Of a DNA stretch of 64,000 nt, positions 1-64,000 are shown piece after piece; within the stretch, counting starts at the first letter, position 1, and each line of letters opens with the position of its first letter. The notes beneath the pieces are model-generated. The model saw only the letters and a list, made by a program, of their open reading frames with translations, did no database searches and was not told the origin of the DNA. Location: NCBI RefSeq assembly GCF_001577775.1, contig NZ_CP010835.1, forward strand, positions 1,178,001 through 1,242,000, given 5' to 3'. The translations under genes and the position numbers were made by a program. This DNA comes from Pyrococcus kukulkanii. GTDB taxonomy: Archaea; Methanobacteriota_B; Thermococci; Thermococcales; Thermococcaceae.

Positions 1-1437
1 CCCGAGCCTCCTCCATCTCCAGAAACCGTACGTTATCCACTCTTCTGGGAGGTTAAGTCTCTTCCTCCACTTTTCCAGCTCATTATACCACTTCTCCCAC
101 AACTCTGGCTTTTCCCTTTTTAGCTTCTCTATTTCAGCTAAAGATTGGCTTGGGCAGAGGAAGCAGCCTATTCTGTCTATTCCCCTCTCGTATAGTTTAT
201 TGTACTTCAAACCTCGGGAGAATATGTAGAGCCAGACTTCTAAGGCCGTCCAGTGAAATATAGGTGCTGCACCTATCTCGTTGGGAACCCAGATGTTTCT
301 CCACACTCTCCCTTGCTTGTACCTCTTGAAGCTCTCGAACTTTCTCTGGCCGACGAACATAAGCACTCCCTGGGGGAAATACCTTTCTATAGCGAGCGTT
401 ATCGGGCCAAGCTTGGTAACCTTGCAACACCATCTGTAGTCCATCCCAGGGGGAGAAAAAACATTTATTGCTCTCCAGAATGCATCCTTAGCATCTGCAA
501 TGACGAACTTTATTCCCTTGGGCTCCAGCTCTCTCCTTATCTCCTCCACATTTTCAAGTGTTTCTGGAAACTCTATCCCTGTATTATTGAAGAAAACCGT
601 GAACTCTTTAAACGTTTCAAGTGCCAATCCTAGGACAGCCAAGCTGTCTTTTCCTCCAGAGTAAGCTACCGCTACTGGTAACTTATACTTCTTTGAGACC
701 TTTTTCATGAACTCCTTTGCTTCCTCAGCCTTCTCCTCTAAGGCAATTCTGTTGGCCCTTATCACATCTTCAATCGTTGCCTTTTTTCCTTCAATTCTCT
801 TCCCGCTGCCCTGAGCTTTCCTCTTCATCTTAACCCCGGTTCCCCTCTCTCTCGATACTAGTCCTTTGTAGTCCTTTTTAGCTATTCCAACTCCAATAAC
901 TTTCCCACTTTCGCTTACCACCACAACTTCATCGTTCTTCTTTATGCTCTCTTCAGCCTCAATTATACCAACTGGAAGGACGTTAGCTCCTTTCTTTACT
1001 GGTTCCACAGCACCTTCGTCAATTATCACCCACTTCCTCATTTTCTTCCCAAACTTTTCCCAGAGAAGTTTTGCACCCTCGAGCTTTAGGGCGGGTCTCC
1101 ACTCAAGCTTTATGGGGTCGAATATTATAAGTCCGAATATAAATCCGTCAAAAATTATCTCATAGGCATCATCTTCACTTGGAATCTTGTTGAGTAAAAC
1201 AATCTTGTCCTCTAAAATCTCCCTCAAATCAACTCCGTAGTGTCTCATAAAGACCTCCCTGATCAGCTCAATATCCCTCTTAAATGCAAACCTAACGTCG
1301 CCTGGAGGCGTTAAATCTATTCTAAAAACTCCCCTCTCGCCGTGAACACTACATTTGTCCGAGATTAGAGGAACGTTACATTTCTCACACCAATGTATCC
1401 AAAACCTCCCTAGGACAACTGGTCCTCTCTTTCTCAC
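1..1437 (-). CDS. PAPS reductase-family ATP pyrophosphatase with zinc ribbon (partial, C-terminus off window)
   Basis: The frame stays open to base 1, so the C-terminus is missing. Near the N-terminus is a zinc ribbon (C17, C20, C29 visible), then a PUA-like middle region, then an ATP-pyrophosphatase P-loop SGGKDS at about residues 260-265, and later a CFLCPS cysteine cluster near residue 424. This order is typical of large archaeal proteins annotated as phosphoadenosine phosphosulfate reductase family. Their substrate is not established, and sulfur transfer or nucleotide activation is only inferred. I chose GTG 1437 because AGGTGG lies just before it. An in-frame ATG at 1464 lies so close to the TATA-like ATTTAAAAAGG (about 1469-1478) that it would precede the expected transcription start. 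The gene is divergent from the CBS gene. Confidence 0.85.
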   Translation of the reverse strand, partial: MRKRGPVVLGRFWIHWCEKCNVPLISDKCSVHGERGVFRIDLTPPGDVRFAFKRDIELIREVFMRHYGVDLREILEDKIVLLNKIPSEDDAYEIIFDGFIFGLIIFDPIKLEWRPALKLEGAKLLWEKFGKKMRKWVIIDEGAVEPVKKGANVLPVGIIEAEESIKKNDEVVVVSESGKVIGVGIAKKDYKGLVSRERGTGVKMKRKAQGSGKRIEGKKATIEDVIRANRIALEEKAEEAKEFMKKVSKKYKLPVAVAYSGGKDSLAVLGLALETFKEFTVFFNNTGIEFPETLENVEEIRRELEPKGIKFVIADAKDAFWRAINVFSPPGMDYRWCCKVTKLGPITLAIERYFPQGVLMFVGQRKFESFKRYKQGRVWRNIWVPNEIGAAPIFHWTALEVWLYIFSRGLKYNKLYERGIDRIGCFLCPSQSLAEIEKLKREKPELWEKWYNELEKWRKRLNLPEEWITYGFWRWRRLG

Positions 1438-1514
1438 CAAACCACCTGCTAACCACTTCCACATAACCTTTTTAAATTTCCCCTGCTAAAACGGATTGAG
1501 TAGGAGGGATAACC

Positions 1515-2054
1515 ATGGCGCCAAAGATACTAGTGGAGCAGGTTGTCAAGAGAAAGGCGGTTGTAGTTAGGCCCGATGACACTATTCATAAGGTTGCGAA
1601 GGTCCTGTCGAGGAATAAAGTTGGTAGTGCCGTTGTTATGGAGAAGGATGACATCCTTGGCATAGTAACCGAGAGGGATATCCTTGACAAGGTCGTTGCT
1701 AAGGGCAAGGATCCGAGGCAGGTTAAAGTTAAGGAAATCATGAGCAAAAATCCGGTTAAGATTGAGTACGATTACGATGTTCAGGATGCAATTGAATTAA
1801 TGACTGAGAAGGGAGTTAGGAGAATCCTTGTGACGAAGTTTGGCAAGCCCATTGGATTTGTCACTGCAACTGACTTACTTGCAGCATTGACTTCTCAAAA
1901 TCATGAAGAGGAGGAAGAGAAAAGCGAGGAAGAACCTGAGGTTTACGGCATGTGTGAGCTCTGCGGTCAGTATGGACATCTCTACAAGGTTTACTATGAG
2001 GGTAGGGAGATCTGGGTTTGCGAGAACTGTAAGGATCTAATCGAGGGACGATGA
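1515..2054 (+). CDS. Two-CBS-domain protein with C-terminal zinc ribbon
   Basis: The protein has 179 residues. Two CBS motifs (about residues 8-60 and 72-125) form a Bateman module, which in this family usually binds adenine nucleotides or SAM. A strongly acidic linker follows (about 128-143), then a zinc ribbon with C147/C150 and C169/C172. The combination is a recurring archaeal architecture thought to be a nucleotide-sensing regulator; the partner is unknown. ATG 1515 is preceded by GGAGGG, and a TTTTTAAATT box lies about 40 bases upstream in the 50-base divergent gap shared with the PAPS-family gene. The stop codon overlaps the C box of a possible C/D box RNA. Confidence 0.9.
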   Translation: MAPKILVEQVVKRKAVVVRPDDTIHKVAKVLSRNKVGSAVVMEKDDILGIVTERDILDKVVAKGKDPRQVKVKEIMSKNPVKIEYDYDVQDAIELMTEKGVRRILVTKFGKPIGFVTATDLLAALTSQNHEEEEEKSEEEPEVYGMCELCGQYGHLYKVYYEGREIWVCENCKDLIEGR

Positions 2055-2107
2055 AGAGAAAGCACCTCCACTGAATAGTAGTGATGAAACGCCCACGGCC
2101 AGAGTCC
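2045..2107 (+). ncRNA. Candidate C/D box sRNA overlapping the CBS gene 3' end
   Basis: The boxes in order are: C-like ACGATGA 2048-2054, D' CTGA 2071-2074, C' GTGATGA 2081-2087, and D-like CAGA 2100-2103. Guide spacings of 16 and 12 nucleotides and a 6-nucleotide D'-C' gap match archaeal C/D geometry. The flanks AGGG and TCCT could form a short terminal stem. The C box and the D box each deviate from consensus by one base, so this is a candidate only. Target sites were not assigned. Confidence 0.4.
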
Positions 2108-2168
2108 TTTTTCTTCCTCCCTTCGAAACCTTTATGGGAAATTGCAGGTACCAGTTAATGGTGGTAGT

Positions 2169-3227
2169 GTGCTCTTTAACCCGAGACCAAAGACTCGAAA
2201 GGATGAGTTTTATGACAGAGAGTTTGAGCTAATGACCCTTGAGAGGGCCGTTGAGAAGAAAGTTGGTCTAGTTATAGTTCTTGGGATAAGGAGGCTCGGA
2301 AAGAGTTCTCTAGTTAACGTGTTCTTAAACGAATCCCCTTATCCTGGGATAAGGATTGATGCTAGACAACTGTACTTCCAGCATAAAAGTGTTAGTCCGA
2401 ACGCCCTTGCAAAGGAAATTTTAGAAGGCTTAATAAGGATCTCAGGAATTGAGAAAGTTAAACAGCTAATAAGTGGCATTAGGGGAGTTAGCTTCATGGG
2501 TTTAAGCGTTGAGATTAAGAGAGAGCACGCAACTCTCACAGAAATCCTCGAGAGGATTAATGAGTTTGGGAGGTTTGTTCTGGTTATAGATGAGGCCCAA
2601 TACTTAAGGTTCTCAAAAGCGAGCTACGTTGATATGCTCGCTTGGGCTATTGACGAGCTTGAAAACGTAACCTTTATCCTTACAGGCTCTGAAGTTGGTC
2701 TGCTTGAGGATCTTCTCAGGCTTCATAGCCCCGAATCACCGCTCTTTGGCAGACCATATGTAGAGATTAAACTAGAGAGGTTCAGCAGGGAGCAGAGCTT
2801 GGATTTCTTGAAGAAAGGCTCTGAAGAAGTAGGTATTGAGGTAACACCGGATGAGCTGTATGAAGCCGTTGAGGAGCTCGATGGTATCGTGGGATGGTTG
2901 ACGCTCTATGGGTATAACAGGTTCTTGGGCTTAGGTCATAGGGAGGCCCTTGGAAGGCTAAAGGAAGATGCAGTTAAGATAGTGCTTTCGGAATTCTCAA
3001 AGCTGAAGGAGATATCACCCAGGTACGAGCTTATAATGAGAATAGTGGCTAGGGGAAGGCACAGCTGGAGCGAGATAAAAAGGAGCTTGGAGGTAATTGA
3101 GGGGAAGAAAATTGATGATAGGAACTTCACGAACCTATTGAAAAATCTAGTCAAGTATGGCTACCTCGAGAAAACTGGGGAAGGCTACTTCATTCCAGAT
3201 CCTCTAGTTGAAGAGGCATTCAGATAG
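2169..3227 (+). CDS. Archaeal ATPase (Arch_ATPase/MNS clade) with C-terminal winged helix
   Basis: This is a STAND-like archaeal ATPase of about 352 residues. Walker A GIRRLGKSS is at residues 39-47, Walker B is the VLVIDEAQY segment, and the sensor-like FILTGSEVG follows. The C-terminal third is helical and ends in a winged-helix-like region. Members of this family are abundant in Pyrococcus and their function is generally unknown; links to mobile elements or DNA-associated defence are often suggested. GTG 2169 is preferred over TTG 2142: GGTGG lies at 2159-2164 and the TTTATGG box at about 2130 places transcription start near 2158. The 3' end overlaps the convergent methyltransferase gene by 43 bases. 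Confidence 0.85.
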   Translation: MLFNPRPKTRKDEFYDREFELMTLERAVEKKVGLVIVLGIRRLGKSSLVNVFLNESPYPGIRIDARQLYFQHKSVSPNALAKEILEGLIRISGIEKVKQLISGIRGVSFMGLSVEIKREHATLTEILERINEFGRFVLVIDEAQYLRFSKASYVDMLAWAIDELENVTFILTGSEVGLLEDLLRLHSPESPLFGRPYVEIKLERFSREQSLDFLKKGSEEVGIEVTPDELYEAVEELDGIVGWLTLYGYNRFLGLGHREALGRLKEDAVKIVLSEFSKLKEISPRYELIMRIVARGRHSWSEIKRSLEVIEGKKIDDRNFTNLLKNLVKYGYLEKTGEGYFIPDPLVEEAFR

Positions 3228-3955
3228 AATATCAAGCTGTGCCTCCACCTCGTTCCTACCCTGAACTTGATGTCCCTCACTGAGTATCCAAGGTCTTCTC
3301 CCCTTTTGACTATCGCTTTTATTAGTTCCTCCTTATCAGGAAGAAAGAGTGCCACCTTACCCCTGAGGTTTAGGTAGTCAACGGCCTCCTCAAGGAGCTT
3401 AACCGAGAATTTCTCCCCATATTTACCTCCCCCCAGGGATTCCCTCTCCGTTAGAACACCTTTCGTCGGCCTATCGTAGTAGGGAGGGGCTGAAAAGATG
3501 ACATCGAACTTCTCTCCCTGGGGGATTACTCCCTTTATTATCCCACCATCACTTTTCATTAGCCTAACGTTAGAGTTGTTCCTCGCTATGTTCCTCTTTG
3601 CGTATTCAAAGAATTCCTCATCAACTTCTGTGGCCGTAACATCGCATTTAAAGACTTTTTCAGCTAGTAGGGCCATGAAGGCTGTATGCCCCGTCCCGAT
3701 TTCAAGAACTTTCTCCCCTCCCCTCAGGAACGTCTTGAGGAATATGAACCTAGAGACTGGAGTTGTCACGAGGCCCCTGGGGTGGTACTCTATATCGAGG
3801 TTGAACAAAGCCTTAGCTATGGCCTTGTTGTAGAGTATTCTTGCCTTTCTGTTGGAGAAGTCTATCCTGCCTCTTTCATCAAGGTACTTTTGGAGTTCGG
3901 GAATTATATTAACGGCGTCCTTAATAGGAAGGCCAAGCTTTCCGTCTTTCCACAT
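3185..3955 (-). CDS. SAM-dependent methyltransferase, METTL16/RlmF-like
   Basis: The protein has 256 residues and a class I Rossmann methyltransferase core. Motif I is VLEIGTGHTAF (about residue 98), and motif IV is FSAPPYYDRP, an N-P-P-Y variant typical of enzymes that methylate exocyclic amines. The overall sequence recalls the METTL16/RlmF (DUF890) group, N6-adenine methyltransferases acting on structured RNA. The exact RNA target is not deducible. It is transcribed away from the serpin gene, with 50 bases between the start codons. The stop lies inside the end of the convergent ATPase gene. Confidence 0.8.
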   Translation of the reverse strand: MWKDGKLGLPIKDAVNIIPELQKYLDERGRIDFSNRKARILYNKAIAKALFNLDIEYHPRGLVTTPVSRFIFLKTFLRGGEKVLEIGTGHTAFMALLAEKVFKCDVTATEVDEEFFEYAKRNIARNNSNVRLMKSDGGIIKGVIPQGEKFDVIFSAPPYYDRPTKGVLTERESLGGGKYGEKFSVKLLEEAVDYLNLRGKVALFLPDKEELIKAIVKRGEDLGYSVRDIKFRVGTRWRHSLIFYLNASSTRGSGMK

Positions 3956-4005
3956 TTTCGATACCCTTATATGTTCTCCCCTTTAATAATTGTGGGTGTG
4001 CTCTT

Positions 4006-5199
4006 ATGTATAAGCTGATTGCGTGTTTGCTCCTCATTATTATCACTGCCGGGTGCTTGGGAAATGAGACTGCAATACCTCCTGGGGAAGGTTATGAGAA
4101 CGTCGTTGAGGCGAATAATAACTTTGCCATTAACCTGTATAGAGCAATTAGTGGAAAAGATAACCTAGTCATTTCACCTTTGAGCGTTTTCTTAGCATTC
4201 TCTATGCTCTATGAGGGTTCTGAAGGCGAGACTAAGGCTGAACTTGAAAAAGTGTTTAGGTTCCCTTCTAACGAAAAGATAAGAGGTGATATCAGAAATT
4301 TGCTCCTAAACTTGACTTCTTCTAAGAACTTCACCCTCGACATAGCGAATGCTATCTGGATTAGGGAAGGGGCCAAACCAGAGAAGGAATACGTTGAGAC
4401 GATAAGAAAGTATTATCAAGGCGAAATAAGGGAAGTTGACTTCCTTAACGATCCAATGGGTGCGGCAAGGGAGATAAACTCATGGGTTAAGGAGAAGACG
4501 AGGGGAAAGATAGAGAAAATAGTTGATAGGCTCGATTCTGACACTTACCTAATTATAACGAATGCAATCTATCTTAACGCTACTTGGATCTATCCATTCA
4601 CCTCAACCTTCAACTCGACCTTCACAACGTTCAATGGAGTCGTGCAAGTGGAAATGATGAAGAGAATGGGGAAGTTCAACTACTATGAGGATGATGTAAT
4701 GCAGATCATCGAGTTACCCTACAAGGGAAACCTCTCCATGATCGTTATTCTCCCTAAGAAACTGGAGGACTTTGAGAAAGTTGAAAAGAGCATTGATGCA
4801 AATCTCCTTAAGGAAATCCTCGAAAAGATGAAGAAGGAAAATGTCATGGTTTATTTCCCAAAGTTTAAGATGAAGAAGTTTTATAATCTCAACGATGCCC
4901 TCGCAAGGCTTGGGCTTAAGAGCGTTTTCACGGAGTTAGATATCCCGAAGATAGCCCCGGAAAGGGAGAAAGAGGATTTATGCATAGATAGGGTTCTCCA
5001 CAAGACGTTCATAAAAGTTGATGAGAAGGGAACCGAGGCTGCCGCGGCAACTGCAATAATAGTAGTGGAAACTGCCATGCCTGTAGAAGTAAAGGAGTTC
5101 AAGGCGGATCACCCGTTCATATTCTTTATAATCCACAAGCCCACCGGTGTGGTAATATTTATGGGGAGGATCGCTAATCCAGGTGAGGGATCCTCATGA
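4006..5199 (+). CDS. Serpin, lipoprotein-anchored serine protease inhibitor
   Basis: The protein has 397 residues. A signal peptide ends in a lipobox with C17, so it is predicted to be lipid-anchored outside the cell. The rest is a full-length serpin fold: the NLVISPLSV start of helix B, NAIYL/WIYPF around the shutter, and the hinge EKGTEAAAAT at 340-349. The small-residue hinge is that of an inhibitory serpin. Counting P15 as G342 puts P1 near T356, but the loop is about three residues longer than in antitrypsin, so the scissile bond is uncertain. A TTATATG box lies at about 3966. The stop overlaps the start of the next gene (ATGA), implying coupling. Serpins are rare in archaea. Confidence 0.93.
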   Translation: MYKLIACLLLIIITAGCLGNETAIPPGEGYENVVEANNNFAINLYRAISGKDNLVISPLSVFLAFSMLYEGSEGETKAELEKVFRFPSNEKIRGDIRNLLLNLTSSKNFTLDIANAIWIREGAKPEKEYVETIRKYYQGEIREVDFLNDPMGAAREINSWVKEKTRGKIEKIVDRLDSDTYLIITNAIYLNATWIYPFTSTFNSTFTTFNGVVQVEMMKRMGKFNYYEDDVMQIIELPYKGNLSMIVILPKKLEDFEKVEKSIDANLLKEILEKMKKENVMVYFPKFKMKKFYNLNDALARLGLKSVFTELDIPKIAPEREKEDLCIDRVLHKTFIKVDEKGTEAAAATAIIVVETAMPVEVKEFKADHPFIFFIIHKPTGVVIFMGRIANPGEGSS

Positions 5200-5777
5200 T
5201 TGGAATCTTTGCTGGGAGGGGAGCGGTGCTGTGGAGGGATGTTGCGAATGCATTGGAGAAGCTCAGGGTTGAATACAAGCTCGTAAACGATAGCTTGAAC
5301 TTGGAGGGCATTAGTACTCTAATAATCCCAGGTGGATACACATACGAGATGTGGAAAGTGTTCTATCCTCAAAGGAATGCAATTTACGAATTTCTGGACT
5401 CTGGAGGGAAGTACCTTGGAATATGCGCTGGAGCTTACCTTGCCTCGGATGAAGTCATACTTCCAGACTATTCGAGGGTTCCTGGGCTTGGAATAGCTGA
5501 TGTGGTTAATCACAGGCACCGTGGATCTTTCATGACTGAGATAGAGATAGTTGACGAAGAGTTCTTCCGTGAGCTTCCCAGGAAGGTTAAGGTTTGGTAT
5601 CAGAATGGGCCGCATATGGAGCTCGAGGGGAGGATAATCGCTGTGTTCGATGATGAACTTGCGGCGATAGCTAGGCAGGGAAATGTGACTTTGCTGGCAG
5701 TCCACCCGGAGGGTTCCCTTGAGAATGGAGTGGAGCCCTCCTATGAAAATCTTAAACTCCTAGGCCTCCTTATATAA
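5196..5777 (+). CDS. Class I glutamine amidotransferase-like protein (BPL_N type)
   Basis: The 193-residue protein has a GATase1-like fold. The nucleophile elbow GICAGAY has C77, and a later HPE motif has H170 and E172, so a Cys-His-Glu triad is complete. It resembles the domain called BPL_N that precedes biotin ligase in some eukaryotes. Stand-alone archaeal members have no defined substrate. It overlaps the serpin stop by four bases, so the two are probably translated together. Whether the link is functional is unknown. Confidence 0.8.
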   Translation: MIGIFAGRGAVLWRDVANALEKLRVEYKLVNDSLNLEGISTLIIPGGYTYEMWKVFYPQRNAIYEFLDSGGKYLGICAGAYLASDEVILPDYSRVPGLGIADVVNHRHRGSFMTEIEIVDEEFFRELPRKVKVWYQNGPHMELEGRIIAVFDDELAAIARQGNVTLLAVHPEGSLENGVEPSYENLKLLGLLI

Positions 5778-5855
5778 CGTGGTGGATGCCAAGATGCCTG
5801 ATAAATTATAAAGACGCGAATACCTTAATAATTTTTCTCTAGTTTTGTAAATCCA

Positions 5856-6587
5856 TTACTCCCTGATAACTATCTCTATCTTCTTACCCTCTCTGTATCC
5901 CTTCATGGCTGATAGCATTCCCTTTATCGTCTTCTCTACAAGTTCTTGAACCCAGTCCTTTAACGGTAGAACTTGGCCGTCTATCTTTATGGTAACCTTG
6001 GGCCTAGAGCTTAAAACAACGCAGTCATTAACGCTCTTCTCCCCCCTGACTATAAGCCTGGCCATCTCTGCACAGTTGAAGCCGCAGAGACCGCAGTCTA
6101 TGTTGGGTAGCATAAATCCTCTCTTTAGAACGAGCTCGGCAAGCTTTTCCGGTTCTTTGGTTGCATCTATCACCGGTAACCCGTCGATCTCCTTAATGCC
6201 CTTGCTCGCTATAACCCCACTCACCGCTACCGCCAGTCCATCATTAAGCTCCTTAACTTCTTCCTCACTTTTGGCACATATAACCTTGGGCACGTGCTTT
6301 ATGCCCTTAAATCCCTCTAATAACATGACATCAGCGGACACCATGGATAAGAGGGCGTTTATGTCCTTTGCCTTGAACAGTAATGCATCGGTGTCGTGGG
6401 CCCTAACCAGAACTGCATCCGCAACTTTGGAGAACCTCCACGTGTCCGTTCCCTCCCTGTCGAAGTCAACGTGCATGCTCTTAGCTATCACGATCCTGTA
6501 TCCCTTCTCCTTTAGTACCTTCGCAACGGCCTCTACTGTCGTGGTCTTTCCGCTCTTCTTGAAGCCGACAAAGGCCATGGCTTTCAT
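5856..6587 (-). CDS. mobB: MobB-like molybdopterin-guanine dinucleotide biosynthesis protein with Fe-S-type domain
   Basis: The 243-residue protein starts with the P-loop GFKKSGKTT (8-16) and shows the MobB-typical KSMHVDFD segment and LLEGFKG. MobB is a GTPase that helps attach GMP to molybdopterin or its tungsten equivalent. The C-terminal part carries C165-x2-C168-x3-C172 and a further cysteine near 187, resembling a 4Fe-4S-binding extension found in archaeal and methanogen-type MobB proteins. Tungstopterin use fits the wtp transporter genes later in the window. It follows the LSm-like gene by six bases and is likely co-transcribed with it. Confidence 0.88.
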   Translation of the reverse strand: MKAMAFVGFKKSGKTTTVEAVAKVLKEKGYRIVIAKSMHVDFDREGTDTWRFSKVADAVLVRAHDTDALLFKAKDINALLSMVSADVMLLEGFKGIKHVPKVICAKSEEEVKELNDGLAVAVSGVIASKGIKEIDGLPVIDATKEPEKLAELVLKRGFMLPNIDCGLCGFNCAEMARLIVRGEKSVNDCVVLSSRPKVTIKIDGQVLPLKDWVQELVEKTIKGMLSAMKGYREGKKIEIVIRE

Positions 6588-6593
6588 AGCTCA

Positions 6594-6803
6594 TCACTCC
6601 AGAAGCATTACCCAGCTTACATCATCTAGTGAAACTAGCATGGCCTTCCCTCTATTCCCTACGACGTCAACTACGTCCCTGAGTAACATAACTTCCCCGT
6701 CGAAGTCCTCAAGGATTCCCGTGAAGGAGTGCTCGCTTCCCACCGTTATCGCTATCCTGTGTCCTTTCCATTCCGTGAGAACTTTTTCAAGTAAGCTCTC
6801 CAT
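6594..6803 (-). CDS. Small LSm-like protein
   Basis: The 69-residue protein has the pattern of a single Sm-type beta barrel: KGHRIAITVGSEHSFTGILEDFDGEVMLL resembles Sm1, and the C-terminal half carries the second strand pair. It lacks the IRG-type Sm2 motif, so RNA binding is not certain. ATG 6803 follows GGGGTGATT, a good ribosome binding site. It lies directly upstream of mobB with a six-base gap. Confidence 0.65.
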   Translation of the reverse strand: MESLLEKVLTEWKGHRIAITVGSEHSFTGILEDFDGEVMLLRDVVDVVGNRGKAMLVSLDDVSWVMLLE

Positions 6804-6902
6804 TTAATCACCCCTCGACGTTCGAGAAACTGAATGAATTTTTAACGTTCACTCAACAAAAGAGCTTTTAAGCTATAAATCTATTCACCTCAGGTGATAC
6901 AT

Positions 6903-7748
6903 ATGGATGCCCTTCAAAGTGTTGGTATTAGGAGAAGGCTGAAGAGATTCTTCCGCAGGGATGGGAGAGCATTAATTTTTGCCATGGATCATGGCTTTGA
7001 ACACGGTCCGACGGACTTTGAACCCGTTTGGGAACACGTAAACCCTAGAGTTATAATAAGGAAAGTCGTGAGGGCTGGAATCGATGGGGTAATGATGCTT
7101 CCGGGGATAGCGAGAATAGCTGGGGATGAAGTTAAGCCCAATGTGGGATTAATGATAAAGCTCACGAGTAAGACTAACCTAAGGCCAAAGGATGAGCAAC
7201 TGATGCAGAGCCAGCTTGCCTTCGTTGATGATGCAATTAAGCTCGGTGCAGATGCAATAGCTGCAACCGTTTATTGGGGCTCCCCCCAGGAAGATGCCAT
7301 GATGAGGCAGTTCGCGGAGATAGTAAGCTATGCCCACGACCTCGGCTTCCCCGTTGTTCAGTTCGCCTATCCAAGGGGACCCTACATCAACGAGAAGTAC
7401 GGGAAGAAGGAGGACTACAGGGTTGTCATGTACGGTGCGAGGGCAGCTGCCGAGAGCGGAGCGGACATGATAAAGACCTACTGGACTGGGTCGAGAGAAA
7501 CCTTCGCCAAGGTCGTTGATGCAGCAGCTGGAGTTCCCGTGCTCTTGAGCGGTGGGGCAAAGACCGAGAATCCGGTGGACTTCCTCAAGGTAGTTTGGGA
7601 GGTCATCGAGGCTGGAGGAGCTGGAGCTGTAGTTGGAAGGAACATATTCCAGAGGGAGAACCCAGAACCAATGATCAAGGCCCTAATAAGGGTTGTCCAC
7701 AGGAACGAGGACCCAGAGGAAGCTGCGAAGGCTGAAGGTTTAATATGA
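6903..7748 (+). CDS. fba: Fructose-1,6-bisphosphate aldolase, archaeal class I
   Basis: The 281-residue protein is an archaeal-type (class IA) aldolase of the DhnA-like family. It has [11 protein letters not shown] near the N-terminus, the Schiff-base lysine in DMIKTYW (K191 by this start), and the phosphate-binding GGA and GAVVGRNIF loops. It cleaves fructose-1,6-bisphosphate in the modified Embden-Meyerhof pathway and works in gluconeogenesis. ATG 6903 has AGGTGAT ten bases before it; an in-frame GTG at 6894 lies inside that site and is rejected. TTTTAAG and CTATAAAT boxes occur at 6866-6880. Confidence 0.96.
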
Positions 7749-7809
7749 TCCCTCTTCTTTATTCATTAAATTCTTAAACTCTTCTCTCCTTCTACGCGCG
7801 GGTGGTGCA

Positions 7810-8667
7810 ATGCTACTCCATACCTATCGCTCGTTCGACATGGAGCTTCCCACCGTGGACTTGAGGGAGGCCGATTACGTAATCCTCGGCTTGCCTTATG
7901 ATGGGACTACAAGCTACAAGCCGGGGGCAAGATTTGGACCGGCACTTATAAGGCAGGCCACACTAAACTTTGAAAGCTACATTCTCGACTATAACATTGA
8001 TATAGCTGAGCTCAAGATAGCTGATGCTGGCGATGTATCTTTACCAGTAAACGTTGAAGATGCAATTAGAGTTGCGGAAGAAACCATTAGAGAGCTTAGA
8101 GAGGTGAATCCAAACGCGATTCCAATATTCCTGGGCGGAGAGCATTCAATGACCTACGCCCCAGTTAAGGTTCTAAAGCCAAAGAGCTACGTCGTTTTTG
8201 ATGCTCACCTCGACTTAAGGGATGAGTATCAGGGCTCAAGGTTCAACCACGCATGCGTGGCTAGGAGAATAAGTGAGCTCGGTGTCAAGGTTGCTATATT
8301 TGGAGTTAGGAGTGGAACTAAGGAAGAGCTAATTTACGCCGAGGAAAATGGTATTGAGTGGGTTCATGCCAGGGATTATAGCTATGAGGCATTCGTTGAT
8401 CTCGTTCTTTCTATGCCCGAGCCAATATATGTTTCAGTGGATATAGATGTCTTTGATGCCTCTTTAGTCCCGGAAACTGGAACTCCGGAGCCTGGCGGAT
8501 TGAGATTCTGGGACGTTGTGGAGGCTCTTGAGTGGGTAAGCGAGAGAAAAGATGTAATCGCTTTTGATATAATGGAGGTTTCTGGGGATAAATTAGGCAA
8601 CATAACCGCCTTAACCGCCGGAAAGTTGCTCTTCCACATCCTTGGCATGCTCGGAGAGTTCCGCTAG
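7810..8667 (+). CDS. speB: Agmatinase (ureohydrolase family)
   Basis: The 285-residue protein is a ureohydrolase with all manganese-site motifs: GGEHS, DAHLDLRDEY and SVDIDVFDAS. Agmatine ureohydrolase makes putrescine for polyamine synthesis, which in hyperthermophiles includes branched and long polyamines. Agmatine is the usual substrate in Thermococcales, because arginase is absent there, but the sequence alone does not exclude another guanidino compound. GGTGGTG stands before ATG 7810. The THUMP gene begins 12 bases downstream. Confidence 0.93.
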   Translation: MLLHTYRSFDMELPTVDLREADYVILGLPYDGTTSYKPGARFGPALIRQATLNFESYILDYNIDIAELKIADAGDVSLPVNVEDAIRVAEETIRELREVNPNAIPIFLGGEHSMTYAPVKVLKPKSYVVFDAHLDLRDEYQGSRFNHACVARRISELGVKVAIFGVRSGTKEELIYAEENGIEWVHARDYSYEAFVDLVLSMPEPIYVSVDIDVFDASLVPETGTPEPGGLRFWDVVEALEWVSERKDVIAFDIMEVSGDKLGNITALTAGKLLFHILGMLGEFR

Positions 8668-8679
8668 GAGGTTTAAGCT

Positions 8680-9150
8680 TTGAAGTTCATAGCCACGTGC
8701 CCTCCGGGAAGGGAAGGAGATGCAATGCTCGAACTTGAGTGGGCGATAAACGCTCGGGTTAGGAGGACGAAGTGGGGTGGCGTGCTCCTAGGTGAAACCA
8801 ACCTCGAGCGGGATGAAGCGGTAAGGAAGGTTAGGGAGTTTGAAACTTTCGCCCTTCAAAGCTTCATTCCCATAGATGATGTAGTTGACCTTAAGGATCT
8901 TGAAGAGAAAGTTAGGGAGATAAGGCTACCCCCAGGAAAGAGCTTTGCCGTGAGGGTTAAGGTTAGAGGGGCAAAGGTTGGGGAGAAGTCTCTTGAGAGA
9001 AAATTAGGTGGGATTATAAAGGCAGTAAGCGGCAATCCGGTGAACCTTGAAAGGCCCGATATCATAATTATGGTTAACGTCCTTGGCAAAAAAGCTGGGA
9101 TTTCAGTTCTAAGACCTGAGGAGATTGTGAAGAAAGAAGCTAGGGACTAA
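8680..9150 (+). CDS. Stand-alone THUMP-domain RNA-binding protein
   Basis: The 156-residue protein has a ferredoxin-like N-terminal part (ATCPPGREGDAMLEL) and a THUMP domain (about 60-150: KSFAVRVKVRG, VNLERPDIIIMVNVL). It resembles archaeal Tan1-like proteins that help acetylate cytidines in tRNA; no catalytic domain is present. The start is TTG 8680, chosen because AGGAGGT at 8666-8672 is well spaced and because the THUMP N-subdomain is complete from there. It probably shares a transcript with the agmatinase gene. Its stop overlaps the convergent ATPase gene by four bases. Confidence 0.85.
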   Translation: MKFIATCPPGREGDAMLELEWAINARVRRTKWGGVLLGETNLERDEAVRKVREFETFALQSFIPIDDVVDLKDLEEKVREIRLPPGKSFAVRVKVRGAKVGEKSLERKLGGIIKAVSGNPVNLERPDIIIMVNVLGKKAGISVLRPEEIVKKEARD

Positions 9151-10136
9151 AGTTCGAGGCATGCCTTCCTGTAGATGGGATCAGATATGACGTACAGGTT
9201 CCCCTTCTTGGACACGAGGTAGAGCTTTTGTAAGGTAGTAAGGAACTTGTAGAGGCCTGACTTTGAGGGGCCAAGCTTTAAGAGCTCGCTCCACTTTGCT
9301 CCAAATGCCATAGCCCTTAAGACCTTCCTAGCCCATTCCGGCCTGTTTCTTAGTATATTTTCAAGTTCTCCCCTTGCTACCTTAACTCCTTCACCGATGG
9401 CCTCTTCTAGAGCCTTTTTATGGGAAATTCCAGTACATCTCCTCAGCCCGTAGAAGCTCAGCCATCCAGGCAGGGTTCCCAACTCCTCAATAGTTTCTGA
9501 GAGCTCTTTGGAAGTAAACGGGGCATTACACTTCTTTAATCCTTTTTCAAGGAACTCAAGGGCAGTTTGTAAATCCCAGGGTCCAATTTCGATCTTTATT
9601 GGGCTCCTCCCATACAGGGGATTTTGTGGGTCTGGATTGAGGAGCGAGTCCATAAGGCCAATTGCTGAGCCCGTAAAGATGAATTCAACGTCTCTCCTCG
9701 TGTTCCTTACCAAAGACAGAATGTTAAGGAACTGGTTCACTCCCTGCTTTATGTCCTGAACTTCATCGAACACGACGACTGCCTTTTTAAGTCCCAGGAG
9801 AACATCCTCTAGGATTGCTGAGGGTTTCTCGACTTCCCTTTCTACCTCTATCGGACCTACCCTTACCCTTTTTATACCCTTCATCTTTGATCTTCCTAAT
9901 GCACTGAGTATCCTTAAGGTCGCATCCCTCAGGTTTTCTGCTCCTTTGAAATTTACATAGAAGGTCTTCTTTCCCATCAGGTTTGCCGATACAATAGCTA
10001 GACTTGTCTTTCCAGCCATTCTCGGCCCCAGGATGGCTACCCAGGCATTGTTTTTAAGTGCCTTTGTAATTGTTCTAAGTTCATCCTCCCTATCAAACAG
10101 CTCCTCTCTGTTATGGCAGGGGCCCTGAAGAAACAT
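9147..10136 (-). CDS. Archaeal ATPase (Arch_ATPase family)
   Basis: The 329-residue P-loop ATPase has Walker A GPRMAGKTS (37-45), Walker B VVVFDEVQD, sensor FIFTGSAIG and a C-terminal winged-helix-like region (about 260-329). It is a distant paralog of the ATPases at 2169 and 17096. Two identical palindromes lie two bases upstream of the ATG, so the gene may be autoregulated or controlled by a dedicated repressor. Cellular role unknown. Confidence 0.83.
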   Translation of the reverse strand: MFLQGPCHNREELFDREDELRTITKALKNNAWVAILGPRMAGKTSLAIVSANLMGKKTFYVNFKGAENLRDATLRILSALGRSKMKGIKRVRVGPIEVEREVEKPSAILEDVLLGLKKAVVVFDEVQDIKQGVNQFLNILSLVRNTRRDVEFIFTGSAIGLMDSLLNPDPQNPLYGRSPIKIEIGPWDLQTALEFLEKGLKKCNAPFTSKELSETIEELGTLPGWLSFYGLRRCTGISHKKALEEAIGEGVKVARGELENILRNRPEWARKVLRAMAFGAKWSELLKLGPSKSGLYKFLTTLQKLYLVSKKGNLYVISDPIYRKACLEL

Positions 10137-10138
10137 AG

Positions 10139-10170
10139 GTTCACCCTGTGAACTAGTTCACCCTGTGAAC
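10139..10170. promoter_or_regulatory. Two tandem palindromes, likely operator of the ATPase gene
   Basis: The perfect palindrome GTTCACCCTGTGAAC (six-base arms, three-base centre) occurs at 10139-10153 and again at 10156-10170, 17 bases centre to centre. It fills the whole gap between the ATPase start codon (10136) and the queC stop (10171). The arrangement resembles a double operator for a dimeric regulator; the regulator is not identified. Confidence 0.65.
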
Positions 10171-10890
10171 TTATAACTTTGGCGGTACCAGATAGACCGT
10201 CTTGTCCTCCCCTATCCCCTTTATAAGCCCGCGGTGCCTCCTCACACAGCTCTCACACTGTCCGCAGTGTATTGGCTTTCCATCTTCGGTGAATCCTTGG
10301 GGCATATAGCATGAGTTCGAATACTCGTACTTGGCATTTAACTCTTTTAGCAGTTTGGCTATCCCCCTCTTATCCATATTTATGAGGGGTGCAATGACCT
10401 TGACGGGGTTCATGGTTGCTAGCTCTAGTGCCTTGTTAATTCTCTCAACGAAGTCCTGGGTGTTGTCTGGGAATGTAACACCTTCTTCGGCGTTGAAGCC
10501 TACAATTATATCCCCTCCGCCCATTGCGTCAAGCAGAGAGGCGGCAACTGAAATCAAAACTAGATTTCTCGCTGGAACCCACACTGCCTTGGCCGTTTCC
10601 TTGGCCCTCTCAACGTTTTCTAGCTCTTCCGCTGTTACCCTGGGAGTTTCTCCCCTCACCAATGTAGTTCCAGCTAGCTTAGAGAATTCTTCGAGAAAAT
10701 TAAGCTTAATGATCTTAAGTGGAACGTTCAGCTCTTTGGAGAAGAACTCAGCCACTTTATTAGTCACCTTCTCCTCATTACTCCCATAGTTTACCGTTAG
10801 CATTATTACTTCTTTGTAATTCTTCTTTGCCCAGTAGAGGCAAGCTGTTGAATCTAATCCGCCCGAGAATAGGACTACTGCCCTCTTCAT
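10171..10890 (-). CDS. queC: 7-cyano-7-deazaguanine synthase (QueC)
   Basis: The 239-residue protein has the N-type ATP-pyrophosphatase motif SGGLDS (9-14), the ARN segment [11 protein letters not shown] and the C-terminal zinc site CYMP...HCGQCESC. QueC converts 7-carboxy-7-deazaguanine to preQ0 using ammonia and ATP; in archaea preQ0 is inserted into tRNA position 15 and becomes archaeosine. The start ATG lies inside the end of the upstream membrane-protein frame, which overlaps by 113 bases, so a joint transcript is likely. Confidence 0.95.
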
Positions 10891-11920
10891 TTCTTACCCT
10901 CCCACTCAGTATTGCCCCCATTATTGCCAATAATATCCTATTATCTATCCCAGCGTCTATAGAATACACCAGGATTGAAATTGTGAAATTTAAAGACTCT
11001 TCCCTTATTTCACTTTCCTTTGCCATGATACCAATTAAGAAGCTTTCAATGATCCCCAGGATACCAAAATCAGCCACTGGTTGGCCGAATATTAAATAAG
11101 TATATCGTCCCTCACCACCAAGAAAAGTTGCAACAAGTCTTCTGGGATCTGGAGAAAAAAGTAGGCTTCCGTGATAAATCCCCCAAGGTATCCCCCTAAC
11201 TGCAAGATTAGTAAACGTTAGGAATGTGAATCCGATTCTGACAAGTAGCTTTTCAATGTTTCCGCTAAGTATCAGTATTGCAATACCAGCAATCCCCACG
11301 ATGATAGTGTTCTTTGCCTTTACATCCCTCTTGGAGATAGAAAGAAGATATGCAACTGTTATCCAGAGGATGTATGATCTGAAAGTTCCAATGAAGAATA
11401 TTGCGACCATCGTAAGAGTATAAACTAATTTTATCCTTCGGTCTATGTTTGAGTATGTTATGGCTATTGTGCTCAGATATGCAGAGATCCCGAGAATCCT
11501 TGAGAACTCAAACCTAAGTGACTGGTTAAATAGTGGGACTCCAATGACTAGAAATGCAAGTATCGGAATTAAAAGGGAGTATACAAAGGCAATGGGTACG
11601 CTTTTTGAATATACATCAACACCCTTTCTGTAAAAAAATAATAATATGAGGGCTATAACTGGGCCAATCGGGAAATATATGAAGGAGAACAATATAATTA
11701 CTGCCTCATATACAACGTTTGGAATCTTAAACTTCCATATCTTCCAGCCGATATTCATGGCAAGAAAATTTAGAAGCAAGAGTGTCATTCCAACTGCCAT
11801 TTCATGAGGTTTGTATCCCCTGGAATATATAACAGCCCTTATATTTTCATTTAAGAGTGTAAACATTATAAGGAGCACGTAAAATATGAAGGTCGTGTTG
11901 AATACGTAGAATTTCCTCAT
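10778..11920 (-). CDS. Polytopic membrane protein, possibly Wzy-like polysaccharide polymerase
   Basis: The 380-residue protein has roughly ten hydrophobic segments over residues 1-340, followed by a hydrophilic tail of about 40 residues encoded inside queC in another frame. The loop [13 protein letters not shown] and the TFRSY segment in a membrane context recall O-antigen polymerase-like proteins. That is a weak resemblance, so I give the function only as possible. It is divergent from the GT-C glycosyltransferase, which supports a glycan-related role. CTTTTTAAAG at about 11942-11951 places the transcript start near the ATG 11920/GTG 11923 pair, suggesting a leaderless mRNA. Confidence 0.6.
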
Positions 11921-11959
11921 CACTATTGAATTAGGCTACACTTTAAAAAGGTGATTACA

Positions 11960-14424
11960 ATGGGAAGGAGATTAAACCTTGGGATCGTCCTTCTGATCAT
12001 AGCGTCCTTTATCGTTAGACTTATCCCTCATAGGATGATGGTTCTTGTTGTCTATGATGAATACCTTCATAGGGACATCACTCTTAGGTTAGTTAAGGAG
12101 GGGATACTTTCAATTTCAAAGGATCCCCTGTCCTTGTTAGGGCTTAAACCTTACAGTTATCCTCCTCTCTTCCACATAATAGGGGCATTATTGTATAAGG
12201 CTTTTCATACTAGCATGTTGTTCTATCTCCTCCCAGCTATATATGGTACCTTAGCTGTAATTGGATTTTACTATGCCTTTGCTGAGATAGCTGGGAACAA
12301 AAGGGTTGCCTTAATCGCGGCAACTTTTTTGTCATTTCTCCCAACTTTATATACAGAACGAGCCTTTATATTCCTGAGAATTTGGGTTTATTCCTATTTT
12401 CAATGGCCTTATACTTCTTAGTTAAGTTCCTTAAGGGAGAGAGAGCTGGGTTGCCATATCTAATTATCGTCCTTTCAATATACTCTATGACTCATAGGGG
12501 ATGGCTATTTTTCGTAATCGTTGCAGGGATATTGATACTGTCAAGGTACTGGGATGTAGTTAGTAGATATCTTCATATTTTGCTAATCTTTGCCATAATC
12601 GGGTATCTTGCCTATAATTGGCTTCCAGTAATTAAATCCACCATTGGAGGGCTTATTTTAAGGTTACAAAGGAGTGAGGTGAGCTTTCTTGGGTACTTTA
12701 AGTGGATAGGTGTTGTTCAGTTGACACTGGGAGTAATGGCCACTAAGAGGTACCTTTTGAAAGATCCCGTAAGAAGGGGAATGGCGATTTGGGCTTGGGC
12801 CTTTATTTTTGCTGGAGGCATGTCATTTAGGTTTAGAGATCCATATGCTTCTATTCCCTTGTCCCTGATGGCCTCAGAATTACTCCTTTACGAGATTTAT
12901 CCAAGTATCAGTCGTTATCTTACTTTACTGTTTTCGAATGTCCGTGGATTTGGCGCTGGAATATTTAGGAGTATTCCTAAGAAAAAGCACGTTTCCATAC
13001 TCCTGAGCGGGTTAATTGTTGTAACTCCTCTCATTCAGGGGACGTACGCTGCATTAAATTACATTAATCCACCTGCAATAGTTGATAAGGAAGCTTACCA
13101 GTGGATCATTAAAAACACACCTGAAAACGCAACGATTCTTGTATGGTGGGATATGGGTTACCTACTTATTGGGAATACACATAGAAGGGATGTTGTTATA
13201 TGGAAGAAGGTTTATCAGGGTTTCTTCACGGAAGCTCCTGAAACAAAAGAGGCGAAGAGGGCGTATATGGATCATGTTATCATGTTCGCTTCCAATCAAA
13301 GGCAGAGAGTATACTACCTGTTAAAGAAATATAACGTTAGCTACATCTTTGTTGACAGAATAAGGCTATCTTATGGATTTATAAAATATGGTCTTATGGA
13401 GTACGCTCCGTACGATCCACATTTCAGGCTTGAGTTTTGCAATGGCAATTCGCAGATATACAGGTTTATTCCTGATCCCCCAATTAAACCAAACAGAATT
13501 GCTCCCATTGTCGTTAATGGAACGTTTTCTCCACTTGTCTCATTTTTGGAAAAATTCTGGACGGGTTATAACTACGCGGACTACGATGACTCATACAAGG
13601 CGTACTTTAATTTAAACGCCTGGATTGCTAGAATGTATTACGAGCTTTATAAATTGTCAGGGAATAAAAATCTTGAAGAAAGGTACAGGTGGTTGCTTAA
13701 GTGGTTGGCATATAAGAGAATGGATGACGGTTCTTATCCGTGGGGGGTTCCTCCAAACAACTACACTTTGTACACAGCGTATACCCTCGAGCCCCTCAAA
13801 GGCTTAAATGTACCCGGAATTGAGAAAAGTCTCGAGTTCCTGAAGTTAAGGGAGAGAGAAGACTACTTCATGACAACGGCTAAGGATAAGAAGGGTTCCC
13901 TTGTTATTGATGCCCTGTTGCTCCCGATATATAAGGAGCTTAGCATCCTAAACAATGATACTGAGATCAATGTGCTCAACAAGCTCCTTCAGGCTCAAAA
14001 AGATGATGGAAGCTGGAATGAAAATGTTGGAACAACGATAGCGGTTGCGAGTGGATTGGCAAGGTATTACCAATTAACTCAAAATCGTGCGGTTTTAGTC
14101 TCCATAAAAAAAGCTGCTCAGTGGCTTATGGAAAACATAGAAGATGATGGTAGGTTGAAACTTGAAGGAGTTGGATACACATACTCCAGGGTAACTTACG
14201 CTCAGTTGGCCTTTATATTCCATGTTGCTGGGTATTACGAACTGAGGGATCTTGAACTAAAATTCATAAGGGAAACTTATGATCCAAATAAGGAACCTAG
14301 GCCCTTAGACTCCTTGGTGGGGATATATAGGTATGTATCCTACATCTACAATTATGAACAGGGGTTATATTTTGTCAATGACCTTATTAAGAACCACAAT
14401 CTCTTGAAGTTTAGCCCAATTTAA
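11960..14424 (+). pseudogene. GT-C family membrane glycosyltransferase with C-terminal alpha/alpha toroid domain, frameshifted
   Basis: Two frames form one gene. The first (11960-12421) begins with a membrane segment and an acidic VYDEYLHRD loop, typical of the catalytic loop of GT-C enzymes such as STT3/AglB and PMT, then SYPPLFH. The second continues from about 12358 with SLYIPENLGLFLF, further membrane helices, a WWDMGY motif close to the AglB WWDYG, and a soluble domain (about the last 280 residues) with repeated helical hairpins like a terpene-cyclase toroid. One base appears lost at about 12353-12361. This could be a real mutation, a sequencing error or recoding. Intact, it would transfer sugar from a lipid carrier. 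ATG 11960 follows GGTGAT. Confidence 0.75.
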
Positions 14425-14575
14425 TCCAATTTATTTTGCCGAGATATCCAATCTTTTGCATATCTATTGGGCTAAATTTCAGAAATGGTCATTAGAGAAC
14501 TAAGCTATTCACGTTAATTTTAAATACGTTCTTTCTTTATCACTCCCGGTTATTCTAAGCCGGAGGTGAACGGAA

Positions 14576-17032
14576 ATGGCGTACAAGTTCATAAAGTGGT
14601 TTGAGGAGCTCAGTAAAGAAGACGTCCCACTTGTCGGTGGTAAGGGTGCAAACCTCGGTGAAATGACGAAGGCTGGCATTCCAGTTCCACCAGGATTCTG
14701 TGTTACAGCTGAAGCATACAAGTACTTCGTTGAGAACGTTAAGGTTTCCAAGGAAGACATTAAGAAGATTCTTGGTGAAAAAGCAAATAAGGGTACAATT
14801 GCTGAGGTTCTTGCCCAGGCTCCTGACGAGCCAAGGATTCTCCAGGAGTGGATAGTGGACATAATCAGCAGAACCAACGTTGATGACTCAAAGCAGCTCC
14901 AAGAGAACACTGAGGCAATTAGAGAGCTCATAAAGGCCCTTGAGATGCCTCCAGAGATTGCAGATGAGATCAAGCAGGCTTACAAGGAGCTCAGCCAGAG
15001 GTTCGGTCAGGAAGAGGTTTACGTTGCCGTAAGATCATCAGCTACCGCTGAGGATCTCCCAGAGGCTTCATTCGCCGGTCAGCAGGAGACTTACCTTGAC
15101 GTTCTTGGAGCAGATGATGTTATCGACAAGGTGAAGAAGTGCTGGGCCTCACTCTGGACTGCGAGGGCAACCTTCTACAGGGCCAAGCAGGGATTCGACC
15201 ACAGCAAGGTCTACCTCTCAGCTGTAGTTCAGAAGATGGTTAACAGTGAGAAGAGCGGGGTCATGTTCACTGCTAACCCAGTCACCAACAACAGGAACGA
15301 GATAATGATCAACGCTTCTTGGGGTCTTGGTGAGGCTGTAGTTAGCGGTGCTGTGACACCTGATGAGTACATTGTCGAGAAGGGCACCTGGAAGATTAAG
15401 GAGAAGGTCATCGCCAAGAAGGAAGTCATGGTCGTTAGGAACCCCGAGACTGGTAAGGGCACTGTGATGGTTAAGGTTGCCGAGTACCTTGGCCCAGAGT
15501 GGGTTGAGAAGCAGGTTCTTACCGATGAGCAGATTATTGAGGTTGCAAAGATGGGTCAGAGGATTGAGGAGCACTACGGCTGGCCACAGGACATTGAGTG
15601 GGCTTATGACAAGGACGACGGCAAGCTCTACATTGTCCAGAGCAGGCCAATCACGACCCTCAAGGAGGAGACTGCTGGTGAGGAGGTAGAAGAGGTTGAG
15701 GAGGCAGAGGTCATCCTCAAGGGTCTTGGTGCCTCACCAGGAATTGGTGCAGGTAGGGTTGTAGTTATCTTCGATGCAAGCGAGATCGATAAGGTCAAGG
15801 AGGGTGACGTTCTCGTAACGACAATGACCAACCCAGACATGGTTCCAGCGATGAAGAGGGCCGCTGCAATAATTACCGACGAGGGTGGAAGGACGAGCCA
15901 CGCTGCAATAGTTTCAAGAGAGCTCGGAATTCCATGTGTCGTTGGTACCAAGGAGGCAACCAAGAAGCTCAAGACCGGAATGTACGTTACAGTTGACGGT
16001 GCGAGAGGTCTCGTTTACAAGGGAATCGTCAAGAGCCTAGTCAAGAAGAAGGAGGAAGCTAAGGCCGAGGCTGGAGCAGCTGGAGCAGTTGCCGCTGCAC
16101 CATTAGTCACCGGAACGCTCGTTAAGGTTAACGTTTCAATGCCTGAGGTTGCCGAGAGGGCTGCAGCTACTGGAGCTGATGGTGTAGGACTACTTAGGGC
16201 TGAGCATATGATCCTCAGCATTGGACAGCACCCGATCAAGTTTATCAGGGAAGGCAAGGAGGAGGAGCTCGTCGAGAAGCTTGCTGAGGGAATCGAGAAG
16301 GTTGCAGCCGCATTCTATCCAAGGCCAGTCTGGTACAGAACCCTTGATGCTCCAACCAACGAGTTCAGGGAGATGCCTGGTGGAGAGGACGAGCCAGAAG
16401 AGAGGAACCCAATGCTTGGATGGAGGGGTATTAGGAGAGGTCTTGATCAGCCTGAGCTACTGAGGGCCGAGTTCAAGGCAATCAAGAAGGTCGTTGAGAA
16501 GGGCTACAACAACATTGGTGTAATGCTACCACTCGTCAGCCACCCAGAGCAGATAAGGAAGGCTAAGGAGATAGCTAGAGAAGTTGGCCTTGAGCCGCAC
16601 AAGGACGTTGCCTGGGGTGTCATGATCGAGGTTCCAGCTGCAGCAATAATCATCGAGGACCTCATCAGGGAGGGCATCGACTTCATCAGCTTTGGAACTA
16701 ACGACCTGACCCAGTACACGCTCGCAATTGACAGGGACAACGAGAGGGTTGCCAAGCTCTACGACGAGACCCACCCAGCAGTGCTCAAGTTAATCAAGCA
16801 CGTCATCAAGGTCTGTAAGAGGTACGGAGTCGAGACCAGCATCTGCGGACAGGCCGGAAGTGATCCGAAGATGGCAAGAATACTTGTCAGGCTCGGTATT
16901 GACAGCATCTCAGCCAACCCAGATGCAGTGCAGCTAATCAGGCAGGTAGTTGCTCAGGAAGAGAGGAAGCTCATGCTCGAGGCTGCAAGGAGGCAGCTCT
17001 TCGAGGAAGAGGAAGAAGAGGATCTCTTCTGA
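14576..17032 (+). CDS. ppsA: Phosphoenolpyruvate synthase
   Basis: The 818-residue protein matches full-length PEP synthase. An N-terminal ATP-grasp domain (VGGKGANLGEM, SFAGQQETYLDV) is followed by the swivelling phosphohistidine domain, GGRTSHAAIVSRELG with the catalytic His near 442, and a C-terminal PEP-binding barrel ending in SICGQAGSDP with the proton-donor Cys near 756. It interconverts pyruvate plus ATP and PEP plus AMP plus phosphate, and is one of the most abundant enzymes in Pyrococcus. GGAGGTGA precedes ATG 14576; TTTTAAATA at 14517-14525 is the likely TATA box. Codon use is markedly more regular than in its neighbours, as expected for high expression. Confidence 0.97.
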   Translation: MAYKFIKWFEELSKEDVPLVGGKGANLGEMTKAGIPVPPGFCVTAEAYKYFVENVKVSKEDIKKILGEKANKGTIAEVLAQAPDEPRILQEWIVDIISRTNVDDSKQLQENTEAIRELIKALEMPPEIADEIKQAYKELSQRFGQEEVYVAVRSSATAEDLPEASFAGQQETYLDVLGADDVIDKVKKCWASLWTARATFYRAKQGFDHSKVYLSAVVQKMVNSEKSGVMFTANPVTNNRNEIMINASWGLGEAVVSGAVTPDEYIVEKGTWKIKEKVIAKKEVMVVRNPETGKGTVMVKVAEYLGPEWVEKQVLTDEQIIEVAKMGQRIEEHYGWPQDIEWAYDKDDGKLYIVQSRPITTLKEETAGEEVEEVEEAEVILKGLGASPGIGAGRVVVIFDASEIDKVKEGDVLVTTMTNPDMVPAMKRAAAIITDEGGRTSHAAIVSRELGIPCVVGTKEATKKLKTGMYVTVDGARGLVYKGIVKSLVKKKEEAKAEAGAAGAVAAAPLVTGTLVKVNVSMPEVAERAAATGADGVGLLRAEHMILSIGQHPIKFIREGKEEELVEKLAEGIEKVAAAFYPRPVWYRTLDAPTNEFREMPGGEDEPEERNPMLGWRGIRRGLDQPELLRAEFKAIKKVVEKGYNNIGVMLPLVSHPEQIRKAKEIAREVGLEPHKDVAWGVMIEVPAAAIIIEDLIREGIDFISFGTNDLTQYTLAIDRDNERVAKLYDETHPAVLKLIKHVIKVCKRYGVETSICGQAGSDPKMARILVRLGIDSISANPDAVQLIRQVVAQEERKLMLEAARRQLFEEEEEEDLF

Positions 17033-17095
17033 ATTCTTCTCTTTCTTCAAGTAATATTTTTATCATCTCCTCTGGATTAGTTATTGGTGGATGGC

Positions 17096-18121
17096 ATGTT
17101 CTTCGATAGGGAGGAAGAACTTAGGGCTTTGCTGAGCTTAATATCTTATGAACCAAACATGATAACCTTTGTCTACGGCCCAATAAACTCTGGAAAAACT
17201 GCTTTGATTGATGAGTTCATCAAGAGGCTTCCAAACGACTACTTAGCTTTCAAAATTAATTTTAGGAGATCTCCTATTACAGGTTATGAAGAGTTTGTTG
17301 ATGTGTTGTTCTCACTAGATCTTAGAAACAATATTAGAACTTTAAAGGATGCAATTTCTCTAGTTCTCTCCGTTGGAAAGGAAGTTTTTGGATTTCCAAT
17401 TCCTAGTGAGCTTTTTGAGAGAATAGTTATGGAAAAGAAGCCAAAAAATGCTTTTACATATATCGCGACTCTTATGGAAGAAATTAGGAGGGCGGGTAAG
17501 AATCCTATTCTGATTGTTGATGAGTTACAGGTTATTGGGGACTTGAAGGTTAATGGCCCGTTGATCTATGAGCTGTTCAACTTCTTTGTTCACTTGACTA
17601 AGGAGGAGCACTTGGCTCATGTTTTTGTCGTTACTTCTGATAGTCTATTCATAGAGAAAGTCTATAATGAAGCAATGCTTCAGGGGAGGGTAGATTACTT
17701 CCTAGTTGATGATTTCGATAAGGAAACTTCTCTCAAATTCCTCGTGTCCCAGGGATTTACTAATGATGAGGCTGAGTTAGTCTGGAGCTACTTTGGGGGT
17801 AAGCCTGTTTATCTTGTTGAGGCTTTAAAGCATAGGGAGGAACTCAAGGAGTGGTGCGAGGGAACGCTTGAGGCTAAGTTCCACTGGCTGCTCTATTCCC
17901 TCAACTCACTTAGAAGAACTAACAAAGAGCTTTTTGAAGAAGTTTTGAGTCTACTTGTGAAGTTCAGGGAGAATGAGGAAGTTGAGTGTTTGGATATAAA
18001 TGAGGCGGTGGCTTGGACGGTTAAAAACAATGTTCTATTCCTCGATCCAAGGAGGGGAATTTTAAGGCCTCAAGGGAGGCTTGAACTTTTAGCGATAAGG
18101 AAGGCACTTGAAAAGTTATAA
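17096..18121 (+). CDS. Archaeal ATPase, paralog A of a tandem pair
   Basis: This is a P-loop ATPase of about 341 residues starting MFFDREEEL, with Walker A GPINSGKT (28-35), Walker B ILIVDELQV and sensor VVTSDSLF. ATG 17096 is chosen over the in-frame TTG 17084 because GGTGG (17086-17090) precedes it and the sibling gene starts at the same residue. The block 17666-17873 is base-for-base identical to 19908-20115 in the sibling, while the flanks have diverged, pointing to recent gene conversion. The next gene begins a few bases downstream. Function unknown. Confidence 0.82.
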   Translation: MFFDREEELRALLSLISYEPNMITFVYGPINSGKTALIDEFIKRLPNDYLAFKINFRRSPITGYEEFVDVLFSLDLRNNIRTLKDAISLVLSVGKEVFGFPIPSELFERIVMEKKPKNAFTYIATLMEEIRRAGKNPILIVDELQVIGDLKVNGPLIYELFNFFVHLTKEEHLAHVFVVTSDSLFIEKVYNEAMLQGRVDYFLVDDFDKETSLKFLVSQGFTNDEAELVWSYFGGKPVYLVEALKHREELKEWCEGTLEAKFHWLLYSLNSLRRTNKELFEEVLSLLVKFRENEEVECLDINEAVAWTVKNNVLFLDPRRGILRPQGRLELLAIRKALEKL

Positions 18122-18135
18122 TGGAGGTGGCAAAT

Positions 18136-19311
18136 GTGAAAATCGTGGGTTTATTCTTAGCGAGTGAGCTTCATGGAGAAAGTTACTATAGGAAGGTCAT
18201 GGAGAGCTTTAGGGAGGTATTCCCTAAGGATCTCGTGAGCTTTAAGGGTGTGAATGAGGTTTCTGGAGTAGATGGTGCTGATATTGTGTTGCTTTTCCTG
18301 CTAACTGGGGGGACTAGTAAGAAAGCCAAGGAAGTAATAAAAGCTGGAAAGCCGACAATTTTAATTACCCATGGAAAGCACAACAGCCTTCCAAGCGGTT
18401 TGTCCGCTAAGGCTTGGGCTGAGGCGAATGGTTACAACGTTTACCTGTACCATGTGGAATCTCCCGAGGAGCTAATTGGTTTAATAAGGGGGTTGAAAGC
18501 GTATAAAAGGTTGAAGGGCCTGAGGATCCTCGAGATAACGAGTGATGGTAAAGTAAGCGAAAACGCTAAGGCCTTCTCAGGGGTTTTTGGTTCTAAAGTC
18601 TATGCCATAAGCTACGAAAGGATAAAGGAGGTTGGGTGGAGTGCAAGCGAGAGTGAAATAAAAGATCTTCTGGCCAAGGTCAGGGTTCTAATAAACGCCG
18701 AGGGGGAGAAGGTCAGGGATGTCGTGAGGATTTATTACGCGCTAAAGAAGCTAAAGGACGAGTACAAAGCTAACGCTATAGTAATTGACTGCTTCCCCTT
18801 TGTCATCAAGTATAAGGTTACCCCCTGCCTCGCTGTGGCAATGATGAACGCCGAAGGGATCCCAACGGCATGTGAGGATGACTTCCACAGCCTGCTCATG
18901 CTCACGATAAGCTATGAGCTAACCGACAGTCCCGGATGGATAGCAAACCCGAGCGGATTCACGAAAAATGGCGAGCTGAAGCTTGCTCACTGTACGATAG
19001 CACCTACCCTGGGCAGGAACTGTAGCCTAGTTTCCCACTTCGAGAGCGGTTGTCCCTATGCCGTAACGTGCGAGATAAAGTATGGTAGGCTCATAATAGG
19101 TAGGGTGAGCCTAGACTACTCAAAGCTTTCCTACTTCGTTGCGAGAAAAGTGAGGAGTGGCCTCCTTGAGGAGGGCCTCTGCAGAACTCAGTTGGTGGTG
19201 GACATAGGAAGGGAGTTCTTAGAGAAAGCTTTGGGCAACCACCACGTTGTGATGCCCTATACCCCCGAGGCCTTGGAAGGCCTGAAAGTCGTTAGCTGGC
19301 TCCTGGGATAA
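18136..19311 (+). CDS. L-fucose/L-arabinose isomerase-like protein
   Basis: The protein has about 391 residues and the layout of the fucose/arabinose isomerase superfamily: an N-terminal Rossmann-like half (KIVGLFLASELHG...) and a C-terminal half rich in Cys and His (CEDDFHSLLM, HCTIAP, GNHHVVMPYT), where the E-D and late His residues recall the metal site. The sugar substrate cannot be told, and some members are not isomerases. GTG 18136 is preferred over ATG 18121 because GGAGGTGG (18123-18130) lies between them. It sits between two nearly identical ATPase genes. Confidence 0.75.
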   Translation: MKIVGLFLASELHGESYYRKVMESFREVFPKDLVSFKGVNEVSGVDGADIVLLFLLTGGTSKKAKEVIKAGKPTILITHGKHNSLPSGLSAKAWAEANGYNVYLYHVESPEELIGLIRGLKAYKRLKGLRILEITSDGKVSENAKAFSGVFGSKVYAISYERIKEVGWSASESEIKDLLAKVRVLINAEGEKVRDVVRIYYALKKLKDEYKANAIVIDCFPFVIKYKVTPCLAVAMMNAEGIPTACEDDFHSLLMLTISYELTDSPGWIANPSGFTKNGELKLAHCTIAPTLGRNCSLVSHFESGCPYAVTCEIKYGRLIIGRVSLDYSKLSYFVARKVRSGLLEEGLCRTQLVVDIGREFLEKALGNHHVVMPYTPEALEGLKVVSWLLG

Positions 19312-19352
19312 CCTTTTTACCTGTTTTATTAGAATTGGCCTTGGGTGGTAGC

Positions 19353-20366
19353 ATGTTCTTCGATAGGGAGAGGGAGCTTGGAAAGTTGCTGAGGATGGTT
19401 TCCTATGATCCAAACATGATAACCTTTGTCTATGGCCCAATAAACTCTGGGAAAACAGTTCTAATGTCTGAACTAACTAAAAGAATTGCTAAAGACTTCA
19501 CGGTTTTTTATATCAATCTGAGAGGGCGTTTTGTTAATAGCTATGAAGACTTCATGAAGGTTCTCTTTAGTGTTAGGGAAGGCTCTCCGAAGGAACTCTT
19601 GGCAGAACTCCTGAAAAGTGGTCTAGCTTATGGTGGTATTCCAGTTCCTGAGGGAGTTTTTAAAAAAATCCTGGAAAATAAAGACGAAGATCCCTTTGTA
19701 TTCCTCGAAAATTACTTAAGAGAGCTTAAGGAGAAAGGAAGAAAACCGATTTTGATAATTGACGAACTGCAGGTTGTGAGTGATTTAAAGATAGATGGTC
19801 TTTTAATATACAAACTCTTTAACTTCTTCGTTAGGCTCACAAAAGAAACTCGTTTAAGTCATGTTTTTGTCGTTACTTCTGATAGTCTCTTCATAGAGAA
19901 GGTCTACAATGAAGCAATGCTTCAGGGGAGGGTAGATTACTTCCTAGTTGATGATTTCGATAAGGAAACTTCTCTCAAATTCCTCGTGTCCCAGGGATTT
20001 ACTAATGATGAGGCTGAGTTAGTCTGGAGCTACTTTGGGGGTAAGCCTGTTTATCTTGTTGAGGCTTTAAAGCATAGGGAGGAACTCAAGGAGTGGTGCG
20101 AGGGAACGCTTGAGGATAGGACGAGTTGGTTAGTCCTCTCCCTAAACTCGATGAAGAGAAAGAATCCAGAGTTATTCAGGGATATTTTGCCCCTTCTTAA
20201 TGAGTTTAACGATAAAGAGGCAATAAAGTGCAATGAGATCGACGATGCAGTTTTCTGGACTGTTAAGAACAATGTCCTCTTCTTTGATCCGAGGAAAAGG
20301 TTCTTAAGGCCTCAGGGGAGGCTTGAGCTTTTGGCAATAAGGAGGGCGTTGGATGAGGTTGGATAA
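19353..20366 (+). CDS. Archaeal ATPase, paralog B of a tandem pair
   Basis: This protein of about 337 residues starts MFFDREREL, with Walker A GPINSGKT, Walker B ILIIDELQV and the same C-terminal winged-helix-like region as paralog A. GGGTGGT precedes ATG 19353, and CTTTTTAC at about 19316 is a plausible TATA box, so this copy has its own promoter. A 257-bp stretch beginning at 19859 differs from paralog A at only three positions, all near its 5' edge. Function unknown; possibly a DNA- or toxin-linked STAND-like ATPase. Confidence 0.82.
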   Translation: MFFDRERELGKLLRMVSYDPNMITFVYGPINSGKTVLMSELTKRIAKDFTVFYINLRGRFVNSYEDFMKVLFSVREGSPKELLAELLKSGLAYGGIPVPEGVFKKILENKDEDPFVFLENYLRELKEKGRKPILIIDELQVVSDLKIDGLLIYKLFNFFVRLTKETRLSHVFVVTSDSLFIEKVYNEAMLQGRVDYFLVDDFDKETSLKFLVSQGFTNDEAELVWSYFGGKPVYLVEALKHREELKEWCEGTLEDRTSWLVLSLNSMKRKNPELFRDILPLLNEFNDKEAIKCNEIDDAVFWTVKNNVLFFDPRKRFLRPQGRLELLAIRRALDEVG

Positions 20367-20398
20367 GGTTTTTATCCCCTCCTGTGTTCTCGTCTAAG

Positions 20399-22141
20399 AT
20401 GATAGTTGCAATAATAGACGGCTACACGGATGAACCCGCTGGGCTTGGCGTTCCTCCCTACATAGGTCTTTATCCAAGGTACGCTTATGGTGCGATAAAG
20501 AAGGCTAGGAGAGATGCTAACGTATTCTACCTCACGATTGACGATTTAAGGGCGACATTCGAGGGAGAAGACGGCATAAGGACGAAGAACAAGACGCCAA
20601 ACTTCCCTAAGGTTAGGGAGATCCTTGAGAAGGCCGATGTTATAATCTTCATTGGCGGCCTTCACACTCCTGGGAAGTATCTTTCCGCGGTTCCTGGGAG
20701 CGTTGAGGAGGTTGCAAAGTTCATAAGCGGATTTAATGCTGTCAAGATCCTTGGTGGTCCTGCTTTCATGGGCTCAGCAAAGATGGGTGGAGTTAAGATA
20801 ACGACCAGGGAACTCAAGTTCGCCGAGGAGGTTTTCGATTACGTAGTCTACGGCGACCTTGAGGCCTTCCTCTACGACTACTTCTCCGGTAGGGATCTTG
20901 ACCCATTCAGGTTTAGAAACTATGAGGAGTTGCAGCCTTATGCTTTACTAGGGGCAGAAGTTGTCAAGCAGTTCCCGGGCTATCCTGAATTCGTATTAGC
21001 TGAGATAGAAACCCAGCGCGGCTGTCCCAAGGCAATGGGTATAGGGGGCTGTTCCTTCTGCACGGAGCCAGTTCGCTACCCCGTCGTAGAGAACAGGCCC
21101 CAGGAATTCGTTGCCCAGGAAGTTGAAGTCTTATACAGGCTGGGAGTGAGGCACTTCAGGATAGGGAGGCAGAGTTGCATCTTCTCCTACATGGCCGAGC
21201 CCAACGGCAGGGTTCCAATTCCAAAGCCCGAGGAAGTTGAGAAGCTGTTTAAAGCAGTTAGAAGTGCTGCACCAAACGTTAAAACCCTCCACGTGGACAA
21301 TGCAAATCCAGCGGTGATCGCTAACTACCCCGAGGAGAGCAGGAGGATTGCAAAGGCCATAATTAAGTACGGAACCCCGGGGAACGTGGTTGCCTTTGGA
21401 TTGGAAACTGCGGATCCAAAGGTTGCTAAGCTGAACAACCTCAACGCGACTCCAGAGGAAACATACGAGGCCGTAAAGATAATAAACGAGGTCGGGGGGA
21501 GGAGAGGCTACAATGGTCTTCCCTGGCTCCTCCCTGGGATAAACATAATCTTTGGACTTCCTGGAGAGACAAAGAGAACGTACGAACTTACATTTCAGTT
21601 CCTGAAGAAGATACTCGACGACGGCTTGATGGTCAGAAGGATAAACATCAGGCAGGTCGTTGTATTTCCTGGGACGCCGCTTTGGAATATGAGGGATAAG
21701 GTGAAGACTGAAAAGCACAAGAAGCTGATAGAGCACTACAGGCACAAGATAAGGCATGAGATAGACCTCCCAATGCTTAAGAGGGTCGTTCCAGTAGGGA
21801 CGATTCTGAAGGACGTGAGGATGGAGGTTTATGACGGCGATATAACTTTCGGCAGGCAGTTTGGGAGCTACCCCCTGATAGTTGGCGTGCCCAAGAGGCT
21901 CGAGCTCGACAAATATTACGACGTAATGATAGTCGACCACGGGCTTAGGAGCGTTACTGGAATTCCGGTTCCCATTGACGTTAACAGGGAGAGCTCCAAG
22001 GTTTTGAAGTGGCTCCCTGGGGTAGGAAAGAAAACCTTAGCTAAAATTCTGGCGAAGAGGCCCTTTAAGAGCGAGGATGAGTTCCTTAATTTGCTTCCCC
22101 CGGATGTGAGGGGCCTTTATAAGGGTCATGTTAAGTTATAG
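20399..22141 (+). CDS. Radical SAM protein with C-terminal helix-hairpin-helix
   Basis: The 580-residue protein has an N-terminal domain like a B12-binding Rossmann fold (MIVAIIDGYTDEPAG, VIIFIGGLHTPG, VVYGDLEAF). A radical SAM core follows, with the cysteines in RGCPKAMGIGGCSFC at about residues 208-222, and a barrel with GLETADP and FGLPGET. The C-terminus has a helix-hairpin-helix (KWLPGVGKKTLAKIL), usually nucleic-acid binding. The Cys spacing is not plain CxxxCxxC, because the first cysteine is separated by an insert. The substrate is unknown; a methylthiolation- or Elp3-like role on RNA is only a guess. ATG 20399 matches a leaderless start 25 bases after GGTTTTTATC. The 3' end overlaps the convergent ATPase by 16 bases. 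Confidence 0.82.
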   Translation: MIVAIIDGYTDEPAGLGVPPYIGLYPRYAYGAIKKARRDANVFYLTIDDLRATFEGEDGIRTKNKTPNFPKVREILEKADVIIFIGGLHTPGKYLSAVPGSVEEVAKFISGFNAVKILGGPAFMGSAKMGGVKITTRELKFAEEVFDYVVYGDLEAFLYDYFSGRDLDPFRFRNYEELQPYALLGAEVVKQFPGYPEFVLAEIETQRGCPKAMGIGGCSFCTEPVRYPVVENRPQEFVAQEVEVLYRLGVRHFRIGRQSCIFSYMAEPNGRVPIPKPEEVEKLFKAVRSAAPNVKTLHVDNANPAVIANYPEESRRIAKAIIKYGTPGNVVAFGLETADPKVAKLNNLNATPEETYEAVKIINEVGGRRGYNGLPWLLPGINIIFGLPGETKRTYELTFQFLKKILDDGLMVRRINIRQVVVFPGTPLWNMRDKVKTEKHKKLIEHYRHKIRHEIDLPMLKRVVPVGTILKDVRMEVYDGDITFGRQFGSYPLIVGVPKRLELDKYYDVMIVDHGLRSVTGIPVPIDVNRESSKVLKWLPGVGKKTLAKILAKRPFKSEDEFLNLLPPDVRGLYKGHVKL

Positions 22142-23295
22142 AGGAACTCTGGAATTTCTTCTCCACTGATGACCATAACATCCCTGGGATACTTTCTCTT
22201 TATCCTCCTCGCCTTAACCTCGATTTTGATTCCCTTAGCAGCAGCGTCGATCTCGTATCTATCTGTTCTGAAGTAAAATACCTCTCCAAATTTCCTGTAT
22301 AGGTGTTCCTGCACGATCCACTCGTACAGCACGTCCTTCCCTATCTCCCTTCCCGCCCACTCTGCTAAAGCTCTTGCAATTAGGGGGTCTCTTATTATGA
22401 ACTTCCTATCTTTTCTCTCTATTATCCTTCCTCCTTCATCCCTGAAGGGTATTTGAAGGAGAATGTGAAGGGCTTCAAACACTTCAATGTACTCTCTTAC
22501 CGTCGGAACTGATACGCCTGACCTTTCGGCAAGCTTTCTGAAGGATACAGGATCGGGAGCAACGTCAATTATGGCTCCGATCACATTCCTAGCAATGCTC
22601 GTGCTCTTTCCAAGGGTTAGAATATCTGATTTTATCGTTAAGATCACGTCTTTTGTTGTGAGCATGCCATTGAGATAGGCCAAGTATCCTCCGGTTTCTA
22701 GGTAGTTCTCGAAGATTTCACTGGCCTTTGAGCGAGCAAACTCTTGGGAGAATAAGTGATAGTACTCTCTGAATGAGAGCGGAGTAACCTCTATAATTCT
22801 TCCTCTACCCATTCTTCCCCCAAATGCTCCTATAATTCTTTCTCTGGCGAGGGTTATTGATCCGGTTATCGTGAGAACGTCCTCAATGAATTTTTTCCTA
22901 TCAATAAGGTACTTAACTCCCCTCCACCAGTCCGGGAGTAAGGTTACTTCATCAAGGAATATATACGAGCTCCTTACTCCTTTGCGCCTTCTTATTTTGA
23001 AGTATGCTTCCATTATCTCAACGAGTTCTTTATAGTTCTCTAAAATGCTGCAGTCGAAGTAGAATACTGAGTACGGGTTTTTTGAATTCTCCAGGATGTT
23101 TTTTATCAGTAGCTTCATTCCGAGGGTTTTTCCAACCCTCCTTGGTCCAAGGATGAAATTAAGGGAGAATGGCTGGAGGGAGATTTCTTCTATCCACTTC
23201 GGCGTTATCCTGTACCTCAGCTTCTTAAATTCCTTTAATTCAGGATCTTCCTCATGTATCCACCATGGATTCTGATCTTCAAGTAGTCCAATCAT
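22126..23295 (-). CDS. AAA14/DUF4143-type ATPase
   Basis: The 389-residue protein has Walker A GPRRVGKT (50-57), Walker B SYIFLDEVT, the sensor TITGSIT, a central PLSFREYYHL element typical of the AAA14/DUF4143 family, a winged helix (SGVSVPTVREYIEVFEAL) and a C-terminal PD-(D/E)xK-like segment (EIDAAAKGIKIEVKAR). Such proteins are common in Thermococcales and mostly uncharacterised. The promoter region has paired direct repeats around the TATA box, suggesting autorepression. A cousin with a similar promoter lies at 59153-60460. Confidence 0.85.
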   Translation of the reverse strand: MIGLLEDQNPWWIHEEDPELKEFKKLRYRITPKWIEEISLQPFSLNFILGPRRVGKTLGMKLLIKNILENSKNPYSVFYFDCSILENYKELVEIMEAYFKIRRRKGVRSSYIFLDEVTLLPDWWRGVKYLIDRKKFIEDVLTITGSITLARERIIGAFGGRMGRGRIIEVTPLSFREYYHLFSQEFARSKASEIFENYLETGGYLAYLNGMLTTKDVILTIKSDILTLGKSTSIARNVIGAIIDVAPDPVSFRKLAERSGVSVPTVREYIEVFEALHILLQIPFRDEGGRIIERKDRKFIIRDPLIARALAEWAGREIGKDVLYEWIVQEHLYRKFGEVFYFRTDRYEIDAAAKGIKIEVKARRIKRKYPRDVMVISGEEIPEFLYNLT

Positions 23296-23354
23296 GTTAA
23301 CTCATACTTTACATATCTTTATAAATATTGTTAACTGTTGTTTTACACAATATT
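23296..23354 (-). promoter_or_regulatory. Promoter of the DUF4143 ATPase with flanking GTTAACT repeats
   Basis: TGTTAACTCATACTTTACAT begins at 23295, and TGTTAACTGTTGTTTTACAC begins at 23329, 34 bases apart. The likely TATA element (TTTATAAATA, 23319-23328 read on plus) lies between them. An AATATTGT/ACAATATT inverted repeat is also present (23324-23331 and 23347-23354). The layout suits a repressor blocking both sides of the TATA box. Confidence 0.55.
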
Positions 23355-23436
23355 GCAACATCCTGACAAACATGCCTCAGCTTTTCGGTGGATTTTTAAA
23401 TTCAGGTGTTAACTGGAGAGCAAAGGAGGTGAGAAA

Positions 23437-23898
23437 ATGGACAAGGTCTATCTAACTTGGTGGCAGGTTGACAGGGCGATATTCGCTCTAGCCGATAAGT
23501 TGAGGGAGTACAAGCCAGATGTAATCGTTGGCGTCGCAAGGGGAGGATTAATTCCAGCCGTTAGGTTGAGCCACATCCTTGGTGATCTTCCGCTCAAGGT
23601 AATCGACGTTAAGTTCTACAAGGGGATAGATGAGAGGGCCGAGAAGCCCGTGATTACAATCCCGATACATGGGGATCTCAAGGACAAGAAAGTTGTGATA
23701 GTGGATGACGTCAGCGATACTGGAAAAACCTTAGAGGTGGTGATAGAGGAAGTGAAGAAGCTTGGTGCGAAGGAGATAAAGGTCGCCTGCTTGGCAATGA
23801 AGCCATGGACTTCCGTAGTTCCGGACTATTACGTCTTCAGGACCGATAAGTGGATAGTCTTCCCATGGGAGGAGTTCCCCGTCGTTACTAAGGAGTAG
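23437..23898 (+). CDS. Purine-type phosphoribosyltransferase (xanthine/guanine PRT-like)
   Basis: The 153-residue type I phosphoribosyltransferase has the PRPP-binding loop VVIVDDVSDTGKTL and the early PPi loop GVARGGLIP. The short size and the WIVFPWEEF C-terminal segment are typical of archaeal xanthine-guanine or hypoxanthine PRTs used in purine salvage. The preferred base cannot be assigned from sequence. GGAGGTGA precedes ATG 23437, and a TTTTTAAATT box sits at about 23393. Confidence 0.88.
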   Translation: MDKVYLTWWQVDRAIFALADKLREYKPDVIVGVARGGLIPAVRLSHILGDLPLKVIDVKFYKGIDERAEKPVITIPIHGDLKDKKVVIVDDVSDTGKTLEVVIEEVKKLGAKEIKVACLAMKPWTSVVPDYYVFRTDKWIVFPWEEFPVVTKE

Positions 23899-23927
23899 TT
23901 TTATATATTTTTGACCAACTTTAAATC

Positions 23928-24620
23928 ATGAAGTGGATATCACTATTTGTAATGCTGTTAATCCTCCCATGGGTAGTTGCCGGGAATGATGTGGTGAAGG
24001 AGTGCTCTTGGATTGTCACCTTTAATTCAACTTCTCCGTGGTTCTGCGTTAACGTTATTGATTACCACGACTTTGGTTCAAATGTTTTAGTTATCGGCTC
24101 CGCGAAGATGCCTGCCCGCCCTAGGGACTCACTTTGGATGGCAGTTTTGGACAGGGACGGGAATTTGGTTGTACAAAAGGTCATCGCCTCGGAATATTAT
24201 ATGGTTCCAAAAGTTGTGGTTTTCTTAAATGATTCAGCTATTGTTGGGATTGCTGGGGGAGGTAGTGACGCTCCTTGGATAGGTTACTACTTTGTAGCCA
24301 GAATACTCAAGGATGGAAGAGTACCTTGGGGAAAGTACTACACGACGGGCTTATCTGGGGACGATATTTTCTGGACGCTTAACGTTACCGGTCTGGAGTG
24401 CCAAGGCAAATGCATTGTGAATACGGAATCTTCAAGCTTCGTGATAAGATTGGATGGTGAAGTTATAGCCCCCGAGAACATCACAGGTTTTACCCTTAAT
24501 TATGAGGAAATTCCCACAAATTTCACAGTTTCTAGGTCTGAGTTAAAGTGCTTCCCATGGTGGACCCTTGGTGTTATAAGTGTCCTTGCTTTAATCGTGA
24601 TATTGAGGTGGAGGAGATGA
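23928..24620 (+). CDS. Secreted or membrane-anchored protein of unknown function
   Basis: The 230-residue protein has an N-terminal signal peptide (cleavage probably after VVAG, residue 19) and a C-terminal membrane anchor (WWTLGVISVLALIVILRW) with a short basic tail inside. The ectodomain of about 185 residues is beta-rich in appearance, with several NxS/T sites, and resembles extracellular beta-propeller-like proteins of Thermococcales, but I do not recognise the family. The start is leaderless: TTTTATATAT lies 25 bases before ATG 23928. The stop overlaps the next start (ATGA). Confidence 0.75.
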   Translation: MKWISLFVMLLILPWVVAGNDVVKECSWIVTFNSTSPWFCVNVIDYHDFGSNVLVIGSAKMPARPRDSLWMAVLDRDGNLVVQKVIASEYYMVPKVVVFLNDSAIVGIAGGGSDAPWIGYYFVARILKDGRVPWGKYYTTGLSGDDIFWTLNVTGLECQGKCIVNTESSSFVIRLDGEVIAPENITGFTLNYEEIPTNFTVSRSELKCFPWWTLGVISVLALIVILRWRR

Positions 24621-25189
24621 TCCACAGGATATTTGACAGGTTCGTTAACGTGTACATAATCGAGAGGGAGGATCACCTAATCCTCGTGGATACTGGCCTC
24701 GAGGAGACCTGCGAAAAGATAGTTGAGAAAGTTAAGGAGCTTGGAAAACCTTTGACCATGGTCTTTCTTACCCACCACCACTTTGATCACACGGGCTCCC
24801 TGAGATGTCTAAAGGAGAAGTTCCCAGGGATTAAGGTTGTTGCTCATGAGTTGGATGCTCCCAGGATTGGGGAGGTGGATGTGAAAGTTAAAGGTGGGGA
24901 AGTCATTGAGGGATTGAAGGTATTCCACATGCCGGGGCACACTCAGGGTAGCATAGTTCTCTTGGACTTGGAATCAAAGTCTTTGTTCCCTGGGGATCTC
25001 CTGATGGAGGAAAATGGGAGGTTAAAGGAGATTCCACGGATGTACTCCTTGAATCCTGAAGAGAACAGACAGAGAATTAAGGAATTGCTTGAGATAGACT
25101 TTGAAAACCTCTATCCAGCCCATGGTGAGCCCATAATAGGAAACGCAAAGGAGAAAGTGGAGGAGCTCGTCAGGGAACTATTTCCCTGA
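24617..25189 (+). CDS. MBL-fold metallo-hydrolase
   Basis: The 190-residue metallo-beta-lactamase-fold enzyme has the metal motif THHHFDHTG, then HMPGHTQGS, a PGD aspartate and a final PAHGEP histidine, so both metal sites are complete. It is similar in size to glyoxalase II-like hydrolases; the substrate is unknown. ATG 24617 follows GGTGG and overlaps the previous stop. The frame is open further upstream, but that part reads through the previous gene and is rejected. The end overlaps the decayed ATPase gene by 20 bases. Confidence 0.85.
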   Translation: MIHRIFDRFVNVYIIEREDHLILVDTGLEETCEKIVEKVKELGKPLTMVFLTHHHFDHTGSLRCLKEKFPGIKVVAHELDAPRIGEVDVKVKGGEVIEGLKVFHMPGHTQGSIVLLDLESKSLFPGDLLMEENGRLKEIPRMYSLNPEENRQRIKELLEIDFENLYPAHGEPIIGNAKEKVEELVRELFP

Positions 25190-26150
25190 TTGCGAGTAGA
25201 TCGAGCCTTGACTGTGGCTTTAGGATTCCCCTTACTGGATCGAAGAACAGGATGTTGTTTTCCACTAGGTACTCTATTTCTTCATCAATTTCTTCAACAG
25301 TGACTTCCTCTTTATCCTTAAACTCTTTGAGTATTTTGAAATTCCTTCCCTTTATTATCTCTTTTATTTGCCTTTTCCTTAACGAAAGCTGGCTTGCACA
25401 AAATTCTCTTATGTTATCCTTAGTTGTTTATAGCCTCAATCAAGAACACGGGTTTACCTCCTAAGTATTTCCACGTTAGCTCAATTTCTTCACTTGAGAA
25501 TCCGTGTTTTCTTAAGAACTCTTCGGTGGTTTTATAATCGAAATCGTCTACGAGGAAGTATCTCGCCCTCCCATAGAGCTTCGTTTCTCTGAACACTCTC
25601 TCTATAAACAGCGAATCTGAGGTTATAGCGAAGACGTGGGCCGAATGGTTCTCCTTGGTCAGGCTTATGAAGAAGTTGAAGAGCTCGTACAGCAGGTAGC
25701 CGTTTATCTTAATGTCCTTAATCTTCTGGAGCTCGTCCAATACTATTATTGGTGTTCTTCCACTGTCCTTGAGCTTCCTTGTAAGATTCACGATGTACTT
25801 GAATGCATCTCTGGGCTTATCTCTGCTAAATATCTTCTCAAGTAAGTTTCTTGAAATTGGAATTCCCATGAACTTCGTGGTTTCCTCCAATAAGTCAAGG
25901 AGTAAGTTCTCTTTAACGTCAAAGGTTTCGAAGAGTTCCTTGAATAAAGTCCCTGTAGTCTTTTATCATTCTCTCCCTGAGGTTGATGTAGAATGCCACG
26001 TAGTCCTTCGGGAGATCTTCAGATTACCTTCTTAATTAAAGCTGTTTTCCCGCTGTTTATTGGCCCATAGATGAATGTAATTAGCGTTGGCTCACTTTTT
26101 ATTATCTTCATAAGTCTCTCAATTTCTTTCCCCCTGTTATGGAACTCCAT
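25170..26150 (-). pseudogene. Decayed archaeal ATPase, third member of the 17096/19353 family
   Basis: Joining frames recovers a complete relative of the tandem ATPases: an N-terminal MEFHNRGKEI with Walker A GPINSGKT, a break after KKVI, then LPKDYVAFYINLRER, another break before the 471-base open segment 25420-25890 (Walker B IIVLDELQ, VITSDSLF-like sensor), a third break at IEAINN, and a C-terminal winged-helix part ending LLAIREIVP. At least three frameshifts are needed, so it is a pseudogene and not a sequencing slip. It starts right after a C/D box RNA on the same strand. Confidence 0.85.
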
Positions 26151-26157
26151 TTTAATC

Positions 26158-26213
26158 ACCGTCAGTCATCGCAGGCCTCATCACCGGTCAGAGCTGGATC
26201 CTTCATCATCCTT
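26158..26213 (-). ncRNA. C/D box sRNA (2'-O-methylation guide)
   Basis: On the minus strand, consensus boxes occur in the right order: C ATGATGA (26209-26203), an 11-base guide, D' CTGA (26191-26188), a 3-base spacer, C' GTGATGA (26184-26178), a 12-base guide, D CTGA (26165-26162). All four boxes are perfect and the spacing is canonical for archaeal C/D RNAs bound by L7Ae, Nop5 and fibrillarin. The guides GATCCAGCT and CCTGCGATGA would direct two methylations, probably in rRNA or tRNA; I did not assign the targets. It lies between the ATPase pseudogene and thpR. Confidence 0.8.
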
Positions 26214-26270
26214 TGATAACTCTCCCAAAATCTCTTTAACCTTTCTCCCTAACTTTCCCCAGGTGGTATC

Positions 26271-26825
26271 ATGAGGGCGTTTATAGCCATAGACGTCAGC
26301 GAGGAGGTTAGGGATGCCATAGTTAAAGCCCAAGACTTCATAGGAACTAAAGAGGCGAAGATAAAGTTCGTTGAGAGGGAGAACCTGCACATAACGTTGA
26401 AGTTTCTTGGCGAGATTACGCAGGAGCAGGCCGAGGAGATAAAGAGAGTTCTAGCGGAGATAGCCAAGAGGCACAAGAAGCATGAAGTGAGGGTTAAGGG
26501 AATAGGGGTCTTCCCGAATCCAAACTACGTTAGGGTTATATGGGCTGGAGTTGAGAACGACGAGGGGATAAAGGCCATAGCCCAGGATATAGAGAGGGAA
26601 CTTTCAAAGCTAGGCTTCAAGAAGGATAAGGAGTTCGTTGCCCACGTTACAATCGGTAGGGTTAAGTTCGTTAAGGATAAGCTCGGCTTGGCAATGAAGC
26701 TCAAGGAATTGGCCAACGAGGATTTCGGAACCTTCAGGGTTGAGGCGATAGAGCTGAAGAAGAGCACCTTAACACCTAAGGGGCCGATATATGAAACTTT
26801 GGCAAGGTTCGAGCTCTCGGAGTGA
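26271..26825 (+). CDS. thpR: RNA 2',3'-cyclic phosphodiesterase (ThpR/LigT)
   Basis: The 184-residue 2H phosphoesterase carries both catalytic motifs, HITLKF (H40, T42) and HVTIGR (H125, T127). The family opens 2',3'-cyclic phosphate to 2'-phosphate and was first named for 2'-5' RNA ligase activity. Linkage to the CCA enzyme suggests tRNA processing. AGGTGGT precedes ATG 26271. Its stop overlaps the GTG at 26822. Confidence 0.95.
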
Positions 26826-26830
26826 TATCC

Positions 26831-28171
26831 ATGGAGCTTTTATTTCAAATCCTTGAGAGGATAAAGCCCAGGGAAGAGGATTATAAAGAGTTGAATGAAG
26901 TTAGATTGTATCTCCTTGAGCTAGTTAAATCTTCATCAGAGGAACTTGGTATCGAGGTTAGGCCTTACTTTGTTGGATCCCTTGAGAAGGATACCTTTCT
27001 GAGGGGAGATCACGATATAGACTTGTTCTTGGCCTTTCCATTGGATACCCCCCTTGAGGAGCTCAGGGAGAGGGGTCTTGAGCTGGCCAAGGAAATCGGG
27101 AAAAAATTGGAGAGGTATGAAGTGGCTTACGCTGAGCACCCCTACGTTAGGGCCTACTATAAGGGTTTTCAAGTTGATCTCGTCCCCTGCTATGACGTTA
27201 GGGATTGGAGGGATGTGAGGACTGCCGTTGATAGGTCTATACTCCACACGAGATGGGTTCTAGAGAACCTTGATGGGAGGAACGATGAGGTTAGACTGTT
27301 AAAGAAATTCTTAAAGGGGATAAACGCTTATGGGAGCGAGATCTACGTTAGGGGGTTCTCTGGATACCTTGCGGAGATCCTCGTTATAAAGTTCGGCTCC
27401 TTCCTAGAGGTTCTAGAAAAGCATGACTTCATGCTCAGGCAGAAGGTTATTGATCCTGGGAACTGGCTTAAGAGAGAGCCCGAGATAGCGATGAAGACCG
27501 TAAAGAGGGAGATTGGGGAGGATAAGCCCCTGATAGTTATAGATCCTATAGACCCCAGGAGGAATGTTGCGGCCAACTTAAGCTGGGAGCGCTATGGCCT
27601 CTTCTACTTTAACGCGAAGAAGTTCCTGGAGAGCCCTTTGCTTAACTATTTCTTCCCCAAAGTTACCGTTGGGAATTATCTGGAGGAGCTCAGGAGAAAG
27701 GGGACTCACCTTCTCACGCTCCTGTTTAATCCGCCCGATATCGTTGATGACCTTCTACTGCCCCAGGTTGAGAAGACAGCCAAAGGTCTAGCTAGGCAGC
27801 TCGAACTGGAGGGCTTTAAGGTTCTAGGCATTGACTATGGGAGGAACTTCATCTTCCTCGAAGTCGATAGACTCGAGAGGCCGAAGGTCTCGATAAAGAG
27901 GGGTCCTCTATACTTCTCGTCACATGGCTTAAGGTTCTATGCTAGAAACGAGAGAGTTTGGATCGAGGGGAAGGATCTGTACTCTGAGAAGTCCGTCGAG
28001 GGTTGGATAGTTGACGTGGTTGAGAAGATACTGAAGAGCGGAATGTTTTCTGCTGGAAAGCAGATTAAAAAGGCCGTGGAGGAGGCCGATATATTGGTGG
28101 ATTACGTTCCAAGGAGTTTACGTAAGGATGCTTACGTGTTCCTCTCAAGGATGAAGTTTAGAGTCAAGTGA
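26831..28171 (+). CDS. cca: CCA-adding enzyme, archaeal class I tRNA nucleotidyltransferase
   Basis: The protein has 446 residues from ATG 26831 (or 449 from GTG 26822, which overlaps the thpR stop). The nucleotidyltransferase core shows GSLEKDTFLRG followed by the metal-binding DIDLFL, then a distal Asp in VDLVPCYD. Central and tail domains are of normal length for archaeal CCA enzymes. It adds or repairs the 3'-CCA of tRNA without a template. Co-transcription with thpR is likely from the overlap. Confidence 0.95.
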   Translation: MELLFQILERIKPREEDYKELNEVRLYLLELVKSSSEELGIEVRPYFVGSLEKDTFLRGDHDIDLFLAFPLDTPLEELRERGLELAKEIGKKLERYEVAYAEHPYVRAYYKGFQVDLVPCYDVRDWRDVRTAVDRSILHTRWVLENLDGRNDEVRLLKKFLKGINAYGSEIYVRGFSGYLAEILVIKFGSFLEVLEKHDFMLRQKVIDPGNWLKREPEIAMKTVKREIGEDKPLIVIDPIDPRRNVAANLSWERYGLFYFNAKKFLESPLLNYFFPKVTVGNYLEELRRKGTHLLTLLFNPPDIVDDLLLPQVEKTAKGLARQLELEGFKVLGIDYGRNFIFLEVDRLERPKVSIKRGPLYFSSHGLRFYARNERVWIEGKDLYSEKSVEGWIVDVVEKILKSGMFSAGKQIKKAVEEADILVDYVPRSLRKDAYVFLSRMKFRVK

Positions 28172-28216
28172 AGGTTAAATATTCGAACTTGCTATATGTT
28201 AGTTAAGGGATGGGTC

Positions 28217-28846
28217 ATGATGATAAAGGATGTCATAAAGTCGTTTCACCCTGGGGAGAACATTTTGGTTAGGTATACGCCCGATTCATCCCCTGAGCTA
28301 CTTTTCTACATCATCGTAACGGTAGGCAGGGATGTCGTTGTGAGTGATATAATGGATACCCTCTCTGAATACTGCAAGAGGCTCTCTCTGCTTAACTTGA
28401 ACGTATGTGATAGCCTTAAAGTTATCAAAATAGGTGGTTTTAGGGGGGTTGGGAAGGTTCTGGAAAAGATGGGAACTGATAAGTATGCCTTAGACATGGA
28501 GAGTTACTCGAGACTCGTTGGAGAGAACGTGTTCAATGTTGTTTTGGGTCTCCACAAGTTGGCAAGCATGCTAACGAGGGAAGAACTTTTCAACCTCGTT
28601 GGCAACCTTTCCTCTCTCATAGGGGAGAAAGGAAGAGTCAATTTCTACTTTGTTAACAAGGAGTTCATGGAGCGAAGCGGGCTTGGAGCCATGGAACTCT
28701 GGAACGAAATCGCAACTTCAACAATTGAATGGAGGAGGGTTGGCAAGAGGTTAATTCTCCATGTCGTTAAGTCGGCGAATCCTGAGATAGAGGATTTAAC
28801 CTTGGGGACTACCGCTCCTGAGATAGTTCGAGGGGATAGGACTTAG
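28217..28846 (+). CDS. DUF257 family protein
   Basis: This protein of about 209 residues resembles the Thermococcales-specific DUF257 family: an N-terminal segment like a RecA/KaiC-type fold without a clear P-loop (HPGENILVRYTPDSSPE), then alpha/beta repeats. No catalytic residues are evident and the function is unknown. TAAATATT at about 28176 and GGGATG before ATG 28217 favour this start over ATG 28196. The end overlaps the convergent amidotransferase gene by 38 bases. Confidence 0.75.
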   Translation: MMIKDVIKSFHPGENILVRYTPDSSPELLFYIIVTVGRDVVVSDIMDTLSEYCKRLSLLNLNVCDSLKVIKIGGFRGVGKVLEKMGTDKYALDMESYSRLVGENVFNVVLGLHKLASMLTREELFNLVGNLSSLIGEKGRVNFYFVNKEFMERSGLGAMELWNEIATSTIEWRRVGKRLILHVVKSANPEIEDLTLGTTAPEIVRGDRT

Positions 28847-29618
28847 GTTTAAACGTTTCCTTATCAAGGTCTACATCAACAACGTATATCGTCGAGTTAT
28901 TTATGTTATCTAACGGTAGGAACGTGTAAAATTCGAGGGTTGACGACATCATAGCGAATAAGTCTGCACTATAGAAGGATAGTAATCGCATATAGTTTCT
29001 CTCGGCCTCCTTCTCGAGGAATTCCTCCCTCATGTACGCCGTCCCAAATAGCTTAATTTCTTTGGGGGTTAATATTATCCCCCCCGTGTTTAGGGACGTT
29101 CTAACTATGTTCTTTAGCAGTGCAAGCCTCTCAACTATGCTTTTGTCATCGGTATCTCTCAGGAACAGGGAAATGTACATCCCTGCAAGGTATGAGTCGG
29201 ATGCTTCCTCAAACTTTTCCTTTGGTAGCTTAAGTCCTTCAAGAAGGAGATCCTTGATTAAATCTCCATTGTGCATGAAGAATAGCTGGTAACCGTGGGG
29301 GCTTCCATAGGCGAAGGGTTGAGTGTTGAAGAGGTTTATCTTGCCCTGACTTGCCGCTCTTGAGTGGAGTAATAGCACTCCGAATCCCTTGAGGTAGTTC
29401 ATTAACTGTGTGGCTTTTTCGTCTTCGAAAATTGGCTTTGGCGATCTGTAGTACTCAATCTTTTCTTTTGTTATGAGGACGTATCCCCATCCATCCCTAT
29501 GCTGGTTTCCCCTCCCTCGCGCGGCCTTGTATGGGTCGTTTTCTGAAGCCCTTATGAGGGCCTCGACGAGAGGCCTCATTCTGTACCCTTCTCCCGTGGC
29601 AAGAAGGATTCGGCACAC
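28809..29618 (-). CDS. Class II glutamine amidotransferase (YafJ-like)
   Basis: The protein is about 269 residues from GTG 29618, so that the initiator is followed directly by the N-terminal nucleophile Cys (CRILLATGEG). GGTGGTGAG lies just upstream. Ntn-hydrolase motifs include GWGYVLI, HSRAAS and FFMHNGDL. Stand-alone YafJ-type proteins resemble the glutaminase domain of PurF or GlmS without a synthase partner; their physiological substrate is unclear. The open frame reaches 29753, but the extra 45 codons would bury the catalytic Cys and overlap the divergent gene, so they are rejected. Confidence 0.85.
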   Translation of the reverse strand: MCRILLATGEGYRMRPLVEALIRASENDPYKAARGRGNQHRDGWGYVLITKEKIEYYRSPKPIFEDEKATQLMNYLKGFGVLLLHSRAASQGKINLFNTQPFAYGSPHGYQLFFMHNGDLIKDLLLEGLKLPKEKFEEASDSYLAGMYISLFLRDTDDKSIVERLALLKNIVRTSLNTGGIILTPKEIKLFGTAYMREEFLEKEAERNYMRLLSFYSADLFAMMSSTLEFYTFLPLDNINNSTIYVVDVDLDKETFKPKSYPLELSQER

Positions 29619-29666
29619 CCTCACCACCAACAATATAATATTTGTAGCCCCGTATATACCTGTCGT

Positions 29667-30524
29667 ATGCGGGAGATAATTAGGGAAGTTAGAAGGAAGA
29701 TCATCACTCACAGGGAAGTTTATCTGAGAAACGAGGAGGCAGTTAAGCAACACTTAATACTCCCTCTACTCGAGGAGCTTGGCTGGAAGATAGATGATCC
29801 CTCAGAGGTCAGACCTGAGGAAAAGACTGGGGAAGGGAGAGCTGATTATGCGCTGGTGAAGGGTGGCAGGGTGGTTGCCTTTCTCGAAGCTAAGAACCTG
29901 AGCGTTAACATCTCAAAGGCAGTCCCTCAGCTGGCCAAGTACTGCTTTGACATGGGAGTTGAGGTTGGAGTAGTTACGAATGGGGCGAGATGGCTTGTTG
30001 TGAATGCCTTTGAGCCTGGAAGGGAGGTGATGAAAAGGGTCGTGGGGAGCATAGACGTGCTTTCGGAGCCAATCGAAAGGTTAAGCCTGAAATTCATCGG
30101 GCTGTCTAAGGATATTGTTGAGAATGCCGTTAAGTTTTATAGGAACTTGAGATTACTCGAAAACTCTGCCAAGGATTTGGTAAAGCTTGGGGCTTCTGAG
30201 GTCAAGTTGGCAGAATACGTTCTCTCGCTTCCGCTGAGGGGTCATGTCGTTGGAGTTGAGGACGTTGGACCTTCCGACAGAATCCTCGGGGTTTATATAT
30301 TTGATGGGGGATGGAGGTTTATCCCCGTTGAGGGGAGAGAGCTTAGGGATGCTCTAGTCGCTGTTCTGAGGTACTTTATTGACAAAAGCTCCAAGGAAGA
30401 TAAAAAAGCCATTGAGGTTGCTATCAAGAGGATAAAGGTTTCTGGCGTAAAATATGAAAAGGTTGTGTCCCTGTTGAAGGGGATTGAGGAAGAGAAGGGC
30501 GTAAAGATAAAGCTAGTTCTATAG
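29667..30524 (+). CDS. HSDR_N-like predicted PD-(D/E)xK nuclease-fold protein
   Basis: The 285-residue protein has an N-terminal domain like type I restriction HsdR: NEEAVKQHLILPLLEELGW, then D60 in RADYAL and E74-x-K76 in FLEAKN, a complete PD-(D/E)xK signature, then ITNGxxW-like VVTNGARWLVV. The rest is helical and unassigned. There is no helicase or methylase nearby, so it is not a normal restriction system. A paralog ends the CRISPR operon at 39453-40424. ATG 29667 is consistent with a leaderless start after ATATAATATT at about 29632. Confidence 0.75.
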   Translation: MREIIREVRRKIITHREVYLRNEEAVKQHLILPLLEELGWKIDDPSEVRPEEKTGEGRADYALVKGGRVVAFLEAKNLSVNISKAVPQLAKYCFDMGVEVGVVTNGARWLVVNAFEPGREVMKRVVGSIDVLSEPIERLSLKFIGLSKDIVENAVKFYRNLRLLENSAKDLVKLGASEVKLAEYVLSLPLRGHVVGVEDVGPSDRILGVYIFDGGWRFIPVEGRELRDALVAVLRYFIDKSSKEDKKAIEVAIKRIKVSGVKYEKVVSLLKGIEEEKGVKIKLVL

Positions 30525-32027
30525 CCAAGGCACCTCGCCTTTAATCTTCCACATCCCTAGGAGCTTTCTACTCCCCCAGGTGGCCTGCACCTCGAAAGCT
30601 ATGACCATGTCCTCGTATACATCAATTAAGTTGAAACTGTTTCCGAAGGGATCTCTATGGAGCTCCCAGCTTATGCTTCCGGCATTTATTATTGGGGTTT
30701 TTTCGACCTTAACTGCATGAGCATTACCCCCGTGTCCAGTTAGCGTTAATTCAGTCTCTTGGTCAGTAATTATCTTGAGCACGTTTCCTGCGTCCTCTAA
30801 ATATCCGAGTTCCCTCGCCCTTGGAACCGGAACTAGGTTATGGTGCATTACTACAACCCTAAACTTCTCCCTGAAGTCCTCCAGTAGGCCTTTGAGGATC
30901 TTCTGGCCTATTCTCCCAACAACTCCTATCTGGGTCTCGTACTGGGCCGAGAGGATTGGAATGAAAACGAAATCACCCTTCTCAATTACTTCGGGCTCAC
31001 CGAAGTATTCCCTGAAGAGGTCGTAGCCTAGGTAACTTATGTCGTTATGCCCGGGAACTATTAGCTTCTCCGCCTTAACATTATCGTAGAATTCCATTGC
31101 CATCTCGTAGAATCTTTCAATTCCCTTTTCCACAACATCACCGCAGTGGATGACTATATCCGGCTTGTACCTCTCGTTTATCGCCTTAATTGCGTTCTCA
31201 AGGACTTTCCTCCTGAAGTACCTCCTGTCCGAGACATTGCTTTCCGCGACTTGGACTATCCTTAGAAGCCTCTTCCCCTTCGGGATGAATATCTTGGGTC
31301 TTATTGGCTTGTGCTCTTTTTCCTTTTCTTCCCCAGTAACTCTCCTTATCGTGACCTTAACGCCGTCCTTGGTTATCTTTACTATGTTGTAGCTGTTAAC
31401 ATCTCCCTTCCTCGTCTTCCTGCATGAGGTGCATCCCGCGTTATCAACGACTAAATCCTCAACTCGGTATACGTTTGGGACGTGCTTGTGGCCGCACATG
31501 TACAAGGTTACTTCATGACTTAAGAGGAGATCGAGGACATCCCCAGCATTAAACAGAACGTTCCTCTCCCTCCCGGTATCGGGAAGGGGAACTAGGTGGT
31601 GGTGGGCTGCAACTATCTTTATCCTCTTGTGGCTGTACTCCTCGAGCTTTGCCTTGAGCCACTTGTACTTGTATCCTCCTATCCTCCCGTCGCTTAGGTC
31701 TGGTATTGTGGAGTCTACCCATATCACAACCCCATCTTTAAACTCGTGAACGCCAAATAGGGGCCCAATGTACCTCTCAAAGAGCTCATACCCAACGTTT
31801 CTGGCATCATGGTTTCCTGGGACGACTATTAAGGGCTTCTCTATCTTCCTTATTAGGTAGCTCGCGTGTTCGTACTCCTCCCTCAGCCCGTTGTTGGTGA
31901 CGTCGCCCGTGTGAATAACGAGATCGAATGGCCTCGTGTTTATCTCGTTCGCTATCAAGTCGAAAGCATAGGACTTGAACGCAACTTCATTCGTTATGTG
32001 GGTGTCGCTTATGTGGGCTATGAGCAT
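30519..32027 (-). CDS. Tandem-domain calcineurin-like metallophosphoesterase
   Basis: The 502-residue protein has two phosphoesterase domains. Domain 1 (1-215) is canonical: DTH 8-10, GD 41-42, GNHD 71-74, AHHH 141-144 and CGHKH 178-182. Domain 2 (about 253-502) keeps CGD 295-297 and MHHN, but D-x-H is replaced by ESN near 262-264, GNHD reads GHND (326-329), and GHxH reads GHGG, so its metal site is altered. Substrate unknown; nucleotides or nucleic acids are possible. It follows the CBS gene by six bases, suggesting an operon. Confidence 0.85.
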   Translation of the reverse strand: MLIAHISDTHITNEVAFKSYAFDLIANEINTRPFDLVIHTGDVTNNGLREEYEHASYLIRKIEKPLIVVPGNHDARNVGYELFERYIGPLFGVHEFKDGVVIWVDSTIPDLSDGRIGGYKYKWLKAKLEEYSHKRIKIVAAHHHLVPLPDTGRERNVLFNAGDVLDLLLSHEVTLYMCGHKHVPNVYRVEDLVVDNAGCTSCRKTRKGDVNSYNIVKITKDGVKVTIRRVTGEEKEKEHKPIRPKIFIPKGKRLLRIVQVAESNVSDRRYFRRKVLENAIKAINERYKPDIVIHCGDVVEKGIERFYEMAMEFYDNVKAEKLIVPGHNDISYLGYDLFREYFGEPEVIEKGDFVFIPILSAQYETQIGVVGRIGQKILKGLLEDFREKFRVVVMHHNLVPVPRARELGYLEDAGNVLKIITDQETELTLTGHGGNAHAVKVEKTPIINAGSISWELHRDPFGNSFNLIDVYEDMVIAFEVQATWGSRKLLGMWKIKGEVPWL

Positions 32028-32033
32028 CTCCCA

Positions 32034-32438
32034 TCACTCCGTTGAAATTGCTGTTTCCAGCCTTCTCCTGCTTGCCTCTAAAAGATCGCTCAGGGTGAAT
32101 ATTCCTACTATCTTGCCCTCCTCCTCTATGAGAATGTGCTTTATCCTGTGCTCTGCCATCCTCTTCAGGACTTCTCCCAGTGGAGTGTTTGCATCGACCG
32201 TGATGAGATTTTTAGTCATTATCTCCTTTACTGGGGTTGTATAGGGCAGTCCAGGAACTATAACCCTCCTTAGGACATCGCTCTTCGTGAAGAACCCCAC
32301 TACGTTGCCCTCGTCATCTATGACAACTAGAGAACCGACCTCGAACTCCATCATCATCTTTGATGCTTCTTGGACCGTTGTATCGGGCTTAACGCCGAGA
32401 AGCTTTTTGGTCATGTACACTTTTACCGGTGCCCTCAT
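32034..32438 (-). CDS. Two-CBS-domain protein
   Basis: This protein of about 134 residues consists only of two CBS motifs (about 5-60 and 70-125), each with the IMTKN/TPLGEVL and G-x-FT(K/L)SD endings typical of adenosine-nucleotide-binding Bateman modules. ATG 32438 is preferred over ATG 32442/32444 by its spacing from GGTGAT. Being just upstream of the tandem phosphoesterase, it may be its regulatory partner; that is inference. It is divergent from the membrane CARF-like gene. Confidence 0.85.
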   Translation of the reverse strand: MRAPVKVYMTKKLLGVKPDTTVQEASKMMMEFEVGSLVVIDDEGNVVGFFTKSDVLRRVIVPGLPYTTPVKEIMTKNLITVDANTPLGEVLKRMAEHRIKHILIEEEGKIVGIFTLSDLLEASRRRLETAISTE

Positions 32439-32507
32439 GTCCATAATATCACCTGGTATAGATATAGGGTGGAAAGGGTTATATGTTTCCCGTTGTGATG
32501 GTCTAGC

Positions 32508-33578
32508 GTGAAGCTTAAGAGCTCAGAGAGGAGAGCCATTGGCATCTTGGCTTCCTTCTCTGTAGCATTTCTACTAGCTTGGAGTAAGCGGGCATTTGAG
32601 TTTGGAGCCGTTGTCTTTCTTCTCATGTCTATAGCACTTGCAAGGCATGCGGGATGGAAAATTCGAGGAGAAAGATCCGATAGTCTTCTCACGTTCTTGA
32701 GGCTGTTTATACCAAAGTTCCTGGTTGGAGATGTGTTAACACTCTATGGTATCTCCCTCTTTATTCTGTTCGCCATGACTCTCACCGCATGGCTTCCAGA
32801 TGGTTTGGAGGAGGGAGATATAATATTCACAGTTTCTACCCTGATGTACACTTTTGGCTTGGTATTCCTGAGTGCCTGGGTCTTTGGAGTCCCTAGGAAG
32901 AGCACTCAACTCCCTGCGAGAGCCAAGTACCTTGTTGCCTCCCTAAGCATCCCAAACTGGGGTGATGATAGTGTGTTTGAAAGAGCTAAGTGTGAGGATT
33001 TCCTTCGGGGAGCAGTTTATGAAGGAAATAGGCCCCTAAACATAATTCCACTCTACGTGGCCTTAGCATATCACAAAGACAGGCTTGAGGAAGTTTTCCT
33101 TTTAGTCTCCGATAGAGTTGCTAGTGAAATTGAACGGAGAGAATACATTGAGAGGTTTTTCTCAGTGGCGTCTAAATGTCTTAGCTTAAAGTTCGTTATT
33201 GAGTTTGGAGAGCTGTTTCCTGGGAGAAGGGAGGTAGTCGTGGGTGAGGGTAGGGAAGTTCATGTTCACTTCATAAGGATCGGTAGTGGGCAAGATATAA
33301 AGGAAGTTAAGAACTCGATATCTGCCAAACTCTCGGATCTCCTTGAAAAGGAGGGAAGTGAAGTCATTTTTGACATTACAAGCGGAACTGCGATAATAAG
33401 TGTTGCGATGATACTCGAAGCCATAAAAGGTGATGCAAGGGCCGAATACCTGCTTCAAAATTGTGAGAAAGAGTACAAAACAGGGTGCATAGAGCTCATA
33501 GAGCTAACCTTATTCGACTTTGAAGACCTAGTTAGGGAGTTTAGGGAGTACTTTGAGAGGTTATATGAGAGTCCTTAG
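32508..33578 (+). CDS. Four-TM membrane protein with C-terminal CARF-like domain
   Basis: The 356-residue protein has four predicted membrane helices (about 10-26, 31-48, 75-96, 104-127) and then a cytosolic alpha/beta domain. This has features of CARF ligand-binding domains: a first strand KYLVASLSIPN (140-150), RLEEVFLLVSD (192-202) and the FDITSGTA loop (288-295) that corresponds to the D-x-(T)-G/S-G-T signature contacting cyclic oligoadenylate. Membrane-anchored CARF proteins are known type III CRISPR effectors. This one is 8 kb from the cas operons, so the CRISPR link is inferred. GTG 32508 lies 25 bases after TTATATG, a leaderless start. It overlaps the next convergent gene by 18 bases. 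Confidence 0.65.
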   Translation: MKLKSSERRAIGILASFSVAFLLAWSKRAFEFGAVVFLLMSIALARHAGWKIRGERSDSLLTFLRLFIPKFLVGDVLTLYGISLFILFAMTLTAWLPDGLEEGDIIFTVSTLMYTFGLVFLSAWVFGVPRKSTQLPARAKYLVASLSIPNWGDDSVFERAKCEDFLRGAVYEGNRPLNIIPLYVALAYHKDRLEEVFLLVSDRVASEIERREYIERFFSVASKCLSLKFVIEFGELFPGRREVVVGEGREVHVHFIRIGSGQDIKEVKNSISAKLSDLLEKEGSEVIFDITSGTAIISVAMILEAIKGDARAEYLLQNCEKEYKTGCIELIELTLFDFEDLVREFREYFERLYESP

Positions 33579-34769
33579 AGACGGGTAGAAATACGCAAGT
33601 GTGAGGGAGAGGAGGGCTGTTCCTAAGGCCCCATTGGCGACATCATATGCTGATAGGCCTCCGTAGTCCCTTTTAAGTAAGATAAGGTAGAGTGTGAGGA
33701 GAAGTGCCTCTAGTATACCCGCATCCTTAAGGACGTCTGGAGATGCAATCCCTTGAAAGTATGGGAAGAGCTGGGCTAGTCCCCAGATCGCAAGACCTAG
33801 GGAAACCCACCTAAGAATGTATGGATTAACGGTGCTGTAGCCATGGTAGTGCAGTTTTCCGCTGAGGAAGATAAGTTCGATAAAGGTGAGGATTACAAAG
33901 ACAGTAATTAGAGCTATTATCAGCCTGTTTTCAGAGAGAACGTTGTTTAGGTGCTTGTATGCTAGGCCTTCGCCTATGAGGATTAGTGTTAAGTAGTGAA
34001 CGAACTTCAGCATGCCTTCTGGAGAGAAGACTATGCCGAAAAATATAGCTGCAAAGGCCAACAGCATAGCCCTACCCCAGAAGTTCGGTGATCCAATGAT
34101 ACCAGTCATCCAGACAGGTAGCTCCTTGTAGTGGATCATAACCAAGTAAAATGGGAGGATAAACGCCGTGTATAAGGCCGGTGCGACTGGATAATACATC
34201 TTTTCGTTCTCCCTCTTTGCGTACAGAAGATGTCCGAGGGCCTCTTGAAGGGAGTAGGGAATGAAACCTAGGGGTCCCAACGTAAAGAAGTAGAAGGTTG
34301 CCAGGTCAATGTCTCCTTCAGCCATTTCCTCTATTATCGCGTTCTCCGTATATCCGATCATTAAACCAAAAACTCCCCAAATGAATGCTGCAGCATCTGG
34401 ATGCATATAGGAATTAAAGAATGCTACTGGAATTCCAAGGAGTGTTAGATAATAAGCCTCTTTTTCTTTTCCAAACAGCAGGAGGGTAGTGAAGATCCAG
34501 AAAACCGTTAAGAACGGAATGGCATTAAAGAGTCCTTCTATGGTTCCGAATATGAACGCCAACATGAGTCCGGTAAGCCTTGTCGAGAGAATTTCGAAAA
34601 TGAAGTAGTCCCACCATGAAAAGGCAATGAAAAGTAGGAGCATTATAACCACAAATGGCTCTTTTAGGTATCCTTCCAGATGTATCTTCCCATCACTGAT
34701 TTGGAATATTATCTGGAAGCCAGTTATGGTAAGGAACCCCAGGACGAAGAATCCCAGGAGTCTCCTCAT
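33561..34769 (-). CDS. Polytopic membrane protein, unknown family
   Basis: The 402-residue protein has about eleven to twelve hydrophobic segments spread over the whole length and few polar loops. One larger loop (about 155-205) carries acidic and aromatic residues (NAIIEEMAEGDIDLATFYFF). It has no ABC, MFS or transporter signature I recognise, and PrsW-like or CAAX-protease motifs were not found. It is convergent with the membrane CARF-like gene and divergent from alaX. Function unknown. Confidence 0.7.
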   Translation of the reverse strand: MRRLLGFFVLGFLTITGFQIIFQISDGKIHLEGYLKEPFVVIMLLLFIAFSWWDYFIFEILSTRLTGLMLAFIFGTIEGLFNAIPFLTVFWIFTTLLLFGKEKEAYYLTLLGIPVAFFNSYMHPDAAAFIWGVFGLMIGYTENAIIEEMAEGDIDLATFYFFTLGPLGFIPYSLQEALGHLLYAKRENEKMYYPVAPALYTAFILPFYLVMIHYKELPVWMTGIIGSPNFWGRAMLLAFAAIFFGIVFSPEGMLKFVHYLTLILIGEGLAYKHLNNVLSENRLIIALITVFVILTFIELIFLSGKLHYHGYSTVNPYILRWVSLGLAIWGLAQLFPYFQGIASPDVLKDAGILEALLLTLYLILLKRDYGGLSAYDVANGALGTALLSLTLAYFYPSLRTLI

Positions 34770-34831
34770 CCCTTCCTAGCTTGGCTAAAGTAATTAAAAG
34801 GTTTCTGATGGTATTCAGGGTAGGTGATATC

Positions 34832-35476
34832 ATGACGAGAAAGCTCTACTATGAAAATGCTTACTTGAAGGAAGCAAAGGCGAAAGTTTTGGAAATAAAG
34901 GACAATGCTCTGCTTTTAGATCAGACGATATTCTACCCAACGGGCGGTGGACAGCCCCACGACAGGGGAACTATAAGCGGTGTTGAGGTTTTAGATGTAT
35001 ACAAAGACGAAGAGGGAAACGTGTGGCACGTGGTTAAGGAACCGGAGAAGTTTAAAGTTGGGGATGAAGTCGAGCTTAAGATAGACTGGAACTATAGATA
35101 TAAACTTATGAGAATCCACTCTGCACTCCACCTACTTGAGCACGTTTTGAACGAAGTATTAGGTTATGGAAAGTGGGAGCTCGTTGGCTCTGGGATGAGT
35201 GCTGAAAAGGGGAGGTACGATATAGCATACCCTGAGAACATCAACAAGTACAAGGAGAGGATAATTGAGCTCTTCAACAAGTACGTTGACGAAGGAGGGG
35301 AGATGAAAATCTGGTGGGAGGGAGAGACGAGGTACACGCAGATAAGGGACTTCGAGGTAATTCCCTGCGGTGGAACCCACGTTAAAGACATCAAGGAAAT
35401 AGGGCACATAAAGAAGCTTAAGCGCTCCAGCATTGGAAGGGGCAAGCAGAGGATTGAAATATGGTTGGAGGATTAA
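34832..35476 (+). CDS. alaX: Alanyl-tRNA editing protein AlaX-M
   Basis: The 214-residue protein combines a small N-terminal beta-barrel part (TIFYPTGGGQPHD) with the threonyl/alanyl editing domain. Zinc ligands H96 and H100 (HSALH) and C179/H183 (CGGTH) are present. AlaX-M hydrolyses Ser-tRNA(Ala), and often Gly-tRNA(Ala), in trans. AGGTGATATC precedes ATG 34832; the frame is open 17 codons upstream, but those overlap the promoter of the divergent gene. Confidence 0.93.
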   Translation: MTRKLYYENAYLKEAKAKVLEIKDNALLLDQTIFYPTGGGQPHDRGTISGVEVLDVYKDEEGNVWHVVKEPEKFKVGDEVELKIDWNYRYKLMRIHSALHLLEHVLNEVLGYGKWELVGSGMSAEKGRYDIAYPENINKYKERIIELFNKYVDEGGEMKIWWEGETRYTQIRDFEVIPCGGTHVKDIKEIGHIKKLKRSSIGRGKQRIEIWLED

Positions 35477-35514
35477 TGATAACTCTTTTATTCTCTTCTT
35501 GAGTTTTTAGTAGC

Positions 35515-38500
35515 ATGATAGAGCTTCATCCAAGCGAGATAGCTAGGTTCTTCGAGCTTGATCACTGCCCCAGGTTCATGATATTCCTTCAAAAGAGGAA
35601 AAAAGGCGAGCTAAAAGAATACGAGGGAATTATAAGGAAGAAAGAGACTGAAGATAGGGAGCTGGCTAAGTGGGGTGAGGACTTCGAGCTCCAGATATTG
35701 GGTGCCCTTAAGGATGAGTTTGAGACAGTTTACGGCTTCTTCAGGGAAGGGGAGGATACGGTAACGAAGAAGTGGTTTGAAAAGCACAATCCTGGGGGCA
35801 TAATTGAATTTGAGAGCGAATACGACGCTGTTAAGACTCTTTTAAAAGTCCTAGGGTCGCATGAAGAAGTTCTGGTTTATCAGGCCCCCTTGACTGGGGA
35901 GATAGGGAAGTTCAAAATAAAGGGGAGGGCCGACTTCATCGCTAAGCGTGAGGGAAAGTATTACCTCCTTGAAACGAAGTTCACCAAGGAGGAGAAGTTG
36001 CCCCACAGGGTTCAGGCGGTAATATATTCAATGCTCCTCTCAAAGCTTGTCAAGGGAGAAGTGTACCTTTCCGTTGTTACAAGGGATAATGCTCCGTGGC
36101 CTGCTAGCTTTCTCAAGTTTCCGGATGACGTCCTTGAGTTTATGTTTACGATCGAGGATACATTATCAAAGGACTTCAGGGAAGTTGAGCCTTGGATAAC
36201 CGTTAGGTGCACCACATGTCAGTTCGAGGCTCTTTGCCTCTCCCAGGCTTTAAGCACCGGGGATCTTGGGTTGCTGGGAGTGGCCCCAGGGGAGAAGAGG
36301 GTGCTCGTTGAGAACGGTGTTAGGGATATTCACGATCTCGCCAATCTCTTCTCCTTCCCCTCAAACAGTCCCGTCGATTTTAGGGAGCCCCAGGTGAGGA
36401 ACAGGGATGCAGTCAAAGAAATAGCGAGGAGGACGGGCCTTAACATCGTCAGGCTCTCGAGGATAGCCCAGGCTGTTCTCATGGAGAGGGGTGGAAGGGT
36501 GGAGAGACTTTACATCCCAGGCTCGGGCTACAACCTTCCCAAAGAGAGGGGGGAGTACTACAAAGATCTGGTTAAGGTCTTCATATACGTCCAGAAGAGC
36601 CCTATAACCGAAACCCTCGTTGGCATCTCAGCCCTCGTTAAGGGCCCTAGAGGGAGGAGGATAATATCGGAGATCGTGGAGGAGGCACCTATCGAGGTTC
36701 AAATGGGCCTCGAAGAGGAAGAGAAGATGCTTGGAAAGTTCTTCAGAGAGCTGATAGATGCTATAAAGGATCTCTCATCCAGTGAGGACATATATCTCCA
36801 CCTTTACTTCTACACGAGGGGCCAGAGGGAGAGCCTAATTGATGCCCTGAGGAGGCATCACGACCTCTGGTGGAGCAAGCCCATAAGGGCAATCCTAAGC
36901 TTGAGAAGGGCAATAGACTGGGAGGGTTTTTCCATTCTGACGGATGAACTCATAGAGAGGCATGCCCTTCCCTTTGCCCAGGGCCTCGGAATAATTCCCG
37001 TATCAATTCAGTTCGGCTACAAATGGAGGGATAATGAGCTCTTCGAGGACGTTTTTAAGATCTTAGCGTGGAAGAGTAATGGAAAGCTTTACTTGGGAAA
37101 GCTGGAAAGCGTTACTAGGTGGGATCCGCTCAGGGATCCCCTCTATCCCGTAATAAATAGGGACGATGCTGAGCTCCCGTTCACGCCGTTCTGGAAGGCC
37201 CTCGTTGAGATGAGCAACTCCAATGACGGTGAGATAGCCTCGGGCCTTCGCGACATCCTGGGGCAGGTAGTTGAGGCCATGGCAACGATAGAAGAGGCGA
37301 TAGATGAGAGGTACAAGGACGGATTCGTGAAGAAACAGCCTATTAAGAGGGACGAGTTGGAGAACTTTGACATAGAGGATGGCTCTTTGGCCAAGGTTCT
37401 TATGGAGTACCTCCTCCTTGAGTTTCACTCAAGGAAGGGAATTCTTGAGAAGTACTACAGGCTACCCCTTGACGTTAGAGCTTACTCGGAGAAGACTGCT
37501 ATAGTAAAGGTAACTAAGGTTGAGAAGGGTAAAGAGTGCAGGGTCTGGGGCCAACTGGTTATCCCTGGGGAAAAGGGATTTGTGAAGTACTCGCCAGATG
37601 AAGTTTTAGTGGATATAGATGAAGATTCCTGGGTTGTCGTGAGTCCCCTTAATGGCTTAGGTGATGATGACCCAGCTAAGATAATCAAGAGAATGCCCCT
37701 TGGAATAGTCGAGGCTATAAATCATAAGCATGGGGACATCGTGATAAAGCTGATATCAGTTGGCAACATGAAGTTCACGTTTCCTCACTTTAGCTATAGG
37801 TGTAGGAACGGCGAGGTGATAATTAACGGTATAAAAGTGAGGGCCGGAGACTACTTGGTCTTAGATCCCGCAATCGATGACATAGGCATGTCTAAGGCCT
37901 ATGATATCCTTAAGAACATCAATAATCATGTGATCTACGATTTGCTTAGGAACCTGTACGAGGATAATGCTGAAGTCAACGTTACCGTTGATATGTGGGA
38001 TGAAGGTCTAGTTAAGGAGTTCTTGGCAAACATTGAGTACCTGAACGATGAGCAGAGAGCCTTCGCTTCAGACGTAAGGCATAGGTTAGTAACACTCCAG
38101 GGACCCCCTGGGACGGGCAAAACCTCCGGAGCCTTGGCCCCTGCCATACTCGGGAGGGCCTATGCCACGCTCAAGAAGGGAAGGAGCGCTCTCTTCCTAG
38201 TTACCGGCCTTTCCCATAGGGCCGTAAACGAAGTTCTCCTGAGGACTTACAAGTTGATCCAGGATCTGAAGGATAAATTCCCCTTATTAAATGATGTCCG
38301 CCTGCTCAGGGGAGTTTCGGGGGAGGAGGCAATCGAGGTCATAAGGAAAGACCTTGGCGTGGAAGTTGATTACGTGTTCAAAGAAATAAGATTCACATCC
38401 GGTCAGCTGAGCCTCTTCGGTGGTGGAAGGGTTGAGATTCTCTTCGCAACCCCTCAAACCGCCCATAGGCTGCTCAAGAACGTTAAGGGCGTTGATTTGG

Positions 38501-39456
38501 TTGTAGTGGACGAGGCCAGCATGATGGATCTCCCCATGTTCCTCCTTGCCACTTCTAAAGCCAGAGGTCAAGTCCTCCTCGTTGGTGATCACAGGCAGAT
38601 GCAGCCAATACAGGTTCACGAGTGGGAGCTCGAGGACAGGAAGACCATAGAGAGACATCTTCCCTTCCTTTCGGCCTTAAACTTCGTGAGGTTCCTCAGG
38701 GGAGAGCTCGACGAGAGGGAGCTTAAGAGGTTCAAGAGAATTCTAGGCAGGGATCCGCCAAAGCTGAACGGGAAGAAAGATGAACTTTTGCCGATGTACA
38801 GGCTTAGGGAAACCTACAGGCTACCTCAAACTTTGGCAAGATTGCACACCGAGCTTTTCTACTCCTTCGATGGGATAGAGCTCAGGAGCGCAAAGAAGCC
38901 TAAGAAGGAGGTTTTAGATGCATTAAGAAGGGCTGGAAAGGATGAGTTCCTGGGCTTCGTGCTTGATCCCGATTATCCTGTAGTCTTGATTGTTCATGAA
39001 GAGGGGGAATCGACGAAGGTCAACGAGCTTGAGGCTTCCCTCGTGGAGAAAATCGTTAATGCCTTGGAAGGTGTTGGTGTGGGAGTCGTCGTTCCCTACA
39101 GGGCCCAGAAGAGGCTGATAAGGTCTAAGGTTGACGTGCAGGTTGATACAGTTGAGAGGTTCCAGGGCGGGGAGAAGGACGTTATAATAGTCTCAATGAC
39201 CTCGAGCGATCCAGCTTATCTCTCAAAGGTCATGGACTTCCTCTACGATCCAAACAGGCTCAACGTTGCAGCGAGCAGGGCTAAAGAAAAGCTGATAATG
39301 ATAGCCTCGAGGAACATCTTCACCCTGACCCCCAGGGATCTTGACACTTTCGAGCTCGTTAGGCCGTGGAAGAGGTTCTACGTGAGGATGAGGGAAGGGG
39401 AAAAGCTCAGTTGGGTATTTAAGGGGGTTAATATTGAAGCCTATCGCATAAGCTAA
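35515..39456 (+). CDS. Dna2-like protein: RecB nuclease domain fused to superfamily 1 helicase
   Basis: The 1313-residue protein has an N-terminal Cas4/RecB-type nuclease. C18 (HCPRF), GRADFIA and ETKFTKEE supply the D...ExK residues at about 140-160, and RCTTCQFEALC near 230-242 completes an iron-sulfur cysteine set. After a long middle region comes a UPF1/Dna2-type helicase: Walker A GPPGTGKT near 862, VVDEASMMD, GDHRQMQP, and the C-terminal RFQGGEKDVIIVSM and NVAASRAK. Such proteins process flaps and DNA ends. It is leaderless after CTTTTATTC. It converges on the CRISPR operon with a four-base overlap; no functional link is shown. Confidence 0.9.
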   Translation: MIELHPSEIARFFELDHCPRFMIFLQKRKKGELKEYEGIIRKKETEDRELAKWGEDFELQILGALKDEFETVYGFFREGEDTVTKKWFEKHNPGGIIEFESEYDAVKTLLKVLGSHEEVLVYQAPLTGEIGKFKIKGRADFIAKREGKYYLLETKFTKEEKLPHRVQAVIYSMLLSKLVKGEVYLSVVTRDNAPWPASFLKFPDDVLEFMFTIEDTLSKDFREVEPWITVRCTTCQFEALCLSQALSTGDLGLLGVAPGEKRVLVENGVRDIHDLANLFSFPSNSPVDFREPQVRNRDAVKEIARRTGLNIVRLSRIAQAVLMERGGRVERLYIPGSGYNLPKERGEYYKDLVKVFIYVQKSPITETLVGISALVKGPRGRRIISEIVEEAPIEVQMGLEEEEKMLGKFFRELIDAIKDLSSSEDIYLHLYFYTRGQRESLIDALRRHHDLWWSKPIRAILSLRRAIDWEGFSILTDELIERHALPFAQGLGIIPVSIQFGYKWRDNELFEDVFKILAWKSNGKLYLGKLESVTRWDPLRDPLYPVINRDDAELPFTPFWKALVEMSNSNDGEIASGLRDILGQVVEAMATIEEAIDERYKDGFVKKQPIKRDELENFDIEDGSLAKVLMEYLLLEFHSRKGILEKYYRLPLDVRAYSEKTAIVKVTKVEKGKECRVWGQLVIPGEKGFVKYSPDEVLVDIDEDSWVVVSPLNGLGDDDPAKIIKRMPLGIVEAINHKHGDIVIKLISVGNMKFTFPHFSYRCRNGEVIINGIKVRAGDYLVLDPAIDDIGMSKAYDILKNINNHVIYDLLRNLYEDNAEVNVTVDMWDEGLVKEFLANIEYLNDEQRAFASDVRHRLVTLQGPPGTGKTSGALAPAILGRAYATLKKGRSALFLVTGLSHRAVNEVLLRTYKLIQDLKDKFPLLNDVRLLRGVSGEEAIEVIRKDLGVEVDYVFKEIRFTSGQLSLFGGGRVEILFATPQTAHRLLKNVKGVDLVVVDEASMMDLPMFLLATSKARGQVLLVGDHRQMQPIQVHEWELEDRKTIERHLPFLSALNFVRFLRGELDERELKRFKRILGRDPPKLNGKKDELLPMYRLRETYRLPQTLARLHTELFYSFDGIELRSAKKPKKEVLDALRRAGKDEFLGFVLDPDYPVVLIVHEEGESTKVNELEASLVEKIVNALEGVGVGVVVPYRAQKRLIRSKVDVQVDTVERFQGGEKDVIIVSMTSSDPAYLSKVMDFLYDPNRLNVAASRAKEKLIMIASRNIFTLTPRDLDTFELVRPWKRFYVRMREGEKLSWVFKGVNIEAYRIS

Positions 39457-40424
39457 TCTATCTCTATCGCTATATCAACTTCTGTTTTTCTCTTTATCTC
39501 TTGAAGTAACCTTAGGGTGGCGTTCCCGTCACTTGGCATTATAGCGCCAAAATCATTATATACCTGAACCTTTGCTAAGCTCCTCGTCAGCCTGTCTAGG
39601 TAATCGACTTTCGATGGTATCCTTACGTCCTCTGGGGTGTATCCATGCTCCAAGAGAAACACAACTACGGCGGGAAGTATGGTGCTCCATGCTATCTTTG
39701 GTGGTCTTCTCCAATTCTCTCCTCCTACTATTTCTATTTTCCACCATTTGTCCCCGATTTTGACGTATAGACTAGTTGGCTTCCTTCCCCTTAAATCAAC
39801 GTGTATTAACTCGTTAATGGTTGGTGCATCTGGGGTATCAACTTTTGTACCTATGACGTATATCGTTCTATATTCGGAAGAAGGTGTATAACTGTATTCC
39901 TCCTTTCTCAAGTTTTCCCTCCTGTTAACTACCTCTATAATACCCTCTATTTTGGGAATGTCTCTGATTTTGTCCTTAGAAAACCATGAAAGTCCCTCAA
40001 TGATCTCGTCTATCTTAGCCACCCTTAGGTCAATTCTGATCTTTGTCCTGTCATCTATTCTCTTTCCCACCTCAAAGGCACTAATTGCCACCCATTGGAT
40101 ACCATTAGTGAGAATTCCAACACCAACTCCATCAACAAAGCAGTAGTGACCGAGTTGAACAAGGGCGTTTCTGTCCCTCAACACATCCCCTCCCAAACTT
40201 TTAGCCTCAATGTAAGCAACTGGTGTTGAGTCTATGTAAAGTGCATAGTCCACCCTTCCTCTTCCTCCCGTGTTTACCTCTGGCACAACTTCATCTGGAC
40301 TGAATATATCCCAGCCTAAACTCTGCAATAGCGGAAGGATTAGATGCTGTTTGGTCGCCTCTTCGTTAGCTCGATATAAGTTTAGCTTGGAGAGGGATAA
40401 AATCCTGGCAATGATGTCCTTCAC
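39453..40424 (-). CDS. HSDR_N-like predicted nuclease at the end of the cas operon
   Basis: The 323-residue protein has the same N-terminal fold as the gene at 29667: NEEATKQHLILPLLQSLGW, D59 in RVDYAL and E73-x-K75 in YIEAKS, and ILTNGIQWV. Its ATG overlaps the stop of the CARF-PIN gene by four bases (ATGA), so it belongs to the cas1-to-CARF transcript. The C-terminal half has WWKIEIVGGENW and a helical end that I do not recognise. It could be a DNase linked to CRISPR defence, but HSDR_N genes are also dispersed singly, so that is a hypothesis. Confidence 0.75.
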   Translation of the reverse strand: MKDIIARILSLSKLNLYRANEEATKQHLILPLLQSLGWDIFSPDEVVPEVNTGGRGRVDYALYIDSTPVAYIEAKSLGGDVLRDRNALVQLGHYCFVDGVGVGILTNGIQWVAISAFEVGKRIDDRTKIRIDLRVAKIDEIIEGLSWFSKDKIRDIPKIEGIIEVVNRRENLRKEEYSYTPSSEYRTIYVIGTKVDTPDAPTINELIHVDLRGRKPTSLYVKIGDKWWKIEIVGGENWRRPPKIAWSTILPAVVVFLLEHGYTPEDVRIPSKVDYLDRLTRSLAKVQVYNDFGAIMPSDGNATLRLLQEIKRKTEVDIAIEID

Positions 40425-41866
40425 CTTAACACCTCCAATATCCTCGAGTACTCGAAGTTCCTTACCCTAACAACTTCGTCCTTCCAGTCTCCATGACTCT
40501 TGCCTCTCCAGATTCCCAGGATCGAGTACTTTCCAATCTTCATCTCTCCCAACAGAACGGCCAGGGTGTATATGCTGTCCCTGAGCTCTTCCCATGTTCC
40601 TTCCAGCGTTGAGCCGAAGGAGAACTCCCACTCGAGCTTGAAGGGTATTAAGCCAGTCCCGGAATAGGCGTTCATCTCGGAGTACGCTGTATCGTCGGTC
40701 GTAACTACTACAACGTTTGCATCCTTTTCCTCAGCGAAAACCTTGTAGTCTAGGGCTATCTTTGTGTCTCCAACAGCGACCTCCCTAGACTTTGCTCTTT
40801 CAGCTCCGAGCATCTTTATCTTTTCTAGCTCTACACTCCCTATCATGGCCAGCCTCGCCCTTGGAGTTGGTTGGTTTGAGAACTCCCCGTACTCCCTCCC
40901 GTAGGGGAGTTTATCATTTAGTCGCCTTCCAACTTCCTCCGCAACTTCATCAGAGTACACGAAGTCGACTATTAGGTTGCCCTCCTCCTTGAACCTTGGG
41001 TCTTCTAATATCTTTGAAGGAACCCTGAAGTACAGGGTGTTCGTGTCAAAGCCTATGTACACTGGCCTTTTCGAGGTCTTGAGGCTTCTTATCAAGCTTA
41101 TCAATTCATCCCAGTTCCTGAACTTAGCCAAACCTCCGGCTATTAATGCTTCCCTGATGAGGTCGTGATCTCCGTGGATGTCGTCGTTTAGATTTACGAA
41201 GGAGGGAACGCTGAACTTAACCCTCCTCTCAAGCTTTACCCTGCCGATTAACGCATCCCCGACTTTCACCGTGAAGACATCGTCCCCATCTATGTACATC
41301 GAGTTTATTACGGCCATTAATTCCTCTCTCCTAATCTTTACCTCCTGGGGCTTGCCCTTCTTTCTTCCCGAGAACTCTATTCTTCCCTTCTTTCCAGTCA
41401 GTTGTTCCTTGAGGAAGAGCTGTTGCTCTACCATTGGTATTTCAAAGAGCAACTTTCCCATGTACCTCCTGAAGTCCTGGAGGTGGAGGTAGACAATCTC
41501 TGCAACATCGTTTATCATCCCGGCACCGAGCATTAGCGCACTCATGAACTTCCTTCCGGGAGTTATATCCACTATTACCTCCTTACCCCTCAGCGATTGG
41601 AGGAGTGAGGAAACCTTTTCCCTGAACTCTATTGGGTTATCCTCAGAGAACTTCATCGATTCGTCTACAATTACTTCCAGATTGATGTTGTAGGCCCTCT
41701 TTAGCCTCTCGAGTAGCTCCTTAACCTCTTTAAGGACATCAACTACGTCATCGTTCCAGAACATGTAAATCCTATCGGGAACCCACGAGTAGACCTCGAT
41801 CAAATGCCACAGGGGGTTAAAGACCGCTTCGGGTGACGTTCCTACTGAGGTCACGTACACCTTCAT
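40421..41866 (-). CDS. CARF-domain protein with C-terminal PIN-like nuclease domain
   Basis: The 481-residue protein has an N-terminal CARF domain (about 1-150): VTSVGTSPEAV at strand 1, DRIYMFWND at strand 2, and VDITPGRKFMSA (99-110), the ligand loop. The C-terminal part (about 265-420) has PIN features: IGFDTN with D274, an acidic helix, GDTKIALDY, and VVVVTTDDTAY with D391/D392. It is therefore a predicted ribonuclease switched on by cyclic oligoadenylate. It lies between cas3 and the HSDR_N gene, with a gap of ten bases to cas3. Cyclic oligoadenylate synthesis would need a Cas10 with GGDD, which this window lacks. Confidence 0.8.
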   Translation of the reverse strand: MKVYVTSVGTSPEAVFNPLWHLIEVYSWVPDRIYMFWNDDVVDVLKEVKELLERLKRAYNINLEVIVDESMKFSEDNPIEFREKVSSLLQSLRGKEVIVDITPGRKFMSALMLGAGMINDVAEIVYLHLQDFRRYMGKLLFEIPMVEQQLFLKEQLTGKKGRIEFSGRKKGKPQEVKIRREELMAVINSMYIDGDDVFTVKVGDALIGRVKLERRVKFSVPSFVNLNDDIHGDHDLIREALIAGGLAKFRNWDELISLIRSLKTSKRPVYIGFDTNTLYFRVPSKILEDPRFKEEGNLIVDFVYSDEVAEEVGRRLNDKLPYGREYGEFSNQPTPRARLAMIGSVELEKIKMLGAERAKSREVAVGDTKIALDYKVFAEEKDANVVVVTTDDTAYSEMNAYSGTGLIPFKLEWEFSFGSTLEGTWEELRDSIYTLAVLLGEMKIGKYSILGIWRGKSHGDWKDEVVRVRNFEYSRILEVLR

Positions 41867-41876
41867 CTCAACCCCC

Positions 41877-43952
41877 CTAAAATATTACCTCCCTTTCATC
41901 AATTAAACCTACCTCCGGCGAGTAGTTCATGTCTATTCCAAAAACTCCGAAAATTGAATATACCTTTTCATCGATTATCTTGGCCTTTTCGAGGATCCAT
42001 ATAGGAACGTTCACGGTGTGCTCTATAACGTAAACAGTGGCCTCTAGCTTTTCCTTATCGCTCATCTTACCCCAGTTCTCTGCGAACTCCACAACTTTGT
42101 CCCAAAAGTTCCTGGGAATGGCAGGTAGGGATATGAAAGTGTCCCTCGTGGACAGCCACTCTTCTCCGATCTTGAACCTGTGAATAGTTTTTAGCCCATG
42201 CTTGTGTAACCACTCCTCCTTGAAGGCCTTCTCGTACTTATCCCACATCTCCTCGTAGTAGCGATCATTAACGGTGAGAAACTCAAGTTCATTTTCCGCA
42301 TCTTCCAAGTCACTAATTAAAGTTAGGGAAGTTGAGATAGCCCTTTTGGTGTAGGGTAAGCACCTTTCTGGCGTGTAGAGGTGCGCAGTTCCCTTTTTCA
42401 ACCCCCTTCTGTTGACCCTCCCAAACCTCTGAATGAGGGAATCAATGGGTGAAACTTCGGTGAACATGACGTCGTAGTCTATATCTAGGGAAACCTCTAC
42501 CACCTGGGTTGCAACTAGAATTCCAGACTTTAGCTCCTCCACAAGCCTCATCTTCTCCTGCTTGTCTTTAACCGTGAACCTCGAGTGGAAGAGGTAAACA
42601 TCACCCCTGTATCCCCTTAGGGTCTCGTACAATTCTCGGGCCTTAGTGACGGTATTGACTACGACTAGAACTTTTCCCTTTGTACTAACGATCTCATTTA
42701 TCGCATCCATTATTCCATGGTCGTGGAACTTCACGGTGACCCTCTTCCTACTTACATACCTCTCCCTAACCTTCTCAAAGGGGATCAGCTCCTTTAATCC
42801 AATCTCCCTGAGCCTCTCCTGAAGGAGGGATGGCATCGTAGCTGACATGACGGTCACCTTAGTCCCCAGGAACTTCATCGCAAACTCTATGCCCTCGAGG
42901 ATTAAGCTCATCGTGAACGGTGAGTAGGAGTGTATCTCATCTATTATCAGGTGGGCCCTCCTCAGGGAGAACTCCCTTAAGGGGAACCTGAAGTAGTTGA
43001 GGAAGGCTAAAAGCACTTGGTCAATAGTTGAGACGTGGATCCTCTTCATGGCGTACCTGTTTATTAGCCTCTCATCAAGCCTTCCCTCTCTGTAGAGGGA
43101 GTAGAAGAGCATGCTGTGGCCGAAAGACACGTTTTCTTTCCCAAACATATCCTCAAGCCTTCTCCTAATCCCCTCGACGGTGGTTATCGTCGGGAGGGTG
43201 TAAATTACTTTTACTGATTCAGGAGTTGCCAACAGGCTGGTTTCAGTCTTCCCCTCCCCTGTGGGAAGGAGGAAGTAGCCAGGGCCCTTTCCGATGACTA
43301 GGAGTTGGTAGTCTCTGGGTTTGAAGCCCTTTTTCCTAAGGTATTCTAGAACCCCTTCATGGATGAACTCCTTGTTTGTGTGGTACATCTCTGGGCTTAG
43401 CGATGCACTCTCGAGCCAGTCAGCTAACCTTAGGACACCGTTAAAAAGGGAGTAAAGGTTCCTGAGCTCCTCTGGGGTGTACTCACTAGTCCCAATCTCA
43501 AAGAAGTCAACGAATACCTCGTCCCTCAACCAGAGTACAGTTTCTGCCGGCTTTGAGATTACCTCTCCATCCACTATTAGCTTTTCATCCCTGTCGATGG
43601 GTTCCTGGTAAAGGTTAACGTGGAAGTCAGTGTGGTGGGTCAATATCGAGAGGAGGGCTATCTCCTTGTACGGGCTCTCGCAGTCGAGGAACCTTGAAGC
43701 GAGCTCAATTCCTAAATAAGCGTGGGGAGGAGCCTTTCTACCTCTCTTCAACTTCTCCTGGAATCTGTCATCTATCTTCCCTATATCGTGTAGGAAGACG
43801 TGCTGGAGTATGCAATCCTTGAGCTCCTCACAATTTATCCTATCGAGGAGTTTTTCTGCGATTTTCCTAGCTCTTTCAGAGTGATCGTAGAGGGTTTTGT
43901 CAGACTTTCCCAACCTTTCCTTCATCAACGTTACGAGTTCGTGGAATTTCAT
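41877..43952 (-). CDS. cas3: Cas3 HD nuclease-helicase
   Basis: The 691-residue protein fuses both Cas3 activities. The HD nuclease shows H24, H55-D56 (FLHDIGK) and H106-H107. The SF2 helicase shows Walker A PTGEGKT (230-236), DEIH (338-341), SATMPS, and the C-terminal TQVVEVSLDIDYD and QRFGRVNRRG. It degrades DNA recruited by a type I Cascade. No Cascade gene is in this operon; cas5, cas7 and cas8 lie across the array at 48443-51346. The 5' end overlaps gene X by 53 bases. Confidence 0.95.
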   Translation of the reverse strand: MKFHELVTLMKERLGKSDKTLYDHSERARKIAEKLLDRINCEELKDCILQHVFLHDIGKIDDRFQEKLKRGRKAPPHAYLGIELASRFLDCESPYKEIALLSILTHHTDFHVNLYQEPIDRDEKLIVDGEVISKPAETVLWLRDEVFVDFFEIGTSEYTPEELRNLYSLFNGVLRLADWLESASLSPEMYHTNKEFIHEGVLEYLRKKGFKPRDYQLLVIGKGPGYFLLPTGEGKTETSLLATPESVKVIYTLPTITTVEGIRRRLEDMFGKENVSFGHSMLFYSLYREGRLDERLINRYAMKRIHVSTIDQVLLAFLNYFRFPLREFSLRRAHLIIDEIHSYSPFTMSLILEGIEFAMKFLGTKVTVMSATMPSLLQERLREIGLKELIPFEKVRERYVSRKRVTVKFHDHGIMDAINEIVSTKGKVLVVVNTVTKARELYETLRGYRGDVYLFHSRFTVKDKQEKMRLVEELKSGILVATQVVEVSLDIDYDVMFTEVSPIDSLIQRFGRVNRRGLKKGTAHLYTPERCLPYTKRAISTSLTLISDLEDAENELEFLTVNDRYYEEMWDKYEKAFKEEWLHKHGLKTIHRFKIGEEWLSTRDTFISLPAIPRNFWDKVVEFAENWGKMSDKEKLEATVYVIEHTVNVPIWILEKAKIIDEKVYSIFGVFGIDMNYSPEVGLIDEREVIF

Positions 43953-44475
43953 CTATACCATCTCTCCTGTCGTCGATTACCATAATTCCCTCTTTGAAGG
44001 GTTCATCAACGAGATCGTTCCTTTTCTTACGCCTCTCTATCCTCCTATACAGTTTTATTACATTGTCAAGCTCTGTTTCGAAGTCAATGAAAACATGCTT
44101 TTCCCATTCGAGTTCTTCAATGCCTTCCCAGACGGTGACCCTCCACGGCACATACCCTACTACCATTAGCCATGGCTCGCCTTTCAGCCTCAAAACCTTC
44201 CAAGTATGTACTGACCAATTTTCCAGTCTGCTAAGGCGAACTAAGATTATGAGTTTATCAAAAATTCTCGTAAAATCTTTGATTTCCTCTTCCTTTATTT
44301 TTCTGAGGTATAGGATTATGTAAGCCTCTAGAACAAACTCCTTCTTTCCCCTTAGAATTATAGCGTATCTGCCCCTTTCGGGTTCGCTAAAAACTCCGGT
44401 TTCCACGTATTCGGCATCCTTGAATATCTCATTCCACATATCACGATACTTCTTAAGGGGGCAAAACTTGACCAC
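43900..44475 (-). CDS. Protein X: uncharacterised protein between cas4 and cas3
   Basis: The 191-residue protein is soluble with no membrane segment. The middle (about 60-120) is rich in Trp and aromatic residues (ENWSVHTWKVLRL, PWLMVVGYVPWRV), and the C-terminal 50 residues are highly charged and overlap cas3. I do not recognise any Cas family, RAMP glycine-rich loop or small-subunit pattern. GTG 44475 follows GGGGGGAG. Its position inside the adaptation/cas3 operon suggests a CRISPR function. It could be a degenerate Cascade subunit, an anti-toxin-like partner or a new accessory protein. Confidence 0.7.
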   Translation of the reverse strand: MVKFCPLKKYRDMWNEIFKDAEYVETGVFSEPERGRYAIILRGKKEFVLEAYIILYLRKIKEEEIKDFTRIFDKLIILVRLSRLENWSVHTWKVLRLKGEPWLMVVGYVPWRVTVWEGIEELEWEKHVFIDFETELDNVIKLYRRIERRKKRNDLVDEPFKEGIMVIDDRRDGIDEIPRTRNVDEGKVGKV

Positions 44476-44504
44476 TTAACTCCCCCCGTAAAGAAGTCTC
44501 TCCA

Positions 44505-44993
44505 TTATATCCAGCAGAAGTCCCGATATGAACATTTTTTGCAATAAGGCTTTTTAACGGCCTTTGGTGGTTTGTCCGATGCGACTATCTCCTCAATCTC
44601 CTTTATAGCATCCTCAAGAACCCTGATATCTTCCTCTGTTAGCTTTATCTCCTCTTGCCTCCCCTCCTTTGGATATGAGATAATGCCTACAGCCTCAATT
44701 CCGGCCTTTTTGAGGTAGTAGAGGTAGTACTTTAACTGCCACTTCGCGGGCTCTTCAAGCTTCGAGCTCTTCTTTATCTCTATGACCCTAAGCCCACCTT
44801 TCCTCTTTATAGCGTCAATCTTTATGTCTTCAAGCAGTATCTCCTTCCAGTCTCCCTCCCTTGCCTCTTCGTGTATTATCCTCCCTATTATCATGTCATC
44901 GTTCTCGAAGTCGAAGTTTATGCCCCTCGAAAAGAACCAGAGCTCCCTCTTGCACGTGAAGTAATACTGAACCATGAGCCCAGTTACCCTCAT
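44505..44993 (-). CDS. cas4: Cas4 RecB-like exonuclease
   Basis: The 162-residue protein has the Cas4 iron-sulfur cysteines C14, C151, C154 and C160, and the RecB nuclease residues H41, D60 and E72-x-K74 (VIEIKK). Cas4 trims prespacers and helps choose the PAM during adaptation. Its ATG overlaps the cas2 stop by four bases. Confidence 0.95.
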   Translation of the reverse strand: MRVTGLMVQYYFTCKRELWFFSRGINFDFENDDMIIGRIIHEEAREGDWKEILLEDIKIDAIKRKGGLRVIEIKKSSKLEEPAKWQLKYYLYYLKKAGIEAVGIISYPKEGRQEEIKLTEEDIRVLEDAIKEIEEIVASDKPPKAVKKPYCKKCSYRDFCWI

Positions 44994-45247
44994 AGTACCG
45001 TCTCCACCGGGCTTTTATCAGTTCCAATAACGTGGAGGTTGAAGTTCTTGTAGGGAAGCTCGTAGATAAGGACTGAATCTTCCTCTTTAACGATCTTGCT
45101 TAGCCTCCTCTTGAGCTCGTACAGTTGGGCCTTAGTTAGTTCCCCCTCGAACACGCTGTTCTGCCTCCAGAAGAGGTAAGTCTTTAGGAGTTTGTGAACC
45201 CTGTTAACCCTCTCAACGGAGACATCGTAGACAACTATAACGTACAT
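44990..45247 (-). CDS. cas2: Cas2
   Basis: The 86-residue ferredoxin-fold protein starts MYVIVVYDVS with the conserved D8. The rest, including the LFWRQNSVFEGEL segment, is typical Cas2. ATG 45247 overlaps the cas1 stop (TGATG). Cas2 bridges two Cas1 dimers in the spacer integrase. Confidence 0.95.
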   Translation of the reverse strand: MYVIVVYDVSVERVNRVHKLLKTYLFWRQNSVFEGELTKAQLYELKRRLSKIVKEEDSVLIYELPYKNFNLHVIGTDKSPVETVL

Positions 45248-46200
45248 CACCACCACGCCCGGAGGGCCTTGTACTCCTTATCCCCCAGGAAATGCTTCAC
45301 GAGGGAATAGGCTTCGAGCCTAATCAGGTATCTTATTGAGACTTTCCTCTTGAGCTTCGGGTGCATAACCTTCCTCTCAAGCTCACCGTTGAGCTCCTTC
45401 AGGAATATTCTCAGGCCCTCCCTGTTTAATAGAACACCAACGTCCCTCGAGAAGTGCTCCTCCTTTATCTTCCTCTTGTTCACCAACCTTAGTATCACCC
45501 TGAAGACGGTTATTGGCTTGAATATATCCGCCAAATCGAGAGACAGGGAGTACCTCCTTTCTAACGGTTCGTGCAGGAAGCTTATGGCCGGGTGGAGGTA
45601 GGTTTTTCTGATTTCGGATAGGGTTACGGTGTAGAGGACTGAGTTTCCGTAACTTATCATTGCGTTTACTTCATCCCTTGGTGGCCTCCTGTTCCTCTCG
45701 CTAAACGAGAAGTACTTTAGCATCCCAGCAAAGTTCTCGTAGAATGCCTTCCACAGCTGGCTTTCAATACCCATAAGCTCCTGGGGGCTCTCTCCTTTTA
45801 CCTCGATTTCCTCTATGTCCATAGGATCCACGCTCTGGGATTTGAGTAACCTTATCATCGAAGCCTTTATTCCGTTCAGGAACTCCCTAGCTATATAGGC
45901 TCTCTTCTTCCTGTCTAAATAGTGAGAAGCTTGGGCTATAACTATAGCCCCGCTAATCTGACCTTCTGCGGGCATAAAGGAACCTCGGTAGTACCCGTAC
46001 TTGTTGTAAAAGTGCACGGGAACGTCATTGTCTGCGAGTAGCTTTATCACCCCGCTGGTCAGGGTTGTTGGGGCAAAGCAATGTATTTCACTTATGTTCT
46101 GTATTGGTAAAGCTTTCTTTCCATTTTCGTTCACGAAGAAGACTGTATTTGCCTTTCTTTCCAATATCCCGGGCTGGGTAATATATATCGGGCTTTTCAT
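45247..46200 (-). CDS. cas1: Cas1 integrase
   Basis: The 317-residue protein has the Cas1 active site: E146 (GIESQLW), H210 (HPAISFLH) and D225 in the downstream helix. It inserts new spacers together with Cas2. The Shine-Dalgarno sequence GGAGGT (46202-46207 on plus as acctcc) overlaps the end of the last, degenerate CRISPR repeat, and only four bases separate that repeat from the start codon. The gene therefore has no separate upstream promoter space. Confidence 0.96.
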   Translation of the reverse strand: MKSPIYITQPGILERKANTVFFVNENGKKALPIQNISEIHCFAPTTLTSGVIKLLADNDVPVHFYNKYGYYRGSFMPAEGQISGAIVIAQASHYLDRKKRAYIAREFLNGIKASMIRLLKSQSVDPMDIEEIEVKGESPQELMGIESQLWKAFYENFAGMLKYFSFSERNRRPPRDEVNAMISYGNSVLYTVTLSEIRKTYLHPAISFLHEPLERRYSLSLDLADIFKPITVFRVILRLVNKRKIKEEHFSRDVGVLLNREGLRIFLKELNGELERKVMHPKLKRKVSIRYLIRLEAYSLVKHFLGDKEYKALRAWW

Positions 46201-46204
46201 AACC

Positions 46205-47898
46205 TCCAGCCCACTACTAAGTTCTACGGAAACTGGGGGCTGTTGGGGCTGCCCTGGTAGTGGTTGGGCCTTTCCACACTATTCAGTTCTACGGAAACCT
46301 GAGGAGTAAAAGAAACGATAAGGATTTTGTGAGAATATCTGCAGTGATTTACTTTCCACACTATTCAGTTCTACGGAAACAAAAAGAGAACTACAACAGC
46401 AAGCTGGTCAAGGGATTGAGATTTCCACACTATTTAGTTCTACGGAAACTGTGGAAAGACGCCATCGTCTCGTAACCGCACTCGTGTCTAGTCACTTTCC
46501 ACACTATTTAGTTCTACGGAAACGTCATGGCGATCACCCTGCCCCTATCATGCCTACAACCTCTTTCCACACTATTTAGTTCTACGGAAACGCGAGAACG
46601 ACGTGGTCGAGTTCCTAAGGAAGATTCCTTTCCACACTATTTAGTTCTACGGAAACGGGATGAGAGAGCAGGCAGAGAAGGAAAAGCTCGCACAACTCCA
46701 GCAGGTGCTCTTTCCACACTATTTAGTTCTACGGAAACTTATTGCAAGGAATGCTGAAGAGGCAGCCAGAATTGCTACTTTCCACACTATTTAGTTCTAC
46801 GGAAACTTGAAATCGACGAAACAGCAAACCCCTTGTGCATGCTCTTTCCACACTATTTAGTTCTACGGAAACCTACAGGATACACATTATTCTCTCCTCC
46901 CCAGTCGGCTTTCCACACTATTTAGTTCTACGGAAACTGACAAGAAGGCGATGAAAATCCTCAAGAAGCTCTGCAGGTTCTACTTTCCACACTATTTAGT
47001 TCTACGGAAACTTAGATACCTAGACAAGTGGTGGGCCGTCGTGAAAATCTTTCCACACTATTTAGTTCTACGGAAACCACTTGTTATTGTCCTCCCGATA
47101 GAACCGTCGTTCTCTACTTTCCACACTATTTAGTTCTACGGAAACGTGGATCCTCTCAAGAGGCCTGGGTTCTCGGCTATGCTCTTTCCACACTATTTAG
47201 TTCTACGGAAACTGGCAAAAACGATTGAAATAACACCCACAAAAGCAACTTTCCACACTATTTAGTTCTACGGAAACTTATCAAAATGGACGGCGAAGGG
47301 AAGATTAAGCACGTCTTTCCACACTATTTAGTTCTACGGAAACATATAGATGCTGTTGCGAGAACGGTCTTCACAGTGGACTTTCCACACTATTTAGTTC
47401 TACGGAAACGTGAGCAACGACAGCATACAGGTGCTCACGCCAAGCACTTTCCACACTATTTAGTTCTACGGAAACAGAAGTTTCTAGAAGAAATAGAAGA
47501 GCATGTGAATGCTTTCCACACTATTTAGTTCTACGGAAACACGCAACACAACACTTCAATTACAGTCACCGCATGGGCTTTCCACACTATTTAGTTCTAC
47601 GGAAACGAGTACTTCGAGGAGGAAGGGCAGGCCCAGGAGCAGGTGGAGGAAGCCCGTGGAGAAGAGGCTTTCCACACTATTTAGTTCTACGGAAACTTAT
47701 TCAGTTAAGGTAGTGCCCCAGGATCTCATCTTTCCACACTATTTAGTTCTACGGAAACAACGTGAGATATCAAGCAGGTGGCAATACGTCAATTGCGATA
47801 TACACTTTCCACACTATTTAGTTCTACGGAAACATTGATACATCAGAATGTACTTTTGCGTTTGCATAGTCTTTCCACACTATTTAGTTCTACGGAAC
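46205..47898 (-). CRISPR. CRISPR array, 25 repeats of 29 bp, 24 spacers
   Basis: Read on the minus strand, each repeat begins GTTTCCGTAGAACT and ends GTGTGGAAAG. Twenty-five copies start (plus coordinates) at 46205, 46270, 46352, 46421, 46495, 46563, 46628, 46710, 46778, 46844, 46909, 46983, 47049, 47117, 47184, 47249, 47315, 47381, 47447, 47512, 47578, 47668, 47730, 47805 and 47871. The copy at 46205 is clearly degenerate, those at 46270, 46352 and 46421 have single changes, and the one at 47871 lacks one base. Degeneration at the left end, the GGAAAG crRNA tag and the AT-rich leader at the right all place transcription leftward into cas1. Most spacers are 36-39 bp; exceptions are 33, 40, 45, 45, 46, 53, 53 and 61 bp. 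Confidence 0.97.
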
Positions 47899-48442
47899 TT
47901 TGGGGTTTTTGGTTTTGTTCGTTTAATACTCTCTTCTAGGGGCTTAAATAATTTACTTTCCTGGGAAACCTGTAGCACTACCCTTCCTTTATAAACTTAC
48001 CCTGAAAATAACGGAGCTAAGAGGTAACAATAATTCACTAACCCAGAGTTTTAAACTGTCAAAATCAACTTTCAAACGATCGAAACTAAGTAAACCAGAA
48101 GAAAGTTCGAGGCGTTAAATTAATCCAAAAACGCGAGTTAATTAGAACTCCTAGACTATCCAATTTAAGGTTTTTAGGACTTTAAATCAAAAATGGGGCT
48201 AAGAGAAGTTATAACCTCCCAATTAGATAAAACATCCAACAAATTACCACTAATGAGATAATCCAAAAGCAAAAGTTTATAATATAACATTAAATCAAGA
48301 ATACTTGAAAATTAAATCAGTAATTGGGAAATCTAGACCCGAGCAGGTCTTCAGCAGGACAAAACAAGCTTAGTAAGCTCAAAACACACAAATGAAAAAA
48401 CCAACATAACAAAAAATGACACAAAAAAGAAAAATAGTAACA
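47899..48442 (-). other. CRISPR leader and AT-rich intergenic region
   Basis: These 544 bases hold no supported gene. The part next to the array (47899-48010) is the leader. TTTATAAAG, read on the minus strand at about 47987-47996, is a good TATA element for the pre-crRNA. The rest is AT-rich, with scattered A and T runs, and covers the 3' end of the cas6-cas5 operon. No palindromic operator was seen. An open frame at 48416-48733 on plus is antisense to cas5 and is rejected. Confidence 0.75.
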
Positions 48443-49126
48443 CTAAAACACGAACACGGGTTCCCCATCGAAGAGCATAACTTTCAGTGGCTCTTCGAGC
48501 TCGACGAAGCCCCCGGAGTAGGCTATGAACCTCCCGTACACTGCTCTCCTGCTCTTTCCCTTAACGATAAAATCAACTGGGGCCTCGTACATCCTGGGGA
48601 CTTGTATCCTCTTCCTGAGTGGTTTAAACTCCTTTATTTTGGCATCTCCAGGAAGCACGCTCCTGAGTGTTGTTTCTTCTCCCTCTTCAACGCTTACTAT
48701 CTCCACGAAGTCCTTTCCGGGGGGATAAAATAGGCTCTCGCTCTCGCCCATGTAAGGTACATATACTGGATCCTGGATAGCTTCATAGGCCCTCTCAATT
48801 ATCTCATCCTCACCAAGGAAGAACATCCTGAACCTCGGCTTGTACAGGGAAACCCTTGTTATTGGGTAGCTCGGGGAGTAGGGGTTCTTGTATATCGCGC
48901 TTACCTCCTCAATCCTTTCCCCGGGATCCTCTATTATCACGCCGTACTTTACCCCCCTCACCAGTTGAAGGAAGTCTCTTTCCCTGAACCCCATGCAACC
49001 TGCTATCATCCCTATAGCTGTCGTCTTTGGAGGGAATGGGTAGGTTTCTAAAAGTAGGGAGGAGTGGGGAATCCTGAAGTGGGCCTGGATCGGTCTTGCG
49101 TCCACCACAAGTCCAAGCAATTTCAC
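48443..49126 (-). CDS. cas5: Cas5 (Cascade RAMP subunit)
   Basis: The 227-residue RAMP protein has the Cas5 N-terminal signature FRIPHSSLLLETYPFPPKT followed by GMIAGCMG. Cas5 caps the crRNA 5' handle in Cascade. GTG 49126 overlaps the cas7 stop (GTGA). The length and the partner genes fit a subtype I-B/Cst-like system. Confidence 0.93.
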   Translation of the reverse strand: MKLLGLVVDARPIQAHFRIPHSSLLLETYPFPPKTTAIGMIAGCMGFRERDFLQLVRGVKYGVIIEDPGERIEEVSAIYKNPYSPSYPITRVSLYKPRFRMFFLGEDEIIERAYEAIQDPVYVPYMGESESLFYPPGKDFVEIVSVEEGEETTLRSVLPGDAKIKEFKPLRKRIQVPRMYEAPVDFIVKGKSRRAVYGRFIAYSGGFVELEEPLKVMLFDGEPVFVF

Positions 49127-50106
49127 TCACCGAGCCTTATTTTCTCCATCTCCTCCTTCAGCTCTTTCATGCTAACTATTTTCACGTTGTCCCAGTCCTT
49201 GAACGCCTCTTTAAGCTCTTCAACATTTGCGAACCTGCTCTCAAAGAGTCCTATGTAGACCTTTTCTATGTTGTCCCTGAATGCTTCAAGTGTCTCCTTG
49301 AGCCTCTCCACATCTAGAACGAACTTCCCGTCAACGTAGCCCTCCTTGACCCTCAGTGCATCTCCAACCACCGGTATCTTCCTCCTCAAGAATACCACAA
49401 CCGCGATCTCAGGGTACACCTTGGTGAAGAAGTTGCTCAGCTTAGCCCCACCGTGGTACTCCAGGATGGCCCTTATTATTGCCCTAAGCCTCTTCTCCCT
49501 CTCCTCCCTTGGTAGGGCGTAGAGCGTAACTTCATTGCCCGTTGGATCCCTCTCCCTCCTGACTTCAAGGCCCTCGAGCTTTGGAACCTCTAAGCCCTCC
49601 TTGAAAACTCCAAGCCTGTCTACCTCTATGAAGAAGTTCCCCCTCATGACGTTCGTCGTTATCTCGGTCTCGTATATGTTGTGCTGGTCTCCCGTCGGAT
49701 CGTAGCGGACTCCAAAGTCCCTGTCCTCTTGGTAGGGGAATATTGACATCATTCCGTTCGTTCTAACGACTGCGGTTCTCCTTAAGGTGGCGTTCTTGCC
49801 CTCGACTTTCTTGGCAATCATGTAGCCGAAGAGGTCGTCATCTATGTACCTGTGGGGCTCTCCCTGGGAAACTATGACTTTCTGCCCACCTTCAGCCCTG
49901 GGGACTATCTGGCTGAGCTCCCAGCCTAATTCTTTAAGGATCTGCCTTAGGTGGTACTTCACGCTCTGTCCCGAGATCCTAACGTATTCCCTCCCATCGA
50001 CGGGATCCCTGACCTTCTTCAAGACCGAGATTACTCCCTCGGTTCCGTTCGAGTTTAGGTTTGCCCCCTCAACTTTGGTTAAGGTAACTATTTCAATTGC
50101 CTTCAT
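49123..50106 (-). CDS. cas7: Cas7 (Cst2/DevR-like backbone subunit)
   Basis: The 327-residue protein is a Cas7 of the Cst2/DevR type: VEGANLNSNGTEG near the start, RISGQSVKYHLRQ, and the conserved TTNVMRGNFF region. It would form the crRNA-binding backbone. ATG 50106 with GGTGGTGA upstream is chosen over GTG 50115. It overlaps the end of the cas8-like gene by 14 bases. Confidence 0.92.
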   Translation of the reverse strand: MKAIEIVTLTKVEGANLNSNGTEGVISVLKKVRDPVDGREYVRISGQSVKYHLRQILKELGWELSQIVPRAEGGQKVIVSQGEPHRYIDDDLFGYMIAKKVEGKNATLRRTAVVRTNGMMSIFPYQEDRDFGVRYDPTGDQHNIYETEITTNVMRGNFFIEVDRLGVFKEGLEVPKLEGLEVRRERDPTGNEVTLYALPREEREKRLRAIIRAILEYHGGAKLSNFFTKVYPEIAVVVFLRRKIPVVGDALRVKEGYVDGKFVLDVERLKETLEAFRDNIEKVYIGLFESRFANVEELKEAFKDWDNVKIVSMKELKEEMEKIRLGE

Positions 50107-51346
50107 CTTCACCACCGTGGATCGCGTTTAACATTCCGTTAAGGAGGATGGCCTTCAAAACCTTCCAATTCTTCTCGTTCTCGTAGAACGGCCTAACGTC
50201 CATACTAATTTCGAGCTTAGCTTGTAATTCAACTAGTTTGTTCATGAACTCCTCAAAGCCCCTGGCCCTGAAGAGCTCCCAGAAGTATTTTTCTAGGTTC
50301 GTTCCCTTCACCTTCTTCCCCAAGGAGTAGCCCAGGCCGTTTATCCTTTCAAAAATCTCCGGGTTCAAGATATCACCTCCAAATGCATCGAAATACGCGC
50401 GAGCCCAGGGAAGGTAATACCTCGGAACCTTCAACTTCCTCTTAACCCTCTCAATGAATATCTGGTTCAGCAGGATGAAGTCGAACTTTCCATCCAGTAG
50501 TTTCGCGAAGAACTCCTCCCTCTCGAGCGTATTCTTCTTTCTGTCCTTGCCCCTTGGAATTACTAAATCGTCAAAGAAGCCCTTTACAACCTTTTTCTCC
50601 GCTAGAGTTGCCAGGAACTTCGTGAGCTCTACAAGCCTAGTTCCCTCCACAATCGTTGACCCGTAGAACTGGCCCGAGCCGTAGACAAGGTAGGCTCTAA
50701 TGTTTCTCTCGATATCGTAGGCTTCCTGTAGCATCCTTCTTCCCCTGAGGAAGTCAACGAAGTCGTAGAGAACTGAGAAGAATGCCTCATTCCCGTGGTA
50801 GGGCTTTAAGCTGAGCTTTACAGCTACCTTGCCCTTCTTTAGCTCAGATCTGTCCTTCCAGAACTCCCTGAACAGATAGGAGAACCTTCTAAATGCCCTA
50901 CCTTCTCCCTCGAAGAAGAATTTGAGTTTATCCTTTCCCCCAATGGGGACTACGTAGAGGTATGCCATTGCCGAGTAGAGCTTAAAGGCGTGCTCAAGAC
51001 AGAAGGCCAGTCTGTTCCTCTCGTTCACTATGGAATCTATCTTCCTCTCGAATGGGTATATGAAGGCTCTGTTTTCAACGACTTCCCCCTCTCTTCCGCA
51101 GATTGAGCATACTCCTTTCCTCCTCTTTAGAAAGGCATCTATTATGCTCTTACTGGTTACGGAAACCTCAAAGCCATAGCTCTTTAATAACTTGAGGGCT
51201 TGGGTATCGTCTTCCACTGGAATTAGGTCGAGGGCTAGGGCCTTTATGGGCTCGAGGTACTTCTCCTTTACGACTTCTTCATTGATCTCTCCTACCCCAA
51301 TTTTCTCCAGGAATAGTTTGCCGTTCCTCATATACGGGAGGAGCAC
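50093..51346 (-). CDS. cas8: Cas8-like large subunit with zinc finger
   Basis: The 417-residue protein has a zinc finger, C80-x2-C83 in VCSICGREG and C/H in FCLEHAF near 117-120, like the CXXC-CXXC Cas8/Cst1 group. The helical C-terminal third resembles the small-subunit-like end of Cas8. Its place beside cas7 and cas5 supports the large-subunit role (PAM recognition, Cas3 recruitment). GTG 51346 with GGTGG upstream is chosen; GTG 51355 is the alternative and would overlap the HD/Cas10-like gene. It has no GGDD motif. Confidence 0.8.
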   Translation of the reverse strand: MLLPYMRNGKLFLEKIGVGEINEEVVKEKYLEPIKALALDLIPVEDDTQALKLLKSYGFEVSVTSKSIIDAFLKRRKGVCSICGREGEVVENRAFIYPFERKIDSIVNERNRLAFCLEHAFKLYSAMAYLYVVPIGGKDKLKFFFEGEGRAFRRFSYLFREFWKDRSELKKGKVAVKLSLKPYHGNEAFFSVLYDFVDFLRGRRMLQEAYDIERNIRAYLVYGSGQFYGSTIVEGTRLVELTKFLATLAEKKVVKGFFDDLVIPRGKDRKKNTLEREEFFAKLLDGKFDFILLNQIFIERVKRKLKVPRYYLPWARAYFDAFGGDILNPEIFERINGLGYSLGKKVKGTNLEKYFWELFRARGFEEFMNKLVELQAKLEISMDVRPFYENEKNWKVLKAILLNGMLNAIHGGEDEGN

Positions 51347-51347
51347 T

Positions 51348-52469
51348 TTAACCACCCAAAATCTCCGATATAACCCTCCATGGATCTTTCATTTTTCCTC
51401 CATAGAGAACATGATCTTTGGTATATCTAAAAAGCACGTCTCTCTCCCTCTTTACCTCTACAAGGTTAGCTTCGAGACCAGCGTGGGCCAAGAAGTTCCT
51501 GGGGTCTACCTGGGGAGTTGCATTCGGGAAGAACGTCCTTAGCTTAGTCCACTCCTTTACATCTCCAACTCTCCTTACTATCCTGTTCACTTCGACTTTT
51601 GTTGACTCTCTAATCCTACCCTTGAACACCCTCTCCGCTATTTTAAAAAGCTCATCGGCGGATAACTCTTCCTTGGGCAGATCCATATCCCTAAGGAGGT
51701 CGTCAATGACTTCAATCTGGAAAGCAAGTTTAGATAGCGTCCCCTTGCCGCCCACCGAATATATGAAGTTCTGAATTCCGGAAAAGTCCCCCTCTATTAG
51801 AAGGAGGTTCTTTTCTTTCATGCACTTCTCAGCTTCCCCAATGCTTCTTGGCCTGCAACCAGCGTTATATAAAGCTAAGGCAATCGCTGAAGTCATTTTT
51901 AAGTGGTCGTATAGGGAAATAACGTTGTTTTCCGTTGTAACAGAACTAACGAATGTTAGATGCTTCTCCAGAATTGGCATCACCTTATCAGTCCTTGGTT
52001 CTACCCTCTTCATGTCTCCCTTAAGTGCTTCGACTATTCTCCTGTACTCCTCGCTTCCTATCCTCTCTACTGTCTCTGGAATGGGTAATCTCTCCAGGCT
52101 GAGCTGATAGAGAGGATAGCTTAGATCTCTGTTGAATACTGATTTTAGAGGTCTTCTGACATCATACCCACTTCTCTCATCTTCCCTCTCTCTAGAGGAT
52201 ATATTGTCGGCTATATACACCAAATAGAGGGCCACCTTAACGTCATCAGATATCTTGAGCTTTTCCACTTCCTCCATGTACTTCCTATGGTGGTACCTAG
52301 CGAATAATGCAAGTGTTTCATACTCCTTGACTCCGGTCTCCCTTGCGAGCTCAAGTAGAAACCTGTAACCTTGGATCGAATGATCTCCGCTGTAGAGATG
52401 AGCTCTCTGAACCGGCTTGCCTATGTCGTGAAAAAGTCCTCCTAAGGCTATCAGTTCTTTTATATCCAC
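51348..52469 (-). CDS. HD/Cas10-like fragment (Csm1-type N-terminal half) inside a type I operon
   Basis: The 373-residue protein reads like the first half of a Cas10/Csm1. An HD domain (H14-D15 in LFHDIGK, H30, H60-H61), IADNISSRER (86-95), the linker motif SLYDHLKMTSAIA (185-197) and the first Palm strand with EGDFSGIQNFIY (226-237) are all present. The zinc finger, second Palm with GGDD and C-terminal D4 of a normal Cas10 are absent, so cyclic oligoadenylate synthesis is not expected. It lies between cas6 and the cas8-like gene. Cas10d of type I-D is also HD-Cas10-like but much longer, and the local cas3 keeps its own HD. Confidence 0.82.
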   Translation of the reverse strand: MDIKELIALGGLFHDIGKPVQRAHLYSGDHSIQGYRFLLELARETGVKEYETLALFARYHHRKYMEEVEKLKISDDVKVALYLVYIADNISSREREDERSGYDVRRPLKSVFNRDLSYPLYQLSLERLPIPETVERIGSEEYRRIVEALKGDMKRVEPRTDKVMPILEKHLTFVSSVTTENNVISLYDHLKMTSAIALALYNAGCRPRSIGEAEKCMKEKNLLLIEGDFSGIQNFIYSVGGKGTLSKLAFQIEVIDDLLRDMDLPKEELSADELFKIAERVFKGRIRESTKVEVNRIVRRVGDVKEWTKLRTFFPNATPQVDPRNFLAHAGLEANLVEVKRERDVLFRYTKDHVLYGGKMKDPWRVISEILGG

Positions 52470-52473
52470 TGAA

Positions 52474-53190
52474 TCACCCCCTAATCGGATTCAAAAACCC
52501 AAAACCTAGGGAGTTCTTCTCCCCTAAGCCACAATCCATAATGAACTCGTAGAACTTCCTCTCCTCCGGCTTTATCCTCTCCTTCTCGAGCAACTCCCAG
52601 TTGCTCCCTATGACTGGAAATGGAATTCCGTTCTTCACGACCTTAACGTACACATCAAGCTTCCCGTTCCTCCTCAGCTTCGGAATTAACCTGTCAAATA
52701 TTGGGCCCTCCAAGTGGAAATCGTCGTTGTAGAAGGCGTTAAACTTCCTCTCGGCATTTTCCTTAAGCCTGCTGAGGAAAAACTTAAGGTCTCTGTGCTC
52801 GTGCAACTTAAAGTACTCGTTCTTCCTCGAGTCTCTGTATATCACGACCGGAGAACCAGTCTGGAATGCTCTCCTCAATTTGAGCCTGAACTTTTTGACC
52901 TCAACTAACCTAAACTCGTCCTTTCCTATGTATATGGTTTCCCTGTCCTTTAAGTTTCCATACAGGGTGTTTATGAATCCCTTGTCTGGAGAAGATATGA
53001 GGAGTGTGTAGAATCCTCTCGAATCTTTGAAGATATCAGAGAACGTGAAAAACTTGAACCTCTTTTCATCATGCCTCAGCCCATATTCCGAGTCTTTGAG
53101 CATTGCATAGATGAACCCTTGAACTGCATGCTTGTTTTCTCGGAATCCAGTCATCCCATTTAAGGGCAAAAATGAAACCTTTAACCTCAT
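52474..53190 (-). CDS. cas6: Cas6 pre-crRNA endoribonuclease
   Basis: This protein of about 238 residues has an N-terminal RAMP fold and the C-terminal glycine-rich loop GLGEKNSLGFGFL of Cas6. It cuts within the repeat to leave the 8-nt tag. ATG 53190 follows GGTGG, and TTTTATATATG lies about 25 bases upstream, so this start is close to leaderless and this is the operon promoter. The operon order is cas6, HD/Cas10-like, cas8-like, cas7, cas5. Confidence 0.93.
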   Translation of the reverse strand: MRLKVSFLPLNGMTGFRENKHAVQGFIYAMLKDSEYGLRHDEKRFKFFTFSDIFKDSRGFYTLLISSPDKGFINTLYGNLKDRETIYIGKDEFRLVEVKKFRLKLRRAFQTGSPVVIYRDSRKNEYFKLHEHRDLKFFLSRLKENAERKFNAFYNDDFHLEGPIFDRLIPKLRRNGKLDVYVKVVKNGIPFPVIGSNWELLEKERIKPEERKFYEFIMDCGLGEKNSLGFGFLNPIRG

Positions 53191-53329
53191 ACTAACCACC
53201 ATTCTGGGGCATATATAAAACGACTTGAAATATTAAAAGCCTTTCTAATTACCATTTTAGATTAAATAGTTTTCGGAACGTAAAATTTTCGACGCAAAGC
53301 AAATAATTTCCTACGGGAAACTCAAAAGC

Positions 53330-53869
53330 GTGAAGGACAGGGTTAGGGTCAGCAAGCTGATGGCCTACATCCTCAGGCACGGCCCGTGGGATTTTGGCCT
53401 TAATCCAGATGAAGAAGGATTTGTTGAACTCGAGGATCTAGTTAGGGCAATTAGAACCCATTATCCCTGGGTTACCCAGGAAACTATCAGGGAAATCGTT
53501 GAAAAGGACGATAAAGGCAGGTACGAGATAAGGGGGAGCAAGATAAGGGCGAGGTACGGGCACAGCTATCCCGTAGTATTGAACCATGAGGAGGACAGGG
53601 AATCAAAGGTTCTCTTTCACGGCACCCCAAGGAGGAACCTTAAATCGATAATGAGGGAAGGAATTAAGCCCATGAAGAGGCAGTTCGTTCATTTAAGCGT
53701 TACCTATGATGATGCCTACTCCACGGGAAGGAGGCACGGTAATGACGTCGTTGTCTTGCTTATTGATTGCGATTGCCTTAGGAATAAGGGACTGAAGATA
53801 TACAAGGCAGGAAGGAAGGTTAGGATTGTCAGGCACGTTCCCCCCGAGTGTATTTCAGGTGTTCTATGA
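53330..53869 (+). CDS. kptA: RNA 2'-phosphotransferase (KptA/Tpt1)
   Basis: The 179-residue protein has the N-terminal [11 protein letters not shown] winged segment and the NAD-binding half [18 protein letters not shown] and [11 protein letters not shown]. It transfers a 2'-phosphate from RNA to NAD, giving ADP-ribose 1''-2''-cyclic phosphate; in yeast this completes tRNA splicing. The archaeal role may differ, perhaps detoxification of 2'-phosphate ends. The start is GTG 53330. The end overlaps the convergent BirA-like gene by 41 bases. Confidence 0.95.
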
Positions 53870-54521
53870 CCGATTTAATAACGATCTCCCCAACTTCCCT
53901 CAAACTAACCTTTTCCCCAATTTCGAGCATTAAACTAGTGGCCCCAGGGGGCACTGGATTGTTGACGTTAATTCCAACCCCCAGGACCGCTTTTATGTTA
54001 TAATTGCTCCCCCCAACCTCAAGGATTATCCCGCCAATTTTCTTTCCGTCTACATAGAGCTTTCCGCCTTCATTCTCAACATCCACGTACTTCCCGAGGG
54101 CATTGGCTATTACATTCCCCACATCGTTGACATCGATTAAGCCTGGAGCTCTCACCGAGAAGTAGAGACCTCCTCTGGGAGATATCCACCTCCCTCTACT
54201 CCCCCTTCCCCCGGTCTGCTCTTCCGCTATTGCACCCTCGTACTTGGATCTCCAGACGATGTCCATGGTGGATTTAGCTTTCCTGCAGTACAGGAAGTCA
54301 ACACCGATCTCCCAGGGAAAGGGAAAATCTGGAGATTTGATTAGCCGATATCCCTGGGCCGTGGTCTCGATTACGTATCCCACCGAGCTTAAGGTTTTGA
54401 TGTGCTTCCACACAGCAACCCTCGACATTCCTAGCTCTCTAGCTATCCTCTCCCCAGAAACGGCACCTTCCCTAAGCATCCTGAGGATTTTGGCCTTAAG
54501 TTCAGGTTTGATGCACCTCAC
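53829..54521 (-). CDS. BirA-like biotin repressor with degenerate ligase domain
   Basis: The 230-residue protein has an N-terminal winged helix ([19 protein letters not shown], 23-41) and a biotin-protein-ligase-like domain. The GRGRRGR loop reads GGRGSRGRW (104-112), and where active ligases have KWPND this protein has NEGGK (150-154), just before [14 protein letters not shown]. The C-terminal SH3-like domain is also absent. It is therefore probably a biotin-responsive repressor rather than a ligase. It is divergent from bioY with a paired operator between them. A second ligase gene lies at the right edge of the window. Confidence 0.85.
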
Positions 54522-54528
54522 GAGCTTC

Positions 54529-54560
54529 GTTAACCTAATTCATATAAAAGGTTAACCTAA
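54529..54560. promoter_or_regulatory. Paired GTTAACCTAA operator between bioY and the BirA-like gene
   Basis: GTTAACCTAA occurs at 54529-54538 and 54551-54560, exactly 22 bases (two helical turns) apart. The second copy is part of the perfect palindrome AGGTTAACCT. Between them lies CATATAAAAG, which can serve as the TATA region in both directions. The sites sit across both promoters, as expected for a biotin-responsive BirA-type repressor bound as a dimer. Confidence 0.75.
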
Positions 54561-54569
54561 GTGGAAACC

Positions 54570-55061
54570 ATGAAGGCTAAAGAAGTAGCTTTAATAGGGC
54601 TGTTCATGGCTTTAACTGCAATAGGAGCTCAAATCAGAATTCCCCTTGGTCCGGTACCCTTCACGATGCAAGTTTTCTTCGTCATCTTGGCAGGTCTAAT
54701 CCTCGGAGCGAGACTTGGATTCATCAGCATAGCCCTCTACGACCTCTTAGGTGCCCTGGGACTTCCAGTATTCGCGGGAATGAAGGGAGGACTTGCCGTA
54801 GTTATTGGGCCAACCGGGGGTTATATACTTGCCTTTCCCATAGCATCTGGGATAGCCGGCCTCGGTAGGGATAGACTGAGAGTCCTAACTGCATACTTGG
54901 GCCTTGCAGTAATCTATATCATGGGGTGGGCCTGGCTCTCGAGGTTCCTCGGCCCTGAGAAGGCATTGAAGCTCGGTGTTCTTCCCTTTATAGCCCCGGA
55001 CTTGGCGAAGGTTGCATTGGCACTTGTGGTTGCTAGAAGATATGAACGGCTGAAGCCTTGA
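54570..55061 (+). CDS. bioY: BioY biotin transporter S component
   Basis: The protein has about 163 residues and five to six membrane helices, with typical BioY features: [20 protein letters not shown] near the N-terminus and [11 protein letters not shown] in the middle. It is the biotin-binding unit of an ECF-type transporter; no ecfAT genes are in the window. ATG 54570 is preferred to GTG 54561, which lies at the operator edge. The 3' end overlaps wtpC by 29 bases. Confidence 0.93.
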
Positions 55062-56067
55062 AGCTTACGTAAACCTCTTTCCCCTCTTCTATTCCCATCT
55101 CCACAAGGGATGATCTCGTTATGAAAGCCCTAAACCTAACGTCCTGAACGTTAACCGTCACCCTAACGAGGGCCCCAAGGTCTTCAACTCCCTCGACGGT
55201 TCCCCTAAACTCGTTCCTGGCCGAGGATCTTATCGGGCTTAGGGATAGGATTATGTCTTCTGGCCTTACACCAATCCTTATCCTTCCCTGGGCTTCCCTG
55301 GGTAGCTCTATCCTTATCCCGTCGACTTCGAGGAACCTTCCATTGGCTTCTCCCTCTATTATGTTCTCAAACCCCAGGAACCTAGCTACCTCCTCGCTCT
55401 TGGGCCTCGAGAATACCTCACTCACCTCCCCAACTTGAACCAGCCTTCCGCTGAGCATGACCCCGACCCTGTCCCCTAAGCTCACCGCCTCCTCGAACGA
55501 GTGGGTGACGTGTAAAGCAGTAAACCCAAGCTCCTTCCTCCACCTCTTCATCTCCCTAATAAGCCTACTCCTGGTCTGAACGTCAAGGTTCGCGAAGGGC
55601 TCGTCCATGAGGATGAGCTCGGGCTCAATTACCAAGGCCCTGGCAATTGCCACCCTCTGCTGTTCCCCCCCGCTGAGGGTCTTGGGCTTCCTGTGAAGTA
55701 AATGCTTAATCCCAAGGACTTCCGCTATCTCCCTTACCTTCCTCTCAATCTCGGCCTTTGGAGTTTTCCTTATTTTGAGGCCGAAGGCTATGTTATCGTA
55801 AACTGTCATGTTGGGAAATAACGCGTAGTTCTGCGGGATGTAGGCTAAACCCCTCTTCTCCGGCGGATAATCCGTTATATCTTCTCCATTTAGGTAGATT
55901 TTACCTTTGTCGGGGTCGATTATTCCTGCTATTATCTCCAGGAGGACGGTCTTTCCGGCCCCGCTGGGGCCCAGGATTATGAAGTGCTCCTTCTCTTTAA
56001 CGTCAAATGTCACATCCCTCAGCTTAAACTCCTTCCAGTCCTTACTGACCCCTTCAACCTTGAGCAT
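55033..56067 (-). CDS. wtpC: Molybdate/tungstate ABC transporter ATP-binding protein
   Basis: The 344-residue ABC ATPase has Walker A GPSGAGKT (33-40), Q-loop, signature LSGGEQQ near 132, Walker [13 protein letters not shown] and the H-loop VTHS. The C-terminal third is a TOBE/MOP-type regulatory barrel. It powers tungstate or molybdate uptake with WtpA and WtpB. It is separated from wtpB by an ATPase/TOPRIM gene pair, with only a four-base gap to the latter. It converges with bioY. Confidence 0.93.
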
Positions 56068-56071
56068 TGGA

Positions 56072-56788
56072 TCACCCGGTTATTTTATCTAAAAACTCTC
56101 TTAGTCCAGTTTCTTTAAGAAACTCTTCAATGACCTTAGGATTTATTCTGAGTATGTCTTCAATGAGTTTTCTGTAGAGTCCTGACATTGAGTCTCCATC
56201 GTATTCCTTTGCAATCGCGAGAACATGCATAATATCTTTAGGCTTGAGTCTTCTCCCAGTGTCTTCTTTAAGCTGATTTAAAGAACGCTGGAACCTTGAT
56301 AGCGTGCTCTCTTTTTCTGCAAGTAGTGTGAGCAGTAGTTCAAGCTCTCTCTTTTTCTCGATAACTGGGTTCTCAATCTCAACATTACCAAGGCCGAAAG
56401 GTATAATTTCGGTGTCATTAATCCATAGAGAAGTTCCTTTCAAAATTGGGTGAAATTGTCTAAGAGAACTCTTGGCCCACCCTATTATATCAAGATTTGT
56501 GTCCATATCCCTCAACAAGCCAATTCTATGGAGTTTTACTTTGTGGAAATTGGCCCATGAGAGCACATTTCTAAGGACGTCCTTCATTCTGTATTTGTCT
56601 TGAGCGTTTATCAGGACTACTATAACAGTATTATCTTTCCTGAATGTTACATATGTTAAATTAAGCCCCGTTTTTCCGAGCCCCTCAATCTCGACTTTCT
56701 CTTTCCTGAAGCCGTAGATCTTTTCTATCAGAGTTTCAAAGACGATCCTGTCTGTCTGGCCCTCCACCAATAATACATTAACCTCCAT
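56072..56788 (-). CDS. TOPRIM-domain protein (DUF3226/OLD-like), partner of the adjacent ATPase
   Basis: The 238-residue protein begins with a TOPRIM motif LLVEGQTD (E9), and the second acidic motif GLLRDMDTN supplies D94 and D96. Together they form the TOPRIM metal site as in OLD-family nucleases or DUF3226. The C-terminal part is helical. It starts four bases after the ATPase stop, so both are almost certainly one unit. Two-gene AAA15 plus TOPRIM pairs are seen in defence systems such as PARIS and in split OLD systems. Which of these applies is undecided. Confidence 0.75.
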
Positions 56789-56791
56789 AAT

Positions 56792-57868
56792 TCATCCCCT
56801 TAAATCAATTCCGAGAATCTCTCTGAGCTCTTTGGCGTTTTCAAATGTCTCTATACTGTGCACGAGTTCCCCCTTTTCCTGCTTTATATAAATGATCCTC
56901 CCATTGACACCCTCTTCTATTCCATATTCTAGAATCGTATCAATAAACTCAAGGCTATGGGTTGTTAAAAAAACTTGAACGTTATTTTCTTTCGCTCCTT
57001 TTATTAGAGTTTTAGTAGTCACTTCTAGTGATTTGGGGTGGTGGAACGCTTCAACGGAGTCTATAAGGAGGTATCCATTTCTTGTTGAAGAAACGAGAAA
57101 TGCTATCATAGAGAGGAACTTGAATCCATCCCCCATACTATAGTAGGGAATGCCTTTGGGGGCATGTTTTATGTCTACATACATTAGGACAGTTCCATCT
57201 TCGGGGACAGGGCTAAGCCCTTCGACTTCTGGATATGCTTCTTGGATAATCTCAAGTGCCTTATAATAAGACTTGGCCTTAAACGCCTTTGAAAAAACCT
57301 CTTCAATAAATCCAGGAGTGCTCATGTCATAAGGCGTTACAAACTCAATAGGAAATTCGATTGGATATAATTCGTCGTTAGGGGTAGTTATTACCATTGC
57401 TCCATTCTCTGAAATTAAAACCAAAGCCCTACGGCTAAATGAACCTGCTTTAATCTGGACCGGTACAATCTCAACAGATTCTGAAAGCATGTTCTTGAGA
57501 GTCTCGCTGTCAAACTTTATACCGAATTCTTTTTCAATGGTCTGCGGGAGATAGCTGGGGTACATGAATCTCGCGGAAAAGGGAGTATTGTTGGCAACGA
57601 ATGTTAGCTCTATTGGGGTCGAAGGGGTATTAAACAAAGAGTGCACCGATGCACGTTTTAACCATCCCCTCCACTTTAACACTCGATTTAGAATTTCCTT
57701 TAGTACTGATACATCCTGATTTACGGCTCCTAAGGCAATTGAAATTGCTTCAAGAATAGATGATTTTCCAACATTATTCCTTCCTACGATAACGTTAACT
57801 TGGCCTAAATCGGTGAGACGTAACTCTGAGATACCTCTAAAATTCTTAATGTGGAGAGATGTTATCAT
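56792..57868 (-). CDS. AAA15/OLD-type ABC-like ATPase
   Basis: The 358-residue protein has the N-terminal SLHIKNFRGI start of SMC/OLD-like ATPases, Walker A GRNNVGKSS (29-37), the signature SMGDGFK (244-250), Walker B YLLIDSVEAFHHP near 270 and the D/H-loop TTHS. In most relatives Walker B reads IDEIE; here Ser replaces the catalytic Glu that follows Asp, while the second acidic residue is kept. A TOPRIM protein follows. The pair is inserted between wtpB and wtpC. Probable role: DNA-linked defence or repair. Confidence 0.82.
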   Translation of the reverse strand: MITSLHIKNFRGISELRLTDLGQVNVIVGRNNVGKSSILEAISIALGAVNQDVSVLKEILNRVLKWRGWLKRASVHSLFNTPSTPIELTFVANNTPFSARFMYPSYLPQTIEKEFGIKFDSETLKNMLSESVEIVPVQIKAGSFSRRALVLISENGAMVITTPNDELYPIEFPIEFVTPYDMSTPGFIEEVFSKAFKAKSYYKALEIIQEAYPEVEGLSPVPEDGTVLMYVDIKHAPKGIPYYSMGDGFKFLSMIAFLVSSTRNGYLLIDSVEAFHHPKSLEVTTKTLIKGAKENNVQVFLTTHSLEFIDTILEYGIEEGVNGRIIYIKQEKGELVHSIETFENAKELREILGIDLRG

Positions 57869-57902
57869 ACCTACCTCTACCTCCTGTGGGAGAACCCCTT
57901 AA

Positions 57903-58649
57903 TTATACTTTAATTTTTCTCCCAACCAGCCACCTCAGGATAACGAATATCGTAAGGCTCATCGCGATCAGTATCACCGATATCGGCCTTGAAGCCCTTA
58001 GGCCATAGTTGTTGAAGTACTCCATCACCAAAATCTGGGCCGTCTTTGGATAGTAGGCAACTATCAAAACCGCACCGACCTCGCTTATGGCCCTGGCCCA
58101 CGCCATTATCGCTCCACTGGCTATCGAGGGAAACGCTATTGGGAGCGTCACCGAAAAGAAGGCCCTGAGCTGAGAGGCGCCTAAAGTTCTCGCCACCTGC
58201 TCGAGCTTCTCGTCCACAGCTAGAAATCCATCTCTCGCGGCATTTATCGCGAAGGGAGCGGAAACAAACAGCATGGCGGCAACTATTCCCTTATAGCTGT
58301 CCAAGATTGCGGTTGAGAAAGTCACGAGGAGCATTATACCAACGACCGAGTGGGGGATTACAACGGGAACGTCAACTATGGCCTGCACCAGGCTTTTGCC
58401 CCTGAAATCCTTCCTCGCCAGCACGTAACCCAGGGGAACTCCGAACAGGACGGACAGGACAGCTGTAGCAGTGGCAGTTAGAACGGAATTCCTTAAGGCC
58501 TCTAAAACAAGAGGGTCATGGAGGGTTTTTATGAGCATCTTGTAGTCATAGGCCTGCTTTGCGAATATCACCATTAGGGGGAGGGCTATGAAGACTATGA
58601 GAAAGCTCCCGATTGCCGCGAAGAAGTAAATGGTGTAGTCCCTCCTCAT
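57903..58649 (-). CDS. wtpB: Molybdate/tungstate ABC transporter permease
   Basis: The 248-residue protein has six membrane segments and the EAA-type loop [24 protein letters not shown] for coupling to WtpC. The N-terminal signal-like helix and length are usual for WtpB. It is 32 bases downstream of the membrane methyltransferase-like gene and 34 bases upstream of the AAA15 ATPase, so it now lies apart from both wtpA and wtpC. Confidence 0.93.
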
Positions 58650-58681
58650 CTCTCTTGAAATCTTGGCCGATTTAAAAAACG

Positions 58682-59143
58682 TTATTGTTTAGTGATAATG
58701 TTTAACTTCGGGAGGAACCTCCCCCTCGTCTTCATGAACTCCCTGTATTCCTCTCCCCAGTACTCTAAAAGTTCCATCTCCTCGAGCTCGGCCAGCCTGT
58801 TCCACAGCGGGAGCATCAGCAAGTAGCAGAAAAGCCCAGGAATGCTTGAAAAGAAGAGGGCTATCCCGAAGCCCATGAAGATGAATGCTGAATAAAACGG
58901 ATGCCTAACGTACTTATAGGGCCCATTCGTCAGCAGCTCTTTAAAATCCTCCGGCCTGTCGTGCTTCTTCGGGAACAGTGAGTGTATATAGATAGCTAAA
59001 GGAACCGTTATTGCGAGAATAAGAGCTCCCGCGATGTGCATTGCCCGAGATAATCCATCAACTGGCACGTGAAAGATGGCTGATACTGGGATTAAAAGGA
59101 AGAACACCGTGAACACTATCTTCCTGAACTTCGAGGACTCCAT
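58682..59143 (-). CDS. Isoprenylcysteine carboxylmethyltransferase-like membrane protein
   Basis: The 153-residue protein has four predicted membrane helices and the ICMT/PEMT-type signature [15 protein letters not shown] followed by a C-terminal E-E motif ([15 protein letters not shown]), the SAM-binding part. The substrate is unknown; isoprenoid or lipid methylation is only inferred. It lies between the DUF4143 ATPase (nine-base gap) and wtpB. Confidence 0.8.
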
Positions 59144-59152
59144 GTTCCCTAA

Positions 59153-60460
59153 TTATCTTGGGATCTTAAATAGCCAGCGCCAGAGAGGGACAAAGTAAAC
59201 TCTTTTTCCGTTGATTTCCTTAACTCCTTCCTCCTCCCAGGTTATGATGGTTAGATTAGGGCAGTTTAAAACTCTTGATGCCCTCAACAGCGCCCTAATT
59301 TCCCTCTCTCGGGTTTGGGGTTCGTCAACCGCATAACTGACCTGTATTAGCTCTTTCACCCTTCCACCTAGTGAAACTACAAAGTCAACCTCTCCTCTCT
59401 CATCTCCCCAGTAGTATATTTCCAGCCTTGGCTCGAAGTAGTGCTTCCTCCGCAGGAGCTCTATGGCAACGATGTTCTCTATTCTATAACCGACGTCCCT
59501 AACTCCGAGGGCCGTTGCAAAGCCAACGTCCGCTATGTAGAGCTTCGGCTGGCTTCTCAATGATTCGATCTCGCTTGGATGATACCTTCTAACAGGGAGT
59601 ACAAAACCGATGTCCTCAAGGTAGGTGAGGTACTCGGCAAGCGTCGGCCTACTAACCTTAATACCAGTTGAAGAAACGAGGGAGTGGAGCTTCCGAACTG
59701 AGACCTTTCTCGCGAAGTTTCTGGTCAGAACTCTTATTAGGGCTTTGAGAGCTGAGACCTTTTCTATCCCATAGCGCTCAACGAGATCCCTGTAAACTAT
59801 CAGGTCGAGGTACTCCTGCAGTGTTCTGATCTTCAGCGGAGGTGAATAATCAACGATCCCTGGGAAACCACCGTATTCAACGTACTCCTCGAGGAGACGT
59901 AGCAGAATTCCCCTTCTCCTCTCGGTCAGAGGCTTTTCTATCTCGAAGCCTTTGAAGGTTAAGAACTCCCGGAAAGACAGTGGAAACAGTTGAAAGCTCA
60001 GAGTCCTCCCCCGAAGGGAAGTCGCTATTTCACGGGAGAGTAGCTCTGAGGACGAACCCGTTATAAAGATCCTTGCCCTCTTCCTCTCAAGCAGGCGCCT
60101 CACGAACCTCTCCCATCCCTCAACGGCCTGAACCTCGTCGAGGAAGAGGTACATTAGATTGGCATCGGGGTTGTGCTTGTAATAGAGCTGGACTATCGTC
60201 GAGAGATCTTTGGCGGAGAGTCCAGCAAGCCTCTCGTCCTCGAAGTTCACGTAGAAAATTCGCTCGATTGGCAGGCCCTCATCGATAAGCCTTTTCATTG
60301 CAAGGTATAGGAGGTACGTTTTTCCAGTTCTCCTGAGGCCATAAACTGAGACTGCAACGTCAACATCTAGGGGAAGGCTTAACTCCCTTTCCTTAACTTC
60401 CGGAATTCCGAACTCGTGGAACTCACTGATGACTTCCTCCAGCGCCTCAATTATGGTCAT
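59153..60460 (-). CDS. AAA14/DUF4143-type ATPase
   Basis: The 435-residue protein has Walker A GLRRTGKT (41-48), YLFLDEVQAVEGWE, the sensor FITGSSSELLS, the LSFREFL motif of the family, a winged helix and a C-terminal DUF4143 part containing EVDFVVSLGGRVKELIQVSY, a PD-(D/E)xK-like segment. It is more distant from the 22126 gene in sequence than in layout, but both promoters have paired direct repeats about 33 bases apart. It interrupts wtpA and wtpB. Confidence 0.87.
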   Translation of the reverse strand: MTIIEALEEVISEFHEFGIPEVKERELSLPLDVDVAVSVYGLRRTGKTYLLYLAMKRLIDEGLPIERIFYVNFEDERLAGLSAKDLSTIVQLYYKHNPDANLMYLFLDEVQAVEGWERFVRRLLERKRARIFITGSSSELLSREIATSLRGRTLSFQLFPLSFREFLTFKGFEIEKPLTERRRGILLRLLEEYVEYGGFPGIVDYSPPLKIRTLQEYLDLIVYRDLVERYGIEKVSALKALIRVLTRNFARKVSVRKLHSLVSSTGIKVSRPTLAEYLTYLEDIGFVLPVRRYHPSEIESLRSQPKLYIADVGFATALGVRDVGYRIENIVAIELLRRKHYFEPRLEIYYWGDERGEVDFVVSLGGRVKELIQVSYAVDEPQTREREIRALLRASRVLNCPNLTIITWEEEGVKEINGKRVYFVPLWRWLFKIPR

Positions 60461-60462
60461 AT

Positions 60463-60513
60463 GGTAAACTTAACTTATCAAAATTTAAATATTTTGGTCA
60501 ACTCAACTTTACC
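60463..60513 (-). promoter_or_regulatory. Promoter of the second DUF4143 ATPase with paired repeats
   Basis: GGTAAACTTAACTTA (60463-60477) and GGTCAACTCAACTTTACC (60496-60513) are direct repeats 33 bases apart, and the TATA-like TTTAAATATTTT lies between. Part of the stretch also reads as an imperfect inverted repeat. The layout and the AACT-AACTTTAC core match the 23296-23354 region upstream of the other DUF4143 ATPase gene. Confidence 0.55.
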
Positions 60514-60543
60514 AAATTTCGCAAAAAAGGTAAGATAGAAGCC

Positions 60544-61590
<1,047 letters not shown>

Positions 61591-61644
61591 CTAGTGGAGT
61601 GGTAGATCTCTTAATTTAAACATTTCGTTAATTTTTCCAAATTA

Positions 61645-61662
61645 TTAAACAGTTTTGTTTAA
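61645..61662. promoter_or_regulatory. TTAAAC/GTTTAA palindrome upstream of wtpA
   Basis: TTAAACAGTTTTGTTTAA is a perfect inverted repeat with six-base arms. It lies about 65-80 bases before the wtpA start codon, upstream of its TATA box, with another TTTAAAC at about 61616. The sequence is AT-rich, so chance is possible. It could be a tungstate-responsive site. Confidence 0.35.
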
Positions 61663-61721
61663 CTAAAAATTTTCGAAGGAAACGTTTTAATCCTCGTGGA
61701 ATACTTAAATGGGGGATTCTC

Positions 61722-63013
61722 ATGAGGCTAGCCCTTATAGATGGAGAGCACTATCCCGATGTAAACAGGTGGGCCCTTGATAAAATAAGCCCCTGTTGTG
61801 CGGTCTTCGTTGGAGGAATTGAGAAGATAGGGGGGATAGAGGACGTTGAAAGAGTTCTCGGCGTGAAGCTCTACCATGATTCGGATATATTTAAGGCATT
61901 GGAGAGAGCTTTATCAGAAAATCACGTTGAAGAAGTTATAGACTTGAGTGATGATCCCGTTCTAACTCCAGAACTCAGATTTAGAATAGCCTCATTCCTC
62001 TTGAGGAGAGGCGTAAGCTACATAGGCGCGGACTTCCAATTCAAACCGAAAGAGTGGCTTAAGATTGATATCCCCTCAATAAACATCATAGGGACCGGAA
62101 AGAGGGTGGGGAAACTTCCGTTGGGGCCTTTGTAGGCAGGACATTGAAGGATCTGTACAGGGTCGTGATAGTCACGATGGGCAGAGGAGGGCCTGAAAAG
62201 CCCGAGATTATAAGGGGTGACCTCATGGAGATAACCCCTGAGTTCCTCCTAAAAGTTGCTGAAGAAGGCAGACATGCGGCATCTGACCACTTTGAAGATG
62301 CCTTAATGGCAGGAGTTGCCACAGTTGGCTGTAGAAGGTGCGGAGGAGGGCTGGCTGGTTTCTCCTTCTTTGACGTTATAGAAGAGGGAATAGAAGTTGC
62401 GAAATCCCTAAATCCCGACTTAATAATATTCGAGGGCTCAGGGGCAACGTTCGCCAACGTCCTAGCTGAAGGTTTTATAACGGTCGTGAGCGCTAAGCAG
62501 GGAGTATCTAAGGTTAGGGACTACTTTGGGCCCTTTAGGATCTCCTTGGCTGATATAGTCGTAATCACGATGGCAGATTCCGTTAAGGAGAATGAGCTTA
62601 GGGAACTTCTCAAGGTTGTTAGGGAAATCAATCCATCAGCTGACGTCCACGTTACAAGGTTCGCCCCCAGGCTCATAGGTAGGGTAGAGGGCAAGGCAAT
62701 AGTCGTCACTACCTCCCCAGAATCAGCGAGGAAAGTCGCCGAGGAGTTAAAAAGGAATGGAATTGATGTCATTGGTTACTCGGGTAGCTTAGCCAACAGG
62801 AAAAAGTTGAGAGAAGAGCTTTCGAACTTTGACTATGAGACAGCCATAGTGGAGCTTAAGGCTGGGGCGGTTGACGTCGTCGTTAAAGATACCCTAAGCA
62901 GGGGCAAAAATGTCGTATTCCTTGACAACGAGCCAAGGAACATCGACGGTAAGGACTTTGCAAAGGCAGTTAAGGAGCTTGCGAGGAGGGTGATAAATGA
63001 TAAGGGTGATTGA
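61722..63013 (+). pseudogene. cpgS: Cyclic 2,3-diphosphoglycerate synthetase, frameshifted in the P-loop
   Basis: The first frame (61722-62135) gives the N-terminal domain (MRLALIDGEHYPDVN...SINIIGTGKRVGK), then reads out of frame at about 62112-62114. The other frame continues TSVGAFVGRTLKDLYRVVIV and MGRGGPEKPE through to the C-terminus. Restoring one A in the GGGGAAAC run rejoins a full Walker A GTGKRVGKT. Together they match cDPG synthetase, which cyclises 2,3-diphosphoglycerate using ATP. Split products would lack a working P-loop. The next gene, 2-phosphoglycerate kinase, makes its substrate and overlaps the end by 17 bases. Confidence 0.85.
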
Positions 63014-63902
63014 GAAAGGAGGCAAAGTCTCTCTTCCCTTTTCGAGGGGAATACTCACGAGGTCAATTACCTCAGTGGGGATAGATGTTGACTTAGCTTA
63101 CACCATAGCGATAGAGGTTCAAGAGGAACTGAGGAGGAAAGGAAAAACTGTGGTTACCAAGGATGAGATAAGGAGATTAACCTATCAAAAGCTCGTTGAG
63201 AGGGGGTTTAAGGAGGAGGCGAAGAGGTATCTCTTCTGGAGGAGATTCCGAAAGATGAAGATACCCCTCATAATCCTCCTGGGTGGACCTACTGGAGTTG
63301 GAAAGTCTACCATAGCTACTGAACTCGCCTTCAGACTTGGTATAAGGAGCGTCATAGGGACTGACACTATAAGGGAGGTTCTGAGGAAGATAATTACTCC
63401 TGAGCTACTCCCCACAATCCATACATCCACGTTTCTGGCTTGGAAGGAGCTCAGGGGAACCATAGAGGGGTCGCCAGTAATAGCTGGATTTGAAAGCCAA
63501 GTGAGCGCTGTTTCCGTTGGAATAAACGCCGTGATTCAGAGAGCCAGAAGGGAAGGATTGAACGCGATAATCGAGGGAATTCACGTAGTTCCTGGGTTCG
63601 TTGACATGAAGCATGAGATGACTTTTATGTACATGATAGTTGCGAGAAGCAGGGAAGAACTCGAGGCGAGGTTCTACGAGAGGACCAGGTACAGCAAGAG
63701 ATCCGCTGAGTACTACATAGCTAACCTCGATGCTATACTCGAGATACAGGACTATCTTATAGAGAGGGCGAAGAGCTTTGGGATACCTATTATAGAAAAC
63801 ATAGAGCTTGAAGAGACCGTTGGGAAGATAATGCAGGACATAATGGAAAAAACAGTGAAGATAATGAAAAGGAAGGGGCTTGACATGCTAGAGGAACCTT
63901 AA
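62997..63902 (+). CDS. 2-phosphoglycerate kinase
   Basis: The 301-residue protein has an N-terminal ATP-cone-like segment ([19 protein letters not shown]) and a P-loop kinase domain with Walker [11 protein letters not shown] (96-105), [12 protein letters not shown] and [10 protein letters not shown]. It makes 2,3-bisphosphoglycerate, the precursor of cyclic 2,3-diphosphoglycerate. It overlaps the synthetase gene by 17 bases and is on the same transcript. The end overlaps the convergent biotin ligase gene by 15 bases. Confidence 0.92.
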
Positions 63903-64000
63903 GGACACGTCACCGTAGATAATTTTCCTTATTTCTCCGTTCCCAAGCCTTAAGACGAGTCTTCCGTCCTCATCTATATCCTCAGCAATTCCAACGACCT
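63888..64000 (-). CDS. Biotin protein ligase, C-terminal part (5' part off window)
   Basis: Only the last 37 codons are inside the window. They read [18 protein letters not shown] and end [10 protein letters not shown], the SH3-like C-terminal domain of biotin-(acetyl-CoA carboxylase) ligase with its GxVxxIDxDGxL and GDVSLR motifs. This is the domain that the BirA-like repressor at 53829 lacks, so this is probably the working ligase. Confidence 0.75.

What the first reader, a model, noticed from the sequence alone, without database searches (positions are those of the whole stretch)
40421..41866. CARF-PIN predicted effector in an operon with cas3
A CARF ligand loop (VDITPGRK) is joined to a PIN-like domain (FDTN, TTDD). 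CARF effectors answer to cyclic oligoadenylate made by type III Cas10, but the only Cas10 here lacks GGDD. Either a type III system elsewhere supplies the signal, or the ligand differs.
Basis: partly seen in the sequence, partly recalled or inferred. Interest (0 to 1): 0.7.

Follow-up and report, generated by a model that had tools for sequence, protein, structure and literature searches.

The report
CARF-PIN type III CRISPR effector nuclease
The gene encodes a known kind of virus-alarm enzyme: a sensor for the ring-shaped RNA messenger made by type III CRISPR systems, joined to a predicted RNA-cutting domain. The messenger's likely source is a second CRISPR system elsewhere in the same genome, because the nearby one has lost its messenger-making half through a deletion.

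Summary
The 481-aa protein at 40421-41866 (-) matches the catalogued family CARF_m1--CARF_PIN over its full length (E 7e-218). Its AlphaFold2 model (pLDDT 96) superposes along its whole length on SiRe_0806 of Sulfolobus islandicus (Z 25.9), a PIN-domain protein crystallised with cA4. The C-terminal part alone matches PIN domains, and four acidic residues are invariant in 37 of 37 relatives.

The signal puzzle has an answer. The 'Cas10 without GGDD' is a deletion fusion: a close relative has an intact type III-A cassette there, and a 5.7-kb deletion joined the Csm1 N-terminus to the Csx1 HEPN end. The same genome still encodes a GGDD-bearing type III-B Cmr2 at 272 kb. Among 73 Thermococcaceae genomes, 16 of the 17 with fused CARF-PIN have a Cas10 (p = 8e-8). 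Most likely role: a cA4-gated PIN ribonuclease for type III immunity, a new member of a known kind.

Side result: a two-gene version (separate CARF and PIN) is common in Thermococcaceae and Halobacteria with no recognisable Cas10, in Halobacteria sometimes beside DISARM or other defence-type genes. Its ligand is unknown.

The parts
40421..41866 (-). CARF-PIN protein, 481 aa (predicted cOA-gated nuclease)
   Evidence: PADLOC CARF_m1--CARF_PIN, 1-481, E 7.4e-218; whole-length fold match to SiRe_0806 Z 25.9
41387..41866 (-). CARF domain (residues 1-160)
   Evidence: Model residues 1-162 match many CARF structures; profile search
41549..41569 (-). CARF ligand-loop motif DITPGRK (residues 100-106)
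   Evidence: P103, G104 and R105 invariant in 14 fused homologues; the same motif in SiRe_0806
40607..41089 (-). PIN domain (about residues 260-420) with tetrad D274, E311, D367, D391
   Evidence: Tetrad invariant in 37 of 37 relatives; PIN folds fill the structure list; PIN_4 Pfam match in the split partner
41877..43952 (-). cas3 (HD + helicase), directly upstream
39453..40424 (-). HSDR_N-like gene, overlaps the end of CARF-PIN by 4 bp
   Evidence: PF04313 1.2e-13
51348..52469 (-). Deletion fusion: Csm1/Cas10 residues 1-~243 (HD, start of palm) joined to Csx1 HEPN end; no GGDD; RNFLAH retained
48443..51355 (-). Type I-B cas8b (50093-51355), cas7 (49123-50115), cas5 (48443-49126)
52474..53202 (-). 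cas6
   Evidence: TIGR01877 9.6e-34
46205..47900 (.). CRISPR array; the same repeat is in two further arrays of the genome
44505..46200 (-). cas1, cas2 and cas4 (named from sequence reading and synteny with G006; not profile-tested here)
32508..33578 (+). Second CARF protein, membrane type (CARF8--CARF_TM)
   Evidence: PADLOC 7.6e-145; relatives near CARF-PIN in type III islands

Best explanation
The gene encodes an ancillary effector of type III CRISPR immunity. Step 1 (inferred): when the type III-B Cmr complex encoded at about 270-278 kb binds viral RNA, its GGDD-bearing Cas10 (Cmr2) makes cyclic oligoadenylate, most likely cA4. Step 2 (inferred from fold, motif and the solved relative): cA4 binds between the CARF domains of a dimer through the DITPGRK loop. 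Step 3 (inferred): binding switches on the C-terminal PIN domain, whose four conserved acids hold the metal ions that cut RNA, slowing or killing the infected cell. Shown here: the domains, their folds, the intact catalytic and ligand motifs, the cas-operon position, the GGDD Cmr2 in the same genome, the co-occurrence with Cas10, and the deletion that removed the local type III-A cassette.
For: Full-length family match, 7.4e-218. AF2 pLDDT 96.3, pTM 0.93. Whole-length match to SiRe_0806, which was crystallised with cA4: Z 25.9, 383 residues, rmsd 4.0. C-terminal part alone: SiRe_0806 Z 17.1, then PIN domains such as SMG6, Utp24 and VapC. PIN tetrad 37/37. GGDD Cmr2 in the same genome. Fused CARF-PIN with Cas10 in 16/17 genomes versus 12/56 of the rest, p = 8e-8; within about 17 kb of cas10 in most. 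Close relatives carry CARF-PIN about 15 kb from an intact GGDD Csm1 in the same locus. P. furiosus Cmr makes mainly cA4, then cA3 (PMC7192623).
Against: No activity or ligand binding has been measured for this protein. Sequence identity to SiRe_0806 is only about 16%, so ligand choice (cA3, cA4, cA6) could differ. In this genome the gene sits in a type I-B operon about 950 kb from the Cmr locus. One fused copy (G032, a draft 80% complete) has no Cas10 found. The genomes share ancestry, so the p-value overstates independence.
Confidence: 0.8

Rival explanations
1. An orphan in decay: the effector belonged to the type III-A cassette that this genome has lost, and no longer receives enough signal or serves any purpose.
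For: The local csm cassette was removed by a 5.7-kb deletion. In G050 the CARF-PIN gene itself has lost its PIN core in frame (residues 1-255 joined to 425-480), so such genes do decay.
Against: In this genome the CARF-PIN ORF is intact, 99% identical to G006, with all catalytic and ligand residues kept. A GGDD Cmr2 remains. In G042, G054, G061 and others the same effector is linked to Cmr without any Csm1 over the cut-off.
Confidence: 0.08
2. It answers to a different ligand and serves the type I-B system (for example cas3 action or RNA ends with 2',3'-cyclic phosphate, as proposed for RtcR-like CARF domains) rather than type III.
For: It lies in one operon with cas3 here and next to cas3 in G003, G006 and G007. 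Related split CARF+PIN pairs exist in genomes without recognisable Cas10, so this CARF clade can apparently work without cOA from Cas10. RtcR-type CARF domains are proposed to sense cyclic-phosphate RNA ends (PMC11090510).
Against: Most fused copies lie near cas10 of type III without any I-B genes, and fused CARF-PIN tracks Cas10 presence. Closest fold is the cA4-bound SiRe_0806.
Confidence: 0.06
3. Its main job is something other than cOA-gated RNA cutting: the CARF domain acts chiefly as a ring nuclease that degrades cOA, or the PIN domain cuts DNA.
For: The CARF domain's best matches after SiRe_0806 include ring nucleases Sis0455, Sis0811 and Sso2081 (Z 15-16), and some CARF effectors cleave their own activator (PMC7192623).
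Against: CARF ring nucleases and CARF sensors share one fold, so the match does not tell them apart; the intact PIN tetrad argues for an effector. Many of the PIN matches are RNases. Ring-nuclease activity and an effector role are not exclusive.
Confidence: 0.06

Closest known systems
CARF_m1--CARF_PIN (PADLOC PDLC01973)
   Same: Full-length match, same domain order, same motifs
   Different: Nothing of substance; it sits in a I-B operon next to the scar of a III-A cassette
SiRe_0806 of Sulfolobus islandicus (PDB 9jxw apo, 9jxx with cA4)
   Same: Same overall fold across CARF and PIN (Z 25.9), same DITPGRK loop, same GD and TxD acidic motifs
   Different: About 16% identity; SiRe_0806 is about 50 residues shorter; ligand of the window protein untested
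Csx1/Csm6 (CARF-HEPN) effectors
   Same: CARF sensor on a predicted ribonuclease, linked to type III
   Different: Effector domain is PIN, not HEPN; four acidic residues instead of the HEPN R-X4-6-H
Split CARF_m1 + PIN_4 gene pairs of Thermococcaceae and Halobacteria
   Same: Homologous CARF and PIN parts, same tetrad and a TxGRK loop
   Different: Two separate genes; found in genomes without recognisable Cas10; next to DUF2284 genes in several Thermococcaceae, or DISARM and other defence-type genes in some Halobacteria

Membership tests
CARF_m1--CARF_PIN | Full-length profile match | tested here: met
   1-481 against 1-465/465, E 7.4e-218
CARF_m1--CARF_PIN | CARF fold with ligand loop | tested here: met
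   Model residues 1-162 match CARF structures at Z about 12-16; P103, G104, R105 invariant among fused homologues
CARF_m1--CARF_PIN | PIN fold with acidic tetrad | tested here: met
   PIN list for residues 172-481; D274/E311/D367/D391 in 37/37
CARF_m1--CARF_PIN | Linkage to type III CRISPR | tested here: met
   16/17 genomes with Cas10; near csm or cmr in most; in the window genome only by a distant cmr locus
cOA-activated effector (functional class) | Binds and is activated by cyclic oligoadenylate | not testable with these tools
   Only by analogy with SiRe_0806-cA4
PIN ribonuclease | Metal-dependent RNA cleavage | not testable with these tools
   Residues present, no assay
Csx1/Csm6 (CARF-HEPN) | C-terminal HEPN domain | tested here: not met
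   C-terminus folds as PIN; no HEPN match in Pfam
Cas10 (for the ORF 51348-52469) | Palm domain with GGDD | tested here: not met
   Csm1 profile matches only positions 2-255 of 753; the rest is Csx1 HEPN
Type I-B CRISPR-Cas (for the operon) | Cas8b, Cas7, Cas5 and Cas3 of I-B type | tested here: met
   Cas8b 4.6e-123, Cas7b 3e-88, Cas5 1.2e-45, Cas3b 2.5e-121

The most novel reading that the evidence does not exclude
The CARF_m1/PIN pair is a signalling nuclease module older and wider than its type III use. In Halobacteria and most Thermococcaceae it works as a two-gene system without any Cas10, possibly fed by an unknown nucleotide synthase or by RNA ends with cyclic phosphate, and in Halobacteria it sits at times with DISARM or other defence-type genes; the fused gene of the window is the version recruited to type III.
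Probability: 0.35. Interest if true: 0.7.

Novelty: new member of a known kind. Interest (0 to 1): 0.33.

Why it matters
For the window itself it settles an apparent contradiction (a CARF effector beside a dead Cas10): the local type III-A cassette was lost by a deletion that left its effectors behind, while a type III-B complex elsewhere can still make the messenger. It also gives a hyperthermophilic CARF-PIN enzyme for assay next to the one solved relative. The wider point is that relatives of this CARF occur as two-gene pairs in many archaea with no recognisable Cas10, which makes the question 'what else do CARF domains sense?' open to direct test.

Tried and rejected
phmmer of the single sequence against the PDB gave only chance matches; the profile and the fold search found SiRe_0806. 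Pfam and NCBIfam alone gave only sub-threshold CARF hits for the protein. Considered and rejected: that the GGDD-less Cas10 is a natural signalling-dead Cas10 (it is a Csm1-Csx1 deletion fusion). CD-NTases (SMODS) as a general messenger source for the split pairs: over the cut-off in only 5 of 26 haloarchaeal genomes and none of 17 Thermococcaceae tested. No paper on SiRe_0806 is in the library; the 2020 CARF classification paper is not held. The statement that these Halobacteria lack Cas10 rests on two profiles with no haloarchaeal positive control.

Full report
WHAT IS THERE. The ORF 40421-41866 (-) encodes 481 aa. It starts 10 bp after cas3 (41877-43952) and overlaps an HSDR_N-like gene by 4 bp, so it is probably the second-last gene of a transcript that includes cas1, cas2, cas4, an unknown 191-aa ORF and cas3. 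On the far side of the CRISPR array lie cas6, a Cas10-like ORF, cas8b, cas7 and cas5. Profile scans call the system I-B: Cas8b 4.6e-123, Cas7b 3e-88, Cas3b 2.5e-121.

IDENTITY. PADLOC's CARF_m1--CARF_PIN model covers the whole protein (1-481, E 7.4e-218). Pfam and NCBIfam give only sub-threshold CARF hits. The AlphaFold2 model built on 66 sequences has mean pLDDT 96.3 and pTM 0.93. Its best match is SiRe_0806 of Sulfolobus islandicus, apo and with cA4 (9jxw, 9jxx), over the whole length: Foldseek E 1.3e-16, VIA Z 25.9 over 383 residues. Residues 1-162 match CARF proteins throughout the list. Residues 172-481 modelled alone (pLDDT 95.3) match SiRe_0806 (Z 17.1) and then PIN domains, including SMG6, Utp24, Rrp44 and VapC.

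RESIDUES. D274, E311, D367 and D391 are invariant in all 37 PIN-containing rows, fused or split. The CARF loop DITPGRK is kept in the fused family, with P103, G104 and R105 invariant, and occurs in SiRe_0806 too. In the separate CARF genes of Thermococcaceae it reads DITSGRK or close to it.

WHERE THE SIGNAL COMES FROM. The window's 'Cas10' (51348-52469, 373 aa) matches Csm1 only in residues 5-248 and Csx1 HEPN in residues 243-352. The close relative G006 carries at the same place cas6, csm1 (752 aa, GGDD), four ORFs in the positions of csm2-csm5, csx1 (405 aa), cas8b, cas7, cas5, array, cas1, cas2, cas4, cas3 and CARF-PIN (csm2-csm5 named by position, not tested by profile). Residues 1-248 of the window ORF are 97% identical to G006 Csm1 and residues 243-373 are 95% identical to Csx1 275-405. 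At the DNA level the junction shares GACGCT with both sides, and 5,700 bp are missing relative to G006. The fusion stays in frame and keeps the HEPN motif RNFLAH. So the III-A cassette was lost by deletion; the direction is clear because G003 and G007 also have a csm cassette there. The window's genome encodes a Cmr2 with GGDD (975-aa open frame) at C1:271-273 kb within a cmr-like gene row (genes other than cmr2 were not profile-tested in this genome). Three arrays with the same or nearly the same repeat exist (1224, 1570 and 1706 kb), so a shared crRNA pool is plausible. P. furiosus Cmr makes mainly cA4 and then cA3 (PMC7192623). cA4 from Cmr is therefore the likely signal.

CO-OCCURRENCE. 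Among 73 Thermococcaceae genomes, 28 have a Cas10 over the cut-off (the window genome counted for its Cmr2). Fused CARF-PIN is in 17, of which 16 have Cas10; Fisher p = 8e-8. The exception is a draft 80% complete. Shared ancestry is not corrected for. Most fused copies lie within about 17 kb of csm1 or cmr2 (and coordinates).

THE SPLIT PAIRS. Fifty-seven Thermococcaceae genomes carry a separate CARF gene of about 160 aa, in most cases with a PIN gene of about 332 aa directly next to it, and 39 of the 57 have no Cas10. In those scanned the CARF partner is PADLOC CARF_m1--CARF and the PIN partner passes Pfam PIN_4; a DUF2284 gene precedes them in several. A genome-wide scan gave 45 relatives: split or fused copies near cas10-type genes in Methanoperedens, Archaeoglobaceae, Freyarchaeota and another Thermococcus, and split pairs in many Halobacteria. 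None of 26 haloarchaeal genomes with the pair has a Cas10 by palm2 profile, and the Csm1 profile finds only weak HD-domain hits. The palm2 profile also found none in 116 Halobacteria drawn from the class, so either Cas10 is rare there or the profile is blind to theirs. Neighbours include DISARM DrmA/DrmE in L152 (L153 has ORFs of the same lengths and order), and VWA, HEAT and ADP-ribosylglycohydrolase genes in L141 (the first two recur by similarity in L142-L144, L157, L158 and others). The TPGRKFMSA loop is intact in them, though the scan pattern PGRKFMSA favours such copies. This suggests a second, Cas10-independent use of the module. It is an association only.

VERDICT. The window gene is an ordinary, well-formed member of a catalogued effector family with one solved cA4-bound relative. 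What the session adds is the explanation of the dead Cas10, the genomic source of the signal, and the contrast between the Cas10-linked fused form and the Cas10-free split form.

Noticed in passing
window 51348-52469 (-): In-frame fusion of Csm1 residues 1-~243 (HD, start of palm) with the HEPN end of Csx1, made by a 5.7-kb deletion with 6-bp microhomology GACGCT; HEPN motif RNFLAH kept. Whether this HD-HEPN protein is made is unknown.
   Followed up: yes
window 33561-34769 (-): 402-aa hydrophobic (multi-pass-like) protein with no Pfam match; its relatives in other type III islands have no PADLOC match. Relatives occur in 15 of 73 Thermococcaceae genomes, all 15 with Cas10 (p = 3e-8), often directly beside CARF-PIN. 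Candidate unnamed type III ancillary membrane protein.
   Followed up: partly
window 32508-33578 (+): Second CARF effector, CARF8--CARF_TM (7.6e-145), convergent with the 402-aa membrane protein; relatives lie near CARF-PIN in other type III islands.
   Followed up: partly
L152, L153, L141-L144, L158 (Halobacteria): Separate CARF and PIN genes beside DISARM DrmA/DrmE (tested in L152) or beside VWA/HEAT/ADP-ribosylglycohydrolase genes (tested in L141), in genomes with no recognisable Cas10.
   Followed up: partly
L022, L028 and many Thermococcaceae genomes: CARF + PIN_4 pair in a row with a DUF2284 gene (and an SDR gene in L022), present also without Cas10.
   Followed up: partly
G050:C1:1589144-1590061 (L018): CARF-PIN gene with an in-frame loss of the PIN core (residues 1-255 joined to 425-480) in one open frame.
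   Followed up: no
window 43900-44475 (-): 191-aa ORF between cas4 and cas3 with no family match; split into two ORFs in G006.
   Followed up: no
window 29667-30524 (+) and 39453-40424 (-): Two HSDR_N-like stand-alone genes in the island; the G006 counterpart of the second is 43% identical to the first over 165 aa.
   Followed up: no
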